Shown here: one piece after another, positions 1-64,000 of the stretch
Numbering within the stretch: position 1 is the stretch's first letter
How the letters are laid out: every line of letters begins with the position of its first letter
DNA from: Luteibaculum oceani
GTDB taxonomy: Bacteria; Bacteroidota; Bacteroidia; Flavobacteriales_D; Luteibaculaceae
Assembly (NCBI RefSeq): GCF_007995015.1
Contig: NZ_VORB01000011.1
Location: 57,394-121,393 of the forward strand
Direction of reading: 5' to 3'
DNA length: 64,000 nt
The notes under the pieces: generated by a model
The model's input: the letters and a program-made list of their open reading frames with translations, nothing else
The model's database searches: none
What the model was told of the DNA's origin: nothing
Made by a program: the position numbers and the translations under genes

Positions 1-642
1 TTACAGAGTGTATTGGTGCAGTATGAGGAGTACATAGCTAAGGCTAAGTCCGAACGATTTTCTGCATTATCCTCCCAATATGCGGTGGAAGTTGATATAG
101 CAAAACTTGAAAACAAGCTGAAAAATTACGAGCGTAGACAGGGGTTTTACTACATCACAGCCCCTCAATCTGGTTACATAACTCGGGCATTAAAAGGGGG
201 GATAGGAGAAACTATTAAAGAAGGCGATGAAGTAGTAGGAATTATGCCTTCTAACTACGAATTGGCAGTTGAGATGATGGTAAATCCAGTGGACTTACCC
301 TTGCTGGAGTTAGGTCAGGAAGTTAGAATTCAATTTGACGGGTGGCCTGCTATAGTTTTCTCAGGGTGGCCAAATACTAGTTACGGTACTTATGGTGGAA
401 AGGTATTTGCAATTGAAAATTTTACATACCAGAGCGGTAAATACAGAGTTTTGGTGGCACAAGATAGTTCCACGGTTGCATGGCCCGAGGCCTTGAGACC
501 AGGAGGGGGGACCAATAATTTTTTGCTGCTAAAAGACGTTCCAGTTTGGTATGAAATCTGGCGGAAAATAAACGGTTTCCCACCCGATTTTTATAAGGAA
601 GTGGAAAAAGAAAAAGGTGTAACGAAAAAGAAAAAGCAATGA
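1..642 (+). CDS. HlyD-family membrane fusion protein, C-terminal part
   Basis: The reading frame is open to the left edge, so the start lies outside the window and only the last 213 or so residues are seen. The visible part begins in a coiled coil rich in E, K, A and L. It continues into the lipoyl/beta-barrel region (ITAPQSGYIT, then GETIKEGDEVVGIMP), which is typical of periplasmic adaptors of the HlyD family. The tail is strongly basic (KKKKQ). Such adaptors bridge an inner-membrane transporter to TolC. The stop overlaps the ATG of the downstream TolC-like gene by 4 nt, so the two are co-translated and probably act together in type I-like export. The transporter itself would lie upstream. 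The fold assignment is firm; the substrate cannot be told. Confidence 0.85.
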   Translation, partial: LQSVLVQYEEYIAKAKSERFSALSSQYAVEVDIAKLENKLKNYERRQGFYYITAPQSGYITRALKGGIGETIKEGDEVVGIMPSNYELAVEMMVNPVDLPLLELGQEVRIQFDGWPAIVFSGWPNTSYGTYGGKVFAIENFTYQSGKYRVLVAQDSSTVAWPEALRPGGGTNNFLLLKDVPVWYEIWRKINGFPPDFYKEVEKEKGVTKKKKQ

Positions 643-2030
643 TGCGGAGCTTGTTGCCATTCGTTCTTATTCTTTTCACAATTACCTCACCAATTTTAGG
701 GCAGTCTAGCACTACGGAGTTGGGCTACCAAGATTTTATAGAAAGGGTATTTGAGCATCATCCAGAGGCGGTGGTAGCTAACTTAATCGAGACCCGTGCT
801 TTAGCTAAGTTGTCTGAAAGCCGAGGGAACTTCGACCCTCAATTTTTTATCGATATATCAGAAAAAAAGTTCGATCAAAAAGATTACTACGGATTAAGAG
901 AAATGGGATTGGTGGTTCCAACCGTATTGGGACTAAAATTTGATGCAGGTTTGGAGCGAAATAGAGGGGTATTTTTAAATCCTGAAAATAGCACCCCCTC
1001 CGATGGCTTGTATTATGCCGGAGTAAGCCTACCCATTTTACAAGGTTTAATCACCGATAAAAGGAGAACAGCATTAGCAAAGGCAAAAGCTTTAGCACAA
1101 GTAGGAGAAGCAGAAAAGGACCTCGCCTTAGCCACCCTCCATTATAATGCTTCAAATGCCTACTACAATTGGTGTGCAGCCTATCTTAAATTAAATATCT
1201 ACAAGGATGCGCTTTTTGCTGCTAGAACTAGGTATAATGCGGTAGTTAATAGTTATTATTTAGGAGATAAGCCCGCAATAGATACGGTAGAGGCAGGAAT
1301 TCAAGTAGCTAATAGACAGGTGGATTTAAACAATCAAATTATTAAGCTATTTAAGGCTAAAAACGATTTGGAGACCTACCTATGGCAAAATGGTTATTTA
1401 CCCTTGGAGCTCGACAGTAATACAATTCCACGTGTGAGAGACTTTTATGCTCGCGATTTCGATAGTAAACTTGACTCCTTGCAGTTCCCATTGCTTCGTG
1501 CATTAAAGGGCGAGATTGCCGCAACAAAAACGGAGCTTAGGTGGGCTAGAGAACAAATCAAACCCACCTTAAATTTGAAGTATCAAGTTCTAAACTCTGC
1601 GAGTTTGCAGCCTAATGAATTGCGGTACCAAGGGTTGGATAACAATTACAAGTGGGGGCTGGAATTTACTTTTCCAATTTTAATCAGAGAAGCCAGAGGT
1701 AAATCGCGTTTTTATGCTGCAAAAACGGAGTCTTTAGAACGGAAGTACCAGTCAAAAGAGCGAGAGATTGAAAATAAGGTGGAGGTTAATATTCAAGCTT
1801 TAGAAATACTTAAGCAACAACAAAAATTGGTGGATAGAAATGTGGCCAATTACAATGAGTTGCTGGGTGCCGAAAGAACCTTATTTCAAAATGGGGAAAG
1901 TTCCCTGTTTTTAGTTAATGCGCGTGAACAAGGTTGGTTAAAATCGCAAATAGACCGGATAGATAATGTCTTGAAAACCGCAAATTCGGAGTTAGAATTG
2001 GGCCTAATATATGGGTACTATAAAAACTAA
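639..2030 (+). CDS. TolC-family outer membrane efflux protein
   Basis: This 463-residue protein has a signal peptide (cleavage probably after SPILGQ, about residue 22). It has the two-fold repeated long-helix architecture of TolC-like outer-membrane channels: helical stretches at about 120-250 and 290-460 separated by beta-strand segments such as GLYYAGVSLPILQG and YKWGLEFTFPILI. The length is normal for the family. It follows the HlyD-like gene with a 4-nt ATGA overlap, so the pair supplies periplasmic adaptor and outer-membrane channel. The 3' end overlaps the stop of the convergent response-regulator gene by 4 nt. The exported substrate is unknown. Confidence 0.88.
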   Translation: MMRSLLPFVLILFTITSPILGQSSTTELGYQDFIERVFEHHPEAVVANLIETRALAKLSESRGNFDPQFFIDISEKKFDQKDYYGLREMGLVVPTVLGLKFDAGLERNRGVFLNPENSTPSDGLYYAGVSLPILQGLITDKRRTALAKAKALAQVGEAEKDLALATLHYNASNAYYNWCAAYLKLNIYKDALFAARTRYNAVVNSYYLGDKPAIDTVEAGIQVANRQVDLNNQIIKLFKAKNDLETYLWQNGYLPLELDSNTIPRVRDFYARDFDSKLDSLQFPLLRALKGEIAATKTELRWAREQIKPTLNLKYQVLNSASLQPNELRYQGLDNNYKWGLEFTFPILIREARGKSRFYAAKTESLERKYQSKEREIENKVEVNIQALEILKQQQKLVDRNVANYNELLGAERTLFQNGESSLFLVNAREQGWLKSQIDRIDNVLKTANSELELGLIYGYYKN

Positions 2031-2443
2031 AGGGTAAGTTCTAAATCTGGGAAGTGTTTCTTTAAAATTTTAGCCATTTTCCCCTTGCTTAAAGGTTTGC
2101 TTTCAAAGGCTTTTAAAATTCCAATTTTTTTGGCTTTATCAGAATCTGTTCTGCTAAGTGAGGTGGTAAGCATTACAATGATAACCTTGGCTTTAGCCTT
2201 TTGGTCTAGCTTATCGTAGGCTTCTAAAAACTCCCAGCCATTCATTCCTGGCATATTTATATCCAAGAGAATTAAGTCTGGGGCTAATTCACCCTTTTCA
2301 AACAGTTCTTGTAAATAATCAATTGCTAAATCTCCTCTTTCCTTGCATACGATCTCTTTGCAGCAATTTAGACGCTCAATTATAATGGTGTTTAACAAGT
2401 TAGTCGGTTGGTCGTCGTCTACCAGCAGGATTTTATTTAACAT
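2027..2443 (-). CDS. Single-domain response regulator (CheY-like)
   Basis: This 138-residue protein is a bare receiver domain with no output domain. The acidic pair/triplet is at D9-D11, the phospho-acceptor D61 sits in LILLDINMPGMNGWEF, the switch threonine is around T93-T94 and the conserved K116 is in the ESKPL loop. It starts 9 nt after the stop of the histidine kinase at 2453-3523, so the two are very likely one operon and a cognate pair. Single-domain regulators with kinases of this style are common in Bacteroidota and act by protein contact, not by DNA binding. The signal and partner are unknown. Confidence 0.9.
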   Translation of the reverse strand: MLNKILLVDDDQPTNLLNTIIIERLNCCKEIVCKERGDLAIDYLQELFEKGELAPDLILLDINMPGMNGWEFLEAYDKLDQKAKAKVIIVMLTTSLSRTDSDKAKKIGILKAFESKPLSKGKMAKILKKHFPDLELTL

Positions 2444-2452
2444 GAAACAGGT

Positions 2453-3523
2453 TTAATTAGGCAGGCTAAATGTAAAAATTGTTCCTTTTCCCTTAACGGA
2501 TTTACAATTTATTTTCCCTCCATGGTGTTCCACAATCTTTTTGCAGCACGCCAATCCTACTCCTAATCCGTTGTATATTGACTTTTCTTGTAGTTGTTGG
2601 AATATTTGGAATATTCTATCGGCGTATTCCATTTCAAATCCTACACCATTGTCTTCTATGGATATGCTTACCTCGTTAGCTACCTTTTGAGACTTTATAT
2701 AGATTTCGGGCTTACGATCTGCAGAAGAAAAGGTTAAAGCATTGCTTATTAGATGTTTAACCAACACTCTAAATTCCTCTGGAAAAGCTTTGATCAAATC
2801 AACATCCCCCTGATTTACAATGTAGGCTTCCTTTTCTTTAATGAGGTCCTTAAGCTCTGTCTCAACCTCCGAAAGAGTTTCTTTAAATGAAATAATTTCC
2901 TTGTCGCCCTCAGCACCTATGCTAGAATACTCTAAAATAACCTCTAATTTTTGTTTCAGCAGTTCGGTGGACTGATTTATTAAATTAAGGTACTCTTTAC
3001 CATCTTTATTTAGACTGCTTCCTATTTCATCTTTTAGCAAATCTAGAAAGCCTTCAATATTGCTAAGGGGTTGTTTTAAATCGTGGGTGCACAGGTAAGC
3101 GAATTGTTCTAATTGTCTGTTGGTTTGTTCCAGCTTTAGTTCAGCTTCTTTGCGCTGCGTAATGTCTTGAACCATTCCAATGGCTTCATCAGTTGAATTA
3201 CCATCCTCATCTTTTATTAGCGCTACGTTAAGTAGTCCCCAAATGGTATCTCCCTTTTTGGTTATGTACCTTTTTTCCATGGTGTAGTTCAAAATTTCAC
3301 CTTTTACCAATTGGTTAAATTGAACTACATCCTTTTCTAAATCATCGGGGTGCGTAAATTCTCCAAAACTCATGTTAGCAAGTTCCTCACCCGTATACCC
3401 CAACATCTCTTGAATCGCTCGGTTTGTTTTATACGGATGGCCTTGGGAATTAACCACAGCCAGACCAACCCCGGAGTTTGTAAATACTAAATTGAAAAGA
3501 TCTTCGCCTTTCTTCATCTGCAT
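2453..3523 (-). CDS. PAS-domain sensor histidine kinase
   Basis: This 356-residue soluble kinase has a PAS domain at about 10-125 (GVGLAVVNSQGHPYKTNRA, then the PAC-like ITQRKEAELKLEQ). A HisKA-like dimerisation helix follows, with H147 in YLCTHDLKQPLSN, and then an HATPase domain (N box LISNALTFSS, G1 EDNGVGFEM, G2 GLGVGLACCKKIVEHHGG). No membrane segments are seen, so it senses a cytoplasmic signal or is recruited to another sensor. It precedes the CheY-like regulator by 9 nt on the same strand. The next gene upstream is a second PAS kinase transcribed away from it, and the 156-bp gap holds both promoters. Confidence 0.92.
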   Translation of the reverse strand: MQMKKGEDLFNLVFTNSGVGLAVVNSQGHPYKTNRAIQEMLGYTGEELANMSFGEFTHPDDLEKDVVQFNQLVKGEILNYTMEKRYITKKGDTIWGLLNVALIKDEDGNSTDEAIGMVQDITQRKEAELKLEQTNRQLEQFAYLCTHDLKQPLSNIEGFLDLLKDEIGSSLNKDGKEYLNLINQSTELLKQKLEVILEYSSIGAEGDKEIISFKETLSEVETELKDLIKEKEAYIVNQGDVDLIKAFPEEFRVLVKHLISNALTFSSADRKPEIYIKSQKVANEVSISIEDNGVGFEMEYADRIFQIFQQLQEKSIYNGLGVGLACCKKIVEHHGGKINCKSVKGKGTIFTFSLPN

Positions 3524-3679
3524 CCAAAATTATAAAAGAAAGCCTCGAATCTTAAAAATATCAATCTTAAAGTTTGCCCCAATCGACAACAGTATTTCTA
3601 CTATCCGATAAATCACTCCTTTTTTCTATAAATGCCCCAGCTAGTTGCTAATTATTTACTTTAGTGCAAAGGAATTATT

Positions 3680-4774
3680 ATGCCACCTTTTCTCCCTGCA
3701 GAGTTATCGTTTTCCATATTGGAAAATCTTCCCGTAGGAATTTTTATCCTTAAACTGGAGGATTTAAAATCCAAAGAGTTCCGGAATATATACGTGAATC
3801 CCGCAAACTCTAAAATTGTGGGTATAGACTTTCAACCTTTTGTAGGAAAAACGTTGAGGGAATCTTTTCCAGATTCATATAAACACGGTTTACCTGATGC
3901 TTATATAAAAGCCTTACAAACGGGTGAGACCGTTATAATCGGAGAAATGGATTATGGAGATGATAAGGTGGAGCGGAAAACGTGGTATTTGGAAGCTGTT
4001 CCTATCGATCATGAACACGTGATGTTAACAACTGAAAATATCACGGAGCTTAGCGTTGCGAAGAGACTTTTGGAGCAAAGAAGCCAGAAATTAGAGCATA
4101 AAAACAAGGAGATGGAGCAGTTTACCTACATGGTATCCCACGATCTAAAAAGCCCAATGAATTCAGTTATTGGTTGGATAAATCTACTTAAGGAGGAAGG
4201 AGAGGAAATGTCCCCCTTGGTACAGCAAGCTTTCAATGCGGTAGATACTTCGGTTCACCGTATGAAAAGGTTAGTGGAAGACATCTTAGATTATGCTTTA
4301 ATCGGAACCTCGAAGAAAGAAAAATCCCAGGTAAACCTAACGCTAATTTGTAAAGCCATAGTGGAGGATCTTAAGGAGCGAATGGAAATTTCGCATGCTC
4401 AGGTGGTTTTTGATGAACTGCCCGTGGTGGAAGGCTTTGAAACAGAGTTAAGGCAATTACTGCAAAACCTTATTCACAACGCCATTAAATTTACTGGGGC
4501 AGGGGTTGATCCTTTGGTGAAATTGGAAAATCATTCTACCTCCGATTTTCATATTATTTCGATTGCTGACAATGGTATAGGGATAGCAAAGGAAGATCAG
4601 GAGAAGATTTTTGGGGTATTTAATCGTCTTAATCTGGAAACAGAATATTCAGGATCTGGTATAGGTTTGGCGAATTGCAAAAAAATAGTTGATCTACACA
4701 ATGGTACCCTTTGGGTAGACTCTGAATTGGGAAAAGGTTCCGTATTTCATATCAAAATTCCAAAGAATCACTAG
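3680..4774 (+). CDS. PAS-domain sensor histidine kinase
   Basis: This 364-residue soluble kinase has an N-terminal PAS domain (about 10-120) and a linker coiled coil (EQRSQKLEHKNKEMEQ). H154 lies in YMVSHDLKSPMNSVIGW, followed by an N box (LLQNLIHNAIKFTG), G1 (IADNGIGIA) and G2 (GSGIGLANCKKIV). The phosphoacceptor region matches HisKA kinases better than that of its divergent neighbour. No receiver or membrane segment is present. No response regulator follows it; the only one nearby belongs to the divergent operon and may be shared. The 3' end overlaps the convergent membrane-protein gene by 23 nt. Confidence 0.92.
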   Translation: MPPFLPAELSFSILENLPVGIFILKLEDLKSKEFRNIYVNPANSKIVGIDFQPFVGKTLRESFPDSYKHGLPDAYIKALQTGETVIIGEMDYGDDKVERKTWYLEAVPIDHEHVMLTTENITELSVAKRLLEQRSQKLEHKNKEMEQFTYMVSHDLKSPMNSVIGWINLLKEEGEEMSPLVQQAFNAVDTSVHRMKRLVEDILDYALIGTSKKEKSQVNLTLICKAIVEDLKERMEISHAQVVFDELPVVEGFETELRQLLQNLIHNAIKFTGAGVDPLVKLENHSTSDFHIISIADNGIGIAKEDQEKIFGVFNRLNLETEYSGSGIGLANCKKIVDLHNGTLWVDSELGKGSVFHIKIPKNH

Positions 4775-5783
4775 GCCGAGTGATTTCAACCTCAAATAGA
4801 GAGGATAGGATGAATGACATGTAATAGGCAAAAATGGGTAGGAGTAAATACAACATCCGCGCTAGCTCTCCAGATAGAATGGCATGACTAAATATTATCC
4901 CTATAAATACCATAATATCCCATCTAAACGCAGGGAATTTTGATCTGTATTTTTTAATCAGAGCTAAAGCCAAAAGCAAGTTGAAAAATCCCGCAACCGA
5001 CCATAACTCGTATAAGCCATGGAAGCTAAATAGTCGTGTTAAGGAGCCTGGGATATGTTGAATGTGATTTCCGTCGGCAACGTAACTTTCTAGCGGGTCT
5101 AGTCCTGCCATTAAATCAATTCCGTAGCGAAGTGAAAAATTAAATAATCCCGAAATCATTAACCAAAAACATAGTTGAATTAGGCTTAAGGGACAGAACA
5201 AAAAGAATAGTGGTATAAAAAGGACGAAGGATTCCTTTGCAATAGGCCCTAATAAAAGGCAGAGTATAAAAAGTCGCTTGTTACCTGTTGCAAAGGCGTA
5301 AAGAAAGGAACATATTACCAAAAAATAGAGGCTGTCAACCAATGGTAACCCCGCGAAATAAGGAGTCCATCTGCTACCCAAAACAAGAAGGGGAGCTATA
5401 AGTGCAATCCAAAAATTAAGTCCTTGAACTCTAAGCCATTTTAGAAGCACCAGGCAGGATAAAGCCATAATGCTGCAGTTAACTATAAGAAAGGAGAGCC
5501 CCAAAGTAAAGTTGGGTCCGGGGAAATCCCATGGTTGAATCGTTTTTAAAGGAGTAAGCAAAATGTGCAGTCCACCGGATAAAAACGGAATAATAAATCG
5601 GTAACGTCGAACCGGAGAATCATTAAAATCTAATTCCGCTAGTTTTAAATAGCTTAAAATATCTGGATTAGCTTCTAAATTGTAGCTATACTCACTAAAT
5701 AAAGCAAATGCGGGTCCAAACAATAGTGCGAAGAAACAGAACCACAATAAAAGGTCTTCCTTTTTTGGGTTAAGGCTTTTCAT
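4752..5783 (-). CDS. Polytopic membrane protein, unknown (possible GT-C type)
   Basis: This 343-residue protein is dominated by hydrophobic helices, roughly nine to ten membrane segments, and has no recognisable soluble domain. The first loop carries DILSYLKLAELDFNDSPVRRYRF and a later loop carries GPIAKESFV. That layout, an early acidic loop and a basic-acidic loop after a long helix pair, recalls GT-C glycosyltransferase-like or EpsG-like proteins, but I do not see a decisive motif. The start overlaps the 3' end of trmH by 14 nt, so it is probably translated from the same message. Function is not assigned. Confidence 0.7.
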   Translation of the reverse strand: MKSLNPKKEDLLLWFCFFALLFGPAFALFSEYSYNLEANPDILSYLKLAELDFNDSPVRRYRFIIPFLSGGLHILLTPLKTIQPWDFPGPNFTLGLSFLIVNCSIMALSCLVLLKWLRVQGLNFWIALIAPLLVLGSRWTPYFAGLPLVDSLYFLVICSFLYAFATGNKRLFILCLLLGPIAKESFVLFIPLFFLFCPLSLIQLCFWLMISGLFNFSLRYGIDLMAGLDPLESYVADGNHIQHIPGSLTRLFSFHGLYELWSVAGFFNLLLALALIKKYRSKFPAFRWDIMVFIGIIFSHAILSGELARMLYLLLPIFAYYMSFILSSLFEVEITRPSDSLEF

Positions 5784-6450
5784 CTAAAATCTTTTTAAGG
5801 ATTCCCTTTCCAGTTTTCCCAATGGATGAGGTAATCCACTTTATTTCAAGATCTAGTTTTTCTTCCTCGCTTAATTGCCAAGGAAGCTTTGAGCGATGCA
5901 ATTTGGCAACGCTTTGTTGTAAAACTAAAGCGGCAGATACCGATATATTAAAGCTCTCCGTAAAGCCATAAATGGGGATGCGCAAGCGCTCATCGGCCAG
6001 ATTAAGGGCAGTTTCACTCAAACCGTGGATTTCAGTACCAAACAAAAAGGCTGTAGGCTTGGTAATTTCAAAATCTGGCAATTCTACCGTGTGGTTATGG
6101 GGAGAGGTGGCTACCACATGAAATCCCTCAGATTTTAGATGCTTTATACAGGCCACCGTGTTATCCTCTTCGTCGGAATCGAAGCGGTCTACATCTACCC
6201 ATTTATCCGATCCTTTTGAAATACTGTTGGCAACTTTGGCGTTGTACTTGTTTTCAATCACCGAAACTCGCTGAATCCCAAAACAGTCGCAAGATCTAAT
6301 AACGGCTCCTGCATTTCTGTCTTGTTGTATATCCTCAACTGCGACTCTTACAAACTTGGTCCGCAATTGAATCACTTCATGTATTCTAGCGGCCCTTTCT
6401 TCAGTTATATGTTCGCGCAGGGCAGAAATTATAGCTTGCTTAGATTTCAT
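5770..6450 (-). CDS. trmH: tRNA (guanosine-2'-O-)-methyltransferase, SpoU/TrmH family
   Basis: This 226-residue SPOUT-class methyltransferase shows the three family motifs in order: motif 1 DRNAGAVIRSCDCFGIQRV (about 45-63), motif 2 AFLFGTEIHGLSETAL (about 133-148) and motif 3 IPIYGFTESFNISVSAAL (about 158-175). These form the knotted SAM site. The length and the N-terminal helical part (LREHITEERAARIHEVIQLR) match TrmH, which methylates G18 in the D loop of tRNAs, better than the rRNA enzymes RlmB or TsnR. The start is the ATG 29 nt after the upstream barrel-gene stop. Confidence 0.88.
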   Translation of the reverse strand: MKSKQAIISALREHITEERAARIHEVIQLRTKFVRVAVEDIQQDRNAGAVIRSCDCFGIQRVSVIENKYNAKVANSISKGSDKWVDVDRFDSDEEDNTVACIKHLKSEGFHVVATSPHNHTVELPDFEITKPTAFLFGTEIHGLSETALNLADERLRIPIYGFTESFNISVSAALVLQQSVAKLHRSKLPWQLSEEEKLDLEIKWITSSIGKTGKGILKKILDEKP

Positions 6451-6479
6451 TGCGGCAAATTAAAGTCATTTAGCTTTAA

Positions 6480-7181
6480 TTAAAGTCTATATAGCAAGTT
6501 GAAAAATGGTGTAAAAGCCCCGTAATCTATACCGTTCGAAATAACCTTTCCAACTCCAGGAACTAAATATGCTTGGTTGAAAAACGGTCCTTTCTTTTTA
6601 CTCCATAATCGTCCAGCGCTAAAATCGAGTTCAATTTCGAGTCGCATTCTATCGCTCAATGGAATTTTGGATGAAATCCGAATGTAGGTTCCATTGGATA
6701 TCAGCCTATTCTCTATATCAAACTCACCGGGTTGAAAATATTCTCCTCCAAAGGTTGCTATTCCTGTTTGATTGAAAGAAGAATAGAAGTATCCAATTCC
6801 GAAAGACATGGTTTGACTTTTGGTCTGGACACCAAACGCAAACTTTAAAAAAGTTCCGGCGCTTCTATAGTTGTTTACGTTTCTTAGCTTTTGCTTGTAT
6901 TTGGCCGATTCGTAGCCAATCATAGACTCTAGGAATAGCACTCCTGTTGGACGCCAAATTATTTTAGCCGTTGGTCTGAAACGGTGTATGGTAGAATCCG
7001 CAGCAGCTGCAAAAATCGACATCAAAGCCATTCCATTTAAATCTACTCCGACCTGAACCGAAGGGTATTCATCGCTAGAATACCCCATTGGACCATATTG
7101 TTGGGGAGTAGGGTTGGTTTCCTGGGCCATAATAAAATGTGCCTGAAACCCTATAAGTAGGCAGATTAAAAACTTATTCAT
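6480..7181 (-). CDS. Secreted outer-membrane barrel-like protein, unknown
   Basis: This 233-residue protein begins with a clear signal peptide (MNKFLICLLIGFQAHFIMAQ, cleavage after AQ). Its body shows alternating beta-strand patterns and ends in an aromatic-terminated strand (FTPFFNLLYRL), as expected of a small outer-membrane barrel. It overlaps the 3' end of the lipoprotein gene at 7174-7611 by 8 nt, so the two are translated together and may form an envelope pair. A similar pair of uncharacterised families (lipoprotein plus barrel) is conserved in Bacteroidota and has been given DUF numbers; I believe these are DUF6048 and DUF6452 but cannot confirm it from sequence alone. Confidence 0.75.
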   Translation of the reverse strand: MNKFLICLLIGFQAHFIMAQETNPTPQQYGPMGYSSDEYPSVQVGVDLNGMALMSIFAAAADSTIHRFRPTAKIIWRPTGVLFLESMIGYESAKYKQKLRNVNNYRSAGTFLKFAFGVQTKSQTMSFGIGYFYSSFNQTGIATFGGEYFQPGEFDIENRLISNGTYIRISSKIPLSDRMRLEIELDFSAGRLWSKKKGPFFNQAYLVPGVGKVISNGIDYGAFTPFFNLLYRL

Positions 7182-7611
7182 AGCGCAGGGTTATTTCGTA
7201 GTTATGAGAACCGCAAGAATTCATCACGCCGCTACCAAACTGCACACAGGTTACATCGAAACTAGATTGCTTTAGTCGCTCAGAGATTAAGCGCATACAG
7301 TAGCCTTCGTTTATGCTTGCTGTTTCTCTAATGTGTCTTTCGTACGTAATTAAAAGGGTATCTACTTGTGCCCCTCTTTCAAATAAAAACAGGGTGGAAT
7401 CGGCACTCAAGCTTAGCGGGATGTAACCGGTAGAGGATAAGTTCCAGTTTCCCTTTCCACCTAATCCATATACCCGATCGAAATTCGTTTGAACCTCCTG
7501 GTTGTTGGCGTCGACAAAGTTTAGATATACTTTTATCTCTTTTTGCACACAATTATCACAAGAGAGAGTGACGAACGTGAGTAGAAGGATAAATATTTTA
7601 GATAGCCTCAT
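7174..7611 (-). CDS. Small lipoprotein, unknown
   Basis: This 145-residue protein has a lipobox at the end of its signal peptide (LLTFVTLSC, lipid cysteine at about residue 18). The mature part is cysteine-containing: DNC directly after the lipid site, GYC, VTC and NSC near the end, compatible with two disulfides. Beta-rich sequence suggests a small sandwich. Its stop overlaps the start of the barrel gene downstream, so it may be an accessory lipoprotein for that barrel. No catalytic motif is seen. Confidence 0.72.
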   Translation of the reverse strand: MRLSKIFILLLTFVTLSCDNCVQKEIKVYLNFVDANNQEVQTNFDRVYGLGGKGNWNLSSTGYIPLSLSADSTLFLFERGAQVDTLLITYERHIRETASINEGYCMRLISERLKQSSFDVTCVQFGSGVMNSCGSHNYEITLRYE

Positions 7612-7663
7612 ATTTCACTATTTACAAGGCTAATCTAAACTAAAATTTGACTTTTAACGCAGA

Positions 7664-8698
7664 TTATTTTTGCAATGCCATCCTGTTTTTAGGGGTAACT
7701 GCCTGGTTACTAAAGATTTTATTTTGGTACTTAAAATAACCGGCCATCGCAATCATAGCACCGTTGTCTGTGCAAAATTGAAATTCAGGAATATATAATT
7801 CCATACCATTTTCCTCGGCCAAAGATTTAAGTGCATTTCTCAAATAGGAATTGGCCGAGACACCTCCGGCAATTGCCAAACGGTTGATGTTTTCGGCCTT
7901 TAAAACTGCCTTTACCTTGTCTAGCAAATAATCTACAATAACGTGCTGGTATGATGCGCAAATGTCGTTGATATGCTCTTGAATAAAGTTTGGATTTTGC
8001 TTCATACCGTCCTCCAAGAAATAAAGAAGGGCAGTTTTTAATCCACTAAAGCTGTAGTTATATCCAGGTACCGAGGGTTTGGTAAATTCATATTTTAAGG
8101 GGTTACCTTCTCTTGCTTGCTTGTCGATATGCGGACCACCTGGGTAGGGTAGGCCCATTAACTTGGCCCCCTTGTCAAAAGCTTCACCTGCAGCATCATC
8201 TAACGTTTCCCCTAATATTTCAAAACTAAGAGGACTATTCACTTTAACAATTTGAGTATGTCCCCCAGAAACCGTTAAACATATAAATGGACACTCCGGG
8301 ATAGATCTACCCTCCATCTCTATGAAATGGGCAAGAATGTGAGCCTCCATGTGGTTTACCTCGATAAGAGGGATATCCAGACCTAGCGCCAATGATTTTG
8401 CAAAAGAGACACCTACCAGAAGGGCTCCCATTAATCCAGGTCCTCTTGTAAAAGCAATTGCCGATAACTCTTCTTTGTTAATGCCAGCTTTCTTTAAAGC
8501 CTCATCAACCACTGGAACAATGTTTTTCATATGTGCTCTGCTCGCTAGCTCCGGAACTACCCCTCCGTAGTTGGCATGCACCTCCTGAGTACATATAACA
8601 TTGCTCAACATTTTGTTTCCTCGCAAAACTGCAACCGAAGTTTCGTCGCACGAAGATTCTATTCCTAATATGTAAACCTTGTCTTTATTCGTTATCAT
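7664..8698 (-). CDS. tsaD: tRNA N6-adenosine threonylcarbamoyltransferase TsaD
   Basis: This is the essential enzyme that transfers the threonylcarbamoyl group to A37 of ANN-decoding tRNAs, working with TsaB and TsaE. The ASKHA fold is clear: YILGIESSCDETSVAVL at the N terminus, the metal-binding HMEAH motif, TVSGGHTQI, GEAFDKGAKLMGLPYPGG, and NYSFSGLKTA. I start it at the ATG at 8698 (MITNKDKVYILG, 344 residues), because the 13 extra residues of the longer open frame are not conserved in the family. The start faces the start of tamB with almost no room between, so its promoter must lie inside the tamB coding sequence. Confidence 0.96.
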   Translation of the reverse strand: MITNKDKVYILGIESSCDETSVAVLRGNKMLSNVICTQEVHANYGGVVPELASRAHMKNIVPVVDEALKKAGINKEELSAIAFTRGPGLMGALLVGVSFAKSLALGLDIPLIEVNHMEAHILAHFIEMEGRSIPECPFICLTVSGGHTQIVKVNSPLSFEILGETLDDAAGEAFDKGAKLMGLPYPGGPHIDKQAREGNPLKYEFTKPSVPGYNYSFSGLKTALLYFLEDGMKQNPNFIQEHINDICASYQHVIVDYLLDKVKAVLKAENINRLAIAGGVSANSYLRNALKSLAEENGMELYIPEFQFCTDNGAMIAMAGYFKYQNKIFSNQAVTPKNRMALQK

Positions 8699-8723
8699 TA
8701 CATTTGCAAAGAATTTAAAGGCC

Positions 8724-11700
8724 ATAAAACAACTCAAAAAAATAGGAATCGCTTTGGCGGTATTAATCAGTTTACTGATTACACTGGCCTTTCTTCTGTT
8801 TTATGTAGATCGCTTTCAAACTTTCACTGCAAATTTAGCAGCAAATTACCTTAAGAAAGAAACGGGAATAGATATTAATATTAGGTCTTTAACGGTTCGT
8901 TTCCCAAATACCATAAAACTTTCGGGATTAATGGTAAAAGACCTCAGGGGCGACACGCTATTGTACTCTGATTTTGTTAGTACTTCCTATCGATCATTTA
9001 TTTCTTTGGAGAACGAATTGGTGTTAGGGAATTCGGAGTTAAATAATTTCCTTTTTAGAATACATACACCCGAAAATGATAGTCTAACGAATTTAGATCG
9101 TGTTTTAGAGAAGATCGAAGGCGGCGAAAGTTCGGATTCTACAAGCTTTAAAATGCTAATAGATGGTGTTCAATTAATGGGGGGGAAGTTTTATCTGACT
9201 GGCGCCAGAGACACTTTAATTGATGATATAGATTATTCTAACCTGCACGTTAAGGAAATAAATGCCGCGATTAGTGAGTTTGGATTGTGGGGTGACTCGC
9301 TTCGTTTGAATATCGATACCCTTCATGCTATTGAACCTCAAGGCCTTTATCTAGAGCGATATCAAGGGGTTTACGCCTACACCAACCACGCAATGTATTT
9401 CGAAGATTTTACCCTTAGATCTAAATCTTCATTAATTCAGGGAGATCTCAAGTTTAAATACAATAGTGCTGCCGATTTTTCAGACTTTAATAATAAAGTT
9501 GTTTTGGAGGGGAGTCTGAAACCCTCTACGGTAATACCATCTGATCTGACGGTGTTTGTACCCTCCTTTAAAAAGTTATATAATCAATTTACCATTTCTG
9601 GAAACATAAAAGGGCCTATTTCAGAGCTTACCGGAGACGACATGAAATTTTCCTGGGGGCAAAAATCTGTGTTTAAAGGTAAATTCTATACTTACGGTTT
9701 GCCGGATATTGAACAAACCTATATCGATTTCGAAATCGATCAGATTGTAACCGATTACAGAGACTTGAAATCCGTTTCAATATTGGTAAATGAAAAGGGA
9801 AGTATCATTCCAGAAAACATAGCATCCCTGGGTAAAATTGAATTTGGAGGATCTTTTAGCGGATTTATTCACGATTTTGTGGCTTACGGAAGGCTACAAT
9901 CAGAGATAGGAAACTTAGATTCAGATTTATCCCTAAATAGTGAATCAGAAATTGTTAAGTACAGCGGAGAATTAAGGTCAAAGGAATTTGATTTAGGGGC
10001 CTATTTCAACAATAAAACTCTAGGGAAATTAACAGCCCAGCTAACGGTTAATGGAGTAGGTCTTACCCAAGAAACACTGGATGCAAATGTAAAGGGGAGG
10101 GTAAAACAACTCACAGTAAAAGAATATAAATACCGCGACCTTCAACTTGACGGGAAGTTCCGAGATAGGCGCTTTAATGGAGAGTTTAACTCCCTGGATC
10201 CCAATCTTAATATCAATTTTAAAGGGTTGGTGGATTTTAGAAAAAAGCTTCCGCTCTACGACTTTACAGCGGATCTATACCAGGTTAATTTATCGGCCTT
10301 AAATTGGCTTAGCGATACCATAGAGGGCGCATTTACGGGTAGGGTGGATATTAATGCCAAGGGAAATGAATTTTCCAATTTTACTGGAACCGCAAAGGCC
10401 AGAAATATCTCCTACTGTAATAAGTACAAAGAGTTTTACCTAGGAAATATTGAGTTATACACCAGAAATGTACCTCAACGAGAGATAAACATTAGCTCAA
10501 CGGTTGGTTCTCTTAAACTTGTTGGCGAGGTGTACCCAGAAACTTTGGTAGATGACTTAAATGAAACACTAGCGGATATAAGCGCCATATATTTTACCGA
10601 ACCTAAACGAAAGCAACGGACAGGACCTAGTCAGGATTTTACCATTGAATGCTATTTAACCAATGCAGAACTGCTCTCTGGTGTACTTAATCGAGACTTT
10701 AATTTCGAAGGTAATTTTCAGCTGCTGGGATACTACCGTAGCTATGGGAATAAAGTTGGATTTAATGCGGTTTGCCAAAATATATCCTACGGCGAAAATG
10801 TGTTTCAAAAGCTTATCACCGAAGGTTCTAAAAATGGTCCTGTAACAGATTTATGGGTCAATTCAGAAGATGTGCAACTGGGGCCTAAAGTGGCTTTAGG
10901 TGAATTGGATTTCTCTCTAAAAGGAGTTTCAGACAACTTTCAAGCTTCTCTTACCTGGGATAATCCAGGTGTAACCAATGCCCAGTTAAGTGGCTTGATT
11001 GAAATTGAGGGTAAAAATAAGGGGAGGGTAGACTGGTTACCCTCTTCGGCTGTTATTCGTAATGAGCAATGGACTTTAGGTAGTCAGATTCGCACCTATT
11101 GGGATAGTACTGGTTTGTACTTCAATAACTTAGCTTTTTTAAATAATACCCAGGAGTTGAATTTTACTGGTGTGTTTGCCTCCAAATTAGAAAGGTCGAG
11201 TTTCAACTTGGATCTTAAGAATTTTGAGCTCAGTAATTTCAATCTATTTGGCGACGATATTCCCGAATTTAAAGGGGTCGCCAACGGTAATTTCCAATTC
11301 GATAAAAAGCAAGATTCGCTTGTTCTGGTCTCCGACCTAACTATCGATAGGTTGTGGATGAATGGAAAGGATGTTGGAAACATTAAGGTTAAAACGACTC
11401 AGAAAGACGACCTAGGCCAAGTGGGATTTGATGGGGCCATAAATCAAACTGGGGGTGGTGCAGCCAGGTTTTACGGTTATTACTACACAGATTTAGAGGC
11501 ACCCCTTAATTTAAATGTAGACTTCAATAAGTTTGATCTAGCTTTTTTGAACAATCAATTTACCGAAGATGTAACGCGGATAAGAGGAAAGGCATTTGGT
11601 AACTTAAAAATAGAGGGTAGTCTAGACCATCCTGAAATTGCAGGGAAAATGATGATTAAAAATGGATATGCGTTTATCCCGTACCTGCAATGTGGTTATG

Positions 11701-13100
11701 GTTTCACTGATGAAATTGTTGTAAAACCCGATTATATAGGGGTGAATTATATTACCGTTAAGGACGACAATAACAGAACCGCAAAGTTAACCGGTACGGT
11801 ATTCCACGATAATTTTACCAATTGGAACTACGATTTCTTTGCCGATCTAAAAAATAACCTTGCGCTTAATACGCAGCGTTTCGATAATTCTACCTTTTTT
11901 GGAAAGGCACTCGTTACCGGTACAATTGGTATTTCCGGGTATGCTGCTAATACAGCGATTGAGGTGTCGGTTAGTCCAGAAAAAGGTACCGTTATAAATA
12001 TTCCTCTCGACGAAGCGGAAGAGTTAGAAGACTTGGAATATGTTGAGTTTGTTTCCCCAGAGGACGAAAGGGATGAAGATAAGGCAGTGGATTTATCTGG
12101 ATTAAGTCTGAATTTTAAGTTGGATGTAAATCCAAATGCTCAGGTTAACCTGATTTTTGATGAAACGGTTGGTGATGTGATTTCTGCAACGGGAAGTGGA
12201 AATATCACCATGGATATCGATGCGCAAAGTAATTTCGAAATGTATGGAACCTATATGGTGTCGGACGGAGATTACCTATTTACGCTGGAAAATTTGATTA
12301 ATAAGAAATTTAATATTCAACAGGGAAGTACCATAAACTGGTATGGAGATCCTTATGAGGCAATATTGGATTTAAAAGCCGAATACGTGGTTCGAGCACC
12401 CTTGTATGATATTATGCCCACACCCGACGAAAGGTTTAAACGTCGTGAACCTGTTGTTCTGCAAATGAAACTTACAGATAGGCTAGTAAACCCCAATATC
12501 GAGTTCGATATTTTGCTTCCAAATGCGGATGATTTCGTTCGTGGTCAGGTGAAATCTGTGGTGAATAACGAGCAGGAAATGAACCGACAGGTGTTTTCCC
12601 TTTTGATGCTAAACCGTTTTGTAAAACCATTAAATGCGGTAGCAGGATCTGAAACGTCTCGTTTGGGATCTGATATTGGAACACCAACATCAGAGCTTTT
12701 ATCAAACCAGTTGAGCAATATATTTTCAAAAATCTCCTCCGATTTTAATATGGGGGTAAATATTCGACCTGGAGATCAGGTAACCAGCAGGGAAGTGGCT
12801 GTTAGTTTGTCAACCCAGGTTTTAAATGAGCGTATGACCATTAGCAGTAACCTTGGGGTAACCGATAAAACAACGAGTAATCCCAACGGGTTGATAGGTG
12901 ATTTCTCGGCCGAGTATGCGCTAACTAAGGATGGTAAAGTTCGCTTAAAAGCCTTTAACGAAACTGCCGATAATACCTATGCCGGTAGTAACTTGTTTCC
13001 TTTTATTCAAGGAGTTGGTGTGGCCTACAGTACAGAATTCGATAACCTAAAAGAGGTGTGGTCCAAGTTCAAATTCAGATTGAAAAGAAAAAACAAATGA
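8724..13100 (+). CDS. tamB: TamB-like translocation/assembly module protein
   Basis: This very large protein (about 1458 residues from 8724) has one N-terminal membrane anchor (IGIALAVLISLLITLAFLLFY), a long run of repetitive beta strands with AsmA-like features near the N terminus (LTVRFPNTIKLSGLMV), and a C-terminal DUF490/TamB region from about residue 1000 on. That region has the near-terminal signature KFRLKRKNK after GVGVAYSTEFDN. TamB-like proteins form a lipid- or protein-guiding bridge between the membranes, working with an Omp85 partner not seen here. The start is uncertain: there is no ATG in frame before residue 86. The choices are TTG 8679, ATT 8697 or ATA 8724; the last gives the family-like MKQLKKIGIALAVL. 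Confidence 0.88.
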   Translation: MKQLKKIGIALAVLISLLITLAFLLFYVDRFQTFTANLAANYLKKETGIDINIRSLTVRFPNTIKLSGLMVKDLRGDTLLYSDFVSTSYRSFISLENELVLGNSELNNFLFRIHTPENDSLTNLDRVLEKIEGGESSDSTSFKMLIDGVQLMGGKFYLTGARDTLIDDIDYSNLHVKEINAAISEFGLWGDSLRLNIDTLHAIEPQGLYLERYQGVYAYTNHAMYFEDFTLRSKSSLIQGDLKFKYNSAADFSDFNNKVVLEGSLKPSTVIPSDLTVFVPSFKKLYNQFTISGNIKGPISELTGDDMKFSWGQKSVFKGKFYTYGLPDIEQTYIDFEIDQIVTDYRDLKSVSILVNEKGSIIPENIASLGKIEFGGSFSGFIHDFVAYGRLQSEIGNLDSDLSLNSESEIVKYSGELRSKEFDLGAYFNNKTLGKLTAQLTVNGVGLTQETLDANVKGRVKQLTVKEYKYRDLQLDGKFRDRRFNGEFNSLDPNLNINFKGLVDFRKKLPLYDFTADLYQVNLSALNWLSDTIEGAFTGRVDINAKGNEFSNFTGTAKARNISYCNKYKEFYLGNIELYTRNVPQREINISSTVGSLKLVGEVYPETLVDDLNETLADISAIYFTEPKRKQRTGPSQDFTIECYLTNAELLSGVLNRDFNFEGNFQLLGYYRSYGNKVGFNAVCQNISYGENVFQKLITEGSKNGPVTDLWVNSEDVQLGPKVALGELDFSLKGVSDNFQASLTWDNPGVTNAQLSGLIEIEGKNKGRVDWLPSSAVIRNEQWTLGSQIRTYWDSTGLYFNNLAFLNNTQELNFTGVFASKLERSSFNLDLKNFELSNFNLFGDDIPEFKGVANGNFQFDKKQDSLVLVSDLTIDRLWMNGKDVGNIKVKTTQKDDLGQVGFDGAINQTGGGAARFYGYYYTDLEAPLNLNVDFNKFDLAFLNNQFTEDVTRIRGKAFGNLKIEGSLDHPEIAGKMMIKNGYAFIPYLQCGYGFTDEIVVKPDYIGVNYITVKDDNNRTAKLTGTVFHDNFTNWNYDFFADLKNNLALNTQRFDNSTFFGKALVTGTIGISGYAANTAIEVSVSPEKGTVINIPLDEAEELEDLEYVEFVSPEDERDEDKAVDLSGLSLNFKLDVNPNAQVNLIFDETVGDVISATGSGNITMDIDAQSNFEMYGTYMVSDGDYLFTLENLINKKFNIQQGSTINWYGDPYEAILDLKAEYVVRAPLYDIMPTPDERFKRREPVVLQMKLTDRLVNPNIEFDILLPNADDFVRGQVKSVVNNEQEMNRQVFSLLMLNRFVKPLNAVAGSETSRLGSDIGTPTSELLSNQLSNIFSKISSDFNMGVNIRPGDQVTSREVAVSLSTQVLNERMTISSNLGVTDKTTSNPNGLIGDFSAEYALTKDGKVRLKAFNETADNTYAGSNLFPFIQGVGVAYSTEFDNLKEVWSKFKFRLKRKNK

Positions 13101-13155
13101 TTTTTGGTTACAAAAGGCGCTGATTTTAAGGGGGAGTGGTTAGTGGTTAGTGGTC

Positions 13156-13245
13156 AATGGTCAATAGTTGAATAGTCAGTAGTTGAATAGTCAATTGTTG
13201 AATGGTCAATTGTTGAATAGTCAGTAGTTGAATGGTTAGTAGTTC
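13156..13245. repeat. Six tandem 15-bp repeats
   Basis: Six consecutive 15-bp units are present at 13156, 13171, 13186, 13201, 13216 and 13231. The consensus is aatRgtcaRtWgttg; units 2 and 4 are identical. Preceding bases (agtggttagtggtc) look like degraded units. About 130 bp downstream, near 13370-13400, a stretch rich in cttaactcctgacttctaac resembles the opposite strand of the repeat. The 297-bp gap between tamB and ribBA holds nothing else I recognise. Such drift-prone simple arrays between convergent genes are typical slippage products in Bacteroidota. Confidence 0.85.
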
Positions 13246-13397
13246 TCAATGGTCCTATTAGCCAGCATAAATTAATAATTGAATTTGTTATTTCGAAGGT
13301 GGATCCCATCGATCAAAATTTCCGGTTATCTGGTATACTGGTGAATAATCAACGCTAATCAGGGTACAACCCCTAACGCTTAACTCCTGACTTCTAA

Positions 13398-14618
13398 CTA
13401 CTTATTCCCCAACTTTAGAGAATGGCCCATTTTTTCTCTTTTGGTTTCTAGGTAAAAACGGTTGTGCTCATTGGCTTCAACCTCAAGAGCTACATTTTCT
13501 ACAATTTCCAGTCCGTAACCTACTAAACCAATTCTTTTGGTTGGGTTGTTGCTCATTAGCCTCATTTTCTGAACCCCCATATCACGGATAATTTGTGCAC
13601 CAATTCCGTAATCGCGCTGATCCATTTTAAAGCCCAGCTTTAAATTGGCTTCTACGGTATCTAATCCCTCTTCTTGAAGCTTGTAGGCTTTTAATTTATT
13701 GAGCAACCCAATTCCACGGCCTTCTTGGTTCATATAAACAATAAGTCCCTTGCCTTCTTTTTCTACCATTTCCATGGATTTTTGCAGTTGTTTACCACAA
13801 TCGCAGCGGCAAGAGCCAAAAATATCTCCGGTTACACAAGAGGAGTGAACGCGTACCAATACCTTTTCGTCTTTAGTCCATTCGCCTTTATGCAGTGCTA
13901 AATGTTCTTGACCGTTGGTAGTTTGCTTGTAGGCAGTTAAATTAAAATCCCCCCATTCGGTTGGCATTTTAATGGTTACCTGTCTTTCGATTAGCGATTC
14001 TTTGGCCAATCTGTATGTAATGAGGTCTTCGATAGAAACAAGTTTCATATCAAACTTGTCCGCAATAGTTCTTAATTCTGGTAATCGAGCCATGCTACCG
14101 TCTTCATTCATTATTTCAACGATAACTCCAGCTGGCTTAAGTCCAGCTAACCTTGCAAAGTCTATTGCCGCTTCCGTATGTCCAGCTCTCCTTAAAACCC
14201 CTCCTTTTTTGGCTCTTAGCGGGAAAATGTGACCCGGTTTTCCAAGCTGACTTGGTTTAGTTTCTGGATCAATTAATGCTTGTACTGTTTTAGCTCTATC
14301 TGAAGCCGAAATTCCAGTGCTGGTATCGTCGGCAATTAAATCAACAGAAACGGTAAATGGAGTTTCGTATGCTGCGTTGTTGCTTTGTACCATCAGGTCT
14401 AAACCCAATTCGTCGCAACGGTCCTCAACAAGAGGCGCACAAATAAGTCCTCTACCGTGTTTAGCCATGAAATTGATTACCTCTGGGGTAACAAATTCTG
14501 CGGCAACTAAAAAATCGCCTTCATTTTCTCTATCCTCATCATCAACAACAATGATAATTTTTCCGGCTTTTATATCTGCTAATGCATCTTCGATGCTATC
14601 AAGTTTAATATTACTCAT
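13398..14618 (-). CDS. ribBA: Bifunctional DHBP synthase / GTP cyclohydrolase II
   Basis: This 406-residue fusion supplies both precursors of riboflavin. Residues 1-205 are 3,4-dihydroxy-2-butanone-4-phosphate synthase ([20 protein letters not shown], then the [14 protein letters not shown] motif). Residues 207-406 are GTP cyclohydrolase II, with the zinc cysteines in [18 protein letters not shown] and the catalytic stretch [20 protein letters not shown]. Both active sites look intact. A -7-like box (TACCTTTG, minus strand, 14676-14683) lies just upstream, overlapping the end of the glycosyltransferase gene, so it probably has its own promoter. There is no room for an FMN riboswitch in the 66-nt gap. 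Confidence 0.97.
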
Positions 14619-14675
14619 GGTAAATTTTATTGAATCTAAAAACCAGCTTTATACGAATTGGTTTCCAAACTTTTA

Positions 14676-14683
14676 CAAAGGTA
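14676..14683 (-). promoter_or_regulatory. Candidate -7 promoter box for ribBA
   Basis: On the minus strand the bases read TACCTTTG, a perfect match to the Bacteroidota TAnnTTTG -7 element. It sits 58 nt upstream of the ribBA start and overlaps the 3' end of the glycosyltransferase gene. I do not see a good TTTG -33 box at the right distance, so confidence is moderate. Confidence 0.4.
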
Positions 14684-14684
14684 G

Positions 14685-15899
14685 TTAGCTTACGGTGGTT
14701 TTCCTTGTTAAATCGATACAAAAGCTTTCGTAGCGTTCTCGCAAAACAGATTTGTTGAAATTTCGCTGAACGAAACTGCGCGCATTAATTCCAACTTCCC
14801 TCACTTTTTCTCTATCGGTTAACAGTTTATTCAGGATGTCAACAAATTCATTGGCAGAATTGGCAATAAATATCTCTTCGCCATCATTAGCGTGTATACC
14901 TTCAGCACCAATACTTGTGGAAACCACAGTTTTCCCCATGGCCATGCCCTCTAGAATTTTAATTCTGATACCTCCACCCGTATGCAGGGGAACCACCATG
15001 ATGTCGTTACTGAGCATAAAATCTGTAGCGGACTCCACTTCTCCCTCAAGGAAAACTCGAGATCCGTACCCCTTAAACTCCTCAATGTTCATAGCTCTTC
15101 CACCTAAATGCAGTTCCGCTTGGGGTTGATTTATGGACAGATCGGGCCAAACCTGCTTGAGGAACCAGTGAATTCCATCGATATTCGGCTGCCAATCCAT
15201 GGCGCCCAGATGAAATAATTTTGGAATTTTATTCACCTCGGTATCGAAGGGGTAATCGTCGATTTCTATTCCAAATGGGATACAAGAAACGGGTCGCTTG
15301 GTCTTTAAATTTTTATATCGTTTTTCATCCGCAGTAGAAATGGCAATAACTCCATCCAAGGAGTCCATTATTTCTAATTCATAGTTTTTTAGCCTGCTGG
15401 CCAAAAACTTCAAATACCATCGCTTAAATCTAACATCTTCTCTTGCAGCGATTTGCTCCCAAATAGAATGCTCGAAATTATGCGATCGTAAAAGCACTTT
15501 TGCCTGTGAGTTCCTGCGAATGGTGGAAATATAGGGCGTCATAAAAAGACTTTCTAACTGCACTATATCATATTCTGCACCCAGAAGGGTTTCCTCCAGT
15601 AAGGCATCGAAATCTACTGAGTAAAACCTGGATATATTGTAAGAATCCATGGTAATAAAGCTGGAGAATGCATCGATGAAATTGATTTCAGTCTTCACAT
15701 AAACCGCTTCGATATCGGTTTTTTCTCTAAAATCAGCAGGAATTTCTTCGGGAACAAAGGGGTGTTTATGGGTAGCTAGACTTAGAATTTTTAATTCGTG
15801 TCCGCCTTCCAAAATGATATCAGAAAAGTTCTTTATTGCAATGCAACCGCCATCAACAGCAGGGTAGGGTGGTTTGACGGTTAACTGTAATATCCTCAT
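14685..15899 (-). CDS. Glycosyltransferase family 4
   Basis: This 404-residue GT-B fold enzyme begins with a Rossmann strand (MRILQLTVKPPYPAVDGGCIA, where the GG after the first strand is typical). It carries the family-4 donor site near the end (GGGIRIKILEGMAMGKTVVSTSIGAEGI, with the E of the EX7E-like pattern). It probably adds a sugar from a nucleotide-sugar donor to an envelope glycan. It overlaps the LptF/G-like permease gene by 4 nt (ATGA), so it is co-translated with it. The pairing with a lipopolysaccharide-export permease hints at, but does not prove, an LPS role. Confidence 0.88.
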   Translation of the reverse strand: MRILQLTVKPPYPAVDGGCIAIKNFSDIILEGGHELKILSLATHKHPFVPEEIPADFREKTDIEAVYVKTEINFIDAFSSFITMDSYNISRFYSVDFDALLEETLLGAEYDIVQLESLFMTPYISTIRRNSQAKVLLRSHNFEHSIWEQIAAREDVRFKRWYLKFLASRLKNYELEIMDSLDGVIAISTADEKRYKNLKTKRPVSCIPFGIEIDDYPFDTEVNKIPKLFHLGAMDWQPNIDGIHWFLKQVWPDLSINQPQAELHLGGRAMNIEEFKGYGSRVFLEGEVESATDFMLSNDIMVVPLHTGGGIRIKILEGMAMGKTVVSTSIGAEGIHANDGEEIFIANSANEFVDILNKLLTDREKVREVGINARSFVQRNFNKSVLRERYESFCIDLTRKTTVS

Positions 15900-17314
15900 T
15901 TAACTGTTTTCTTTATTAGGGGGATTTTGGACAGTAGTTTCTGGTAACTAGCCGCATCGAAAAGTGCCGAATCTTGGTTGGCTTTTATCGTCACAAAGAT
16001 TGCGATGGGCACCAATACAAAGTAACTTAGAAACATTCCTGTATGCACAGAAACTACGTTTGCAATGGCCATTTTTTCTCCACTCATAGATAAGACGTGG
16101 AATACCAAGAAAAAGATGACTGCAAACACCACTGGCATTCCCATTCCACCTTTTTTTATAATGGCTCCCAATGGTCCACCAATGAAGAACAAAATAATAC
16201 ATGCAAGAGAAAGCGATACTTTTCTCGTTTTTTCAACGCGGTACCGGTTTATTGTTTTTTGTCTTGTTTCATCTTCGTAATCAGTTCGCTGCGCGTAGGC
16301 TTTTGCATTTCTGATTTGGTTTTGAGCCATGATAATGATGTTGTTAACATCACTATCGTACAAATGACCAAAGGTAGCAGGACTAGTAGGTTCCTTTAAA
16401 ACGGCACTATCTGCGGTTAAACAAATAGAGCGCTCAAGATACCCAAGGTAACTTTCAATTTTTCGCTCCTTAACTTGGTCTAAGGAGTCAGCAACATGCT
16501 CTAGCTGCCTGTAATTAAGCATTTGATAACCTTGCTTGAACAGATTTTCATCGGATCTGGTAAGGTTAAATCCACTTAGGTCAAAGGAGATAATTTGTTT
16601 TTTGAAATTATTTCGAACGTGTGGGAAATTACTAACCATCCTCGGGTTTTTAGCTACTTCCTCATAACTATCGCCATTGTAGAGGGTAAGCAGTAATAGC
16701 TGACCATTTGCCGATTTACTCATAAAGCCGTATTCCGCTCTAATAACATAGGTATTCCCCTTGTTTTCTTCTCTGTGGTCGTAAATCAGTACATCATTTA
16801 ATTGCCCTGTTTCGTTATCCTTAGATTTAACTCGAATACTATAGCCTTCAATTCCGTTATAAAATATGTTGTCCTTGAGCTCTAAGGCAGGCTTTTGCTC
16901 TGTAACATCCCACAATAAGGTCTTAAATTTTAGGTTGGCTACTGGCGATGCATAATTCGAAAATAGAAATGCGCTAAGCGTTAGTATACACACCAGAATA
17001 AGCATGGGACGCATAATTCTAAATAGCGATAACCCAGATGACTTAAGTGCAACCAACTCATATTTCTCAGCCATGTTCCCAAAGGTCATAATGGAAGCCA
17101 AAAGTATTCCTAAGGGTAGGGCAAGGGTTACCAGGTTTGCAGTGGCATAGAGTAATAGTTCTGCTACCACGGTAAATTCCAGTCCTTTCCCCATTAAATC
17201 GTCTATGTATTTCCACACAAACTGCATCACCAAAATGAACAGGGTAAGGAAAAAGGTGGCAAGAAATGGTCCAAAAAACGCCCTAAATGTCAGTATGCTT
17301 AGTTTATTGAACAA
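15896..17314 (-). CDS. LptF/LptG family permease (YjgP/YjgQ)
   Basis: This 472-residue protein has the LptF/G layout: three N-terminal helices (FFGPFLATFFLTLFILVMQFVWK, LATLPLG-like segments, then FRIMRPMLILVCILT), a large periplasmic beta-jellyroll (about 110-350) and three C-terminal helices (VSLSLACIILFFIGGPLGAIIKKGG and onward). Such permeases extract LPS from the inner membrane with LptB. The open frame starts at a TTG (17314), because no ATG lies near the expected N terminus; MFNKLSILTFRAFFGPF fits family starts. Most Gram-negatives have two copies, and only this one is here. Confidence 0.9.
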   Translation of the reverse strand: MFNKLSILTFRAFFGPFLATFFLTLFILVMQFVWKYIDDLMGKGLEFTVVAELLLYATANLVTLALPLGILLASIMTFGNMAEKYELVALKSSGLSLFRIMRPMLILVCILTLSAFLFSNYASPVANLKFKTLLWDVTEQKPALELKDNIFYNGIEGYSIRVKSKDNETGQLNDVLIYDHREENKGNTYVIRAEYGFMSKSANGQLLLLTLYNGDSYEEVAKNPRMVSNFPHVRNNFKKQIISFDLSGFNLTRSDENLFKQGYQMLNYRQLEHVADSLDQVKERKIESYLGYLERSICLTADSAVLKEPTSPATFGHLYDSDVNNIIIMAQNQIRNAKAYAQRTDYEDETRQKTINRYRVEKTRKVSLSLACIILFFIGGPLGAIIKKGGMGMPVVFAVIFFLVFHVLSMSGEKMAIANVVSVHTGMFLSYFVLVPIAIFVTIKANQDSALFDAASYQKLLSKIPLIKKTVK

Positions 17315-17329
17315 GGTGCTTGTTTGGAT

Positions 17330-18016
17330 TTATTGATATTTTACCAAAATGGGTTGAAGATCTTCTTCAACTGGGTGGATATAGCTCATTGCTTTAATGC
17401 TAAGCAATTCTTGTTTCGCGTTAAACCTCAACTTTATAGGTTGCACAATTTGACGAAGAATGAAGTTGTCAGCAACAATTTCAATAGCGTAATCCCCAGA
17501 CTTTTCAATTTTTCCCTTTGCAATAAAGCTGTAGTAGTCTAGTCGTCTTGGGACAATAATTTTAATTTCAGGTTCTTCTCCAGCTGTAATTGCCTTCAAA
17601 TTATTCTGAGTCCAAGCAACTAAATACTCATCGAAAACCACAGTTCCGTCAATTTCGAGTGTACTTTCTTTTTTCTTATCCCCTGAAGTGGTGAAAACTG
17701 AGTATTTGGTTGAACTTAATTTTGTAATTCCCTCGCTGTACCCTTTTTGCTGATTGGTATACTTGTAATTTTTGGGGCCATTGGCGTCCCATGAAATTTC
17801 CTTTACCCCGAAAACGCGTTCTCCCGATTTATAAATCGCATTTACGGTTATAGTTTGGTCTTTGAAAGATTTGGACAGTTCTTCTCTGTATACGATAGAG
17901 TTCTCCACAACATGCGTAGCCACGCCAATTCGCTCCACGGTTTTTTTGTTTGGATTATCCTTTGGCGAAAAGCCTAATAATACTGCGAACCCAACTATAA
18001 GTAAGGGGTTTATCAT
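17330..18016 (-). CDS. Secreted protein of unknown function
   Basis: This 228-residue protein has a short N-terminal hydrophobic segment ([18 protein letters not shown]) that may be a signal peptide. The remainder is beta-rich with repeated tyrosine-lysine stretches ([26 protein letters not shown], split over two strands) and ends in ILVKYQ. I recognise no family motif. It overlaps purE by 4 nt (ATGA) and ends 15 nt before the LptF/G gene, so it lies mid-operon between purine and envelope genes. That arrangement says little about its job beyond co-expression. Confidence 0.7.
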
Positions 18017-18504
18017 GGATGGTAGTTCGTTTTTACCTTTTCTGATTTCTTTTCAACGGAAGATTTCAGCCCTTTCTTGTATTCGATAATTCTTTTTTGC
18101 AATTCCTGGTCTCCAGCCGATACAATTTGGGCGGCCAATATACCCGCGTTTTTTGCGCCATTAAGAGCTACCGTTGCAACGGGTACCCCACCAGGCATTT
18201 GTAGGATGCTTAAAACCGAATCCCATCCGTCTATAGAATTCGAAGATTTAACGGGAACACCAATAACGGGTAGGGGACTTAAACTAGCCACCATGCCTGG
18301 TAGGTGCGCTGCACCACCAGCACCAGCAACAATCACCTTTAAACCTCTTTCGTGCGCTTTTGAAGCATAATCGTACATTTTTTCAGGTGTTCGGTGCGCA
18401 GAAACAACATCTATTTCGTAGGGAACTTTAAGTTCTTCCAGCATTTCACATGCTGCCTTCATTACCGGAAGGTCACTATCGCTTCCCATTATAATTCCTA
18501 CCAT
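18013..18504 (-). CDS. purE: N5-carboxyaminoimidazole ribonucleotide mutase PurE
   Basis: This 163-residue class I PurE catalyses the rearrangement of N5-CAIR to CAIR in purine synthesis. The signature is intact: [29 protein letters not shown] (catalytic His in SAHRTP), and [16 protein letters not shown], plus [10 protein letters not shown]. It sits 3 nt downstream of purK, the enzyme that makes its substrate, as in many bacteria. The C-terminal tail after 135 is basic and variable. Confidence 0.97.
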
Positions 18505-18507
18505 CGC

Positions 18508-19671
18508 TTATTTTTTAGCTACTACTTTAATTTTTTCTTTCACTTCTCTTCCAAGTGCTATTGCTTGTTCTCTTGTTTCGGCAACGCAACTTACATGTCC
18601 CATTTTACGGAACGGAGAAACTTCTTTTTTCCCATAAAGGTGTGGGTATACCCCAGGAAGCTCCATGATTTCGTCTAATCCTTCGTATAAAACGGGTCCT
18701 TTTTCTCCATCGGCCCCTAATAAATTAACCATAACCGAAGGTTTTTTTATTGCTGTATTTCCTAGGGGTGCGTTTAATATAGATCTAAGGTGCTGCTCAA
18801 ATTGAGAGGTTAAATTTCCTTCTATACTATGGTGACCACTATTATGAGGTCTTGGAGCAACTTCGTTTATCCAAATACTTCCATCTTTATTCAGGAATAA
18901 TTCCACCGCTAATAATCCGCGCATGTTCATTTCCTTGTATAAATGGACAGCAATTTCCTGCGCTTCTTTGGCCGTTTCGGCGTCAATATCAGCAGGGGAG
19001 GATAAAAATTCAACTAAGTTGGCCTTCGGGTCGAAAAGCATTTCTACCGGAGGAAAGCAGGTAATTTCGTTATTGTGATCGCTTCCCGCTACAATTACAG
19101 CAAGCTCCTTGTCAATATTTGCAATCTGTTCAATTAAGCAAGGTCCTTGGAGTAACTCGGTTAACTCCCGGGTGTCCTTAACGATTTGCACTCCTTTACC
19201 ATCATATCCACCGGTTCTTAGTTTTTGAACAAAAGGAGGTGCTATTTCTCCTCTATTTATATCGCCTATTATTTCTTTGGTGGAAGGGTATAGTTTGAAT
19301 GGAGCGGTGGGAAGTCCTTTCTCGGCGTAAAATTCCTTTTGATTACCCTTGTCCCTGATTAAATCTAATACATCAGGATCGGGATGTACCACTTTGCCTT
19401 GCTTTTTCAGTGTTCGCAGTGCATCGGTATTAACATCTTCAATTTCAACGGTAATTAAATCGCAGTACTTTCCAAATTCTACCACCGCATTGTAATCCCT
19501 AAAATCGCCGCATTGAAACTGATGGGCATATTTTGAAGCGGGGGCTTCGGGGTTGGGATCTAGAATATGAATATTGAGGTCGAAGCTAATGGCAGATTGA
19601 ATTAACATTCTTCCTAACTGACCACCACCAAGTATTCCAACTGTATAATTCGAAGAGACAAAATTTTGCAT
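18508..19671 (-). CDS. purK: N5-carboxyaminoimidazole ribonucleotide synthase PurK
   Basis: This ATP-grasp enzyme carboxylates AIR with bicarbonate to N5-CAIR. From the ATG at 19671 it is 387 residues, the usual length. It opens with YTVGILGGGQLGRMLIQSA and carries the ATP-grasp lysine/glycine stretch KLRTGGYDGKGVQIV and the metal-binding region ELFLNKDGSIWINEVAPRPHNSGH. The longer open frame upstream (to 19770) runs through a terminator hairpin and is not conserved, so I reject it. The ATG directly follows the A/U tract of a terminator that ends the START-like gene. It forms the first gene of the purK-purE group. Confidence 0.96.
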   Translation of the reverse strand: MQNFVSSNYTVGILGGGQLGRMLIQSAISFDLNIHILDPNPEAPASKYAHQFQCGDFRDYNAVVEFGKYCDLITVEIEDVNTDALRTLKKQGKVVHPDPDVLDLIRDKGNQKEFYAEKGLPTAPFKLYPSTKEIIGDINRGEIAPPFVQKLRTGGYDGKGVQIVKDTRELTELLQGPCLIEQIANIDKELAVIVAGSDHNNEITCFPPVEMLFDPKANLVEFLSSPADIDAETAKEAQEIAVHLYKEMNMRGLLAVELFLNKDGSIWINEVAPRPHNSGHHSIEGNLTSQFEQHLRSILNAPLGNTAIKKPSVMVNLLGADGEKGPVLYEGLDEIMELPGVYPHLYGKKEVSPFRKMGHVSCVAETREQAIALGREVKEKIKVVAKK

Positions 19672-19699
19672 AAAAAAAAAGGCACCTGATTTAGGTGCC
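19672..19699 (-). terminator. Intrinsic terminator after the START-like gene
   Basis: On the minus strand the perfect 7-bp stem GGCACCT/AGGTGCC with a 5-nt loop (19681-19699) is followed by nine U residues (19672-19680) that run straight into the purK ATG. It ends the START-like gene. Because there is no spacer, purK transcription must start within or upstream of the hairpin, or depend on read-through. Confidence 0.82.
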
Positions 19700-19724
19700 C
19701 AAAAATACATTGTTTTCGCTAAAG

Positions 19725-20099
19725 CTATACCCCAAGTCGATGGGTAAGTTCTCCAATTTGACTTTCCCAAAGCTCTTTGGTCTCTTCAATGTCGTCTTCA
19801 TCGGCGAAATCGGTAACAATTACCGCAACTTCATTGGTCATTGGATCAACTTTAATTCGCATTTCTAGGTAGGTATCTTCATCATCGTGATCCAGCCAAT
19901 GAAAGCGAATGTATTCGCCTTTCTTTTTCTTTAATAATCTAGCTTCCTCTTCACTTCCATCCCACATAAAAGTGTAGATGTCATCTTTAATATTTACATC
20001 ATCGGCAAACCACTCTGAAAGTCCCGATGGGGTAGAAAGCATATCGTAAAGGACCGAGGTGGAGCTTCGGACCATAAATTCCATTTCTATTTTCTCCAT
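19725..20099 (-). CDS. START-like / SRPBCC domain protein
   Basis: This 124-residue protein is a helix-grip (AHSA1-like) domain with no extra parts. The N-terminal strand (IEMEFMVRSSTSVLYDMLSTPSGLSEWFAD) is the usual ligand-cavity entrance, and a long C-terminal helix (ETKELWESQIGELTHRLG) closes it. It is acidic (DDEDTY, DEDDIEET). Proteins like this are conserved in Bacteroidota as single-domain members of unknown ligand. It is transcribed alone: the promoter region is shared with the divergent tRNA gene and an intrinsic terminator follows 25 nt after its stop. Confidence 0.8.
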   Translation of the reverse strand: MEKIEMEFMVRSSTSVLYDMLSTPSGLSEWFADDVNIKDDIYTFMWDGSEEEARLLKKKKGEYIRFHWLDHDDEDTYLEMRIKVDPMTNEVAVIVTDFADEDDIEETKELWESQIGELTHRLGV

Positions 20100-20182
20100 A
20101 GACAGATTCTCTAATGCGGCTAAATATATTAAAATAAATAGCTTTTCACAGTATAAGAAGCGAGAAAAAAGAAAAAATATTT

Positions 20183-20212
20183 TTTGGTAGGTACGAAAAA
20201 AGTGTACCTTTG
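20183..20212 (+). promoter_or_regulatory. Promoter of tRNA(CAU)
   Basis: A TTTG -33 box at 20183-20186 and a TAnnTTTG -7 box (TACCTTTG, 20205-20212) are separated by 18 bp, the Bacteroidota sigma-A-type pattern. Transcription would start near 20218-20220, about 7 nt before the mature tRNA 5' end at 20226. This is among the best promoter matches in the window. Confidence 0.75.
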
Positions 20213-20225
20213 CGCCTCGAAAAAT

Positions 20226-20299
20226 GGCGAGGTAGCTCAGCTGGTTAGAGCGCAGGATTCATAATCCTGAGGTCGAGAGTTCAAGTCTCTCTCTCGCTA
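20226..20299 (+). tRNA. tRNA with CAU anticodon, probably elongator Met
   Basis: This 74-nt cloverleaf has acceptor GGCGAGG pairing with TCTCGCT (two G-U pairs), U8-A9, D arm GCTC/GAGC, anticodon stem CAGGA/TCCTG with loop TTCATAA, and T arm GAGAG/CTCTC around TTCAAGT. CCA is not encoded. The CAU anticodon means Met or, if the C is lysidinylated, Ile2; the body looks more like elongator Met. The 3' part from 20282 is the attachment core of an integrated element, so these bases are now supplied by that element. Confidence 0.95.
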
Positions 20300-20301
20300 C
20301 T
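20282..20301 (+). repeat. attL core (20 bp)
   Basis: This is the left copy of the 20-bp core and forms the T arm end and acceptor 3' half of the tRNA plus two further bases. It restores a complete tRNA after integration. Confidence 0.88.
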
Positions 20302-20304
20302 GTC

Positions 20305-20347
20305 AAAATGCTGAAACCCAACTCCCAAAAAGGTTTCAGCATTTTTT
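20305..20347 (+). terminator. Terminator carried by the element after the tRNA
   Basis: A 14-bp perfect stem (20305-20318 with 20332-20345) with a 13-nt loop ends in a run of six T. It follows attL and so ends tRNA transcription before the integrase. It is element-borne: a different terminator, 24434-24478, sits at the right end and is presumably the original one. Confidence 0.85.
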
Positions 20348-20358
20348 ACCCTTCATTT

Positions 20359-20397
20359 GCGACAAAAAAACGGCCCGTTGCGACAAACTGCGACAAA
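20359..20397 (+). repeat. Three phased GCGACAAA repeats before the integrase
   Basis: GCGACAAA occurs at 20359-20366, 20380-20387 and 20390-20397, with centres 21 and 10 bp apart, i.e. two and one helical turns, on one face. They lie between attL and the integrase start, the last touching its ATG. Arm-type integrase sites or an autoregulatory operator are both possible. Confidence 0.5.
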
Positions 20398-21530
20398 TGG
20401 CCCATTTCAAGCTCTACAAAATAGCTAAAATCTACGATGCAAAAGGCGACCTTTCACAACGCTGGTTTGCATATTTCTACACTTACGATTCAAAACTCAA
20501 TAAGCTAGTTCGCAAACGCGAATACGTTCCAAACTCCTTAAATGCCGAGGAACGGTATGCTGCTTTGGCTAAATTGGTTAAAAGCATAAACAAGCTTTTG
20601 AAAGAAGGTAAGATCATTAACCAGGCACCAAAACAAAAGGCAAAAAAAGAGATTGTAATAGAATCCCTTGAATTGGCCCTGGAGCGAAAAAAAAACTATT
20701 GCACTCATAGGGGTTATTTGTCTTTTAGAAATGCCCTGCAGCACCTTAAAGGATGGCTTAAACGAAATGCGTTTGAAAAGATCTATACAACCCAATTTAC
20801 CAAATCGCATGCAATACAATATTTGAGAGGAACCCACCAAAAAAGGGGATGGAGCGCCAAGACTTACAACCTTCAATTAGGTTTCATCAAAACCTTATTT
20901 GAAGATGCTATCGAGAGAGATGTTATAAAGGACAATCCATTTGCAAGGCTGAAATCATTACCAATGCAACAAAGCGAAATTATTCTCTGGAATGATTATC
21001 AAAAAAGAACATTAGCCAACTGGGTGAAAGAGAATGATCCTCAGTTGTTTATCGTTGTGCTCCTAGTTTATCATTGCTTTATTCGACCACAAGAAATTGT
21101 GCGACTCACTATTGGGGATTTTGACCTTGGATCCGACATTATTTACATAAAAGGATCTCAGGCTAAAGACCGAAAATCTAAATCCGTTACCCTTAGTACA
21201 CAGTTGATTGAATTACTTACACCGATATTAAGGGCTTATCCTAAAGACTATCTACTAATTAGCCGAGATCTTAAACCAGGGAAGAAGCAAATTGCAATTA
21301 CTAGGATAAACACATGATTCAACAAAGCTAAGGCCGCTTGTGAATTGCCAGATCGATTGAAGTTGTATTCATTAAAACCTACTGGAAATTCAGAACTCTT
21401 GGCCAAGGGTGTTAGTCTTGAATTACTAAAGGAACAGAATCGGCATCATTCTGTAAGTCAAACAGAAATCTATGCAAAGCGAATTCAAAATATGGCTATT
21501 GAACAATTCAAGGATGCGCCGTGGCTTTGA
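20397..21530 (+). pseudogene. int: Tyrosine recombinase (integrase) split by an in-frame TGA
   Basis: The frame runs 306 residues to TGA at 21315-21317 and continues in the same frame to TGA-free sequence ending at 21530, about 377 residues if the TGA is read as one residue. The parts are an N-terminal arm-binding region (SQRWFAYFYTYDSKLNK), a SAM-like core-binding domain (about 85-185) and a catalytic domain with the first Arg in YHCFIRPQEIVRL. The part after the stop carries LKPTGN, where KHT is expected, then QNRHHSVSQTEIYAK with the nucleophile Tyr. So the stop removes the Tyr and the box II His is Pro. It is likely inactive unless the TGA is suppressed. The rest of the gene shows no frameshift. 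Confidence 0.85.
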
Positions 21531-21643
21531 TTATTACGAATTATCGACGCTAAATAATATAACCGAATATAACTGTGGTTAAAATAACTGATCACCCAGA
21601 TGTAGTTATCAAAAGGTGATCAGTTTCGGTTGTATAGACAAGT

Positions 21644-21796
21644 TTACTTCTTCTTCAATAAGTATAGATTTGATACAATTGCGCCTACAAGAATTGCAAT
21701 TCCTATGTATACTGCTTCAGAAATTGAAACCCAGTTTAATGCTAACATACCACACGGAATGCCAATTATCGTGATAACAAATATTAAAATTCTCAT
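21644..21796 (-). CDS. Small two-helix membrane protein (50 aa)
   Basis: This 50-residue protein is almost wholly hydrophobic, with two helices (about 3-20, RILIFVITIIGIPCGMLA, and about 28-46, SEAVYIGIAILVGAIVSNLY) and a KKK end. Its ATG overlaps the TGA of the lipoprotein gene at 21793-22614 by 4 nt, so translation is coupled. It is too short for standard gene calls but the coupling and composition support it. A small membrane partner, such as an immunity or holin-like protein, is possible but unproved. Confidence 0.65.
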   Translation of the reverse strand: MRILIFVITIIGIPCGMLALNWVSISEAVYIGIAILVGAIVSNLYLLKKK

Positions 21797-22614
21797 CCGA
21801 ATAAATATCTTGCAATCCTCAATGCACCTCCTGTAGATGATGCAATAGCACCACCTAATCCAGCGGCTAAAACGGCCTTCCAGTTAATATCCCCGTCTGG
21901 TTGTACAAGAAGGGCTATTCCACCACTAAAGCCAGCTCCGATTAGGTCTGCAATTATCCAAGGAGCAACCTTGTAGTGATTTGAAATCTCTGAGCTGTTT
22001 ACACTCCACCACTCATAAGATGATACACCGATATCCAACACAGATTGCAAGTATGCCAGCTCACCTTGATCTATTGTAATTCCAGTTATTTTCACTTCTT
22101 CTTGCATTAACTTAAGTGAATTATAAAGAGCATCATCAGGCAGGGTCCCATCTAGATTTTGTTTTGCTAGTTTTCCTATTTCAATCATTTTGGTTGCTAG
22201 CAAAGTTGAAATTTTAGAATCAGTAAGTAATTCTGAATAAAGTTTAAAATAACTTCCGGAATAATTATTGGTAAATGATCCTTCTCCATACACTGCTTGA
22301 TCAATAAATTTTTGAAGATCCAGGTAATCCTTTGAATCATTCAATGAACTATTTACGTCATTTTGATCAGAAGCGCTAAGACTGCTTTGAGAAGAGTAAG
22401 ATGTGTGAAAGTCAATTACATAATCTTTCTTGTCGCTAAATGAAGTAATGGTCGTATCCGCCTGGAAATTTAACAGGTTATCCATGTATTCATTGTGGAC
22501 CACCCCGTAATTCACAGATTGAAGGGAGTTTGAGACTGTAGATCTCTCTAGGTCAACTTTTTTACATGCTTGAAAAGCAAACACGGTTGAAACAAAAAAC
22601 AGAACTTTTTTCAT
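21793..22614 (-). CDS. Lipoprotein with glycine-rich hydrophobic C terminus
   Basis: This 273-residue protein has a lipobox (VFAFQAC, lipid cysteine C17). The middle (about 60-200) is helical and S/D/N-rich without known motifs. The last 60 residues form two hydrophobic glycine-rich helices (IIADLIGAGFSGGIALLV and AVLAAGLGGAIASSTGGAL) like those of pore-forming bacteriocins or holins. It is coupled by a 4-nt overlap to a 50-residue membrane protein. Both ride in the tRNA element. A cargo role (toxin/immunity or membrane-active lysis pair) is only an inference from these features. Confidence 0.7.
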   Translation of the reverse strand: MKKVLFFVSTVFAFQACKKVDLERSTVSNSLQSVNYGVVHNEYMDNLLNFQADTTITSFSDKKDYVIDFHTSYSSQSSLSASDQNDVNSSLNDSKDYLDLQKFIDQAVYGEGSFTNNYSGSYFKLYSELLTDSKISTLLATKMIEIGKLAKQNLDGTLPDDALYNSLKLMQEEVKITGITIDQGELAYLQSVLDIGVSSYEWWSVNSSEISNHYKVAPWIIADLIGAGFSGGIALLVQPDGDINWKAVLAAGLGGAIASSTGGALRIARYLFG

Positions 22615-22940
22615 GTTATAAAACTGGTTTTAGTTGTGGCTACAACGGTAAACAAAAAAAAACAACATTAAACTATATTTCGATTTCTGATTAAGTGAGT
22701 TGTTCATTTTTATAATTTCAATAATCTTCACGGTATTCTATATTTGAATCCTTTAAAAAGCAAATGTGTTTTAATGACTCAATGCAAGAAGTTTAATTTA
22801 TAGGAATCTAATTATTTCTAATTGATTAAATCAGATCTACCGAGAATCATGAAAGCAATTTAAACCATAAAAAACCCATTCCTAGTTCCGTCCTATCGGT
22901 CGGGGCTTTTTGGGTTATTGGGAAAAGCGAAAAAAGTGGT
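22615..22940. other. 326-bp gap with a possible terminator
   Basis: There is no gene on either strand. It is AT-rich. On the minus strand an AACCCA/TGGGTT outer stem around an imperfect GC-rich inner hairpin (about 22862-22910) is followed by T residues and could end the gene at 22941-23546. No good promoter box for the lipoprotein gene was seen. Confidence 0.45.
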
Positions 22941-23546
22941 TTAGAAAATATGCGCTGCAACATTTTTGAACAACAAAGAATGGTTGTCGGTTTGAATAGG
23001 GTGGATAGCTCGCGCGTAAAACTCATGAGCAAATGGATCGTCAGGAACAATGAGAAGTTCTTGGAAACACTCTAAAACACGCCTTTGGGGATTTACAAGA
23101 TCCACGTTTAAAACCACTGAATACATAATACGCAAAAGCGATTGATTCGCAGTTTGCTTTTGCTCTCCAGTTACTCGGACAAGCCACTCGAAGTTTCTTT
23201 GTTGATCCGTGGTGGGATTATGGGTTATGGTGATAGGGCCGGCTCTGAATACAAAGGATCCATAATCTCCGGCATAGTCGTGGGCCTTTAAAACTCCAGT
23301 CATTCGAAATTCCACGGCTGAGAAAATGAACTCCTTTTTTAGAAGTGAAAGTTCAGCAATAAGGATCTCAGGATCATCCGGGTTTAACGATTGCTTGCCA
23401 CGGTTAGTCAGAATGCCGTTTACCGACCTGGCGAGTCGTCTCGGATCAACTTCGTTGTCAACATCAAATTCAAAGTTGCCAAAGTCATTGTTGTACCTCA
23501 AAGCTGAGTTACCGTTCTGATTGATATTTCCGAGATAAACAGGCAT
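22941..23546 (-). CDS. Virion-like or hypothetical protein
   Basis: This 201-residue protein is beta-rich, without signal peptide or membrane helix. It starts MPVYLGNINQNGNSALRY and ends LLFKNVAAHIF. I do not recognise a family. It lies between a C1q-like phage-type protein and cargo genes inside the tRNA element and its ATG overlaps the stop of the small upstream frame (TAATG), so a structural or fibre-assembly role is plausible. The absence of any tail or terminase gene nearby makes this weak. Confidence 0.65.
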   Translation of the reverse strand: MPVYLGNINQNGNSALRYNNDFGNFEFDVDNEVDPRRLARSVNGILTNRGKQSLNPDDPEILIAELSLLKKEFIFSAVEFRMTGVLKAHDYAGDYGSFVFRAGPITITHNPTTDQQRNFEWLVRVTGEQKQTANQSLLRIMYSVVLNVDLVNPQRRVLECFQELLIVPDDPFAHEFYARAIHPIQTDNHSLLFKNVAAHIF

Positions 23547-23685
23547 TATAGTATCGTGAATGAACTGACAGGGTTAAAATAAAATACGTTGTTTCCCAAA
23601 TTGGATCCAATAAACCTTTTCACTCTAGCTGGATCCGTTGGAGGGTTTTACTTGGCTTACCATTCAGATCTAAATACAAGGGCAC
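23546..23685 (-). pseudogene. Small gene broken by a frameshift
   Basis: From a GTG at 23685 a frame reads VPLYLDLNGKPSKTLQRIQLE and stops at a TGA. A -1 shifted frame, overlapping at GAGTGA, continues VKRFIGSNLGNNVFYFNPVS to a TAA that overlaps the ATG of the next gene. The total of 140 nt is not a multiple of 3. The coupled stop and the protein-like composition of both halves suggest one small gene with a single-base change, or programmed slippage. No motif is recognised. Confidence 0.4.
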
Positions 23686-23703
23686 GCTAGGCGTAACATT
23701 TAA

Positions 23704-24336
23704 CTAGGTTTGAACAGCTGGATTAAATTTGAACATACCTTGAAACAACAAAACCCTGTTACCCATGGTTAAGCCAAGAAGGTTAGTACCGCGACCATTA
23801 ACTTGATAGCTCTCGGCAAACCCCCATCCTGAGCCCGTTGTTTTATAAACAATGATCCCATGGCCAGAGCTTCCCACTGGACCTCCTACGTTCACATTAA
23901 CATCCGCATAAACACCATGGAAGGAATATTCAGTAGCTGCATTTAGGCTGTAAGTTTCCTGCTCAGGAGCCAGCGTCTCCATGCTTTCGACAATAAGGAA
24001 GGTATGAGGATTTGCTAAAAGGGTTGTGGCTGCAAGATTGGATGTATGCAAAACTGAAATTTGATCTCCGGCATCCAGGTATATAACCGTTGAAACAAGG
24101 TTTGAAATGTTTCTGGACGGAGCTGCAAGTCCTTCACTCGTAGACTTCTCATCTTCGGCTATAATCACCCCGTTTTTGCGAAGGGCCAATCTGCTTGACC
24201 CAAGATGGCTATTTATTTTACAACCCGCTTTTAAAAGGTACTTGCCTGGAGTCTGAATTTCAAATACTTGTTGATTTGCTGAGGATGCAAAAACATCTCC
24301 CGAATCATACTCGAAAGAATCAAAAGAGAGCATCAC
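23704..24336 (-). CDS. C1q-like jelly-roll protein, 5' end cut at attR
   Basis: The annotated open frame starts at GTG 24336 (ATG 24333, 210 residues), but the same frame stays open without a start codon to 24457, across attR. The extra residues (VTADSGVYAKGIKRAHSTTQ) align with the start of a C1q-like jelly roll, so the true protein begins further upstream. Strands such as QVFEIQTPGKYLLKAGCKIN and YLDAGDQISVLHTSN fit C1q/TNF-like domains of phage fibre or head-decoration proteins. A second beta domain follows (about 125-210). In the circular element the frame gains an ATG (20340-20342). In the integrated state it may not be expressed. Confidence 0.7.
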   Translation of the reverse strand: MMLSFDSFEYDSGDVFASSANQQVFEIQTPGKYLLKAGCKINSHLGSSRLALRKNGVIIAEDEKSTSEGLAAPSRNISNLVSTVIYLDAGDQISVLHTSNLAATTLLANPHTFLIVESMETLAPEQETYSLNAATEYSFHGVYADVNVNVGGPVGSSGHGIIVYKTTGSGWGFAESYQVNGRGTNLLGLTMGNRVLLFQGMFKFNPAVQT

Positions 24337-24410
24337 AGATCCGCCGCCTGTCTGGGTTGTTGAGTGTGCCCGTTTTATTCCTTTAGCGTAAACACCAGAA
24401 TCAGCGGTAA

Positions 24411-24430
24411 CAAGTCTCTCTCTCGCTACT
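24411..24430 (+). repeat. attR core (20 bp)
   Basis: This is the right copy of the 20-bp core, followed by the presumed original tRNA terminator. It lies within the open frame of the C1q-like gene on the minus strand. Confidence 0.88.
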
Positions 24431-24433
24431 CCT

Positions 24434-24478
24434 AAAATCGCTAAATCTAAGTCTCTTTAGGTTTAGCGATTTTTTTTT
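24434..24478 (+). terminator. Presumed original tRNA terminator
   Basis: A 12-bp perfect stem (24434-24445 with 24462-24473) ends in eight or more T residues. It is at the same distance from the att core as the terminator inside the element, so before integration it would have ended the tRNA transcript. It now lies 4.1 kb away. Confidence 0.82.
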
Positions 24479-24488
24479 GGCTCAAACT

Positions 24489-24665
24489 TTATCGTTTTAT
24501 CACCTTGTTTATAAGAAAGCGCTCTATCCTCAATACGAGAAAGTAGAAGGTAATTTGCCCACAGCTTAAATAGAAAAGGGTGTTTTTATCCAAGTAAAAA
24601 CCTTTTGCCGTGCCTGCGCACCACGAAATGACCAAAAGTGCCACAAAAGCAATAAGAAATTTCAT
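24489..24665 (-). CDS. Small membrane protein, 58 aa
   Basis: This 58-residue protein starts at the ATG at 24665 (MKFLIAFVALLVISWCAG) and ends at TAA 24489. It has two hydrophobic helices with a KNTLFYLSCGQITFYFLVL second segment and a basic tail (NKVIKR). It lies just beyond the element's right end, so it is a host gene that formerly sat near the tRNA. I do not recognise it. Confidence rests on composition and an uninterrupted frame only; the 5' side has no clear promoter. Confidence 0.45.
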   Translation of the reverse strand: MKFLIAFVALLVISWCAGTAKGFYLDKNTLFYLSCGQITFYFLVLRIERFLINKVIKR

Positions 24666-24894
24666 TTCACAAAGATTCGGGGCTAAAATCCTACGGTTTT
24701 CTTCAATTTTTATTGATGGATATTAAAATCTACCCAAATACTACTCATCAATTAACCTCGTGGATTTATCTTTTAGAAAATGTATCTTACCCTTCAATTA
24801 ATAACGTTTATCCCTTGTTTTAACTTATTTATCCAGCTATAAAACCGCTTATCCATGAATTAAATTAAAATCGGGGGTACAAAAAACTTAATAC

Positions 24895-26139
24895 ATGAAA
24901 AGAAAGTCATTATTACTGGCCACCTGGTCTTTGGGAGTTTTCTTTTCAGGATTTATGACCTCTTGTTCTAAGGAGGATTTAAGTACTGAAAAGCAAACTC
25001 AGTTAGACCAAAGCAAATCCATTCAGAGCAACTCTGAAAACGGAGCGATGATTCCCGATCAATACATTGTTGTATTTGAAGATGGAACCTTCGAGAGTGC
25101 AGCCTTAAGAAAGTCTGCAGTTGAGCAAGAGCAGATGGCTATGGAAATTAGTTCCGATCTGTTTAAGCAAATGGGTGCTAAAAATGTTACTGTTCTCAAC
25201 GCCATGGCAAAGGCGATTGATGCTACGGTTATTCGCAGCTCTAAAGGAGACCTTGAAAAGATTCAAGGGGACCAGCGAGTTAAGTTTATCGAGCCCGATC
25301 GCGTTATTATGTTAGCGCCTCCTCCTGGAAAAGGTAAAGGTGGTGGAGATGACGGAGGATCTTCCTCGCAAAGCACTCCCTATGGTATTACGAGAGTAGG
25401 AGGTGCAGTGGATGCTACGGGTAAAACCGTTTGGATTTTAGATTCTGGAGTGGATTTAGATCATCCAGATTTAAATGTAGACGTTGCACGAAGCAGAACT
25501 TTTATCAGTTCTGGTAAGGATTCGAAAAACGCCGACGATGGAAATGGACACGGTACTCACTGTGCAGGAACTGTTGCTGCCATTGATAACAATATTGGAG
25601 TAGTTGGCGTTGCTGCTAATGCTACGGTTGTAGGTGTTAAGGTCCTGGATTCTAGAGGTAGCGGATCGTACTCTGGTGTTATAGCTGGTGTAAATTATGT
25701 TGCAAGTGCTGCATCTCCGGGTGATGTTGCAAATATGAGTTTGGGCGGTCCAACTTCTCAAGCTTTAGATGATGCAGTAAGAAATGCGGCGTCTCAAGGA
25801 ATATTGTTTGCACTAGCCGCTGGAAACGAATCTAGAGATGCTAACAATAGCTCACCAGCTAGAGTAAATCATCAAAATGTATATACGATTTCAGCAATGA
25901 ATAGCTCGGATGTTTGGGCTAGTTTTTCTAATTACGGCAATCCTCCGGTAGACTATTGTGCCCCTGGAGTTTCAGTGAACTCCACTTGGAAAAATGGAGG
26001 CTACAATACCATTAGTGGTACTTCAATGGCCGCTCCTCACGCCGCGGGTGTATTGCTTATTACAGGAGGAAATCCAACTACATCAGGTTCTGTAATTGGC
26101 GACCCCGATGGTAATGCAGATCCAATTATTTCGCATTAG
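24895..26139 (+). CDS. Subtilisin-like serine protease, lipoprotein, with I9 propeptide
   Basis: This 414-residue S8 family protease has a signal peptide with a lipobox (FMTSC, lipid cysteine about residue 24). An inhibitor I9 propeptide (about 50-135, IPDQYIVVFEDGTF), a glycine-rich linker (GKGKGGGDDGGSSS) and a catalytic domain with D183 (LDSGVDLDHPD), H219 (NGHGTHCAG) and S377 (SGTSMAAPHAAG) follow. It has no T9SS C-terminal sorting domain, so it is anchored in a membrane by lipid, unlike the larger subtilase at 59084. It resembles proteinase K/aqualysin-type enzymes. It ends just before a strong terminator. Upstream lie 229 bp with repeated TTATCC-like motifs but no clear promoter. Confidence 0.93.
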   Translation: MKRKSLLLATWSLGVFFSGFMTSCSKEDLSTEKQTQLDQSKSIQSNSENGAMIPDQYIVVFEDGTFESAALRKSAVEQEQMAMEISSDLFKQMGAKNVTVLNAMAKAIDATVIRSSKGDLEKIQGDQRVKFIEPDRVIMLAPPPGKGKGGGDDGGSSSQSTPYGITRVGGAVDATGKTVWILDSGVDLDHPDLNVDVARSRTFISSGKDSKNADDGNGHGTHCAGTVAAIDNNIGVVGVAANATVVGVKVLDSRGSGSYSGVIAGVNYVASAASPGDVANMSLGGPTSQALDDAVRNAASQGILFALAAGNESRDANNSSPARVNHQNVYTISAMNSSDVWASFSNYGNPPVDYCAPGVSVNSTWKNGGYNTISGTSMAAPHAAGVLLITGGNPTTSGSVIGDPDGNADPIISH

Positions 26140-26161
26140 GAGAAATGATTTGATAATTCAG

Positions 26162-26196
26162 AAACCGCTTAACAACTCCGTTAAGCGGTTTTTTTA
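26162..26196 (+). terminator. Intrinsic terminator after the lipoprotein protease
   Basis: A perfect 12-bp stem (26162-26173 with 26180-26191) with a 6-nt loop is followed by a run of T (to 26196). It ends the protease transcript 22 nt after the stop codon. The asnB fragment starts just 4 nt further on. Confidence 0.88.
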
Positions 26197-26199
26197 TTG

Positions 26200-26393
26200 C
26201 TACATATACGCCCTATACCACAATTGGAAAAGGAGGATGTTCCACACTTTTTGATGTCCAACTCCTCGGTCTTGCAAATATTTGTCCCGCATCGCCAATA
26301 CTTCCCTGGTATTGAATATCTCTTGTTGGTCTAAGGTTTCCTTGTTGATATAATCAATCCATACATATTATCTTTTAACTATTCTTTCATGTA
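26200..26393 (-). pseudogene. Decayed copy of the asnB 3' end
   Basis: Bases 26200-26350 match 27750-27900, the end of asnB, with six mismatches. The match begins exactly at the asnB stop codon. Beyond 26350 the copy has lost about 7-8 bp and drifts away by 26393. It encodes the C terminus of AsnB on the minus strand. It is the left edge of a two-gene island whose right edge is the intact asnB. Confidence 0.88.
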
Positions 26394-26430
26394 ACTTCAA
26401 TTTAATTGAAAATAAATATTAAATATTTCA

Positions 26431-26446
26431 TTTTTTTTTTTTTTTT
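26431..26446. repeat. Poly-T run of 16
   Basis: A homopolymer of 16 T is followed by a 10-bp palindrome (GCTGGCCAGC, about 26453-26462). It lies 50 nt upstream of the small lipoprotein gene. The run is prone to slippage and could alter expression or be a sequencing-length problem. Confidence 0.7.
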
Positions 26447-26497
26447 GCCATCGCTGGCCAGCATGAACCAATTTATTAAACAAACAAAATTTAAATA

Positions 26498-27079
26498 ATG
26501 AAAATTGAAAAGTTAGTTATATGCTTACCGCTATTGATTGTTATCTTATTCTCTTGTGAAAAGTCAAGAAATGAGTTAATTGAAACAACAAAACCAATGG
26601 GGATAGTAAATGGGACTACTCCAATACCTTTTTACGAAGAAGAATTTTCAATTCCTATGGAATTGTCAGCCATGTTGGGATATTCTTCTGAAATCAGATT
26701 GGCATCTGGTGAGAATGAAATCTACTTTAACGGTAATCCTGCGGGTCAGGTTAAATTTAAAATAAACAACACTGAAGACCAGGTTATTTTTGAAGGTGAG
26801 GATGATCCCGTTGCTGAGCACAGAGATGGTTTTGGACTTTGTGTTACTGTATCAATCGGAAGCAGAGCTAAAAGATGCAGAGGAGGAGTTGGTTTTAGGT
26901 GCGAATTTATGAGATGGTGTGGTAAGAAAAAACCTACTAAACCGCTTATCGGTGATCTAGATAGCACCCTTGTAGCAGACAACGGAAGGGATATTGATGA
27001 TGACCGGAGTGTAAATGCAGAGGCTAGAATTGACAACGGTTACTTAATTTTAACGTTTACCGAAAAATTTGATTTCTAA
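26498..27079 (+). CDS. Small lipoprotein with a cysteine-rich core
   Basis: This 193-residue protein has a signal peptide and lipobox (VILFSC, cysteine about residue 20). The mature part is acidic and S/T-rich, with a central cysteine-rich basic patch (LCVTVSIGSRAKRCRGG, then RCEFMRWCGKKK) holding four cysteines that could form disulfides. The C-terminal tail is beta-rich (GYLILTFTEKFDF). No family is recognised. It is the first gene of a two-gene island followed by a TlpA-like redoxin, which could help form or reduce those disulfides. Confidence 0.65.
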   Translation: MKIEKLVICLPLLIVILFSCEKSRNELIETTKPMGIVNGTTPIPFYEEEFSIPMELSAMLGYSSEIRLASGENEIYFNGNPAGQVKFKINNTEDQVIFEGEDDPVAEHRDGFGLCVTVSIGSRAKRCRGGVGFRCEFMRWCGKKKPTKPLIGDLDSTLVADNGRDIDDDRSVNAEARIDNGYLILTFTEKFDF

Positions 27080-27080
27080 G

Positions 27081-27713
27081 GTGGCCGATTTTACGTTTAA
27101 CAGAGTAGTACTTATGGTGCTACTCTTTTTTTTATTTGTCTTCACAGGATGTTCTCTGTTTTTAATAAATCCCAGATATTCTGATTTGCCGTTAGATTAC
27201 AGAGACCAAATTAAACCAGTTAAATTTAATTTTTCTTTACCTGAAAAAATACCTGCAAATTTTCTTGATTCCAACGTCGTTTACACTATTAATAAGGATG
27301 GTTTAATCAGATTATCACGATATTTTGGAAAAAAAATTATTGTTGTTAAAACGGCGACTTTTTGTAAACCGTGTAAGGAAAAATTGCCAGAAATCTTGGA
27401 ATACAAGAAGGAGATTGAAAAAAAGGGATTGGTCTTATTTGTTTCACCTGAAAATTATATGGAGCGTTACAGACTAAGGGAAATTTTTAACGAGCGAGGT
27501 TACAACGGACCTTTGTTTTTTGTTGATATAGATGAATATGGAGATATAAGAACAAATAAAAAATTATTGAATTTCGATAAAGATTTTTTCCCGAATTTTA
27601 TGGACGAATTTCTTTTAACAATTGGTTTTCCTAGCTATATAGTTATTGATCCCGACGGTGAAATTATGCAAGAACCTAATATTGTTTGGGATGATTTAAT
27701 AAGTTCCATGTAG
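27081..27713 (+). CDS. TlpA/redoxin-like thiol-disulfide protein, lipoprotein
   Basis: The frame is open from a TTG at 27069. I prefer the GTG at 27081, one base after the upstream stop; an ATG at 27114 is the other choice. The signal peptide ends in a lipobox (FVFTGC). The body holds a thioredoxin-like fold with the CxxC active site FCKPCKEKLPE (Cys codons at 27363 and 27372) and the cis-Pro region GFPSYIVIDPDG. The AhpC/TlpA-type layout fits a periplasmic or outer-membrane thiol oxidoreductase. Together with the neighbour it forms an island between asnB copies and is probably acquired cargo. Confidence 0.78.
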   Translation: MADFTFNRVVLMVLLFFLFVFTGCSLFLINPRYSDLPLDYRDQIKPVKFNFSLPEKIPANFLDSNVVYTINKDGLIRLSRYFGKKIIVVKTATFCKPCKEKLPEILEYKKEIEKKGLVLFVSPENYMERYRLREIFNERGYNGPLFFVDIDEYGDIRTNKKLLNFDKDFFPNFMDEFLLTIGFPSYIVIDPDGEIMQEPNIVWDDLISSM

Positions 27714-27749
27714 TTTATTATTTAGGTCTATATTGGAGATTTTCCTACA

Positions 27750-29642
27750 CTACATATACGCCTTATACCATAATTGGAAAAGGAGGATGTTCCACACTTT
27801 TTGATGTCCAACTCCTCGGTCTTGCAAATATTTATCTCGCATCGCCAATACTTCCTTGGTATTGAATATCTCTTGTTGGTCTAAAGTTTCCTTGTTGATA
27901 TAATCCATCATCAATCCACGCATGTCATCCTTAAACCATTCTTTTAAGGGGGCAATAAATGGTTTTTTCGGGCGGTCCATTAATGCAGGGTCTATATATC
28001 GGTGGGTTACATGTTTTAACATAGACTTGGTGTACCCCGACCTGATTTTGTAATGCGAAGGTAGTCGCGCGGCAAACTCAATAATTTCCTGGTCTAAAAA
28101 GGGCTCTCGTCCCTCTAATCCCACCGACATGGAAGCCCGATCTATTTTAACCATGTTATTATCCATTAAAAATGTCTTGTAATCTATGGCTAACAACTTG
28201 TTTAAATAGTCGTTGTGAGGGGCTAGTTTCCCTTCGATATCGAAAAATGTTGTAGGGGAATCAAAGGGTACATTGAGGATTTTTTTAACCTCCTCATCGG
28301 TTATGTAATAGGAAATATTCTTTAAGGCAACAAAGGGGCTATGCGACATCCAAATGTTTATCATCTTCTCATAACGAGAGGAAAAATTATGGGTATTCCG
28401 CAAAATGGGAAGGGATTCTGGATCTATTAGGGACATGGCTTTTCCCAATACCGTTTGTAGCAAGTGAGGATAGCGCTGGGTGAAATCTAAAGCCTGTTTA
28501 AATTTATTGTAACCACCAAAAATTTCGTCGCCCCCATCTCCACTCAATGCAACCTTTACTTCTTGTTTGGCAAATTTAGATACCAACATAGTTGGCACTA
28601 CGGAATTATCTGCAAACGGTTCGTCGTATACCTGAGGTATTTTATGAAAAATGTCGGAGGCGTTTTCTGGAGTGCAAGTGAGTGTATAGTGCTCACTTCC
28701 AATGTGTTTAGCTATTTTCTCTGCATCCTTAGCCTCGTCGAAATCTACTTCGTTAAATCCAACCGTAAAGGTTTTAATTGGACTACTTGTTTGATCTTGA
28801 ATAATGGATGCAACCGCGGCAGAATCGTAGCCTCCACTTAAAAAGACTCCTACAGGAACATCGGCAACCATGCGGTACATGAAATTTTTGCGCAATAGCC
28901 TTTCTAGTTCATCAACGGCTTCTGCGTAAGATAAATCGAGTGGCGGTGCATTGTAGGCATCTACAACATCCCAATATTTCTTTTCTACTATGCTTTGCTT
29001 ATTGAGATTTATCTCGAGTATATGCCCGGGTTTTACTTTTTGGGTGTGCTTAAAAATGCAGTAGGGAGTAGGGATGTAGCTTAATTTTAAGAAAAGTGAT
29101 AGCGCGGTGTGGTCCAGTTCCTTCTCAAAAACCGGACTTTCATGAAAACATTTTAGTTCGCTCCCAAAAAGGATGTGCTGCCCCTTGTGATAAACAAACA
29201 ATGGTTTTACTCCAACGCGATCCCTAACCACATACACCTTTTCCTTGCGCTCGTCGTACAATGCAAAGGCAAACATTCCCTTAAACTTAGTAAGGCAAGA
29301 CATGCCCCATTCTCGGTAGGCTTCAATTATTACTTCTGTATCGGTTCTCGATTTAAATTTTGCTCCGTAAGACTCTAATTCCGTTTTAATTTCATTGAAA
29401 TTGTATATCTCCCCGTTAAAAACAATGGAGATACCATTTTTTTCCATGGGCTGAATTCCCTCGGCACTTAAATCCAAAATGGAAAGTCTTCGGTGTCCCA
29501 AACCTATGTGGGCATTAGGATGGAGGTGAACAGTTCTGCCCTCGGCATCTGGACCTCTATGGGTAAGGGCGTCGCACATGGGTTTAAGATGGTCTTCGCC
29601 CAGTGTTTTAGAAAAATCAATATATCCAGCTATTCCGCACAT
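27750..29642 (-). CDS. asnB: Asparagine synthase (glutamine-hydrolysing)
   Basis: This 630-residue protein starts MCGIAGYIDF, with the nucleophile Cys2 of the class II glutaminase domain (about 1-210). The synthetase domain follows with the PP-loop FLSGGYDSAAVAS, then GDGGDEIFGGYNKF, and a normal family length. It makes Asn from Asp, or in polysaccharide loci a carboxamide on another substrate. It overlaps the upstream GT2 gene by 1 nt (TAATG). The neighbour suggests surface-glycan modification; ordinary Asn synthesis is equally possible. Its last 200 bp are duplicated at 26200-26393. Confidence 0.95.
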   Translation of the reverse strand: MCGIAGYIDFSKTLGEDHLKPMCDALTHRGPDAEGRTVHLHPNAHIGLGHRRLSILDLSAEGIQPMEKNGISIVFNGEIYNFNEIKTELESYGAKFKSRTDTEVIIEAYREWGMSCLTKFKGMFAFALYDERKEKVYVVRDRVGVKPLFVYHKGQHILFGSELKCFHESPVFEKELDHTALSLFLKLSYIPTPYCIFKHTQKVKPGHILEINLNKQSIVEKKYWDVVDAYNAPPLDLSYAEAVDELERLLRKNFMYRMVADVPVGVFLSGGYDSAAVASIIQDQTSSPIKTFTVGFNEVDFDEAKDAEKIAKHIGSEHYTLTCTPENASDIFHKIPQVYDEPFADNSVVPTMLVSKFAKQEVKVALSGDGGDEIFGGYNKFKQALDFTQRYPHLLQTVLGKAMSLIDPESLPILRNTHNFSSRYEKMINIWMSHSPFVALKNISYYITDEEVKKILNVPFDSPTTFFDIEGKLAPHNDYLNKLLAIDYKTFLMDNNMVKIDRASMSVGLEGREPFLDQEIIEFAARLPSHYKIRSGYTKSMLKHVTHRYIDPALMDRPKKPFIAPLKEWFKDDMRGLMMDYINKETLDQQEIFNTKEVLAMRDKYLQDRGVGHQKVWNILLFQLWYKAYM

Positions 29643-30535
29643 TAAATGGTAGATTTTGAATTAATGTGCCAGTATATTCCCTTCAAGTAGGCCTTTAAAT
29701 GGTCTATTTCTCCTTTCACTAGAAAACGAAAAAAGTTTGTGGGTATGGATATAAATATCAAAAACAGGAGAAAGGGAAAGTTAGAGGGGTAGGGAAAGTT
29801 TCGGTTCATAAACAATATACGGTTTCTATTCAGGTAATAGGTTTTAAGGGGATTAAGTTTTCCAACCGAGGCTGATTCTTTATGGTAAATAAGCGCGTCG
29901 CGTTGGCAATATATTTGGTATCCAGCTTTTCTTATTCGCTCGCACCAGTCCATCTCCTCATAGTATAAAAAGAAGGCCTCGTGCATGGTGCCAACAGTTT
30001 CTATTACCTTTTTTGGTATTAGCATTCCCGCACCGTGTGCGTAATGAGTTTCAATTAATCCTTTCACCCCGTTATCAATTTCTCTGTTGTGCAAGGCTGT
30101 ATTTCGGGCGGTTATTCTGTTTATCTGCGTGCAACCGGCAAACTCTATCAAATTTTGTTGGTGGTAATAATGAAACTTGGGGCTTAATGCCCCCAGATTT
30201 TCAATTTCTTCTGCCGTATCATGGAGGATTTCCAAACAATCGGGAGTAAGAATGGTGTCATTGTTTACGAAAAACAGATAGGGAGCAGAACACTTAGGTA
30301 CTGCCACGTTGTTTCCTCCTGCAAAACCCTTGTTCTCGCTCAGCGCAATAAGTTGAATTCTATCATCTTGGATTTCCCCAATTCGGCATGGGCTTCTGTG
30401 GGATGCATTATCTACCACAAATAACTCCCAATCACGGAGCGTGCTTTTTTGGAGGGATGCTATAAACTCCAAGCTATCTTCTTCACCATTATAATTAACG
30501 GTAATCAGCGATATTTTAGGCGACGTATGGGGCAT
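29642..30535 (-). CDS. Glycosyltransferase family 2
   Basis: This 297-residue GT-A protein starts ISLITVNYNGEEDSLEF and has the nucleotide-binding DNAS after the second strand and a DxD-like NND in LFFVNNDTILTPDC. Later features are GAGMLIPKKVIE and YYEEMDWCERIRKAG, the acceptor/catalytic region of rhamnosyl- and related transferases. A hydrophobic tail segment (FPFLLFLIFISIPTNFF) suggests membrane association. It probably adds a sugar to a lipid-linked glycan. A weak promoter (TTG, 19 bp, TAGTTTG) lies upstream. It is co-translated with asnB. Confidence 0.88.
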   Translation of the reverse strand: MPHTSPKISLITVNYNGEEDSLEFIASLQKSTLRDWELFVVDNASHRSPCRIGEIQDDRIQLIALSENKGFAGGNNVAVPKCSAPYLFFVNNDTILTPDCLEILHDTAEEIENLGALSPKFHYYHQQNLIEFAGCTQINRITARNTALHNREIDNGVKGLIETHYAHGAGMLIPKKVIETVGTMHEAFFLYYEEMDWCERIRKAGYQIYCQRDALIYHKESASVGKLNPLKTYYLNRNRILFMNRNFPYPSNFPFLLFLIFISIPTNFFRFLVKGEIDHLKAYLKGIYWHINSKSTI

Positions 30536-30678
30536 GGTCTTGGGTCTGCAAACTACGAACTAGCAGATTATTTCCAATTGATGGATTTAATAAAATCATT
30601 CTGACTTTGCTCATTAAATTGTTCAAGCCTAAAACCCCAACCACGTGGATATTTCGTTTCTTGCGGAAAAATAAAAAG

Positions 30679-31296
30679 ATGTTTTTGGTATTAATTGCCG
30701 TTATAGCTGTCGTTTCTTTTTTAGCCTTACGCAAGCCCGAGCTTATTCATAAGTTAAGTTTCTCTCCCTATTACATCGTTGAAAACCAGCAGTGGTACCG
30801 TTTTTTAAGTCATGTTTTGGTACATAGATCTATAGGACATTTGTTGATTAATCTTTTTGTGTTCTACACCTTTGGAAAATATGTATTGAGCATGTTTTTA
30901 GGTTTAAAGGGGGCTATTGGGGAACTATGGTTCTACTTGCTTCTAATAGGCGCGGCCATTTTTTCATCGGTAAAAGGGTTTGCAAAACATAGAGATAATC
31001 CCTCTTACCATGCGGTAGGAGCGAGTGGAGTTGTGAGTGCAGTCCTTTTTTCCTTTGTCTTGTTCCAGCCATTAAACAGCATCTATCTTTTCTTTATTCC
31101 CATTCCTATCCCAGCTTTTATTTTTGGAGGGCTTTATCTGGCCTACGAGTATTTTATGGACAAGCGAGAAGGTGGAAGAATTGCACATGACGCCCATTTC
31201 TATGGGGCTATATTCGGTATCCTTTTTACCATTTTCCTGGATTTTAGGATTCTCCCACAGTTTTTTAAATCTATTTCGGAATATATAGCTAGTTAA
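30679..31296 (+). CDS. Rhomboid-family intramembrane serine protease
   Basis: From the ATG at 30679 it has 205 residues. The open frame extends upstream to a TTG at 30607 without conservation. It has six or so membrane helices. The catalytic pair is Ser in HAVGASGVVSAVLF (GASG motif) and His in AHDAHFYGAIFG, and the HxxxN-like HLLINLFVFY is the oxyanion/L1 motif. It cleaves membrane-tethered proteins within the bilayer. The next gene (GmhB-like) starts 1 nt after its stop. Substrate unknown. Confidence 0.88.
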   Translation: MFLVLIAVIAVVSFLALRKPELIHKLSFSPYYIVENQQWYRFLSHVLVHRSIGHLLINLFVFYTFGKYVLSMFLGLKGAIGELWFYLLLIGAAIFSSVKGFAKHRDNPSYHAVGASGVVSAVLFSFVLFQPLNSIYLFFIPIPIPAFIFGGLYLAYEYFMDKREGGRIAHDAHFYGAIFGILFTIFLDFRILPQFFKSISEYIAS

Positions 31297-31297
31297 A

Positions 31298-31786
31298 ATG
31301 GGGAAATTCGTTCTATTAGATAGAGATGGAGTAATTAACCAGGAAAGGGGGAAACATACATTTTTACCCAGCGATTTTAAATGGGTAGATGGTTTCTGGG
31401 AAGGCATGCAGCAACTTGCTCAGCAAGGGTTTCAATTTGTTGTGATTACGAATCAAAGTGGAATTGCAAAAGGACTTTACCAGAAAAAAGATGTGCTAAC
31501 CCTCAACAATTTAATCTTTGAAAAAGCTGCTAGCCTGGGAATAAAAATTGAGGAAATCTTCTATTGCCCTCATCATCCTGACTTTTCGAAGTGCTTATGC
31601 CGTAAGCCCGGAGATTTGCTTTTTGAAAAGGCCATTGCCAAATTCAATATCCAAACAGAAATCAGCTGGATGATAGGCGATAAGGAAAGAGATATAATTC
31701 CTGCTAAAAAGCATGGGATAAAAGGCATTTTGATAGAAGCGAACACTAACTTTGTAAAAAATATCCAACCCATACTTCATGGATAA
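31298..31786 (+). CDS. gmhB: HAD phosphatase, GmhB-like (heptose-bisphosphate phosphatase)
   Basis: This 162-residue HAD enzyme has motif I LLDRDGVIN, motif II VVITNQSGIAKG, zinc-binding CPHHPDFSKCLCRKP and motif IV WMIGDKERDI. The zinc loop and size fit D-glycero-D-manno-heptose 1,7-bisphosphate 7-phosphatase, which makes LPS-core heptose. The related histidinol-phosphate phosphatase is the main alternative. It overlaps the aminotransferase gene downstream by 8 nt. Confidence 0.85.
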   Translation: MGKFVLLDRDGVINQERGKHTFLPSDFKWVDGFWEGMQQLAQQGFQFVVITNQSGIAKGLYQKKDVLTLNNLIFEKAASLGIKIEEIFYCPHHPDFSKCLCRKPGDLLFEKAIAKFNIQTEISWMIGDKERDIIPAKKHGIKGILIEANTNFVKNIQPILHG

Positions 31787-32669
31787 ACCAGCGGAACAAT
31801 ACCTTGTATTTAACGGAAATTATTTACTGCAATCCAATGCTGTAATTAAGTCGGATAATCGTGCTTTTCTCTATGGTGACGGTCTTTTTGAATCGTTTAG
31901 AGTGATTAAAAAAAAGGCATGGGATATCGACGTTCATTTTAACCGCTTGTTTTATGGTCTAGAGAAATTAAAAATCGAAACGGCTTCTTATTTCAACGTC
32001 GAACGTATTGTTCAGCACATTGATCAGCTAATAGAAAAGAACGACATTTATAGTGATGCTCGCGTTCGTTTGGCAGTTTTTCGAAATCCTGGCCTAGGAT
32101 ATACCCCAGAGGACAATCAATTAAGCTATTTACTTACCGTTGAAAATACTCCAGGTGAAGGATTTTCACTAAATCCCCAGGGATTGGCAGTAGACACCTA
32201 TCACGATTTCAAGAAACAAATAAACGCGCTGTCGGGTCTTAAGCTCATTAACAGTCAGCTTTATGTTTTATCTGGAATTGACGCCAGAGAGAGGGGACTG
32301 GATGAATCGTTGATTTTGAATGAAAAGGGCAATATTGTGGAAAGTACTAGTAGTAATATTTTTACGGTAAGTGGAAATGTTATTTACACCCCAGCATTAA
32401 ACGAAGGTTGCGTAGCAGGAACCATGAGGATGCACGTGATAAACGCGGCGATTGATTTAGGATTTAAGGTTTTTGAATGCGGTTTAACCCACCAAAGGCT
32501 AATGAATGCTGATGAGGTCTTTTTAACCAATGGCGTTAAAGGGATACAATGGGTTAATCGATATAAAAGCAAGCGCTATTTTCACAAGGTTGCCGATCAG
32601 CTTCTTGAGGCTTTGAACCAGCAGGTGGAGGAGCGAATTAGTTTAGAGAAGGATCCTCAGGAAAGTTAG
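31779..32669 (+). CDS. pabC: Class IV aminotransferase, PabC/IlvE-like
   Basis: This 296-residue fold-type IV PLP enzyme has an N-terminal conserved stretch (AFLYGDGLFESFRV), the PLP lysine in LSGLKLINSQLYVLS, LNEKGNIVESTSSNIF and the terminal EGCVAGTMR. The first motif (GDGLFES) matches 4-amino-4-deoxychorismate lyases, which make p-aminobenzoate for folate, better than branched-chain aminotransferases, but the family cannot be settled from sequence. The 3' end overlaps the convergent YqgE gene by 32 nt, an unusually long overlap. Confidence 0.82.
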   Translation: MDKPAEQYLVFNGNYLLQSNAVIKSDNRAFLYGDGLFESFRVIKKKAWDIDVHFNRLFYGLEKLKIETASYFNVERIVQHIDQLIEKNDIYSDARVRLAVFRNPGLGYTPEDNQLSYLLTVENTPGEGFSLNPQGLAVDTYHDFKKQINALSGLKLINSQLYVLSGIDARERGLDESLILNEKGNIVESTSSNIFTVSGNVIYTPALNEGCVAGTMRMHVINAAIDLGFKVFECGLTHQRLMNADEVFLTNGVKGIQWVNRYKSKRYFHKVADQLLEALNQQVEERISLEKDPQES

Positions 32670-33219
32670 CAAGAAAGCCAAAGTCGTCACCCAGATCTTT
32701 TAGGGCTTTTTCCCATAAATTTTTATCCGAAGATTCCATTACGGCTTTTGACGATGTTTCGGCAACTAGCCAAGATTTTTCATCCAGTTCATGCTGGAGT
32801 TGGTCTTTGGCCCACCCCGAATATCCAATAAAAAAACGCACGTCTTTTTTGGTCATTATTCCAAGATTTAGCAGCTCTTTTACTTTCTCAAAGTCACCTC
32901 CGAGGTAAACATTATCAAAAACATGCAGGGAATCCTCAATTACATCACCCTGGGTATGTAGGTAGAATAAGCTGGAGGGTTCTACTGGGCCTCCCATTCC
33001 AACTCTACCGCCAAAAGCAGGGAAATTGGTAATTACTTCGTTTATTTCCACATCCAAAAAACGGTTTAATACCAGCCCAAAGCTACCTTCAGCAAGCGAG
33101 TGTCTGCATAGCAAAACCACACTTCTCTTAAAGAATGGATCCTCTAAAAAGGGTTCGGAGATTAAAATTTTACCGGCGCCCGGAGCAATATTGGTATCTA
33201 GTTTTATTTCTATGTCCAT
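32638..33219 (-). CDS. yqgE: YqgE/AlgH family protein
   Basis: From the ATG at 33219 it has 193 residues, the normal length. It shows the conserved GKILISEPFLEDPFFKRSVVLLCRH at the N terminus, then SFGLVLNRF and GYSGWAKDQLQHELDEKSWL. These are the signatures of the UPF0301/YqgE family, which has no established molecular role. The longer frame (to 33243) overlaps the end of miaE. It starts 2 nt after the miaE stop, so the two are coupled. Confidence 0.92.
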   Translation of the reverse strand: MDIEIKLDTNIAPGAGKILISEPFLEDPFFKRSVVLLCRHSLAEGSFGLVLNRFLDVEINEVITNFPAFGGRVGMGGPVEPSSLFYLHTQGDVIEDSLHVFDNVYLGGDFEKVKELLNLGIMTKKDVRFFIGYSGWAKDQLQHELDEKSWLVAETSSKAVMESSDKNLWEKALKDLGDDFGFLANFPEDPSLN

Positions 33220-33221
33220 AA

Positions 33222-33806
33222 TTAATGAAGTGCTGGACGCCATTTAAGTTGAGCACAAATTTCGCCTTCGGCTTGGTTCAGCTCCTCAAGTCTATTAAAA
33301 ACTTCCTGCTCCTCATAATATTCTAATGCAAATTTTACATAGATGTTCCCATGTTTTGCCTCAGAGGTCCAAAGCATTTTGTAAAAGTCCTTTAATTCGC
33401 CGGGTTCCAATGCTTCGGCTACCAGTCTAAATCGTTCAGCGCCTCTACACTCAATAATGGATCCTAGCAATAATCGATCTAAAAAACGTTCCTCTGCGCC
33501 GTGCCTGCATTTCGCAACCAAATCATGGATGTACATGTCCTTTTCCATTTCCCGAGGTAGCATAACACCTCTTTTCTCCATAACTTGGTAAACCATCTGA
33601 AAATGCTCTAACTCTTCTAAGGCGGTATCAATTAGCCCAGGAATTATTTTTGTTTTGTCTGGCGCTTTAGCGACCAATGACATGGCCATGGAGCTGGCCT
33701 TTCTTTCGCAATCTGCGTGGTCTTGCAGAAAAGCATCAAAATCGCTCAATACAACGTTTGCCCATTCTTTTGGGGTTTGGTAGCTCAGGTCTAGAGATAA
33801 TTTCAT
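33222..33806 (-). CDS. miaE: tRNA 2-methylthio-N6-isopentenyladenosine hydroxylase MiaE
   Basis: This 194-residue ferritin-like di-iron enzyme hydroxylates the isopentenyl group of ms2i6A37. The helical bundle carries the metal ligands in LEELEHFQM and SEAKHGNIY, plus DCERKAS and ECRGAERF. MiaE is known from Gammaproteobacteria and from Bacteroidota of this kind. It precedes yqgE and its divergent neighbour is pdxH, with 68 bp between. Confidence 0.88.
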   Translation of the reverse strand: MKLSLDLSYQTPKEWANVVLSDFDAFLQDHADCERKASSMAMSLVAKAPDKTKIIPGLIDTALEELEHFQMVYQVMEKRGVMLPREMEKDMYIHDLVAKCRHGAEERFLDRLLLGSIIECRGAERFRLVAEALEPGELKDFYKMLWTSEAKHGNIYVKFALEYYEEQEVFNRLEELNQAEGEICAQLKWRPALH

Positions 33807-33817
33807 TTTATTCGGCC

Positions 33818-33846
33818 TTGTAGGTATTAACCTTATTGTAGCTTTG
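33818..33846 (+). promoter_or_regulatory. Promoter of pdxH
   Basis: TTG at 33818-33820 and TAGCTTTG at 33839-33846 are spaced by 18 bp, a standard Bacteroidota promoter. It lies 28 nt before the pdxH ATG in the gap from divergent miaE. Confidence 0.68.
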
Positions 33847-33874
33847 TTGTTTATACAAGCAAAATGCCTGTAAA

Positions 33875-34522
33875 ATGAGCGTAAAAGAAAAGATTAAAGA
33901 CATACGAACCAACTATACCAAAGACGCACTCGAAGAATCCGATGTGCCAAAAACTCCTTTTCCTCTTTTTGAGGAATGGTTAGCCGATGCGATTAAAAAT
34001 GCAAAAGAACCTAATGCTATGATCGTGTCGAGTAATGGTATTGATGGGTTCCCGAGTAGCAGGGTAGTGCTTTTGCGAGGCTTTTCTAAGGATGGATTTA
34101 TTTTTTATACCAACTACAATAGCCAAAAAGGAAAAGAGTTCGCAAAGGATGCTAAAGTGTCCTGCTTGTTTTTTTGGCCCGAACTTGAGCGCCAAGTCCG
34201 AATTCAGGGTGTAATCAGTAAAACATCGGAAAAAGTAAGCGACGAATATTTTGCATCCCGGCCAAGAGAATCGCAATTGGGAGCATGGGCCTCTAATCAG
34301 AGTCAAACCCTCGAAGAAAGAGAAGTTTTAGAGAAAAAGCTCGAAACTCTTCGTTTGCAATATGATGGGAAGGATGTTCCAAGACCACCACATTGGGGAG
34401 GTTATATTATTAACCCCAATAAAATAGAGTTTTGGCAAGGGCGCGCTAGCCGTTTGCACGATAGAATGGTAATGACTGAAACCGAATTAGGGGTTTGGGA
34501 TCTAAAGCGACTTTATCCGTAA
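33875..34522 (+). CDS. pdxH: Pyridoxamine 5'-phosphate oxidase
   Basis: This 215-residue FMN enzyme makes pyridoxal 5'-phosphate. It has the conserved PNAMIVSSNGIDGFPSSRVVLL, the FMN-binding TNYNSQKGKEF, VRIQGVI, and a C-terminal WQGRASRLHDR with the terminal LYP. The length is normal. It is preceded by a good promoter, and the downstream gene begins inside or just after its 3' end. Confidence 0.96.
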   Translation: MSVKEKIKDIRTNYTKDALEESDVPKTPFPLFEEWLADAIKNAKEPNAMIVSSNGIDGFPSSRVVLLRGFSKDGFIFYTNYNSQKGKEFAKDAKVSCLFFWPELERQVRIQGVISKTSEKVSDEYFASRPRESQLGAWASNQSQTLEEREVLEKKLETLRLQYDGKDVPRPPHWGGYIINPNKIEFWQGRASRLHDRMVMTETELGVWDLKRLYP

Positions 34523-35697
34523 AAAAATACCTCGATAAAAGAGGTCGAATAGGGGAGGTGAAAGTCACAAGCAAGAAAGCTGCTCCCCTTTACATTTGTA
34601 TTCCAGCCTACCACGAAACAGAATTGGAAAAAGCACTGATGGATCTCGCTTCAAACGAAGGAGAATTCGAGGTTTGGGTGCATTTAAATTCGTTAGAATC
34701 CGACCAGGAAGCGCAGTTATTTAATGCCAGCCAATACGAGGCCCTACAAGGGCTTTCCAAACAGTTACACTACCCATTAAATGTAATCCATTCGGTGTTT
34801 AGCGATAAGGAAGGCGGGGTAGGACTGGCTAGAAAAATACTGATGGATACCGTTGTGGACCATTGCACAGCAATAAATCACACCGACTGTATTTTGGCGT
34901 GTTTGGATGGAGATTGTCGCGTAAATGAAAATTACACTCAGGAAATAATTAGGCATTTTTCTAAGAACAAAGACACTCCGGCCTGCAGTATAAATTTTGA
35001 ACATCCGGTAGCTCCATCAGAGAATATAGAACCGCCAATTGCAGCGTACGAGTCACATCTGCGGCTGTACCGGCAACACTTAAGGTTTATGGGGCATCCC
35101 TACGCTTTTCATACGGTAGGAAGTTCTATGGCTTGCAGGTTGACGGCTTATGTGAAGCAGGGAGGGATGAACACCAAAAAGGCTGGTGAGGATTTTTATT
35201 TTCTAAACAAACTCATGCATCTGGGTGGGTTTTCCGAGTGTTTTGAAACAACGGTATATCCCAGCGCTAGGATAAGTACTCGAGTTCCTTTTGGCACAGG
35301 AAGAGCTATGGAGGAAGTAAAGCAAGGAAAGGTTTTGGATACCTACCACAGTGCGATTTTTGACGTTCTTAAAAATTGGGTGGACAGTACTTTATTCGGA
35401 GGAAAACTAAAGTATCAAGAAGAATTGAATCATTTAGATGCATTGTTTGGGTGGAAGAAGGATTGGGAAGTTATTCAACAAAATACTGCATGTGAAGATC
35501 AAAGAGTTAAGAGGTTTTTCCAAAAATTTGATCTTTTCCACACCATGAAATTTATCCATGCATTACGCGATTATAAATACCCTAACCAAAACCTTGATGA
35601 GGCTTTTCAGAAGCTTTGTATTAAAATGTCAATTAATTATAAAAAGGGTTGGTATTACAGGCTTTCATGCCTTAGAGATTTAGATAAAAGTTCTTAA
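34495..35697 (+). CDS. Glycosyltransferase-like protein (GT-A fold), unknown
   Basis: The open frame of 400 residues begins at TTG 34495, inside pdxH. The alternative start is GTG 34558, which gives 379 residues and removes the overlap. The first conserved part, LYICIPAYHETELEKAL, is GT-2-like, with ILACLDGDCRVNENY as a DxD-type metal site, and then AGEDFYFLNKL, like the catalytic acidic loop. There is no obvious membrane helix. It could be a soluble GT-2 family member of unknown acceptor. No ATG is near the likely N terminus. Confidence 0.65.
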   Translation: MGSKATLSVKKYLDKRGRIGEVKVTSKKAAPLYICIPAYHETELEKALMDLASNEGEFEVWVHLNSLESDQEAQLFNASQYEALQGLSKQLHYPLNVIHSVFSDKEGGVGLARKILMDTVVDHCTAINHTDCILACLDGDCRVNENYTQEIIRHFSKNKDTPACSINFEHPVAPSENIEPPIAAYESHLRLYRQHLRFMGHPYAFHTVGSSMACRLTAYVKQGGMNTKKAGEDFYFLNKLMHLGGFSECFETTVYPSARISTRVPFGTGRAMEEVKQGKVLDTYHSAIFDVLKNWVDSTLFGGKLKYQEELNHLDALFGWKKDWEVIQQNTACEDQRVKRFFQKFDLFHTMKFIHALRDYKYPNQNLDEAFQKLCIKMSINYKKGWYYRLSCLRDLDKSS

Positions 35698-35719
35698 TCT
35701 GTTAGCTTTGTGTGCCATC

Positions 35720-37165
35720 ATGCACACCCTCGACCTAATAATTTTCATATTCTATTTTCTTGCCATGCTTGCTTTTGGAGCTTTTTTTATGCGCTCCAGC
35801 AAAGCTAAAGATGACTACTACGTCGGTGGGCGGAGTATGGGGAGATGGCATATCGGCTTGTCGGTAGTGGCTACCGATGTAGGAGGTGGATTTAGCATAG
35901 GATTAGGAGGATTAGGTTTTTTGATAGGCTTATCAGGCTCCTGGATGTTGTTTACGGGATTAATCGGAGCTATTCTAAGTGGAGTTTACCTCGTTCCAAA
36001 GGTTTACCAGCTATCTGCCCAGCACAAGTTTCTAACCTTTCCTCAGCTTTTTAAATTCTTATACAATGGAAAAGTGGCCATGGTGGCTGCAGTAATTTCT
36101 GCCATTGGATATTGGGGGTTTACATCCAGTCAAATTCTGGCTGGTGCTAAATTAGCTTCAGGTACCTTCGATATTCTTTCATTGGATCAAGCCCTTTGGC
36201 TAATGGGAGGCGTTGCCGTGGTGTATACCGTAATGGGCGGATTAAAGGCGGTGATTTATACCGATACCGTTCAGTGGATACTGCTACTTGCCGGGTTAAT
36301 TTTCATTGGAATACCACTTTCAATAGATTTCATTGGTGGTTGGGATCGATTGTATTCTGAATTAGATCCTTCCACCATGCGGTTGGATAATGTAAGCTGG
36401 TCGCAACTAATTAATTGGGCCATTACTATTATCCCGATTTGGTTTGTTGGTATGACATTATACCAAAGGATTTATGCAAGTAAATCTGCCCAAGAGGCCA
36501 AGAAGGCATGGTTTATAGCAGGGTTTTTCGAATGGCCGGTAATGGCTTTTTTGGGCACTTTGCTGGGGGTGATTGCCAAAGTTGCTTGGCTAGAAAATCA
36601 AATAGAACTTCCTTTGTTAGAGAGCGGACAGCCCGATGCCGAAACAGGATTGCCGGTATTACTTAAGACCGTTTTTCCCGTTGGACTATTGGGTTTGATT
36701 ATGTCGGCTTATTTCTCTGCTATTATGTCAACCGCCGATTCTTGTTTAATGGCTGCTTCTGGTAATATCGTTTCCGATTTGATAGAACCTAACAAAAAAG
36801 GTGGTGGCGATTTATCTATGGTATGGAATCGTGCTATTACCTTTTTGGTAGGTGGAACTGCGATGGTTTTTGCAGGATTTATGACCAATGTTTTAGATCT
36901 AATGCTACTATCTTATGCCTTTATGGTTAGTGGTTTGTTAGTTCCATTATTGGGTGGTTTTTTTGGAAAGAATCATCATCCAAACGCCGCTATAGGAGCT
37001 ATGATAGGGGGAGGAGTATGTACGCTGGCATTGGAGATTTCTGGGGTATCAATGCCCTACGATCTAGATCCTAATTTGTTTGGACTTACCACCTCATTAG
37101 TAATTTTTTACGCTATTTCTACATATTTTAAGCGACATGGATATAAGCATAATTACACGGGATAG
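35720..37165 (+). CDS. Sodium:solute symporter (SSS family)
   Basis: From the ATG at 35720 it is 481 residues with thirteen or so membrane helices in the LeuT-fold. Typical features are DDYYVGGRSMGRWHIGLSVVAT at helix 1/loop, a glycine-rich helix (DVGGGFSIGLGGLGFLIGL), and MSAYFSAIMSTADSCLMAASGN near sodium-site residues. It imports a small solute, perhaps an amino acid or derivative, with sodium. The next gene overlaps its end by 29 nt. As the first of a five-gene operon it likely brings in substrate for the hydrolase and racemases. Confidence 0.88.
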   Translation: MHTLDLIIFIFYFLAMLAFGAFFMRSSKAKDDYYVGGRSMGRWHIGLSVVATDVGGGFSIGLGGLGFLIGLSGSWMLFTGLIGAILSGVYLVPKVYQLSAQHKFLTFPQLFKFLYNGKVAMVAAVISAIGYWGFTSSQILAGAKLASGTFDILSLDQALWLMGGVAVVYTVMGGLKAVIYTDTVQWILLLAGLIFIGIPLSIDFIGGWDRLYSELDPSTMRLDNVSWSQLINWAITIIPIWFVGMTLYQRIYASKSAQEAKKAWFIAGFFEWPVMAFLGTLLGVIAKVAWLENQIELPLLESGQPDAETGLPVLLKTVFPVGLLGLIMSAYFSAIMSTADSCLMAASGNIVSDLIEPNKKGGGDLSMVWNRAITFLVGGTAMVFAGFMTNVLDLMLLSYAFMVSGLLVPLLGGFFGKNHHPNAAIGAMIGGGVCTLALEISGVSMPYDLDPNLFGLTTSLVIFYAISTYFKRHGYKHNYTG

Positions 37166-37574
37166 CGGAGCACATCCCGTTTTTGATAGAGAGACAATTT
37201 GCTCCTTTTTACACAAACATTTAGAAGAATATGGCGATCCGGTGGATCAAATAAAAATGTGTTATGATTTTGCTCTAAAATCCGGAATTGGTGGTTTTGT
37301 AACCCTAGCACACGATGAGCATAATAAACTCGCAGGAGTAGTAATAATGAACGAAACTGGAATGGGCGGATATATCCCAGAAAATATATTGGTCTACATT
37401 GCCGTAGATAAAGCTTTTAGAGGGCAAGGAGTAGGAAAAAAGCTAATGAAGGCAGCTTGCGACCATGCTAAGGGAGCGGTTGCACTACATGTAGAACCAG
37501 ATAACCCTGCAAGGCATTTGTATGAAAAGTTAGGTTTTACCAGCAAGTACCTAGAAATGAGGTTACAAAAATGA
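37137..37574 (+). CDS. GNAT-family acetyltransferase
   Basis: This 145-residue single GNAT domain has the acetyl-CoA-binding loop VAVDKAFRGQGVGKKLMKAAC (Q/R-x-x-G-x-G/A is GQGVGK) and the final strand HVEPDNPARHLYEKLGFT, the standard N-acetyltransferase ending. It acetylates an amine. It overlaps the symporter gene by 29 nt and the M20 hydrolase gene by 4 nt, so it is part of the operon. The substrate may be an amino acid, perhaps the one handled by the neighbouring amidohydrolase. Confidence 0.85.
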   Translation: MDISIITRDSGAHPVFDRETICSFLHKHLEEYGDPVDQIKMCYDFALKSGIGGFVTLAHDEHNKLAGVVIMNETGMGGYIPENILVYIAVDKAFRGQGVGKKLMKAACDHAKGAVALHVEPDNPARHLYEKLGFTSKYLEMRLQK

Positions 37575-38701
37575 TTGGTGAACAACAATTAGTAGAATTA
37601 CGGCGGCACTTGCATCAAAACCCAGAAACTGCTTTTCAGGAAAAGGGAACACAAAAAAAGGTTATTGAAGTACTAGAAGGGTTTAATCCGGTAAAAATTT
37701 GGAAAGTTGCAGGTACGGGAATTTTAGTACAGTGCACGGGAGATATAGGTGCTGCAGGTCATTTGTATAGAACCGATTTTGATGCGCTTCCCATCCAAGA
37801 AGATAACCCAGATCTTTCTTACCAATCAGTTAACAAAGGAGTAGCCCACCTTTGTGGCCACGATGGACATACCGCAATTGCTGTTGGGCTATGCTCTAGT
37901 GTTATTTCAAACGGGATCAACGAGCCGATATACGTGCTTTTTCAACCTGCGGAAGAAACGGGAATGGGGATGTTGGAAGTGCTCAAAGATGAAACCTTTA
38001 ATTCCATTGAGTTTAAAAGTGCAACAGCCATTCATAATTTACCCAGCTTCGAATTAGGGACCATCTTAACCAATCACAACACTTTTTCTGCCGCAGTTTC
38101 TACCCTTGTTTTTCGGTTTAAAGGGTTGTGTTCTCATGCTGCAGAACCCTGGAATGGTAAAAACCCTAATGCAGCCATTTCTAAGTTAAGTAGTTGGTTA
38201 GACGATAATAACGTGTTCCCAAAACCTAATGACTTTGCATTCGGAACAGTTGTTTGTGTTCGAGTTGGAGATACCGCTTATGGTACCAACCCAGGAAACG
38301 GAGAGATTCACATAACCATTCGCGCGGCAAATAACCAGTTATTCGAATCGTTTAAAAACGCCCTTAAGCAAAAGGCGGAGGAATTGGCTAGGGAGGAGGA
38401 TCTAGATATTACCTGCGAAGAATTGGAAATTTTTCCTGCAACTGGAGCCCACGAAGTTTTGTTAACCCAATTGGAAAGTCAAGCCCAACACATTGATTTA
38501 AAAATGTCTAGATTGCCGGGTCCCAACACTTGGGGAGAAGATTTTGGGTATTTGTCCCCGCTTTTTCCAACCTTAATGTTTGGAGTAGGGTCTGGAAAGA
38601 ATCAAAAGCCCTTGCATAATCCGGGATATAACTTTCCTGATGAGATTATTTATCCCACAATAAAACTACTTACCAACTACTTTAAAGAGCTTCATGTTTA
38701 A
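37571..38701 (+). CDS. M20-family amidohydrolase
   Basis: This 376-residue zinc amidohydrolase has the start LRRHLHQNPETAFQEKGTQ, metal-binding HLCGHDGHTA, PAEETGMG, AIHN, and late SHAAEP and GEDFGY. The layout fits the IAA-amino acid/N-acyl-amino acid amidohydrolase group, which removes an acyl group from amino acids. It lies between an acetyltransferase and two racemases, suggesting metabolism of an N-acyl amino acid. It overlaps alr by 8 nt. Confidence 0.9.
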   Translation: MIGEQQLVELRRHLHQNPETAFQEKGTQKKVIEVLEGFNPVKIWKVAGTGILVQCTGDIGAAGHLYRTDFDALPIQEDNPDLSYQSVNKGVAHLCGHDGHTAIAVGLCSSVISNGINEPIYVLFQPAEETGMGMLEVLKDETFNSIEFKSATAIHNLPSFELGTILTNHNTFSAAVSTLVFRFKGLCSHAAEPWNGKNPNAAISKLSSWLDDNNVFPKPNDFAFGTVVCVRVGDTAYGTNPGNGEIHITIRAANNQLFESFKNALKQKAEELAREEDLDITCEELEIFPATGAHEVLLTQLESQAQHIDLKMSRLPGPNTWGEDFGYLSPLFPTLMFGVGSGKNQKPLHNPGYNFPDEIIYPTIKLLTNYFKELHV

Positions 38702-39845
38702 TTCCACCTATATAGAACTGAGCCAAACGGCCTTGGCGAATAACATTTCTTTCTTAAGAAAGCAATTGAAAGGAAATGCCAGATTGAGCTTTGTGGCAAA
38801 GGGAAATGCATATGGCCATGGAATTAAGCCTATAGTTAGTATGGCTGAAAAGGCCGGGGTAGATCATTTTTCGGTTTATTCTGCCGAAGAGGCGGAGCAG
38901 GTATATGCCGCAAGTAAAGCCCATCCGACTGTTCTTGTAATGGGATATCTAAGTGATGCAGCGGTAGAATGGGCCATAGAAAAAGGAGTTGAGTTTTTCG
39001 TTTTTGAGTTTAAAAGGCTAGAAAAAGCTGTGCAAATAGCCAAGCGTTTAAATATTCCTGCTAAAATTCATTTAGAGTTGGAAACGGGGATGAATAGAAC
39101 CGGATTTCAAGTTGAAGAATTGCCACAGGTGGTTGAATTTGTTAAAAAAAATGCAGGGTATATAGAACTAGTAGGATGTTGTACGCATTTCGCAGGCGCT
39201 GAATCAATAAGCAATTATCTCCGAATTCAAAAACAGAAGAGGGCTTTTAAAAAGTATCTGAAATACTTGCAACAACAAGATTTACAATTTGAGCAAATAC
39301 ATGCTTGCTGTTCCGCTGCGGCCTTTAGATATCCAGATATGCATTTCGATTTGGTTCGATTTGGCATTATGAATTACGGGTATTGGCCCAGTGAAGAGAT
39401 TTTTATCGAGTACAGCTCAAAAAAGAAAAAGTTGGGGCAAGACCCATTAAAGCGAGTGATTTCATGGAAATCCTCTGTAATGTCCCTCAAAAAAGTAGAA
39501 AAAGGAGATTTCATTGGCTATGGTACCTCATACCAGGCTAGTGAAAACATCGAAATTGCATTGGTCCCCGTGGGCTATGGTTACGGATATTCTCGAAACC
39601 TTTCTAACACCGGTAGGGTACTTATTAATGGAAAACGGGCTGGTGTGATAGGAATAGTAAATATGAATTGCATAGCCGTAAACATTAACAACCTAGAAAC
39701 CGTAAAGATAGGAGATGAAGTAACTTTGATAGGTGGCGAAGGAGACCAACAGATCTCCGTGGCTTCGTTTAGTAAATTTTCAGATCAATTAAATTACGAA
39801 CTATTAACGCGTTTACCTCATAACATACCTCGTTTAATTAAGTAA
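38694..39845 (+). CDS. alr: Alanine racemase
   Basis: This 383-residue fold-type III PLP enzyme has the PLP lysine in LSFVAKGNAYGHGIKP and the later catalytic Tyr region IGYGTSYQASENI, plus VGYGYGYSRNLSNTGRVL. It interconverts L- and D-alanine for peptidoglycan, although a racemase of this class can have broader specificity. A 1-nt gap separates it from the second racemase. A cell normally needs only one alr; whether another copy exists elsewhere is unknown. Confidence 0.92.
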   Translation: MFNSTYIELSQTALANNISFLRKQLKGNARLSFVAKGNAYGHGIKPIVSMAEKAGVDHFSVYSAEEAEQVYAASKAHPTVLVMGYLSDAAVEWAIEKGVEFFVFEFKRLEKAVQIAKRLNIPAKIHLELETGMNRTGFQVEELPQVVEFVKKNAGYIELVGCCTHFAGAESISNYLRIQKQKRAFKKYLKYLQQQDLQFEQIHACCSAAAFRYPDMHFDLVRFGIMNYGYWPSEEIFIEYSSKKKKLGQDPLKRVISWKSSVMSLKKVEKGDFIGYGTSYQASENIEIALVPVGYGYGYSRNLSNTGRVLINGKRAGVIGIVNMNCIAVNINNLETVKIGDEVTLIGGEGDQQISVASFSKFSDQLNYELLTRLPHNIPRLIK

Positions 39846-39846
39846 C

Positions 39847-40917
39847 ATGGCCTACGTAACCCTAGACTCAAAAAAGTTAGAAGAGAATTATAAGTTTCTC
39901 GACCAGAAATTCAAGGAGCGCAATATTTCATGGGCTCCAGTTACCAAGTTGTTATGTGGTAATACCTTGTTGATGAAGGAAGTCCTGAAACACAAGCCAA
40001 AAGAGGTTTGTGATGCACGCCTTAGTAATTTGGTATTGGTAAAAGAGTTAGACCCCTCCATTGAAACCGTATATATTAAGCCTCCCGCCAAAGAAATCAT
40101 AGAAGATGTAGTTCGCTATGCGGACGCCAGTTTAAACTCCTCATACACTACCATTAAAGAGATAAGCAAGGAAGCTAAAAAGCAGGGCAAGACGCATCAT
40201 ATTATTATAATGATAGAGCTCGGGGATCTGCGCGAAGGAATTATGGGAGAACGACTTTTGGACTTTTATTCAAAGGTGTTCGAATTGCCGCATATTAAAG
40301 TAACTGGATTGGGAGCGAATTTAAATTGTTTGTATGGGGTAATGCCTTCAGAGGATAAGCTTATTCAGTTGTCTTTATACAAACAGCTCTTAGAAGCGAA
40401 ATTTAATGTGGAAATTCCATGGGTAACTGGAGGGACATCTGTTGTAATGCCCTTACTTATGAATAATCGCCTTCCTAAGGGGATTAACCATTTTAGGGTG
40501 GGAGAGACCCTTTATTTTGGAGCTGATTTAGTGGGCGGGACCACTTTTGAGGGAATGCACAACGATGTATTTAAATTGTACGCTCAGGTAATTGAAATTA
40601 CTGAAAAACCTAAGGTGCCCATAGGGAACATGGAGGCCAATCCCTCAGGCGAAACCTATGAAATTGATGAGAGTGAATATGGGTTAACTGCAGAGCGTAT
40701 GATTTTGGATGTAGGACTGCTTGACCTTTCTACTGACTTTGTAAAGCCTGTCGAAAAGGGTTTGACAATCTCAGGAGCTTCGTCCGATATGTTGGTTATA
40801 GAACTAGGGGACGAGGCAAAAAAATATAAAGTGGGCGATTTTGTAGAGTTTGAAATGAAGTACATGGGTGCTCTTCGTCTGTTTAACTCCGATTATATCG
40901 AAAAGCGAGTTATTTAG
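39847..40917 (+). CDS. PLP racemase, alanine/ornithine racemase family
   Basis: This 356-residue fold-type III enzyme is diverged from alanine racemases. PLP lysine is in WAPVTKLLCGN, and GLGANLNCLYGVMPS and GETLYFGADLVGGT are typical of the ornithine-racemase/YhfX-like group. It probably racemises a larger basic or other amino acid, for instance ornithine, but specificity cannot be read off. It directly follows alr. Its stop overlaps the convergent DUF1648-like gene by 4 nt. Confidence 0.82.
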   Translation: MAYVTLDSKKLEENYKFLDQKFKERNISWAPVTKLLCGNTLLMKEVLKHKPKEVCDARLSNLVLVKELDPSIETVYIKPPAKEIIEDVVRYADASLNSSYTTIKEISKEAKKQGKTHHIIIMIELGDLREGIMGERLLDFYSKVFELPHIKVTGLGANLNCLYGVMPSEDKLIQLSLYKQLLEAKFNVEIPWVTGGTSVVMPLLMNNRLPKGINHFRVGETLYFGADLVGGTTFEGMHNDVFKLYAQVIEITEKPKVPIGNMEANPSGETYEIDESEYGLTAERMILDVGLLDLSTDFVKPVEKGLTISGASSDMLVIELGDEAKKYKVGDFVEFEMKYMGALRLFNSDYIEKRVI

Positions 40918-41426
40918 TCCTTGTTCTTTTTGTTCGCAAGGATTAGGTAGCCTATAATCAATGCGAAAACGGCTGCAACCAATATGTAAATAACCATAGG
41001 GGATAATTTATTTTTGTTGGATATGCTTATTTGTATGGTGCTAAATGTGGCATAACACAAAAGAGTGGTCACCAATAAATTCATAACCCGAACCATTCGA
41101 GTTGCTAGATTATATTGTTTCTGGGCATTTTTCGCTGTTATCTCTACCGGATAATTATATATGCGAGGATATTTCGCAAGCGCTACCAATCCTCCTGCAA
41201 CGGCTGTTGCAACTACCGTTAGGATAAAAAGTTCGGCTTTTACACCATATCGGGTTATTTCGCCAGCGGCATTAAAATGCATAGGAACTTTTGCAGGTAT
41301 ACTTCCATAGTGATAGAATAGGTATAACCAGGAAGATATTGCAAGGGCAAGGCAAGAAATATCGAGCAATTTATCAGTAAGAGGATAGCGAAATTGATAT
41401 GGTGGTCTATTTTCTGTTTCAAACAT
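40914..41426 (-). CDS. DUF1648-like membrane protein
   Basis: This 170-residue protein has four membrane helices. The first loop reads KVPMHFNAAGEITRYGVKAEL, the signature of DUF1648 (IPxHFNxxGxxxxxxxK), a family without known function that often accompanies SdpI-like immunity proteins. It ends with a basic tail (ANKKNKD). The gene stands alone between two plus-strand operons and ends within the last codon of the racemase gene. Confidence 0.8.
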   Translation of the reverse strand: MFETENRPPYQFRYPLTDKLLDISCLALAISSWLYLFYHYGSIPAKVPMHFNAAGEITRYGVKAELFILTVVATAVAGGLVALAKYPRIYNYPVEITAKNAQKQYNLATRMVRVMNLLVTTLLCYATFSTIQISISNKNKLSPMVIYILVAAVFALIIGYLILANKKNKD

Positions 41427-41528
41427 TTTATTGCTCGGATTGATTACAAGTTTGGACTAAAAATAACCAATAATTAATCCCCATTCCTATTGTAAAATCC
41501 TATTTTTCGCTTCGATTTTTAATAGCAT

Positions 41529-42044
41529 ATGTCATTATTGGATGAGGTGTTGGCGGTTGCACCAGAGTACTACCACCGTTATATAAGATTAATAGGGAAG
41601 AAGGACCCTGTTGTAGTAATGGAAGAACAAAGCGAAGCCCTTGATGAATTGTTGGGTGGAGTGGCTCCCAATGAATACACCACCTCATACGCCGAAGGAA
41701 AATGGTCGATAAAGGAGGTTGTAGGACATATCAATGATGTAGAAAGGATATTTGGATATCGCGCAATGGCATTTAGTCGCGGTGAAGAAAAGGAGCTTCC
41801 AGGTTTTGAGCAGGATGATTATGTGGCTAATGCCCCATTTAATGATGTAGCTATGGAGGAATTGCTCGAAGAGTTTTACCATTTACGCCAAGCTAACCTA
41901 CACATGTTTAAAAACCTTTCCCAATCTCAATGGAATAACATGGGTAAAGCAAGTGGTGTAAAAATTGGTGTACAAGCAATATGCTATATAATGGCCGGTC
42001 ATGTAATGCACCACATGAACGTGTTAGAAAGCAAGTACTTATAA
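41529..42044 (+). CDS. DinB-like metalloprotein
   Basis: This 171-residue protein is a four-helix DinB/YfiT-like fold. It has the three-histidine metal site pattern: His in VVGHINDVERIF, and HVMHHMNVL at the C terminus. Such proteins include thiol-transferases and putative damage-response enzymes; the activity is unknown here. The pgs operon starts 28 nt after it, but a promoter box lies between, so co-transcription is not certain. Confidence 0.85.
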   Translation: MSLLDEVLAVAPEYYHRYIRLIGKKDPVVVMEEQSEALDELLGGVAPNEYTTSYAEGKWSIKEVVGHINDVERIFGYRAMAFSRGEEKELPGFEQDDYVANAPFNDVAMEELLEEFYHLRQANLHMFKNLSQSQWNNMGKASGVKIGVQAICYIMAGHVMHHMNVLESKYL

Positions 42045-42049
42045 AATAT

Positions 42050-42057
42050 TAGATTTG
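42050..42057 (+). promoter_or_regulatory. Candidate promoter of the pgs operon
   Basis: TAGATTTG at 42050-42057 matches the TAnnTTTG -7 box, 15 nt before the pgsB ATG at 42073. It would give an 8-9 nt leader. The -33 region (around 42023-42030) is only weakly TTG-like. It suggests the pgs genes are a separate unit from the DinB gene. Confidence 0.5.
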
Positions 42058-42072
42058 CAGCCATCTTAAAGT

Positions 42073-43242
42073 ATGGTGAATCTAATTTTTATTGTTTTAA
42101 TTACCGTAAGCCTCTTGGTTTACGGGGTACTTGAGTACCAAAGACACCAATTTTATCTTAGAAAAATTCCAATTAGAATTCATGTAAATGGAACCAGAGG
42201 GAAGTCCAGTGTTACTAGATTGGTGGGAGCGGGGTTACGAGCAGGAGGCCTCAAGACCCTGACAAAAGTTACTGGAACTTTTCCGAGGTTAGTTTCAAGT
42301 GATGGTACTGAAGTAGCTATCCATCGTAAAGCAGGTGCAAATATTCTTGAACAGTTAGATATAGTAAAGTACTGTGCAAAAAATAATTACGATGTATTAT
42401 TGATAGAATGTATGGCGTTACAGCCCATTTATCAAAAAATTACCGAACATCAGATGATTAAAGCGACCCACGGGGTTATTACCAATATTAGGTTGGATCA
42501 TTTGGATGTTATGGGACCTAGATTGGAAAATGTTGCTGAGGCCATTTCAAATACGGTACCAAAAAACTCAAAACTTTATACTGCAGAAGATAGGTTTGGA
42601 GGTTTGTTAACTGAAAAAAGTAAGAAAAGGAATTCTGAGATTTATTTCTCCGATTTGGGGCAAGTTAGCCAGCAGGATATGAAAGGCTTTACCTACTTAG
42701 AGCATGCGTCCAATGTGGCACTGGCTTTGGACATTTGTGAAGACCTAGGGGTGGATAAAACCGTCGCCTTGGAGGCTATGAAAAAGAGTGTTCCCGATGA
42801 AGGTGTTTTGCGTAAATATGAAATCGATGTTTCACAAAAGAAGATAGTCTATTATAATGGTTTAGCCGCAAACGATATTGAGTCTAGTATAATGATTTGG
42901 AAGAATATAAGTTCAATTGAAGATTTTGATGCTGGTTATTTGTTATTGAACGGAAGAAAAGACAGAAAAGACAGGACAATATCCCTTTTATCTGGATTTT
43001 CTAGTGTAGCGCTTGATGGACTTATTATTTGTGGAGATAATGTTGAATTGTCCCGGTCTATAGCCTTAAAACATGGGTTTTTAGAGGATAAAGTTCATGT
43101 TATTTCTTCCTATGATCCAGAAGTTAGGTTTAATCAAATCATGGAATTTATTGCATCGAATTCAATGATATTTTCAGTAGGTAATATGGGAGCAGGTGGT
43201 GCAGAAATGTCTGAATATTTTGCTCAAAAAAGAACGCTATGA
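42073..43242 (+). CDS. pgsB: Poly-gamma-glutamate synthase PgsB/CapB
   Basis: This 389-residue amide ligase adds glutamate by ATP-dependent gamma-linkage. It has an N-terminal membrane anchor (LIFIVLITVSLLVYGVLEY) and a Mur-ligase-like P-loop (HVNGTRGKSSVTRLVGAGLRAGG), then ECMALQPIYQ and TNIRLDHLDVMGP, matching PgsB/CapB. The length is normal. It overlaps pgsC by 4 nt (ATGA). PgsB and PgsC form the synthetic core. The polymer may be gamma-linked glutamate or a close analogue; composition cannot be read from the sequence. Confidence 0.92.
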   Translation: MVNLIFIVLITVSLLVYGVLEYQRHQFYLRKIPIRIHVNGTRGKSSVTRLVGAGLRAGGLKTLTKVTGTFPRLVSSDGTEVAIHRKAGANILEQLDIVKYCAKNNYDVLLIECMALQPIYQKITEHQMIKATHGVITNIRLDHLDVMGPRLENVAEAISNTVPKNSKLYTAEDRFGGLLTEKSKKRNSEIYFSDLGQVSQQDMKGFTYLEHASNVALALDICEDLGVDKTVALEAMKKSVPDEGVLRKYEIDVSQKKIVYYNGLAANDIESSIMIWKNISSIEDFDAGYLLLNGRKDRKDRTISLLSGFSSVALDGLIICGDNVELSRSIALKHGFLEDKVHVISSYDPEVRFNQIMEFIASNSMIFSVGNMGAGGAEMSEYFAQKRTL

Positions 43243-43697
43243 TAGAATTAGCAGTAACGATTGGTATAGCCTTGTCATTATTCTTTTTGGAGTCTTTTGG
43301 AATGGCTGCAGGTGGAATTATAGTTCCCGGATATGTGGCACTTCAATTAGGAACTCCAGACCGATTAGTTGGGTTGGTGTTGGTTGCCTTAATTACATTT
43401 TTTGTTTTGAAGCTAATTGGAAAATTTACGTTTTTATTTGGTCGAAGGCAGATGGTGATTGCGCTTTTAGTAGGAACAATATTTTCCATGGTTTCACATC
43501 ATTTTATGTTCATAAATGGCCAAAATACAACGCTAGAGTTCTCAGCAGTAGGGTGGGTTGTACCAGGCTTAGTGGCACACTGGTCTCTTAAACAAGGGTT
43601 CGTTAAAACAATTTCAATGCTAATTATTATCTCCTCCATTGCTAGATTATTAGTGATCCTTTGTATGGGAGGTGAAATTATTCCAAACCTCTATTAG
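43239..43697 (+). CDS. pgsC: Poly-gamma-glutamate synthesis protein PgsC/CapC
   Basis: This 152-residue hydrophobic protein has about five membrane helices and opens with FFLESFGMAAGGIIVPGYVALQ, the PgsC/CapC signature. PgsC is the membrane partner of PgsB and both are needed for polymerisation. The normal length and the overlap with pgsB support the assignment. The following gene starts after a 7-nt gap. Confidence 0.92.
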   Translation: MIELAVTIGIALSLFFLESFGMAAGGIIVPGYVALQLGTPDRLVGLVLVALITFFVLKLIGKFTFLFGRRQMVIALLVGTIFSMVSHHFMFINGQNTTLEFSAVGWVVPGLVAHWSLKQGFVKTISMLIIISSIARLLVILCMGGEIIPNLY

Positions 43698-43704
43698 ACG
43701 TATC

Positions 43705-44820
43705 ATGCGAAACATCTCCATTAGGTCTACATGGGTCCTACTTGTGTTAGCTCTTATATCAATTATGGCTATTTTCTTGGTTGAAAAGACTCAGCAACTA
43801 ACCAAACAAGAGTTTTACGAGGAAAAACTAGCCGCAGCAGAGCTCAACTTAAAATATCAGCAATACCTTAAGCAAAAGAATTTTCTAAATGAAATTTCAA
43901 TTGACAATATTAACGATCCTAATGGCACTCGGCTAATTGGAACCAGATATTCCGAAATAACTTCTGGAAGAGGATCCTTACCAATTAAACTAAGTACCAC
44001 TAATCCAAATTTTGCAGCTCTAATTATTGAGCTATTAAAAGAAAGTGGTGTTGAAAAAGGAGATCACGTAGCAGTTTGTGCAACAGGTTCGTTTCCTGCT
44101 ATTAACATTGCTTATCTAGCGGCATCCGAGGTCTTGGGGTTAAAAACTACCTTTATAAGTTCGGTTACCTCATCCTCTTGGGGGGCAAATGACCCCAATT
44201 ATACCTATTTAGATATGCATAACCACCTGTACCAAGCAGGCTTGGTGTCATTTCAGGTTGTTGGTGCTTCAATTGGTGCTAATCAAGATATAGGTCGAAC
44301 ATTAACTCCGTCGGGTAGGGAGGCGGCAATTATAGCAATAGAAAGAAATAATATTCCATTAATCAACGGTACGTCGTTGAGAGATAATGTTTTAAAAAGA
44401 ATTGAAATTATAAAGGACAACGAAAATAAATTTGAAAAGGAAATCTCGTTGTTTATAAATATAGGGGGAGGAGTAGCAAGCCTAGGTAGCAGTGATAATC
44501 ATGACAACATCCCATCTGGATTAGTTCTTGACCCAAAATTGAATCAATTTAAAGATAGAACAGGGGTGCTTTTCGAAATGGTTGCACTAAAGGGTGTCCC
44601 TTTCATAAACTTTTTGAATATCAACCGGATAATGGATAAATATGGCCTCCCCAAGGATCCGGTTCCGCTTCCCAATCCTGGAGAGGGCGAATTATTTGAA
44701 CATTTGGAATACAATCTAAATCTTGTAATTGGTCTTACCTTGTTGCTTATCGTTTTTATAACAGCAATCATACTTTACGACAACCACCAAAATAAATTAG
44801 GGCAAAATGTTATTAAATAA
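43705..44820 (+). CDS. pgsW: Poly-gamma-glutamate system protein PgsW-like
   Basis: From the ATG at 43705 it is 371 residues; GTG 43672 would overlap pgsC. It has an N-terminal and a C-terminal membrane helix (TWVLLVLALISIMAIFLV and LVIGLTLLLIVFITAIILYD) around a soluble domain with GDHVAVCATGSFPAINIAYL and TSSSWGANDPNYTYLDMHNHLY. This matches the PgsW-type 'poly-gamma-glutamate system protein' found with pgsB and pgsC in Fusobacteria and Spirochaetes. It replaces PgsA here. Its biochemical role is not known to me. It overlaps the next gene by 14 nt. Confidence 0.85.
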   Translation: MRNISIRSTWVLLVLALISIMAIFLVEKTQQLTKQEFYEEKLAAAELNLKYQQYLKQKNFLNEISIDNINDPNGTRLIGTRYSEITSGRGSLPIKLSTTNPNFAALIIELLKESGVEKGDHVAVCATGSFPAINIAYLAASEVLGLKTTFISSVTSSSWGANDPNYTYLDMHNHLYQAGLVSFQVVGASIGANQDIGRTLTPSGREAAIIAIERNNIPLINGTSLRDNVLKRIEIIKDNENKFEKEISLFINIGGGVASLGSSDNHDNIPSGLVLDPKLNQFKDRTGVLFEMVALKGVPFINFLNINRIMDKYGLPKDPVPLPNPGEGELFEHLEYNLNLVIGLTLLLIVFITAIILYDNHQNKLGQNVIK

Positions 44821-45712
44821 CAGAGTATTAATACTTAGTCTGGGGCTAATTTTCAGCATTTTCTGCAATGCTCAAAAGAAAGTGGATTTAAATCCCGTAA
44901 AAGAGGTTAGTAAAGTAACCTTAAAAGGAAAATACGAGCATAAGTATTATGCACTTTCTTCAAAATCATCCACAATTTATAAGGTCAACGGACCAGGAGT
45001 AATAAGCCTAAATGTAAGGGTAAGAGTAGAGGAGGGGCTAAAATCAGAACCATTTAAAATAAAGGTAATTAAGAATAATAAACATATCGACATATATGAG
45101 GTACCTGCACTTACAGTTGGGAATCTGAAATTTAAAAGTCAGAAGTTGCCAGGAGCGCCTACCAAGTATTATCGTTTGGATATCCCAGTGGAACCTGGAA
45201 AAAACACCTATAAAATTTATAAATATCAGCCCGAGCCTCGTGTGTACGTCAAAGCATATTATACTCCATTTTCGAAACCACAGTGGAAGGATTTAAAATC
45301 AAAAAAAGTTCTCGCTTCATCAAATATTCAATTTACTAAATCAGGTAGGGTAAGTAACTATTATGAGCTAAATAGAAAAACAAATCAATTCCTGTTTAAT
45401 TTTAACGGCAGTGATTATTTAAGGATCATAGTAAGACCAAAATTTTCTTACTCCATGTTGGATGAAATTTTGGTGAAATTGAAACTAACCAATCTCAACA
45501 CGGGAGAAGAAAAAATATACCGGATAAACTCCAAACGTACTTCTTCAGCAATTTTTGTAAATGACAAAAAAAATGCCGTAGGGGTTTCCAGTACCCTTTA
45601 CCTTGAAATGAAGCCTGAAGATGTGGGGTCTACTTTTAAGTTGGAGTTAATTTCTGGCTGTAAAAAAGCAGCTGTAAAAGTCTCTGAAAATGTGAAAGGG
45701 ATTAAAAGATGA
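44807..45712 (+). CDS. Secreted protein of the pgs operon, unknown
   Basis: This 301-residue protein has a signal peptide (RVLILSLGLIFSIFCNAQ, cleavage after AQ) and no other membrane helix, so it is periplasmic or exported. It is strongly basic (many KK) with beta-rich sequence in two similar halves, such as SKSSTIYKVNGPGVISLNVRV and SDYLRIIVRPKFSYSM, suggesting duplicated sandwich domains. The basic surface could bind a polyanionic polymer. It overlaps pgsW by 14 nt and the next barrel gene by 4 nt, placing it within the machine. I know no named family. Confidence 0.75.
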   Translation: MLLNNRVLILSLGLIFSIFCNAQKKVDLNPVKEVSKVTLKGKYEHKYYALSSKSSTIYKVNGPGVISLNVRVRVEEGLKSEPFKIKVIKNNKHIDIYEVPALTVGNLKFKSQKLPGAPTKYYRLDIPVEPGKNTYKIYKYQPEPRVYVKAYYTPFSKPQWKDLKSKKVLASSNIQFTKSGRVSNYYELNRKTNQFLFNFNGSDYLRIIVRPKFSYSMLDEILVKLKLTNLNTGEEKIYRINSKRTSSAIFVNDKKNAVGVSSTLYLEMKPEDVGSTFKLELISGCKKAAVKVSENVKGIKR

Positions 45713-46488
45713 AGCTCATAAAATTAGTCTTTATTCTAATCAGTTTTCTGTTTTTAGACCCCCTTTTTGGACAGGATAATTCGAGGTCACAAAACACTTA
45801 TTGGAATACCGTTCTTCTTTCAAAAAAGCTAAACAATAGGTTTAGTGCCAGTAATCTAAATATATATAGCATAAGAGCTTCTACGAATAAAAAATGGTTC
45901 AATTACCATGATTTTTCTGTGGCCTATAAACTAGATCGGTTCTGGTCTGTTTCAATGGGAATAGCAATATCTAGTTATAAATTATCTTCTGGTGGGAATA
46001 AAAATTTTGTTACCCAAACAGCAATGATTTCTCGATCCTTTAGACTTGGAAAAATAGGCTTGTTAACCAGGGTGATTGCTCAAAATAACAATCCCAAATT
46101 TTCAAGGTATCAACAACGATTTCAGTTGGTAATTAGGTCTTATTACCGAAAGGGAAATCTCCCTTTAAAAATTAAGCCCTATATGCAGACGGCTCTTTAT
46201 TATTATTTAAATGGCAAAGAGAGAACGTACTACGATGATAACTTTCAAGCAATTGGAAAGAAATCACCAGATGGAATACATCGAATTAGGTTTAAGGCTG
46301 GATTTATGTTAAATCCGATAAGAAATCTTAATCCTTTGAAAGTCGGAATGTACATTGCTAGAAATGTGGAATTCAATTTGCCATGGGGCAATGAATTAAA
46401 CTTTCCGAGAAATAGTTCTGGAACAAGAATTTCATTACCCTTCAATAACTATAATTTAATTGGGTTACAGGTAAATTACAGCCTCTAG
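45709..46488 (+). CDS. Outer-membrane barrel protein of the pgs operon (DUF2490-like)
   Basis: This 259-residue protein has a signal peptide (KLVFILISFLFLDPLFG) and an amphipathic beta pattern throughout, ending in an aromatic strand (NNYNLIGLQVNYSL). The start WNTVLLSKKLNNRFSASNLNIYS and the overall size resemble DUF2490 barrels. It overlaps the basic secreted protein by 4 nt and is the last gene of the operon. An outer-membrane channel for the polymer is a reasonable inference, but no direct evidence exists. Barrel prediction would settle the fold. Confidence 0.75.
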   Translation: MKLIKLVFILISFLFLDPLFGQDNSRSQNTYWNTVLLSKKLNNRFSASNLNIYSIRASTNKKWFNYHDFSVAYKLDRFWSVSMGIAISSYKLSSGGNKNFVTQTAMISRSFRLGKIGLLTRVIAQNNNPKFSRYQQRFQLVIRSYYRKGNLPLKIKPYMQTALYYYLNGKERTYYDDNFQAIGKKSPDGIHRIRFKAGFMLNPIRNLNPLKVGMYIARNVEFNLPWGNELNFPRNSSGTRISLPFNNYNLIGLQVNYSL

Positions 46489-46519
46489 CAAAATCTTCTA
46501 GATTTTAAAGAGTGTTTGA

Positions 46520-47491
46520 CTAAAGCGCAGCGGTAATCAACTCCACCTTGTTTTCCTTTGCTGGCAATGACTTTAAGTATGCATATATTGCTCTTAAATC
46601 ATTGGTGTCCATATGGGCATACATAAGCCATGGCATTACAGTTTGAAATTCCCCTGCTTTTACTTTTGGTGGTACATAGCTACTATCGGTGTATTGCCTA
46701 AATCTGCTTATAAATTGTTCTTCGCTCCAGGCTCCAATTCCAGTTTCGTGTGGAGTTATATTGGCTGAACGCAAAATGCTTCCATCGGGAAAGTGAAATT
46801 CCATGCCTCCCGCAAAATCCTCTCCAATGAATTCACCTTTTTCTTGCTTGGTATGGCAGTCATAGCATGCTGCAGCGTTAACCAAGTACTCTCCATAGGC
46901 AATTAAGTTTTCCTGACTGGGTCTTTTGCTGGGAGTAGCCTTTTTTGGTAAGGTGTTAATGATGAAATTCATCGGAAAATCAGGTTCGGATTTTTCAGGT
47001 TGGTAATCTACCGGATCTAACGTTCGGATGTATGCGATAACCGACTTAATGTCTTCGGGGTCCATTTTACCGTAATGGTGATAAGGCATTAAATTGAAAA
47101 GCGCTCTACCGTCTTTCGATATTCCCGTGGTAATAGCCCGGTAAATTTCCCCATCGGTCCATTTTCCCAATCCGGCAGGGGTAATGTTTGGGGAAACAAA
47201 TTTCCCTGGAAACCCCATCATCTGATCAAAGCGTTCTCCTCCAGCACCCATAGAACCTTTAACGGGGGGAGCTGCAAAAGTGGTCCAATCGCGTTGGGCA
47301 TGGCAATCCATACATAACATTACGTGATTGGCTAAATATTTTCCCCTTTCAATATTTTGTGGTGTAAGCTCTACGGTTATTTCTGGTGCTTGCTCTGCTT
47401 TAGGCAAAAATACCTTGAGATAAACCAGAAATCCACCTACAAAAATCAAAAGAATGGCAATAAGAAAAAGGAAAAAGCGAAGCACTTTCAT
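46520..47491 (-). CDS. Di-haem c-type cytochrome
   Basis: This 323-residue protein has an N-terminal membrane anchor (LRFFLFLIAILLIFVGGFLVYL) and two CXXCH haem sites, C60-C63-H64 (CMDCH) and C209-C212-H213 (CYDCH), in two similar cytochrome domains each followed by a GxWT/WS-type GxxD pattern and PNITP/ANITP methionine-side stretch. The domain pair resembles the cytochrome subunits of alcohol/gluconate dehydrogenases. Electron partner unknown. It stands alone. Confidence 0.88.
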   Translation of the reverse strand: MKVLRFFLFLIAILLIFVGGFLVYLKVFLPKAEQAPEITVELTPQNIERGKYLANHVMLCMDCHAQRDWTTFAAPPVKGSMGAGGERFDQMMGFPGKFVSPNITPAGLGKWTDGEIYRAITTGISKDGRALFNLMPYHHYGKMDPEDIKSVIAYIRTLDPVDYQPEKSEPDFPMNFIINTLPKKATPSKRPSQENLIAYGEYLVNAAACYDCHTKQEKGEFIGEDFAGGMEFHFPDGSILRSANITPHETGIGAWSEEQFISRFRQYTDSSYVPPKVKAGEFQTVMPWLMYAHMDTNDLRAIYAYLKSLPAKENKVELITAAL

Positions 47492-47636
47492 GGTACGGGA
47501 TGTTAAATTACGGCATTAAGATAACATTATAGTACCATTTAAATCATTTAAGCTAATTTAAATCATAATAAAACAAACGAAACGTTAAAATTTGAACTGA
47601 AAAATGGTTTTTAGTGTATAAAACTTGGAGTGAGGA

Positions 47637-47665
47637 CAAAAAAATAGCAGGCTCAAACCTGCTAT
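47637..47665 (-). terminator. Terminator of the five-paralogue operon
   Basis: On the minus strand the 8-bp stem ATAGCAGG/CCTGCTAT (47644-47665, 6-nt loop) is followed by seven U. It ends the operon 13 nt after its last stop codon. Confidence 0.85.
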
Positions 47666-47677
47666 TCTCATTGTGTC

Positions 47678-48556
47678 TTAGTAAAGAAAACCTATCCGCA
47701 ATCCGGCGCTCAATGCTATTTTGGGGCTACCATCTGTAATTATAATACCTCCACGGTGGACCTCTCCCGTACCATAGGAGTAGTAATAACTGTCCTCATC
47801 CATTTCCGCCGATTCATCATACTTAGTGACAGCTCCATATCCTATCCCGACGAAATAGTCAATTAAAAAACTATCTGAGTACACCACCTGTTTTCCTAGG
47901 TTAACCATAAATGCGGCACCCAACGTTTTGTAGCTATAACCCTGTTCGGAGGATGTCAAAGTAGCGTGGTCGTACTGATATGCCTTTCCAGAGTGGTTTA
48001 ACGAACTAATTACCAATTCTGGCTTGATGTACGCTCCCTTTAAAATATGGGAGTATTTCATTCCAGCTAGATAGAAATCTGGGCTTTTAAGTAGCTTATA
48101 TCCAAAGCGAGCATTAAATCCTGTGGTTTCTTCGTCTGAACTGCCAAAAATTTCGGTTGTACCAAAGTTAAATCCCAAATTAACCTCCATAGATTTACCA
48201 GGTTCTATGCTTTTCTCGTAAGAAACTTCCCAGTAGTTGGTCAGTGGGGTTAAAAAGTTAAACTTGATAGCACGCTTATTTTGTTGACTGTAGTTCTCTT
48301 GATTGTTGAGGTTTTCCTGTAAAACCACATTTTTACCATTGGCGGTAACCACTCGTGAGCAAGCCGAATAATTAATGGTAAAGGCCAAGTCAGGGTTAAG
48401 TTCTGGTCTGGTGTATTTAATTATATCATTTCCAATTTCCACCAACTTACATGGTATTACCTCTCCAGTAAATTTGAAAATGGTATCCTTTTGACCAAAA
48501 ACTAAATTGGACAAACCTATGATCAGGGTTAAAGTGAAAATTTTGCCGGCCTTCAT
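47678..48556 (-). CDS. Outer-membrane barrel protein, paralogue E
   Basis: This 292-residue protein is the last of five related genes. It has a signal peptide (KIFTLTLIIGLSNLVFGQ), an N-terminal domain of about 80 residues (DTIFKFTGEVIPCKLVEIGNDIIKYTRPE), then a barrel (about 100-292) ending in SAGLRIGFLY. It is closest in pattern to paralogue A, both with TPLTNYWEVSYEKS- or TPVFATLEVSYEKN-like strands. Function unknown; the N domain also occurs with barrels elsewhere in Bacteroidota. Confidence 0.78.
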   Translation of the reverse strand: MKAGKIFTLTLIIGLSNLVFGQKDTIFKFTGEVIPCKLVEIGNDIIKYTRPELNPDLAFTINYSACSRVVTANGKNVVLQENLNNQENYSQQNKRAIKFNFLTPLTNYWEVSYEKSIEPGKSMEVNLGFNFGTTEIFGSSDEETTGFNARFGYKLLKSPDFYLAGMKYSHILKGAYIKPELVISSLNHSGKAYQYDHATLTSSEQGYSYKTLGAAFMVNLGKQVVYSDSFLIDYFVGIGYGAVTKYDESAEMDEDSYYYSYGTGEVHRGGIIITDGSPKIALSAGLRIGFLY

Positions 48557-48586
48557 AATTATTTGAATTGAATTTTTGATGTAGAA

Positions 48587-49759
48587 TTAGAAGCTAAAAC
48601 CAAATTTCACACCACCAGAAGCAGTTGGTACTACAGGTAGTTCTTCATTTCTAAATCCTTCTGTGTAAACAAATTTAGAACCTCTAATGTCGTCCTGTGA
48701 GCCGTAATTCGGTTCGCTGTTCGGGTTGTCGCTGTCGTAGCTTTCTATTAAATATCCCGCTCCAATTCCAAGGAAAATCTCGAATTGGAAACGAGGTGTA
48801 AAATCCCACTTTCTACCAATGTGTAATGCTAAACCTGCAATTTGCTGTTCGTACGTTGCAGAGTAAGTGCTGGTGGTTCCTCCACCCAAAATTCCACCTT
48901 CTTCCTGGGTAACACCATCATCTGTTTTCACATAGGTTAGGTAAAACAATTCGGGTTTAAAGTAGGTGTTACCGGTTCTACCTTGTCCTTTGGATTTATT
49001 ATAAAGCTTAAAGCCCAAACCGTAGTTTCTAAGTTCAATATCATTGGTTGATTTGGTACCATAGGTTAGTTCTAAACCAAAATGTTGAGAAAAAACACGC
49101 TCATAAGTTAATTCTAGAATTCCTGTTCCCAGGTTTACGAGGTTGTACTGCAATTTATTTCCTGGGACTTTGTGGGGATAGAAAAATCGCGGTCTTCCTT
49201 TTTCATCTTTTGAGGGCTTTGTTTCCTTCTTTTCGGCCTTGGGTGTTTTAACAGGCTTACTTTTAGCAGTTTCCTCTTGGTTTACGGCTTCTTCTTTAGT
49301 TTTGGGCTCCTCTTTTTCTGAAGGCTTAACGGTTTCTTGTTTCTCTTCCACTTTTTCCACTTTTGCAGTCTCCTGATTACCAGGTTCACTGTTAACCGTA
49401 GCTTCCTTAGGGGTAAAAAGTTTCCAAGTTTTTTTCTCTTTAGGTGCTTTCGCTTTCTTGGGTTCTTTTGAAGATTTAGCTAAAGATGATGATTTTGTTT
49501 TTTTGGTTTTCTTGTTGCCTTTGTTCTTGATGTACTCACGCTCACCGTATGATGCTCTTACAAGGTAACTTACCTTTTCTTTGTCGATACTAAAGGTTAC
49601 ATTTTCTCCAAAACCGAAGTTTTGGTAAACAATTTCTTGACCCTTTGTTGAGGTGATTTTTACCACAAGTTTTTCCCCGTTTTTAAGGGCTAGCGTGTCG
49701 GATTGTGAATACCCTAATACAGTGAAAAGGGTGAAAATTACTGCGTAAATCGATTTCAT
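48587..49759 (-). CDS. Outer-membrane barrel protein with Lys/Glu-rich linker, paralogue D
   Basis: This 390-residue protein has the same plan as its neighbours: signal peptide (AVIFTLFTVLGYSQ), N domain (SDTLALKNGEKLVVKITSTK) and C-terminal barrel from about residue 200. It is about 100 residues longer because of a low-complexity linker (about 80-190) full of K, E, P and T, in short repeats such as KKTKKTKSSS and EEKQETVKPSEK. The linker suits a periplasmic tether or peptidoglycan-crossing segment. The barrel ends GGVKFGFSF. Function unknown. Confidence 0.78.
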   Translation of the reverse strand: MKSIYAVIFTLFTVLGYSQSDTLALKNGEKLVVKITSTKGQEIVYQNFGFGENVTFSIDKEKVSYLVRASYGEREYIKNKGNKKTKKTKSSSLAKSSKEPKKAKAPKEKKTWKLFTPKEATVNSEPGNQETAKVEKVEEKQETVKPSEKEEPKTKEEAVNQEETAKSKPVKTPKAEKKETKPSKDEKGRPRFFYPHKVPGNKLQYNLVNLGTGILELTYERVFSQHFGLELTYGTKSTNDIELRNYGLGFKLYNKSKGQGRTGNTYFKPELFYLTYVKTDDGVTQEEGGILGGGTTSTYSATYEQQIAGLALHIGRKWDFTPRFQFEIFLGIGAGYLIESYDSDNPNSEPNYGSQDDIRGSKFVYTEGFRNEELPVVPTASGGVKFGFSF

Positions 49760-49777
49760 ATTTGGTAGTTATTGGGG

Positions 49778-50611
49778 TTAAAAGACGATTCCAACTCGAA
49801 TGGAACCATGATAAATGTTTGACCAGTTTTCAATTTTATCGTCCAATTGCTCAAAGAAGAACATTCTTTGTTCGTCTGGATTTTTGTAGTTTTTAATATT
49901 AGGATTTTGCAAGGTTTCTCTATCATTTTCACTTAGACGGTCTCCGAAATTGGTGGAAGAATAGCTAAGTCCACTACCTAGGTTTAGTTCAATAAAACCT
50001 CTTCCTAGAACTACCCATTGGTAGCCGAAGTTTAACATAGGGCCCACTCCAAAGTATTTGTGCTCTTTACCATTCTCGAACTTTAAAGTGTGCTTATAAA
50101 AGATGGCCGTTGGTTTAACATAGGGCCCACAGGCTAAATAATCTCGTTGGTATTTATTGTACAATCTAAACTTGTATCCAAAGGCTCCCAGATGAAAGCT
50201 TTCACTATTTTGTAAGTTGAAAAAGAGATTAAAATCGATACTTGAAATTTTGTCTGTGGCCATTTCAAAACCTAATTCTCCATAGTTTAGGAAGCCAGTT
50301 GCAGGAAATAACTTGATTGCATATTTCCTATCAGGATATCGGAATTTTAGATTTTCATTACTGTTTCCAAGCTGGTAATTGATCCAAACTTCACCGTCGT
50401 GAAATTTAATCATCCTAATTTTTGACTTGCTCACATTGAATTTCACATCGGGAGAAAGCGTTGGCTTAGAATAAACCACTTCATCCGAATTCATTTTTTC
50501 AACCACACAAATGGATATGTTGTCATCTGCGAAGTAAATGGTATCGCTCTGTGCATGTGTAATCTTACAAAGAAGTAAAGCAAGAATTATAAAAAGGGTA
50601 GGAGTTTTCAT
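49778..50611 (-). CDS. Outer-membrane barrel protein, paralogue C
   Basis: From the ATG at 50611 it is 277 residues; the longer frame runs into the upstream gene. The signal peptide is KTPTLFIILALLLCKITHAQ. The N domain has SDTIYFADDNISICVVEKMN and SPDVKFNVSKSKIRMIKFHDG. The barrel ends SIRVGIVF. It is closest to paralogue B, which also contains the phrase KFALKFIPGNFGQFGEFGVE where this one has KYAIKLFPATGFLNYGELGFE. Function unknown. Confidence 0.78.
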   Translation of the reverse strand: MKTPTLFIILALLLCKITHAQSDTIYFADDNISICVVEKMNSDEVVYSKPTLSPDVKFNVSKSKIRMIKFHDGEVWINYQLGNSNENLKFRYPDRKYAIKLFPATGFLNYGELGFEMATDKISSIDFNLFFNLQNSESFHLGAFGYKFRLYNKYQRDYLACGPYVKPTAIFYKHTLKFENGKEHKYFGVGPMLNFGYQWVVLGRGFIELNLGSGLSYSSTNFGDRLSENDRETLQNPNIKNYKNPDEQRMFFFEQLDDKIENWSNIYHGSIRVGIVF

Positions 50612-50636
50612 TATTAGAGCATTTGATTGGGGTGGG

Positions 50637-51509
50637 TTAGAATATTGCACCAATTTTGAAAGAAACATTGGCTAGATCTGCGATATTCGGAATACCTTTT
50701 TTATGTTGGAAAAATCTATAGGTGTTATTTCGGTATCTATTGTTACCCCAACCACTTCTTTCTTCATCTTCCCCTTCTTCATCCAAAGTGATAAAATCCC
50801 CTCCTGGATTGTTGGGGTCTCTTTTATTGTGGGCAGAGTTTAAAAGGTACGCAAGGCCATATCCTGCGGAAACTTCAATAAATCCCCTTCCTTTTACAAT
50901 CCATTGATATCCTCCATGCAAAATAAGACCAGCACTATTTGCTAATTTTTCCTCTTGCTCACCAAGATGTTCGTAATAATCATGGTAAAATATAGATGGT
51001 TTTAAAAAGGGACCGCTTGCCATAAACTGGCGGTTGTATTTATTCCTACCCCTCCATTTATAACCAATTGAAACCAATTTAAAATATCTGTCCCTTCCCC
51101 AGCCATAATTGTATTGGTAGGCGTACATCAAATCCACGGATTGTTTTGTACCAACAGCATATTCGACTCCGAACTCCCCAAATTGACCAAAATTGCCTGG
51201 GATAAATTTTAAGGCAAACTTTCTTGGTGGGTACAAAGTAGCATACCCGGTGGTATCTGGTTTAACAAGGATTGCCGCATCATTTTCCCACGCGTTCCCA
51301 TTTTTAAAGGTGATGGAAACAACTTTCCAAGTGGGAATTTTAAAGATGACCTCTTCCGATAATGAAGGATTTACATATACAATTTGTTTGGGTTCTATTC
51401 TTTGAACCTTGCATGCAATTTTATCCCTATTCCTCAGAAGAAGAGTATCTAGCTGGGCTTCGGCACCAAGGGTGCAAAAAATTAGGAGTAAAATGGCAAG
51501 GTATCTCAT
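50637..51509 (-). CDS. Outer-membrane barrel protein, paralogue B
   Basis: This 290-residue protein has a signal peptide (YLAILLLIFCTLGAEAQ), an N domain (LDTLLLRNRDKIACKVQRIE) and a barrel ending SFKIGAIF. It has an acidic loop near the end (TLDEEGEDEERSGW). The gap from the upstream stop is 17 nt, so it is co-transcribed. Function unknown; the N domain has a conserved Cys and a pattern V-F-K or I-F-K before a charged strand, as in the others. Confidence 0.78.
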   Translation of the reverse strand: MRYLAILLLIFCTLGAEAQLDTLLLRNRDKIACKVQRIEPKQIVYVNPSLSEEVIFKIPTWKVVSITFKNGNAWENDAAILVKPDTTGYATLYPPRKFALKFIPGNFGQFGEFGVEYAVGTKQSVDLMYAYQYNYGWGRDRYFKLVSIGYKWRGRNKYNRQFMASGPFLKPSIFYHDYYEHLGEQEEKLANSAGLILHGGYQWIVKGRGFIEVSAGYGLAYLLNSAHNKRDPNNPGGDFITLDEEGEDEERSGWGNNRYRNNTYRFFQHKKGIPNIADLANVSFKIGAIF

Positions 51510-51526
51510 GGTAGGTTGGATTTGGG

Positions 51527-52363
51527 TTAAAGGAGTATTCCTATTCTTATTCCTGCCGAAAAAGCAAGATGAGGAAAGTCTACAAACATTCCGTATCCAC
51601 CTCTAAAGCTATAGGATAAATCATTGCCTCTTTTATCGTAGGCTTTATCGCTGGTAAATCCGTAGCCAATTCCCATATAGACATCTACTAACAAGGAGTT
51701 GGAGTAAACGAATTGGTTTCCAAAATTGATCATTATCGCCCCTGCAGAACTCGAAACTTCATCGTCTCTTACGCTAGGGGTATCACTCATTCTATCTTTT
51801 CCTTCCATATCTACCATTCCCGATAAATAAGAATAAGATATTTCTGGTTTGATGTAGGTTCCCTTTAAAATGTGTGCATACTTATCTTCACCTATGTATG
51901 TATGCGGATCCTTTAAAAATTTATAGCCCAATCTAAAGTTATACCCGCTATATACTTCCTCTAGCATGTTGGTGCCTTTGTAAGCGAAAACAAACTCGAT
52001 CGATTTACCTAAATCGAGATTTTTTTCATAGGAAACTTCAAGGGTGGCAAATACCGGTGTGGCGAAGTTTAATTTAATTGCAGAACCTTTCTGTCTTTCC
52101 AAAGACAGGTTTTTGTTTTTCGCGTTTCCCCTATTTGGAATCAAAACCTTTCCATTTTCAAATACCACTTTCGACACCTTGTTTAAGGAAATTTTGAAAT
52201 CAAGGTCTTCTCTAATCTCAGGGCGCTGATATTGGATGGATTTATCTCCAATATGCTTTACACTGCAAATAATACTTTCGGAGCTTACGGTGAAAATCGT
52301 GTCTTTTTGGCCAAAGGCTAGTGCAGATAGAGTTAGGCAGAAAAGGGTACTAATTAACTTCAT
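51527..52363 (-). CDS. Outer-membrane barrel protein, paralogue A (first of operon)
   Basis: From the ATG at 52363 it is 278 residues; the longer frame at 52390 runs into the promoter. The signal peptide is LISTLFCLTLSALAFGQ. The N domain is KDTIFTVSSESIICSVKHIGDKSIQYQRP. The barrel ends SAGIRIGILL. It is the first gene of five on one transcript. The promoter with an inverted repeat lies directly upstream. Together the five carry 30-40 percent-looking similarity by eye, so the array grew by duplication. Function unknown. Confidence 0.8.
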   Translation of the reverse strand: MKLISTLFCLTLSALAFGQKDTIFTVSSESIICSVKHIGDKSIQYQRPEIREDLDFKISLNKVSKVVFENGKVLIPNRGNAKNKNLSLERQKGSAIKLNFATPVFATLEVSYEKNLDLGKSIEFVFAYKGTNMLEEVYSGYNFRLGYKFLKDPHTYIGEDKYAHILKGTYIKPEISYSYLSGMVDMEGKDRMSDTPSVRDDEVSSSAGAIMINFGNQFVYSNSLLVDVYMGIGYGFTSDKAYDKRGNDLSYSFRGGYGMFVDFPHLAFSAGIRIGILL

Positions 52364-52387
52364 TTTAACAGTGCTGATAATTTTCGA

Positions 52388-52419
52388 CAAATGATACTAA
52401 CTTTAGATAAGTTAGCAAA
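52388..52419 (-). promoter_or_regulatory. Promoter with inverted-repeat operator for the paralogue operon
   Basis: On the minus strand the -33 box TTTG (52416-52419) is followed by a 19-bp perfect inverted repeat, CTAACTT-5-AAGTTAG (52397-52415), then TATCATTTG (52388-52396), one base longer than the TAnnTTTG -7 box. The repeat exactly fills the spacer, which is where a repressor would block polymerase. The first gene starts at 52363. Confidence 0.6.
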
Positions 52420-52500
52420 TTTTTGTTAATCGAAGTTTGGATTGGTGATTTTAAAATTTTCGTGATCAATTAGTAAAAGCTTCAAACGGTTTATTATTCC

Positions 52501-52508
52501 TACTTTTG
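52501..52508 (+). promoter_or_regulatory. Candidate -7 box for sulP
   Basis: TACTTTTG fits TAnnTTTG, 22 nt before the sulP ATG. The -33 box is not clear. Confidence 0.45.
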
Positions 52509-52530
52509 CAGCGCATTTTAAGAAGCCGCA

Positions 52531-54075
52531 ATGAAGCAGTATTTAAACCTATTCGATTTATCCCAAAAAGTAGATTATAAAAACGAGATTCTTTCTGGTT
52601 TAACCGTAGCTCTGGCTCTTATTCCAGAAGCGGTTGCCTTCGCTTTTATAGCGGGGTTATCTCCTTTAACAGGGTTGTATGCGGCCTTTAGTATGGGGTT
52701 AATTACTTCAATTTTCGGCGGAAGGCCAGGTATGATTTCTGGGGCAACGGGAGCTGTAGCTGTGGTAATCGTTTCTCTGGCTAAATCGCATGGTGTGGAG
52801 TACATTTTCGCAACGGTGGTTCTTGCTGGAATAATTCAAATGCTTTGTGGAGTATTAAAATTGGGGAAATTTATCCGTTTGGTTCCTCATCCAGTAATGT
52901 TTGGATTTGTGAATGGTCTGGCAATCGTAATTTTCATGTCGCAATTGGCCTCTTTTAAATTTACCAACGAAGCAGGCGAATTTGTTTGGATGCAAGGAGC
53001 GGATTTATGGATTATGCTCGGATTGGTTGGCTTAACCATGCTAATCATTTGGGGATTACCAAAATTAACCAAGGTATTTCCATCTTCCTTGGCTGCTATT
53101 TTAGTAATCTCTGCAATCGTTTTAGGATTAGATATTGATACCAAATCAGTAGGGGATCTAGCTTCTATTCAAGGAGGTTTCCCACCTTTTCATATTCCCG
53201 AGGTTCCATTTAGTCTAGAAACTCTTCAGATTATATTTCCTTACGCACTTATCGTTGCAGGGGTTGGTTTAATTGAGAGCTTGTTAACCTTAAATTTAAT
53301 AGATGAGATAACGGAAACCAGAGGAAGGGGAAATAAGGAGTCAATCGCTCAGGGACTTGCTAATTTTATTACAGGATTTTTCAGTGGAATGGGAGGATGC
53401 GCCATGATTGGGCAGTCGCTAATTAATATATCTTCTGGTGCGAGGGCTAGACTTTCTGGAATTGTAGCCTCTGTAATGTTGCTAGTGTTTATTATGTATG
53501 GAGCAGAGCTTATAGAAAAACTTCCTGTTGCGGCTCTTACCGGTTTAATGATTATGGTTTCTATTGGGACTTTTGAATGGGCCAGTTTAAGAACATTTAG
53601 ACGCATGCCTAATTCTGATATTCTGGTAATGGTTTTGGTAACACTAATTACTGTATTCCTTCACAATCTTGCTTTGGCGGTATTAATAGGAGTAGTGATT
53701 TCAGCTCTTGTATTTGCATGGGAAAATGCAAAGCGTATTAGAGCCAGGAAGTACATGGATGACAAGGGAGTGAAGCATTATGAGGTATACGGACCGCTAT
53801 TCTTTGGATCTATCAGTGCCTTCAATGAAAAGTTTGATGTTTTAAATGACCCCGAAGAAGTAATTATTGATTTTTCGGAATCTAGAATTTCCGATATGTC
53901 GGGGATTGAGGCCTTGAATAAAATTACTGAACGCTATTCTAAAGTGGGTAAAAAGGTGCACTTAAGACATTTAAGTAAGGACTGTTTGCGACTTCTTGAA
54001 AACGCCGATGATATCATTGAGGTTAATATTGAGGAAGATCCAACCTACAAGGTAGCGGTTGATAAACTTGCGTAG
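52531..54075 (+). CDS. SulP-family anion transporter with STAS domain
   Basis: This 514-residue transporter has the SulP core: ALALIPEAVAFAFIAGLSPLTGLYAA at the N terminus, then GATGAVAVVIVSLAKSHGVEYI and FITGFFSGMGGCAMIGQSLIN, with about twelve or more helices. A C-terminal STAS domain (about 410-514, VYGPLFFGSISAFNEKF, with DFSESRISDMSGIEAL) follows. Transport of sulfate, bicarbonate or another anion is possible; the substrate is not predictable. Length is typical. Confidence 0.9.
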   Translation: MKQYLNLFDLSQKVDYKNEILSGLTVALALIPEAVAFAFIAGLSPLTGLYAAFSMGLITSIFGGRPGMISGATGAVAVVIVSLAKSHGVEYIFATVVLAGIIQMLCGVLKLGKFIRLVPHPVMFGFVNGLAIVIFMSQLASFKFTNEAGEFVWMQGADLWIMLGLVGLTMLIIWGLPKLTKVFPSSLAAILVISAIVLGLDIDTKSVGDLASIQGGFPPFHIPEVPFSLETLQIIFPYALIVAGVGLIESLLTLNLIDEITETRGRGNKESIAQGLANFITGFFSGMGGCAMIGQSLINISSGARARLSGIVASVMLLVFIMYGAELIEKLPVAALTGLMIMVSIGTFEWASLRTFRRMPNSDILVMVLVTLITVFLHNLALAVLIGVVISALVFAWENAKRIRARKYMDDKGVKHYEVYGPLFFGSISAFNEKFDVLNDPEEVIIDFSESRISDMSGIEALNKITERYSKVGKKVHLRHLSKDCLRLLENADDIIEVNIEEDPTYKVAVDKLA

Positions 54076-54089
54076 GCTGGTTTTTTAGT

Positions 54090-54656
54090 TTAGCAATTTA
54101 CTAATGTAGAAATGTAATAATGGGTGTAGTCCTTGTTAGAAAGTTGGATGGATTGTAAAATTTCTAATACCCTCTTTTTAGTGTCTTCATCCAATTTCCT
54201 GCGGTGCCGAAGAAATACGCGAAACTCTGAGCCCAGCTGGATAAATTGGTAATACGTATAGTTCCAAATCCGCCAGCTTTTTTTCGCTGAAAATTCTAGA
54301 AATCGAACAAACCCATATTCGGTTTCAAAGCTGCCCTGGTTAAGGCGGTTAAATACTTTATACTGGGTGGGGAAAACCAATTCTGCTTGAATCCAAAATA
54401 GGGAGTCTGCAGGTACTTTTTCATCGTAGGAGAAGTAGGTTATATCCAACTGGATATTGTTTTTCTGGCCTTTTGGATACAATATCAAATTATAGCCATC
54501 GTCTTTATATTTCCATCCTTCAGGATAAGATAAATTGAGTATCCGGGTTGGATCTTCTATCCTTAGCGATTGTTGAGCACAAATGGTGCCATAAAAGAAA
54601 ATCCCCAAGATTGGTAATAACCATCTTGAGGATTTATTAATTGAAACCTTAATCAT
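54090..54656 (-). CDS. Secreted protein of unknown function
   Basis: This 188-residue protein has a signal peptide (WLLPILGIFFYGTICAQ, cleavage after AQ) and a beta-rich mature part (LSYPEGWKYKDDGYNLILYP, typical of a PsbP/DUF-like small domain). It ends HYYISTLVNC. It begins directly next to the stomatin-like gene stop (no gap), so it is transcribed with it. No motif of known function is seen. Confidence 0.7.
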   Translation of the reverse strand: MIKVSINKSSRWLLPILGIFFYGTICAQQSLRIEDPTRILNLSYPEGWKYKDDGYNLILYPKGQKNNIQLDITYFSYDEKVPADSLFWIQAELVFPTQYKVFNRLNQGSFETEYGFVRFLEFSAKKSWRIWNYTYYQFIQLGSEFRVFLRHRRKLDEDTKKRVLEILQSIQLSNKDYTHYYISTLVNC

Positions 54657-55580
54657 TTATCGACTTTTATCTTCATCGTCTTCTCGCTGCATTTTTCCAA
54701 TTTCATTGGAAGCCGAAAAAGAAGCTACCATCTGATTTAGCATGTCGCTCGCAGCATTTGGACTATTAGGTAACAGAATTAAGTTGGATTTAGTATTTTC
54801 TGAAATACCGTGTAGGGTGTCGTAATGTTGAGTAATGACAATAAGAGCGGAGGCTTCCTGAGAATTGATTCCTACCTTATTTAGAACCTCCACTGATTCT
54901 TCGAGCCCCTTGGCGATTTCCCTTCTTTGGTCCGCTATTCCCTGGCCTTGAAGGCGCTTACTTTCTGCCTCGGCAGTAGCTTTAGCAACAATTCTAATTC
55001 TTTCGGCTTCCCCTTCGTATTCAGCGGCTGTTTTAATGCGCTCAGCAGCGTTAATTCGATTCATTGCATTTTTCACTTCTTCATCGGGATCAATATCCGT
55101 AACTAAAGCTTTTATAATACCATAACCGTAAGTATTCATTGCTTCTTCGAGCTCCCTTTTGATCGCTATGGCGATGTCGTCTTTTTTCTCAAAAACATCA
55201 TCGAGCCTTAGTTTAGGCACCTCGGCACGTACAACATCAAATACGTATGAAGTGATTTGGTCGTGAGGACTTTCTAATTTATAGTATGCATCATAAACGG
55301 AATCGGGGAGCACCAGATATTGAACCGAAACTTTAATTCTAACAAAAACATCGTCCTTGGTTTTGGTTTCAACCATAACATCGAGTTGCTGTATCCGCAG
55401 ATTTACCTTAGCGGCAATACGATCTACAATCGGTATTCTCAGATGAAATCCAGGTCTTCGAACGGAATGAAATTTTCCAAAGCGTTCAACAATGGCAATT
55501 GTTTGCTGGCGAACGATGAAAATTCCCGAAATCACGAGAATGAGTAGTAAAGCGAAAATGATAATCTGTGGTCCGTTCAT
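54657..55580 (-). CDS. SPFH/band 7 (stomatin-like) protein
   Basis: This 307-residue protein has an N-terminal membrane helix (IIIFALLLILVISGIFIV), then the SPFH signature (VERFGKFHSVRRPGFHLRIPIVDR) and a coiled-coil region rich in A, E, K (AEYEGEAERIRIVAKATAEAESKRLQGQ). It matches the QmcA/stomatin group, which organises membrane domains and modulates FtsH-type proteases or other partners. The length is normal. The start is the ATG at 55580; a secreted protein gene follows with no gap. Confidence 0.92.
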   Translation of the reverse strand: MNGPQIIIFALLLILVISGIFIVRQQTIAIVERFGKFHSVRRPGFHLRIPIVDRIAAKVNLRIQQLDVMVETKTKDDVFVRIKVSVQYLVLPDSVYDAYYKLESPHDQITSYVFDVVRAEVPKLRLDDVFEKKDDIAIAIKRELEEAMNTYGYGIIKALVTDIDPDEEVKNAMNRINAAERIKTAAEYEGEAERIRIVAKATAEAESKRLQGQGIADQRREIAKGLEESVEVLNKVGINSQEASALIVITQHYDTLHGISENTKSNLILLPNSPNAASDMLNQMVASFSASNEIGKMQREDDEDKSR

Positions 55581-55742
55581 TTTTAAAATATTTTTACGGA
55601 AAATACAGGAAATAATTAGAGACTGGAATAATTATTTACCAACGGTAGATGGGCTGAACCTCAGATACGGCCATCTGCTAAATTTCTATAGACAGAAAAA
55701 TAGGAGGGAAAAAGACAGAAATATAAATGACAATATTTTGAA

Positions 55743-56297
55743 CTACTTTTTTTCGGCATCCAGAGGTAAAAGAACCTGATTGCTTTGCTTAAGACTTCCT
55801 TCTAAGGTTAACAATCCCTTTTTAGCTTTTAGTCCTCCCGCATAGCCCATTAAATTGCCATTACTTCCAATAACCCGGTGACAAGGAATTAGAATGGATA
55901 CTGCATTGGCTCCATTTGCGGCAGCTACTGCTCTTACGGAGTTGTCGCTAGCTATGTTGGATGCTAATTGCTTGTATGAAAGTGTTTCGCCGTATGGAAT
56001 TTTTTGTAGTTCTATCCAAATGGATTGTTGAAAACTAGTGCCAACCAACCACAGTGGAATATCGAAATTGAGTTTTTCTCCAGCGAAGTATTGTTCGAGT
56101 TCAGCAATGGTTTTCTTTATAACAGAATCTTCCCCCGACTTAAAATCAGCACCTAACCCTCTTGCTATTCTTTTGTCAATTACGTTTCGCTGTTTGCGAT
56201 GTTTCCAATCGCAAAGACAAATCTTGCCCTGGTAGCTCCCTATAAATAGCTCTCCAAAAGGGGTGGTATAAAAGGTCGTAGTTATGGAACTCGGCAT
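55743..56297 (-). CDS. ogt: Methylated-DNA-protein cysteine methyltransferase
   Basis: This 184-residue DNA repair protein transfers methyl groups from O6-methylguanine to its own cysteine. The active site is in ILIPCHRVIGSNGNLMGYAGGL (PCHRV), with the DNA-binding helix region YGETLSYKQLASNIASDNSVRAVAAANGANA. The N domain (TPFGELFIGSYQGKICLCDW) fits the Ogt/MGMT family. It is a stand-alone gene. The regulator gene upstream on the opposite strand shows no sign of Ada-type coupling. Confidence 0.95.
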   Translation of the reverse strand: MPSSITTTFYTTPFGELFIGSYQGKICLCDWKHRKQRNVIDKRIARGLGADFKSGEDSVIKKTIAELEQYFAGEKLNFDIPLWLVGTSFQQSIWIELQKIPYGETLSYKQLASNIASDNSVRAVAAANGANAVSILIPCHRVIGSNGNLMGYAGGLKAKKGLLTLEGSLKQSNQVLLPLDAEKK

Positions 56298-56484
56298 GGT
56301 TGGTATACGCTAAGATTATGGCATGTGGTTTTAGTAGTACCAAAATAAGAGGGATAACATTTAGACGTTTAAAACTGTCGTTAAGTTGTAATAAAATTTC
56401 GATTTATGAAAAAAATGTGAAAAAAATGGAGTTGTTCAATTGAACTTTTAAATAGACTAATTTGGCTAAACCAAATGGTTGCAT

Positions 56485-56856
56485 ATGAGAGGTATGGAAG
56501 AAAAAGTCTTCAGGGCATTAGCTGATGAGCATCGCAGGAAACTATTAAAACTAATCCACGATGCTAAAAGGGAGTACAACTTATCGGAGTTGTCTGAACT
56601 ATTTCCGATGACCAGACAAGGGTTGAGTAAGCATCTATCGAAACTTATAGGGGCAGATTTAATTCAGGTACGTTTCGAAGGCAGAGAAAAATTTTTTCGA
56701 GCCAATATAGAACCATTGGAATTCGTGGGGAGTTGGTTGGGAGATTTTGGAATTTCCAGTTCAAACGAGTGGAAGCAAAATGAGATAGCAGACCCCGATA
56801 ATAAACGCACAAAACCTAATAGTTTCCTTGATTTTATTGAGTCGCAAAACCAATAA
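56485..56856 (+). CDS. ArsR-type winged-helix regulator
   Basis: A frame of 123-125 residues can start at TTG 56479, ATG 56485 or ATG 56494. The DNA-binding domain reads FRALADEHRRKLLKLIHDAKREYNLSELSEL, then MTRQGLSKHLSKLIGADLIQVRFEGREKFFRAN, the ArsR winged-helix pattern. No metal-binding cysteines are seen. ArsR-type regulators of this kind often pair with SRPBCC proteins. The SRPBCC gene on the opposite strand 650 nt away is a candidate partner, but they are not divergent neighbours in the classical sense, since a cupin gene lies between. Confidence 0.85.
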   Translation: MRGMEEKVFRALADEHRRKLLKLIHDAKREYNLSELSELFPMTRQGLSKHLSKLIGADLIQVRFEGREKFFRANIEPLEFVGSWLGDFGISSSNEWKQNEIADPDNKRTKPNSFLDFIESQNQ

Positions 56857-56999
56857 TTAAATTACAAAAAGGTCAAGAAACTGCAGTAATAATCGATCTT
56901 AAAAGTGAAGATTTAGAGTTGACTTAGTATTTTAAAATATTTGAGAATCTTTGGTGTTCTTAACCCAGGTTTTCTTGGTTTCCTATCGCATTTGAGTTG

Positions 57000-57503
57000 C
57001 TAATCTCGGGTAAGCTTGCATATGATTTCCCTGTGTTGAGGAAATTGAGTTATTAAATCACTTCTTTTGGCTAGTTCAAAGTCTCGAAAATCAAAACCTG
57101 GAGCTACAGTGCATCCCACTAATGCAAAGCCATTTTTCACCGATGAACCAAACCATTGATTTGCAGTAACTGTGCAGGTTGGGAGGAGTCCTTGATCAAT
57201 TCCCCCAATTTTTATAGGGTTATAATGTCCTTTGTTATCAATTACATGAACAGTTAAAGGGTCACCGTAATAGAAATGCCAAAGCTCATCTTGCTTGATG
57301 CGATGAAAAGCAGAAAAATTTTCTTGAGTTAGCAGGAAAAATATGGAAGTGCAGAAGTTCCTTTTTCCATCAATGTTTAGAGGCGTCAAAGACGCTTCAC
57401 AGATTTCCTCCTGGCTTCGATAGATCTCTTTATAATATCCGCCTTCAGGATGGGGCAGGAGCTGTAATTTCTCAACTAGTTCCTCTACATTGTATTTGTA
57501 CAT
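57000..57503 (-). CDS. DUF985-family cupin protein
   Basis: This 167-residue cupin has the pattern LLPHPEGGYYKEIYRS at the start, then FHRIKQDELWHFYYGDPL and APGFDFRDFELA at the end, all typical of the DUF985 (Cupin_5) family. The metal site includes the His in FHRI and the WHFY stretch. The biochemical role is unknown. It overlaps the SRPBCC gene by 1 nt (TAATG), so they form a co-translated pair. Confidence 0.88.
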   Translation of the reverse strand: MYKYNVEELVEKLQLLPHPEGGYYKEIYRSQEEICEASLTPLNIDGKRNFCTSIFFLLTQENFSAFHRIKQDELWHFYYGDPLTVHVIDNKGHYNPIKIGGIDQGLLPTCTVTANQWFGSSVKNGFALVGCTVAPGFDFRDFELAKRSDLITQFPQHREIICKLTRD

Positions 57504-57931
57504 TACTTTCTGGGGTCTTTCCTAAGGTTTATATCGCAATACAGATACGCTTTTAGCGAACAAATAAAATCTGTCCAACCCTGGCACTGATTCATTATTT
57601 GTTTCGCACCCTCTTCATTCAATAAGAAATCATCTTCAGTTATTATTACATCACAGTAATCCTCGAACTCTTTTATAGTAATAGTAACCGTTGTGATTTT
57701 TTCGATGTTAGGCCACTTAAAAACAATTTGCTCTGGAGATATACTAACAACTTCTACATCCGTTTCTGCATTGTAGTCTTCCCACTTCCAATGCACTTTT
57801 GCTCCGGAGCTTAAGTCGGAACTAGAATGGGATACAAAAAAATTACAGAGCTTGTCCTTGTTTATAATACAATCCATTATTGCCTCGCGCGAAGCATGCA
57901 CTCTATTTTGGACTTTAGCAGATATTCTCAT
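57503..57931 (-). CDS. SRPBCC (AHSA1-like) protein
   Basis: From ATG 57931 it is 142 residues; the longer frame starts with a TTG at 57937. It is a helix-grip protein (NKDKLCNFFVSHSSSDLSSGA, then VHWKWEDYNAETDVEVV and QCQGWTDFICSLKAYLYCDI). AHSA1-like proteins bind hydrophobic ligands or act as Hsp90 co-factors. Many are controlled by ArsR-type repressors, which fits the ArsR-type gene close by. It is coupled to the DUF985 cupin. Confidence 0.85.
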   Translation of the reverse strand: MRISAKVQNRVHASREAIMDCIINKDKLCNFFVSHSSSDLSSGAKVHWKWEDYNAETDVEVVSISPEQIVFKWPNIEKITTVTITIKEFEDYCDVIITEDDFLLNEEGAKQIMNQCQGWTDFICSLKAYLYCDINLRKDPRK

Positions 57932-57956
57932 TTTCAATTTTTTGCTAAAAAATAAA

Positions 57957-58412
57957 TTATTTGACGGTCTCTTGGTATTCTGGAATAGAGTTTAATGGGA
58001 TTTTTGAAATGGCAAAAACACCGGACCCCTTTCCAACCAATTCATTCTGGTTATTAAATAATTCGGATTCAGCATAAAATTTACCTGCCTCTTCTTTAAT
58101 GAATTTCCCAATTGCGGTAAGCTTTCCCTCGAAAATGGGTTTGATAAAATCTAAGGCAAAGGATTGTGTAAGAACAAAATAGTTAGGTTGTTTCGAGTTG
58201 GCGGCAAAAAAGCTGGCGTCGTCAAGTAGTTTAAAGTAAACGGAACCATGTCCTGCTCTCGCGGTATGATGATAGGATTCATCCAGATTTATAGTTATTA
58301 TTGAACTCCCATCTGAAATTTCAATCGCTGTGGATGGAAAGTGAATCTTATTGATTGGTGCTGAAAGATACATTGATTCTAGCTTTCTAAAGTGTAATGG
58401 GTTCGAGGTCAT
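57957..58412 (-). CDS. Hotdog-fold thioesterase (PaaI-like)
   Basis: This 151-residue single hotdog domain has the typical central part HHTARAGHGSVYFKLLDDASFFAAN, then FALDFIKPIFEGKLTAIGKF and ELVGKGSGVFA. PaaI-like thioesterases hydrolyse acyl-CoA. The active acid could be the D in LLDDASF. It lies 25 nt upstream of the SRPBCC gene on the same strand, forming a three-gene group. Confidence 0.85.
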   Translation of the reverse strand: MTSNPLHFRKLESMYLSAPINKIHFPSTAIEISDGSSIITINLDESYHHTARAGHGSVYFKLLDDASFFAANSKQPNYFVLTQSFALDFIKPIFEGKLTAIGKFIKEEAGKFYAESELFNNQNELVGKGSGVFAISKIPLNSIPEYQETVK

Positions 58413-59083
58413 GTTTGATTATATTGGATTTCAAGGGTTCAAAATTAAATTATTGCTGTAGGTACAATTTAATTTTGTTCTAGATGGTTCTAATTATTTA
58501 TTATTAAAAAGCGTTATTGAGTTTTAAGTAAAATAAAAAACGTCTAAAGTTTTATTTTTGACATATGGTTTTGGTTTCTTGATGTCGAATTTTCGTATTT
58601 TTTTCACGATTATCGATTTAATTATTCTTTCGAATAGTCCAATTTCATCGATGGATGAATGTAAAACCATTTTAGACAAAATATAAATCTATAAAGCTCT
58701 TGTAATACTATGTTTTCATTCTGCTTATTGGGGAGGATTTGGTCATTTATTTTTACAATACTTACTTGTTAAGTGCCAGAAAAACAATGTGTTATATACT
58801 AGAGGAAGCAATTTGATGGTTAAATAATATTTTGTCTCAATACCTAGCTATTCTTAGTAAGTGCCATTTCTTCAAATTATGTCGTAATCGTACATCTGAG
58901 CTGTAGAAACTGTCTTAACCTTTAATAGTACTGGTTATTAACAGTCTGGTTAAAAATTAAAATACGATTGATGAAAAGTTAGAGATGTCAGAATTTTTTC
59001 TTCCATACCAATCTGATTTTTAAGCCCTTGGAATATCTATACAATATTTCTAACTCGCAGTCAGTAAAACAAAATTACCTTTT
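58413..59083. other. 671-bp gene-free region
   Basis: AT-rich, no frame of note on either strand. TAAGTGCCA occurs twice, at 58770-58778 and 58858-58866. An imperfect inverted repeat (58909-58944) lies before the large subtilase. A promoter for that gene must be here, but no clear TTTG/TAnnTTTG pair was seen. Confidence 0.6.
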
Positions 59084-62000
59084 ATGAAAAAACATTTAAA
59101 GCAAGTAAAAGTGCTGTTGGCACTTATGGTTGCAGCGTCTACCGCCATGGCGCAAAGTGCCCAGGAGAGGGCGCAAATTACGCGCAATTACGACATGGCT
59201 CAATTGCAGGCGCTTGAAAATCAATTCTCGGTTCAAAAAGCTGCCAGAAAACAGCAGGCCATTCAATTGGCAAATGAAAAGGGTTGGGAATTGTTTATTA
59301 CTAACGACGATGGATCAGTTGATGAATTGATGGACGTTTCCCCCGATGGCCAACCTATTTATTACTCTATCCACAATGTGGCTGCTGCTAAATCTACTCG
59401 TGCCGACTATCTTAACATAGGTGGAGGCTTAGGACTTAGCCTCGATGGTCAAAACATGACAGCCTATGTATGGGATGGTGGTGCAACTAGAGTTACACAC
59501 CAAGAGTTTGATGGTCCGGGCGGTAACAACCGTGTTACCATTAACGACGGTGTAACCAGCCTTAATAGCAATAGTTTTCATGCCCAGCACGTAACAGGTA
59601 CCATTGTTGCATCTGGATATGTTGCGGCGGCAAAAGGTATGGCTCCGCAAGCGAGTGCCTTAACGCATGATTGGAATAACGATTTATCTGAGGCTACAAC
59701 GGCAGCTGCCGGTGGAATGCTTTTATCAAACCATTCCTACGGATACCGTGCTGATCAACTCCCAGATTGGTATTTTGGAGCATACATTGCCGAATCAAGA
59801 GATTGGGATGCGCTGATGTATAATTCTCCATACTATCTAATGGTGGTTGCTGCAGGAAATGATGGAAACGATAATTTATCCAACCTGTCACCCCTAGATG
59901 GTCAGTCCTCTTACGACAAACTTTCTGGTCATGCTACGGCTAAAAACAACGTTGTAGTTGCTAATGGACAGGATGCTAATATTAATCCTGATGGATCCCT
60001 CAACTCTGTCACGATCAATAGTAGCAGTAGCGAAGGTCCTACGGATGACTACCGTATTAAGCCGGACATTACTGGAAACGGTACATCGGTTTACTCTACT
60101 TATGATAACGCGGATAACGCCTACAACTCAATTTCTGGTACCTCTATGGCATCGCCGAATGTTACGGGGTCCTTATTACTGCTGCAGCAACACTACAACA
60201 ATGTAAATGGTAGCTTTATGCGTGCAGCAACCCTAAAAGGATTGGCTTTGCATACTGCAGATGATGCGGGTATCGCTGGACCAGATGCAGTTTACGGCTG
60301 GGGTTTAATGAATACCAAAGCTGCCGCTGAGGCCATTACTAATAATGGAAATCAATCGTTAATAAGCGAATTAACTTTATCGCCAGGACAGACCTATACT
60401 ATTGATGTAGACTCAGATGGGTCAAGTCCGCTTCTTGCGTCTATTTCATGGACAGATCCGGCAGGAACTGCAAATACTGGAACTACAAATGACAATACTC
60501 CAGTATTGGTAAATGACTTGGACATTAGAGTTACTCAGGGAGCTAATACTTACTATCCCTATAAGTTAACGGGAGTAAACAGTAATACAACTGGCGATAA
60601 CAATGTGGATCCATTTGAAAGAGTTGGAATAGCATCAGCTTCTGGTACCTACACAATAACGGTAACACACAAGGGTAGCCTTTCAGGTGGTTCACAAGAC
60701 TTTTCTTTAGTAGTTACTGGGTTAACGGGAACACCTCCTGTTTGTAACGCAGATGTTCCAACGGGAGTAAATTCATCAGCGGTGGGATCTAGCACCGCTA
60801 CAATTTCATGGAACTCAGTAGCTGGCGCAACCTACGATTTAAGATACAGAGCCACAGGAACTTCTACCTGGACTACCATTGCAACAGGTGGAACTTCGTA
60901 CAACTTAACTGGACTTTCTGCTACTACAGAATATGAGGTTCAGGTTAGATCTAAATGTTCGGGAGGAGCCACTTCCGCGTACTCTGCATCTCATGTATTT
61001 ACAACAACAGAAGTGCAGTTAAACTACTGTGCATCGAATGGAAATAGTGTTGCTGATGAATATATCAGCAGAGTGCAGCTTGAGAATCTGGATAACAGTT
61101 CTGGAGCAAGTGCGGGAGGATATGCAGATCACACCTCATTAGTTGCCAATCTAACTAAGGGGAACTCAAGCACCATTACTATAACGCCAACCTGGACAGG
61201 ATCTACCTATAGTGAAGGGTATAGTGTTTGGATAGACTACAACAAGGATGGAGACTTTGCTGATGCTGGGGAGCAAGTTTGGACCCAGGCAGCAACTACA
61301 GCAAGCCCCGTTTCCGGAGCTTTTACTGTACCCACTAGCGCCATAGAAGGAACTACGAGAATGAGAGTTTCCATGAAATACAACGGTATTCCAACTGCTT
61401 GTGAATCGTTCTCGTATGGGGAGGTTGAAGACTATACAGTTTCTATAACTGGTGGCGATACTGAGGCTCCAACTGCACCTAGCAATTTAGCGGCTTCGAA
61501 TATTGGTGAAACTACGCTTACTCTAACATGGACTGCTAGTACAGATAATGTTGGTGTAACGGGTTATGATGTATTTCAGAATGGAAGTAACATCGGAACT
61601 GTAACGGGTACAGCAGCTAATGTATCGGGGTTAACTCCAGGTACTACCTATTCCTACTATGTAGTGGCAAAAGATGCTGCAGGTAACGTTTCTGGGCAGA
61701 GTAATACTATCAATGCAACTACTCAACAAGCAAGTATGAGTTGTGCTTCTACGGTAACCTTACCATATTCCGAAGGGTTTGAAAGTGGCCTAGGGTGGAG
61801 CAATGTTGCAGGAGATGATTTTGACTGGGCTAGAAGATCTGGAGGTACGCCATCAAACAATACCGGTCCTTCAGCAGCAAGTGCAGGAACATACTACGTA
61901 TATGTAGAGTCTTCCTCTCCAAATTACAGCAATAAAACCACCATTTTTGAGAGCCCTTGTTTCGACCTAAGTGGTGAAACTAGCGCAACCATGAGCTTTA

Positions 62001-62815
62001 AGTACCACATGTATGGCGCTGCTGCAATGGGTGGATTAACCCTTGAGGCATCTACGGATGGAAATTCTTGGACTTCAGTTTGGTCTAAGACTGGTAACCA
62101 GGGTAATTCATGGTTGTCTGCAAGCGTTAACTTGGATGCTTATGCTGGAACAACCGTAAAACTTCGTTTTGTGGGGACTACAGGAACCACTTGGCAAGGG
62201 GATATGGCTATAGATGAAATCTCTGTGACATCTGGAGGATTAACGACTGTTAGTGTCAACATCACTTTTGATAACTATCCAGAAGAAACAAGCTGGGAAA
62301 TTAAGGATGGAGCAACGGTAATTGCCTCTGGAGGAACCTATGGATCAGAACCAGATGGATCTACCATTAATATCCCAGTACAATTGGCTGATGGCTGCTA
62401 CGATTTCGTGATTTACGATTCTTATGGTGACGGAATCTGCTGTAGCTATGGAAATGGATCATACAGCTTAACTGAAGGAGCTACAACACTTGCATCGGGT
62501 GCTTCATTCGCATCAAGTGAAACCACGAATTTCTGTGTTGGCAATGGAACCAGTTCATACGCCGTTCAAACAATCTCAGAGGGAGTTAAGGATTCTTACG
62601 AATTATATCCTAACCCAGTGGTTGGAAATGTAGTTTTCATTGAAAGCGCCAAAACAGACATGACTTTCGAGATTACTGATTATACCGGAAGGATGATTAA
62701 ATCAGGAAAGGTAGATGTTAATAAGGTGGATGTTTCTGACCTAAAAGACGGAATGTACCTAATGAAGATTACTTCTGGAGCTAAATCGAGAACAAAGAAG
62801 TTTGTTAAGAAATAA
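59084..62815 (+). CDS. Large secreted subtilisin-like protease with T9SS sorting domain
   Basis: This 1243-residue multidomain exoenzyme has a signal peptide (KVLLALMVAASTAMAQ). The S8 domain has D131 (YVWDGG), H166 (FHAQHVTG) and S354 (SGTSMASPNVTG). Then come a beta-sandwich (about 425-555), a fibronectin III domain (about 557-645), a GEVED domain (about 650-795, ending YGEVEDYTVSI), a second Fn3 (about 800-885), a MAM-like domain (about 890-1065, EGFESGLGW to AIDEISV), a cysteine-rich GDGICCSYGNG module, and the T9SS type A sorting tail (YELYPNPVVG to TKKFVKK). It would be secreted through the type IX system and attached to the cell surface or released. The catalytic triad is intact. It ends before a strong terminator. 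Confidence 0.95.
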   Translation: MKKHLKQVKVLLALMVAASTAMAQSAQERAQITRNYDMAQLQALENQFSVQKAARKQQAIQLANEKGWELFITNDDGSVDELMDVSPDGQPIYYSIHNVAAAKSTRADYLNIGGGLGLSLDGQNMTAYVWDGGATRVTHQEFDGPGGNNRVTINDGVTSLNSNSFHAQHVTGTIVASGYVAAAKGMAPQASALTHDWNNDLSEATTAAAGGMLLSNHSYGYRADQLPDWYFGAYIAESRDWDALMYNSPYYLMVVAAGNDGNDNLSNLSPLDGQSSYDKLSGHATAKNNVVVANGQDANINPDGSLNSVTINSSSSEGPTDDYRIKPDITGNGTSVYSTYDNADNAYNSISGTSMASPNVTGSLLLLQQHYNNVNGSFMRAATLKGLALHTADDAGIAGPDAVYGWGLMNTKAAAEAITNNGNQSLISELTLSPGQTYTIDVDSDGSSPLLASISWTDPAGTANTGTTNDNTPVLVNDLDIRVTQGANTYYPYKLTGVNSNTTGDNNVDPFERVGIASASGTYTITVTHKGSLSGGSQDFSLVVTGLTGTPPVCNADVPTGVNSSAVGSSTATISWNSVAGATYDLRYRATGTSTWTTIATGGTSYNLTGLSATTEYEVQVRSKCSGGATSAYSASHVFTTTEVQLNYCASNGNSVADEYISRVQLENLDNSSGASAGGYADHTSLVANLTKGNSSTITITPTWTGSTYSEGYSVWIDYNKDGDFADAGEQVWTQAATTASPVSGAFTVPTSAIEGTTRMRVSMKYNGIPTACESFSYGEVEDYTVSITGGDTEAPTAPSNLAASNIGETTLTLTWTASTDNVGVTGYDVFQNGSNIGTVTGTAANVSGLTPGTTYSYYVVAKDAAGNVSGQSNTINATTQQASMSCASTVTLPYSEGFESGLGWSNVAGDDFDWARRSGGTPSNNTGPSAASAGTYYVYVESSSPNYSNKTTIFESPCFDLSGETSATMSFKYHMYGAAAMGGLTLEASTDGNSWTSVWSKTGNQGNSWLSASVNLDAYAGTTVKLRFVGTTGTTWQGDMAIDEISVTSGGLTTVSVNITFDNYPEETSWEIKDGATVIASGGTYGSEPDGSTINIPVQLADGCYDFVIYDSYGDGICCSYGNGSYSLTEGATTLASGASFASSETTNFCVGNGTSSYAVQTISEGVKDSYELYPNPVVGNVVFIESAKTDMTFEITDYTGRMIKSGKVDVNKVDVSDLKDGMYLMKITSGAKSRTKKFVKK

Positions 62816-62835
62816 GCAAACAAACACTGATTATT

Positions 62836-62862
62836 AAACGGCCCTTCGGGGCCGTTTTTTGT
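62836..62862 (+). terminator. Terminator after the T9SS protease
   Basis: A 9-bp stem (AAACGGCCC, UUCG tetraloop, GGGCCGTTT; 62836-62857) is followed by six T. The UUCG loop is an especially stable tetraloop. On the opposite strand it lies next to the end of the barrel gene and may work in both directions. Confidence 0.88.
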
Positions 62863-63656
62863 TAGAAACTAACTGAGATTCCGAAATTTATATCTCGAAA
62901 TATTTTGTCGATAGGAACCACGGGGTTTGGGTCGTAAATGCTCTGATAAAGCAAGGCTAAATCAACATACTCCGTTAATTGGTAACTAAGTCGTGTACTT
63001 GTGCCAATTCTAGGATCGCTGAACCAAGAATCTATGTGGTTTTGATAGTAAAAACTAAAGTCGATGAATATGGTGGAGAATAACTCTTGTTTGTAGGATA
63101 CATAGGCTCCAAGGCGAAAATTTTGATTTTCGATAGGGTCGATTATCATAGGTCGATTTTCTTCCAAAACCCCTTCGTAATTCCATCTCTCAAATTCATA
63201 AAACGGGCCAATACCCCCGAATATCCCCAGTTTATTGGTTTGATAGAATCTGTATCTAACATTGGAACCTACTGCAAACTTTCTATCTAAGCCTCTTATT
63301 TCTGCCCAGTGGTATTGTAGGTATGGTTCTATTAGCCATCTTTTCGATGTACTTCTACGGTATTCGGCATAAATAAATCCACCACTTTGAATGGTTTCTT
63401 CACCAAATTTTGAAAGGTTTACACGGTTGGCAATTGTAAATGCGTCCTTTCCAATTTTTACAGATATATCTGAGGTGTTTTCAAATTCGAAAAGATCCTT
63501 TTTGAGGTTTTTAAAATTAAAATTGGGAGTGAAATTTCCCTTTACCCGCTCGGCAGTATCGAGTATAACATTAAAACTTTCAGTGTGTAGGATTTGGGCA
63601 TGAAGTTCTGTCCAGCCTAAAGATAAAAGTAGTCCTACTACCAGAATCTTTTTCAT
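62862..63656 (-). CDS. Outer-membrane beta-barrel protein (DUF481-like)
   Basis: From the ATG at 63656 it is 264 residues; the longer frame is not needed. The signal peptide is KKILVVGLLLSLGWTELHAQ. The mature part is an amphipathic barrel with strands like FIYAEYRRSTSKRWLIEPYLQYHW and NVRYRFYQTNKLGIFGGIGP, ending FRDINFGISVSF. It resembles DUF481-type small barrels. It lies 17 nt after the stop of a truncated membrane-protein gene, so it may have been co-transcribed with it before an IS element inserted. Confidence 0.8.
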   Translation of the reverse strand: MKKILVVGLLLSLGWTELHAQILHTESFNVILDTAERVKGNFTPNFNFKNLKKDLFEFENTSDISVKIGKDAFTIANRVNLSKFGEETIQSGGFIYAEYRRSTSKRWLIEPYLQYHWAEIRGLDRKFAVGSNVRYRFYQTNKLGIFGGIGPFYEFERWNYEGVLEENRPMIIDPIENQNFRLGAYVSYKQELFSTIFIDFSFYYQNHIDSWFSDPRIGTSTRLSYQLTEYVDLALLYQSIYDPNPVVPIDKIFRDINFGISVSF

Positions 63657-63673
63657 AATACAAATTGATTGAT

Positions 63674-63880
63674 TTAAAGCCAATTGAATTTTATGGCCAG
63701 TTTAATGATCTCTCCAATGAAAAGTAGAGATAGAAGAATTGGAGCTAATATCTTTATGGAAAAGGTGAGAAACTTTTGGGTTCTTGGAGATATTTGATGG
63801 TTGCCAATTTTCAATTCTTCCATTAAGCCCTCAATCTTCCATACCCTTGCAATAGCAATGCTTAAGATAAATCTGAAGTA
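63674..63880 (-). pseudogene. 3' end of a membrane-protein gene, truncated by an IS end
   Basis: An open frame of about 69 codons ends at TAA 63674 and reads FRFILSIAIARVWKIEGLMEEL, then LTFSIKILAPILLSLLFIGEII. The last membrane helix is clear. It has no start and its upstream sequence (from about 63874) becomes IS-like (TACTCCCCG on the plus strand). It is therefore the C terminus of a larger transporter-like gene cut by an insertion. The family is not recognised. It formerly lay upstream of the barrel gene. Confidence 0.55.
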
Positions 63881-63922
63881 CTCCCCGTTTGATGGACCAG
63901 TAGTTGCTCAAATATAGTTGAT

Positions 63923-64000
63923 TTAAGCAGCCATATATAAATCAACTGGTTTTCTTCTGTTAATACCTTGATGTTTTCGTTTGTTGTATTTGAGAATAAA
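63923..64000 (-). CDS. IS3-family-like transposase, C-terminal fragment (partial)
   Basis: The frame open at the right edge reads FILKYNKRKHQGINRRKPVD, followed by LYMAA and a stop at 63923. This is the end of the rve integrase core in IS3-type transposases (pattern YNxxRxHQxxxxxxPxxxY). The gene continues beyond the window. It would be the source of the IS end truncating the neighbouring gene. Short match; confidence moderate. Confidence 0.6.
   Translation of the reverse strand, partial: FILKYNKRKHQGINRRKPVDLYMAA

Follow-up and report, generated by a model that had tools for sequence, protein, structure and literature searches.

The best explanation that we can offer for a five-gene locus of Luteibaculum oceani, and on balance a probable one, is a synthase of poly-gamma-glutamate (PGA) that works with its own periplasmic guide, here called protein D, and its own outer-membrane pore, protein E. 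The locus lies in a stretch of 64,000 nucleotides, which was analysed as a whole and is called the window in the following. Judged from sequence, its genes encode a predicted poly-gamma-glutamate synthase, PgsB/PgsC, together with PgsW. In the excerpted text of a capsule survey, poly-gamma-glutamate genes are reported in most surveyed phyla, many of them with an outer membrane, and the survey's model for PGA, as excerpted, does not list an outer-membrane part (PMC5542703). Likewise, text searches of the literature on PGA found no description of dedicated outer-membrane export machinery. D and E provide two proteins for asking how PGA leaves a cell with two membranes.

Organization of the pgs locus

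All five genes lie on the forward strand. The gene pgsB (42073-43242) encodes a PgsB synthase of 389 aa, a Mur-ligase-like amide ligase matching TIGR04012 and Mur_ligase_M (Pfam), and pgsC (43239-43697) encodes the membrane protein PgsC of 152 aa, matching TIGR04011 and Caps_synth_CapC. They are followed by pgsW (43705-44820, counted from its ATG), whose product matches TIGR04332, a 'poly-gamma-glutamate system protein', and probably stands in the place of PgsA. An in-frame GTG at 43672 is also a possible start of pgsW. The last two genes are D (44807-45712; 301 aa), a basic protein with a signal-peptide-like N-terminus and two predicted tandem beta-sandwiches that is likely a periplasmic polymer guide, and E (45709-46488; 259 aa), a predicted 12-strand outer-membrane barrel that is likely the exit pore. 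Overlaps of 4 nt between pgsB and pgsC, 14 nt between pgsW and D and 4 nt between D and E, together with a gap of 7 nt between pgsC and pgsW, agree with the tight coupling of the original prediction, and all five of its open reading frames were found at the coordinates given here.

The gene 3' of E (46520-47491) is encoded on the opposite strand, so the same-strand run ends at E. On the other side, a same-strand DinB_2 gene (41529-42044) leaves just 28 nt to pgsB and read-through is thus possible. This gene and the SSF, M20 and racemase genes upstream of it (35708-40917) were rejected as parts of the system, since BLASTP found none of them in the other 26 pgsW loci that were read, nor in L057. 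A candidate promoter before pgsB had also been put forward, which we dropped because the motif counts were not above chance: one TANNTTTG is present at 42050-42057, 5' of pgsB, but the window holds 58 of these motifs versus 78.8 expected from shuffles, i.e. fewer than the shuffle mean, and 17 sigma-70-like sites were observed versus 17.3 expected. The six-locus lipoprotein gave no match in the window's genome in one protein query, an empty answer of a kind that proves nothing.

Synthase genes and absence of PgsA

Both synthase proteins pass the equivalog cut-offs of their families, with 381.7 bits for PgsB against TIGR04012 (cut-off 222.7) and 113.6 bits for PgsC against TIGR04011 (cut-off 96.45); PgsC also scored 104.1 bits against Caps_synth_CapC. 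This PgsB is the sole one in the genome. The product of pgsW reached 290.3 bits against TIGR04332, thus passing the curated cut-off of 100, and hydrophobic stretches close to both of its termini can be read from the sequence. The name PgsW for this TIGR04332 protein is that of the original prediction. Credible sequence relatives in the PDB were found for neither PgsB nor PgsW.

The PgsA/CapA domain (PF09587) had no match anywhere in the Luteibaculum oceani genome, which is 99.93% complete, while seven of the 14 control genomes, including B. subtilis, were matched by the same search. The lack of a detectable PgsA, originally claimed for the locus, therefore extends to the whole genome.

Linkage of D to PgsW

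In one of the two clades of the PgsW tree, D was found directly 3' of pgsW at 21 of 21 loci. This clade spans three phyla, namely Bacteroidota, WOR-3 and Latescibacterota, and D stays adjacent to pgsW down to an identity of 13-30% across them. A single change in the tree, with a support of 100/100, explains the presence of D. Among 399 genomes of the order, the seven with strong matches to PgsW were also the seven with strong matches to D. When 335 genomes of the phylum were searched from the side of D, seven were matched, each time beside pgsW; in these two samples no D was found away from pgsW. The D profiles A1 and A6 were partly built from copies that they then matched, and a leave-out test was run separately, in which a profile that excluded the D proteins of the WOR-3 and Latescibacterota loci still detected them (5e-17 and 1e-20). 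Distances of D correlated with those of PgsW (rho 0.88, 20 loci, leaving out L013 with its broken D frame), and distances of PgsW with those of E (rho 0.76, 9 loci). Weak rows were excluded throughout: G144 (PgsW, 18.7 bits) and G706 (PgsW, below the cut-off, one stop), G044 (D, 20.3 bits, one stop), and G034 and G293 (E, weak).

The second PgsW clade comprises six pgsBCW loci, and D is missing from the five of them that are readable downstream of pgsW (at L055, the contig ends 285 nt after this gene). D is therefore dispensable for some PgsW systems. Since D is unmatched in Pfam and NCBIfam and characterizes one PgsW clade, it can serve as a simple genomic marker.

Protein D is a conserved basic protein

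In the database searches D matched no Pfam family at E 1, its NCBIfam rows were insignificant, and neither a significant PHROGs match nor a credible PDB sequence relative was found. The window's D has a pI of 9.9 and a net charge of +30, and every intact copy is basic (pI 9.25-10.2), so that the basic charge described at the outset is conserved. None of the 56 secreted-like background ORFs, as selected by a crude home-made filter, is as basic per residue as the D of the window (L013 was left out of this test, too). This comparison and the pI and charge values follow an equally crude trimming of 22 aa.

Structure models cover the D and E of the window. The model of D (pLDDT 87.2) is all beta, with two tandem CBM-like beta-sandwiches, and its Foldseek TM-scores are low (0.2-0.3). 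CBM-like sandwiches are a common fold. Although the modelled fold is of the beta-sandwich CBM type, no CBM sequence family was matched (no Pfam row at E 1). D was also considered as an OPX protein and rejected, since it gave no Poly_export/OPX match in Pfam.

Protein E and the barrel slot

The model of E (pLDDT 80.0) shows twelve strand regions, predicted to form a 12-strand barrel, and is closest in fold to the acidic-sugar porins KdgM and NanC and to the amyloid exporter FapF. Sequence matches to the KdgM or FapF families were not found (Pfam at E 1, PDB sequences), nor were credible PDB sequence relatives or significant PHROGs matches, and all Pfam and NCBIfam rows were sub-threshold. One such row was DUF2490 (cut-off 29.8), with 14.6 bits for E and 26.3 for the relative at L016, both below the cut-off; L070, a relative that is not part of a pgs locus, passed with 32.3. 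For the modelled E a mostly basic inner face is predicted, while several relatives have nearly as many inward acidic as basic residues, the inward/outward split in the family being derived from hydrophobic alternation rather than coordinates. The inner-face residues R137, R192 and R194 are common to relatives outside pgsW genomes.

At all 20 loci readable past D, D is accompanied by a gene that belongs to one of three families of barrels or barrel-like proteins (L011, where the contig stops after D, was omitted). A comparison of the short E barrels (A2) with the longer slot proteins (A3) did not show a common ancestry (hhalign probability 0.8%). The longer proteins could not be kept as one set either: separately built profiles of L018-L020 and of L022/L023/L045-L050 showed no significant mutual recognition, hence three slot types were counted. 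The pI of the longer slot proteins varies from 4.8 to 10.1, so not all of them are basic, and the barrel nature of those of L018-L020 is weakly supported. At L021 the gene E sits 5' of pgsB and D on the opposite side of pgsBCW.

Regarding the original expectation that the last two genes would be linked to pgsBC in relatives, it was borne out for D, at every locus of its clade and nowhere away from pgsW in the two genome samples, and for the barrel slot that accompanies it. An exclusive partnership of E was not supported, as six genomes of the order that lack pgsW contain relatives of E at 1e-32 or better.

Proposed mechanism and alternative explanations

According to the model that we favor, PgsB, PgsC and PgsW would synthesize PGA at the inner membrane, with gamma-glutamyl chains as the presumed product of PgsB and with PgsW presumably acting in PgsA's place. 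In the periplasm, the polyanion is likely bound by D as it emerges, and charge contacts may provide D's grip on the chain. E likely lets the polymer through the outer membrane as a putative pore, a position that would be taken in other lineages by a slot protein unrelated to E. By analogy to synthase-dependent polysaccharide export, and without family membership, D would be the periplasmic polymer-binding part and E the exit barrel. More tentatively, at a level of belief just short of even, we propose that this is the first dedicated envelope-spanning polyamide export machine in two-membrane bacteria, in which PgsBCW and its basic guides, a new family with two beta-sandwiches in tandem, feed a pore slot filled by unrelated barrels in different lineages. 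If true, the rule that the barrel interior matches the charge of the polymer, as it appears in excerpts of PMC9603273, would extend to a polyamide. Overall, the suggestion that D and E work with the polyanion gained from the linkage of D to pgsW, the barrel slot and the conserved charge of D, and lost the promoter and the exclusivity of E.

The same linkage would fit anchoring as well as export. D and the barrel could keep the finished polymer on the cell as a surface capsule, with another route taking the chain across the outer membrane, for which the modelled binding-type fold of D speaks and for which one OPX gene (PF02563) on another contig could be the route. However, small pores and secretion barrels share the predicted fold of E, and no OPX gene was seen in the pgs loci; we regard anchoring as unlikely. 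It is more improbable still that D and E are bystanders, co-transcribed with the synthase genes but with a function in the envelope that has nothing to do with the polymer. The second clade with its pgsBCW lacking D and the relatives of E elsewhere would agree with this, but D holds its place beside pgsW in three phyla at the low identities given above and was not found elsewhere, and the flanking arrangement at L021 indicates that E and D are not one travelling passenger block. Least probable, in our judgment, is that E imports acidic oligomers like KdgM and NanC, its best fold matches, with D binding them, because both genes overlap within a polymer synthase operon instead of lying among catabolic genes, and because D, which co-occurs strongly with PgsW, was not found in genomes that lack the latter.

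Comparison with known systems

The proposed export machine resembles the Bacillus PgsBCA(E)/CapBCA(E) systems in its PgsB and PgsC, which both score above the curated cut-offs of their families, and differs in having no PgsA domain in the genome and PgsW, D and a barrel instead. Bacillus itself lacks an outer membrane that the polymer would have to cross. In the case of the composite OPX/beta-barrel translocons (M. xanthus EpsY/EpsX; Wzp porins), the likeness lies in a periplasmic partner and a barrel encoded with the synthesis genes. Excerpts of the reports on these translocons describe barrels of 18 strands with an interior that matches the polymer charge (PMC9601211; PMC9603273). In contrast, D has no Poly_export/OPX domain, the sole PF02563 match of the genome being on that other contig, E is predicted to have 12 strands (other pgs loci carry longer slot proteins), and the synthesis genes encode a polyamide synthase here versus Wzx/Wzy there. 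The synthase-dependent exporters (BcsB/BcsC, PgaA, AlgK/AlgE) show no sequence relation; none of the five proteins gave a TPR row in Pfam, and their barrels have 16-18 strands versus the 12 predicted for E. As to the porins, KdgM and NanC serve uptake. They are specific diffusion channels for acidic sugars, according to the excerpted text of PMC4849052. With these porins and FapF, E would share a 12-strand barrel fold of the KdgM porin type, as modelled, whereas its genomic setting is a polymer synthase operon.

Gene content and surroundings of the operon

The five open reading frames of the original prediction matched exactly those found in the window, all on the + strand: pgsB (42073-43242), pgsC (43239-43697, overlapping pgsB by 4 nt), pgsW (43705-44820, starting 7 nt past pgsC), the gene of the basic secreted-type protein D (44807-45712, 14-nt overlap with pgsW) and that of E, a predicted 12-strand outer-membrane barrel (45709-46488, 4-nt overlap with D). 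PgsB and PgsC passed the curated NCBIfam cut-offs for poly-gamma-glutamate (PGA) synthase PgsB and for PgsC, and PgsW passed that of TIGR04332, a family named 'poly-gamma-glutamate system protein'; D and E matched no family at Pfam or NCBIfam cut-off. The next gene after E is a convergent cytochrome-c-type gene (46520-47491). A genome-wide search found a single PgsB. The predicted absence of PgsA was borne out, as the CapA/PgsA domain PF09587 had no match in the window genome, with 7 of 14 control genomes positive; it was also missing from two of three relatives searched, the third (G528) having one distant from its pgs locus. Motif counts lent no support to a promoter proposed before pgsB.

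Consecutive genes at 35708-40917 (+ strand) encode an SSF symporter, an acetyltransferase-like protein, an M20 peptidase and two alanine-racemase-fold proteins, a run without counterpart near the pgs genes of the relatives read. On the - strand, at 47678-52390, five neighbouring genes encode a tandem family of look-alike secreted proteins with similar beginnings after the signal peptide, which may be barrels.

Linkage of D to pgsW

As a single query, D matched one of 60 relatives, the window genome itself, and five of 5.8 billion database proteins, D included; since so few relatives are found in this way, D diverges fast. A profile of 18 D copies (A1) and TIGR04332 were each searched in 399 genomes of the order, and each matched eight at E 0.001. 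Seven genomes are common to both searches (the window genome G000, G174, G263, G335, G373, G382 and G396), the eighth being a weak match in each; the two sets were taken as identical on the basis of equal size and the same handles where comparable. Across the phylum, the TIGR04332 cut-off was passed in 13 of 395 genomes, with D present at seven of these loci and none seen at six. A wider D profile (A6) matched 7 of 335 phylum genomes at E 1e-5, and all seven matches adjoin the pgsW of the same genome. Because A1 and A6 include many of the copies they find, profiles without the distant copies were built as a test; among the ORFs of these loci, they recovered the WOR-3 copy at 5e-17, the Latescibacterota copy at 1e-20 and all six copies of loci L045-L050 at 9e-31 or better.

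Pairwise distances correlated between PgsW and D (rho 0.88, 20 loci), PgsB and D (rho 0.83) and PgsW and E (rho 0.76, 9 loci). Such correlations arise in any case between genes that a genome inherits jointly, and so they point to shared descent and not to contact.

Two kinds of pgsW locus

The pgsW loci read numbered 27 (the window, 14 and 12 others), the stretch L057 being left out as having no PgsW by the criterion used. D lies directly 3' of pgsW in 21 of them, and the gap varies between -74 nt, where the ORF start is extended upstream, and 23 nt. In the PgsW tree, where the program flags long branches, chiefly L056, these 21 loci and the six without D fall on opposite sides of one branch (support 100/100). 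According to record titles, the D side comprises Flavobacteriales, one record from Bacteroidales and further members of the phylum, together with a single record each from WOR-3 and Latescibacterota. One D, from a draft genome (L013:7503-8444), contains an in-frame stop and is intact in the near relatives L010, L012 and L014; the stop reflects either a sequencing error or a recent loss. The D of the Bacteroidales record (L021:5466-6722) has 418 aa, seemingly with a third copy of a repeated beta domain at its N-terminus.

Among the loci without D (L051-L056), its absence is observed in five of six, because the L055 contig stops 285 nt past pgsW. All six carry a gamma-glutamyltranspeptidase relative directly 5' of pgsB (family check for L053, BLASTP for the other five). 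Secreted-type proteins lie 3' of pgsBCW; four were checked for a type 9 secretion tail, which was above cut-off in L052 and L053 and below it in L051 and L054.

The putative barrel accompanying D

The slot past D could be read in 20 of the 21 D loci and is occupied by three protein types. The E family occurs in nine (the window, L010, L012-L017 and L021; BLASTP with E 1e-17 to 4e-44). The second type occurs in eight (L022, L023 and L045-L050), with Pfam matches above cut-off to OMP_b-brl in L022 and BBP2_2 in L050; a profile of L022 and L023 only recovered the L045-L050 proteins at 2e-7 to 2e-29. The third type (L018-L020) comprises proteins similar to one another, with no significant match to the other two; Pfam points weakly to barrels here, since the OMP_b-brl row of L020 is under threshold and L018 has none. 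Profile comparison showed no similarity between E and the other types, and the third-type loci are nested within the E-type loci on the PgsW tree; therefore, the slot persists and its occupant changes. The structure model of a slot protein is that of the window's E alone.

A lipoprotein-like gene of 234-239 aa adjoins E in six pgs loci (L010:6902-7606, CarboxypepD_reg-like; L012:6462-7166; L013:6796-7500; L014:6523-7227; L015:10364-11077; L021:1090-1809), between D and E in five, and is not in the window locus. In L021 this gene and then E lie 5' of pgsB, with D still 3' of pgsW. The WOR-3 and Latescibacterota loci (L022:11004-15621, L023:4412-9044) have two further genes after the barrel; those of L022 encode a lipoprotein-like protein with LVIVD repeats and a C25 peptidase that bears a type 9 secretion tail.

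The E family also occurs outside pgs loci. Its profile (A2) matched 14 of the 399 order genomes. Six of these are pgs genomes, two are weak matches, and the remaining six match at 2e-32 or better; the seventh pgs genome (G373) had no match, and its contig stops shortly past D. In five loci outside pgs (L070:8574-13270, L071:2902-7559, L072:4315-8978, L073:4172-8835, L068:1090-5680), E adjoins a common uncharacterised protein of 318-356 aa, an MsbA-like ABC exporter and a beta-aspartyl-peptidase relative (family assignments made in L070 and extended to the other loci by BLASTP). A relative of the six-locus lipoprotein is also beside E in L068, and L069 has pairs of lipoprotein-like and E-like genes. 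As a lead only, the position beside an exporter fits an outer-membrane exit role, and these clusters may form a separate export system, whose product would be acidic or isopeptide-bonded.

Charge of D and the slot proteins

All intact D copies are basic (pI 9.25-10.2, net charge +8 to +40 with 22 residues trimmed). Per 100 residues, the charge has a median of +9.1 (20 D proteins) and is +10.8 in the window's D, and all 56 secreted-like background ORFs from these loci stay below both values; the lowest D, at +3.0, falls within the background range. The outward face of E is hydrophobic on average in 10 of 12 strands. Inward residues include 16 K/R versus 3 D/E in the window's E, and 12.7 versus 7.3 as the mean of 16 sequences, with near balance in several. 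R137, R192 and R194 are invariant, including in the six relatives outside pgs loci, and a basic residue stands at positions 143 and 196 in 9/9 pgs-linked copies versus 2/6 others. Among the longer slot proteins, the pI varies from 4.8 to 10.1, and a simple charge rule is therefore disfavoured for them.

Proposed mechanism and comparison with known systems

Going by the known families, glutamate would be polymerised at the inner membrane by PgsB and PgsC, and PgsW would stand in for PgsA. D would be exported by its predicted signal peptide and encounter the polyanion once in the periplasm; the outer-membrane pore for the polymer would be E. Alternatively, and with lower probability, D and the barrel could anchor the polymer at the surface. 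Candela et al. are said to have described Fusobacterium nucleatum in 2009 as the first Gram-negative PGA producer. Searches of the open-access literature on PGA and on barrels, judged mainly by titles and abstract openings and with subscription papers mostly outside their scope, found no paper describing an outer-membrane component for PGA; two papers on Cloacimonadota, in the portions available, mention CapBC, one of them also ‘transport’, and no outer-membrane part.

In M. xanthus EPS export, the translocon is reported to consist of a periplasmic partner and a barrel (PMC9601211), and in polysaccharide barrels the interior charge is reported to match the polymer (PMC9603273). The proposed plan of the pgs system resembles these polysaccharide exporters, with D as the putative periplasmic partner and E as the putative barrel. 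D does not belong to the OPX proteins, and no TPR scaffold was found; D is therefore not a member of those systems, although it may work like them.
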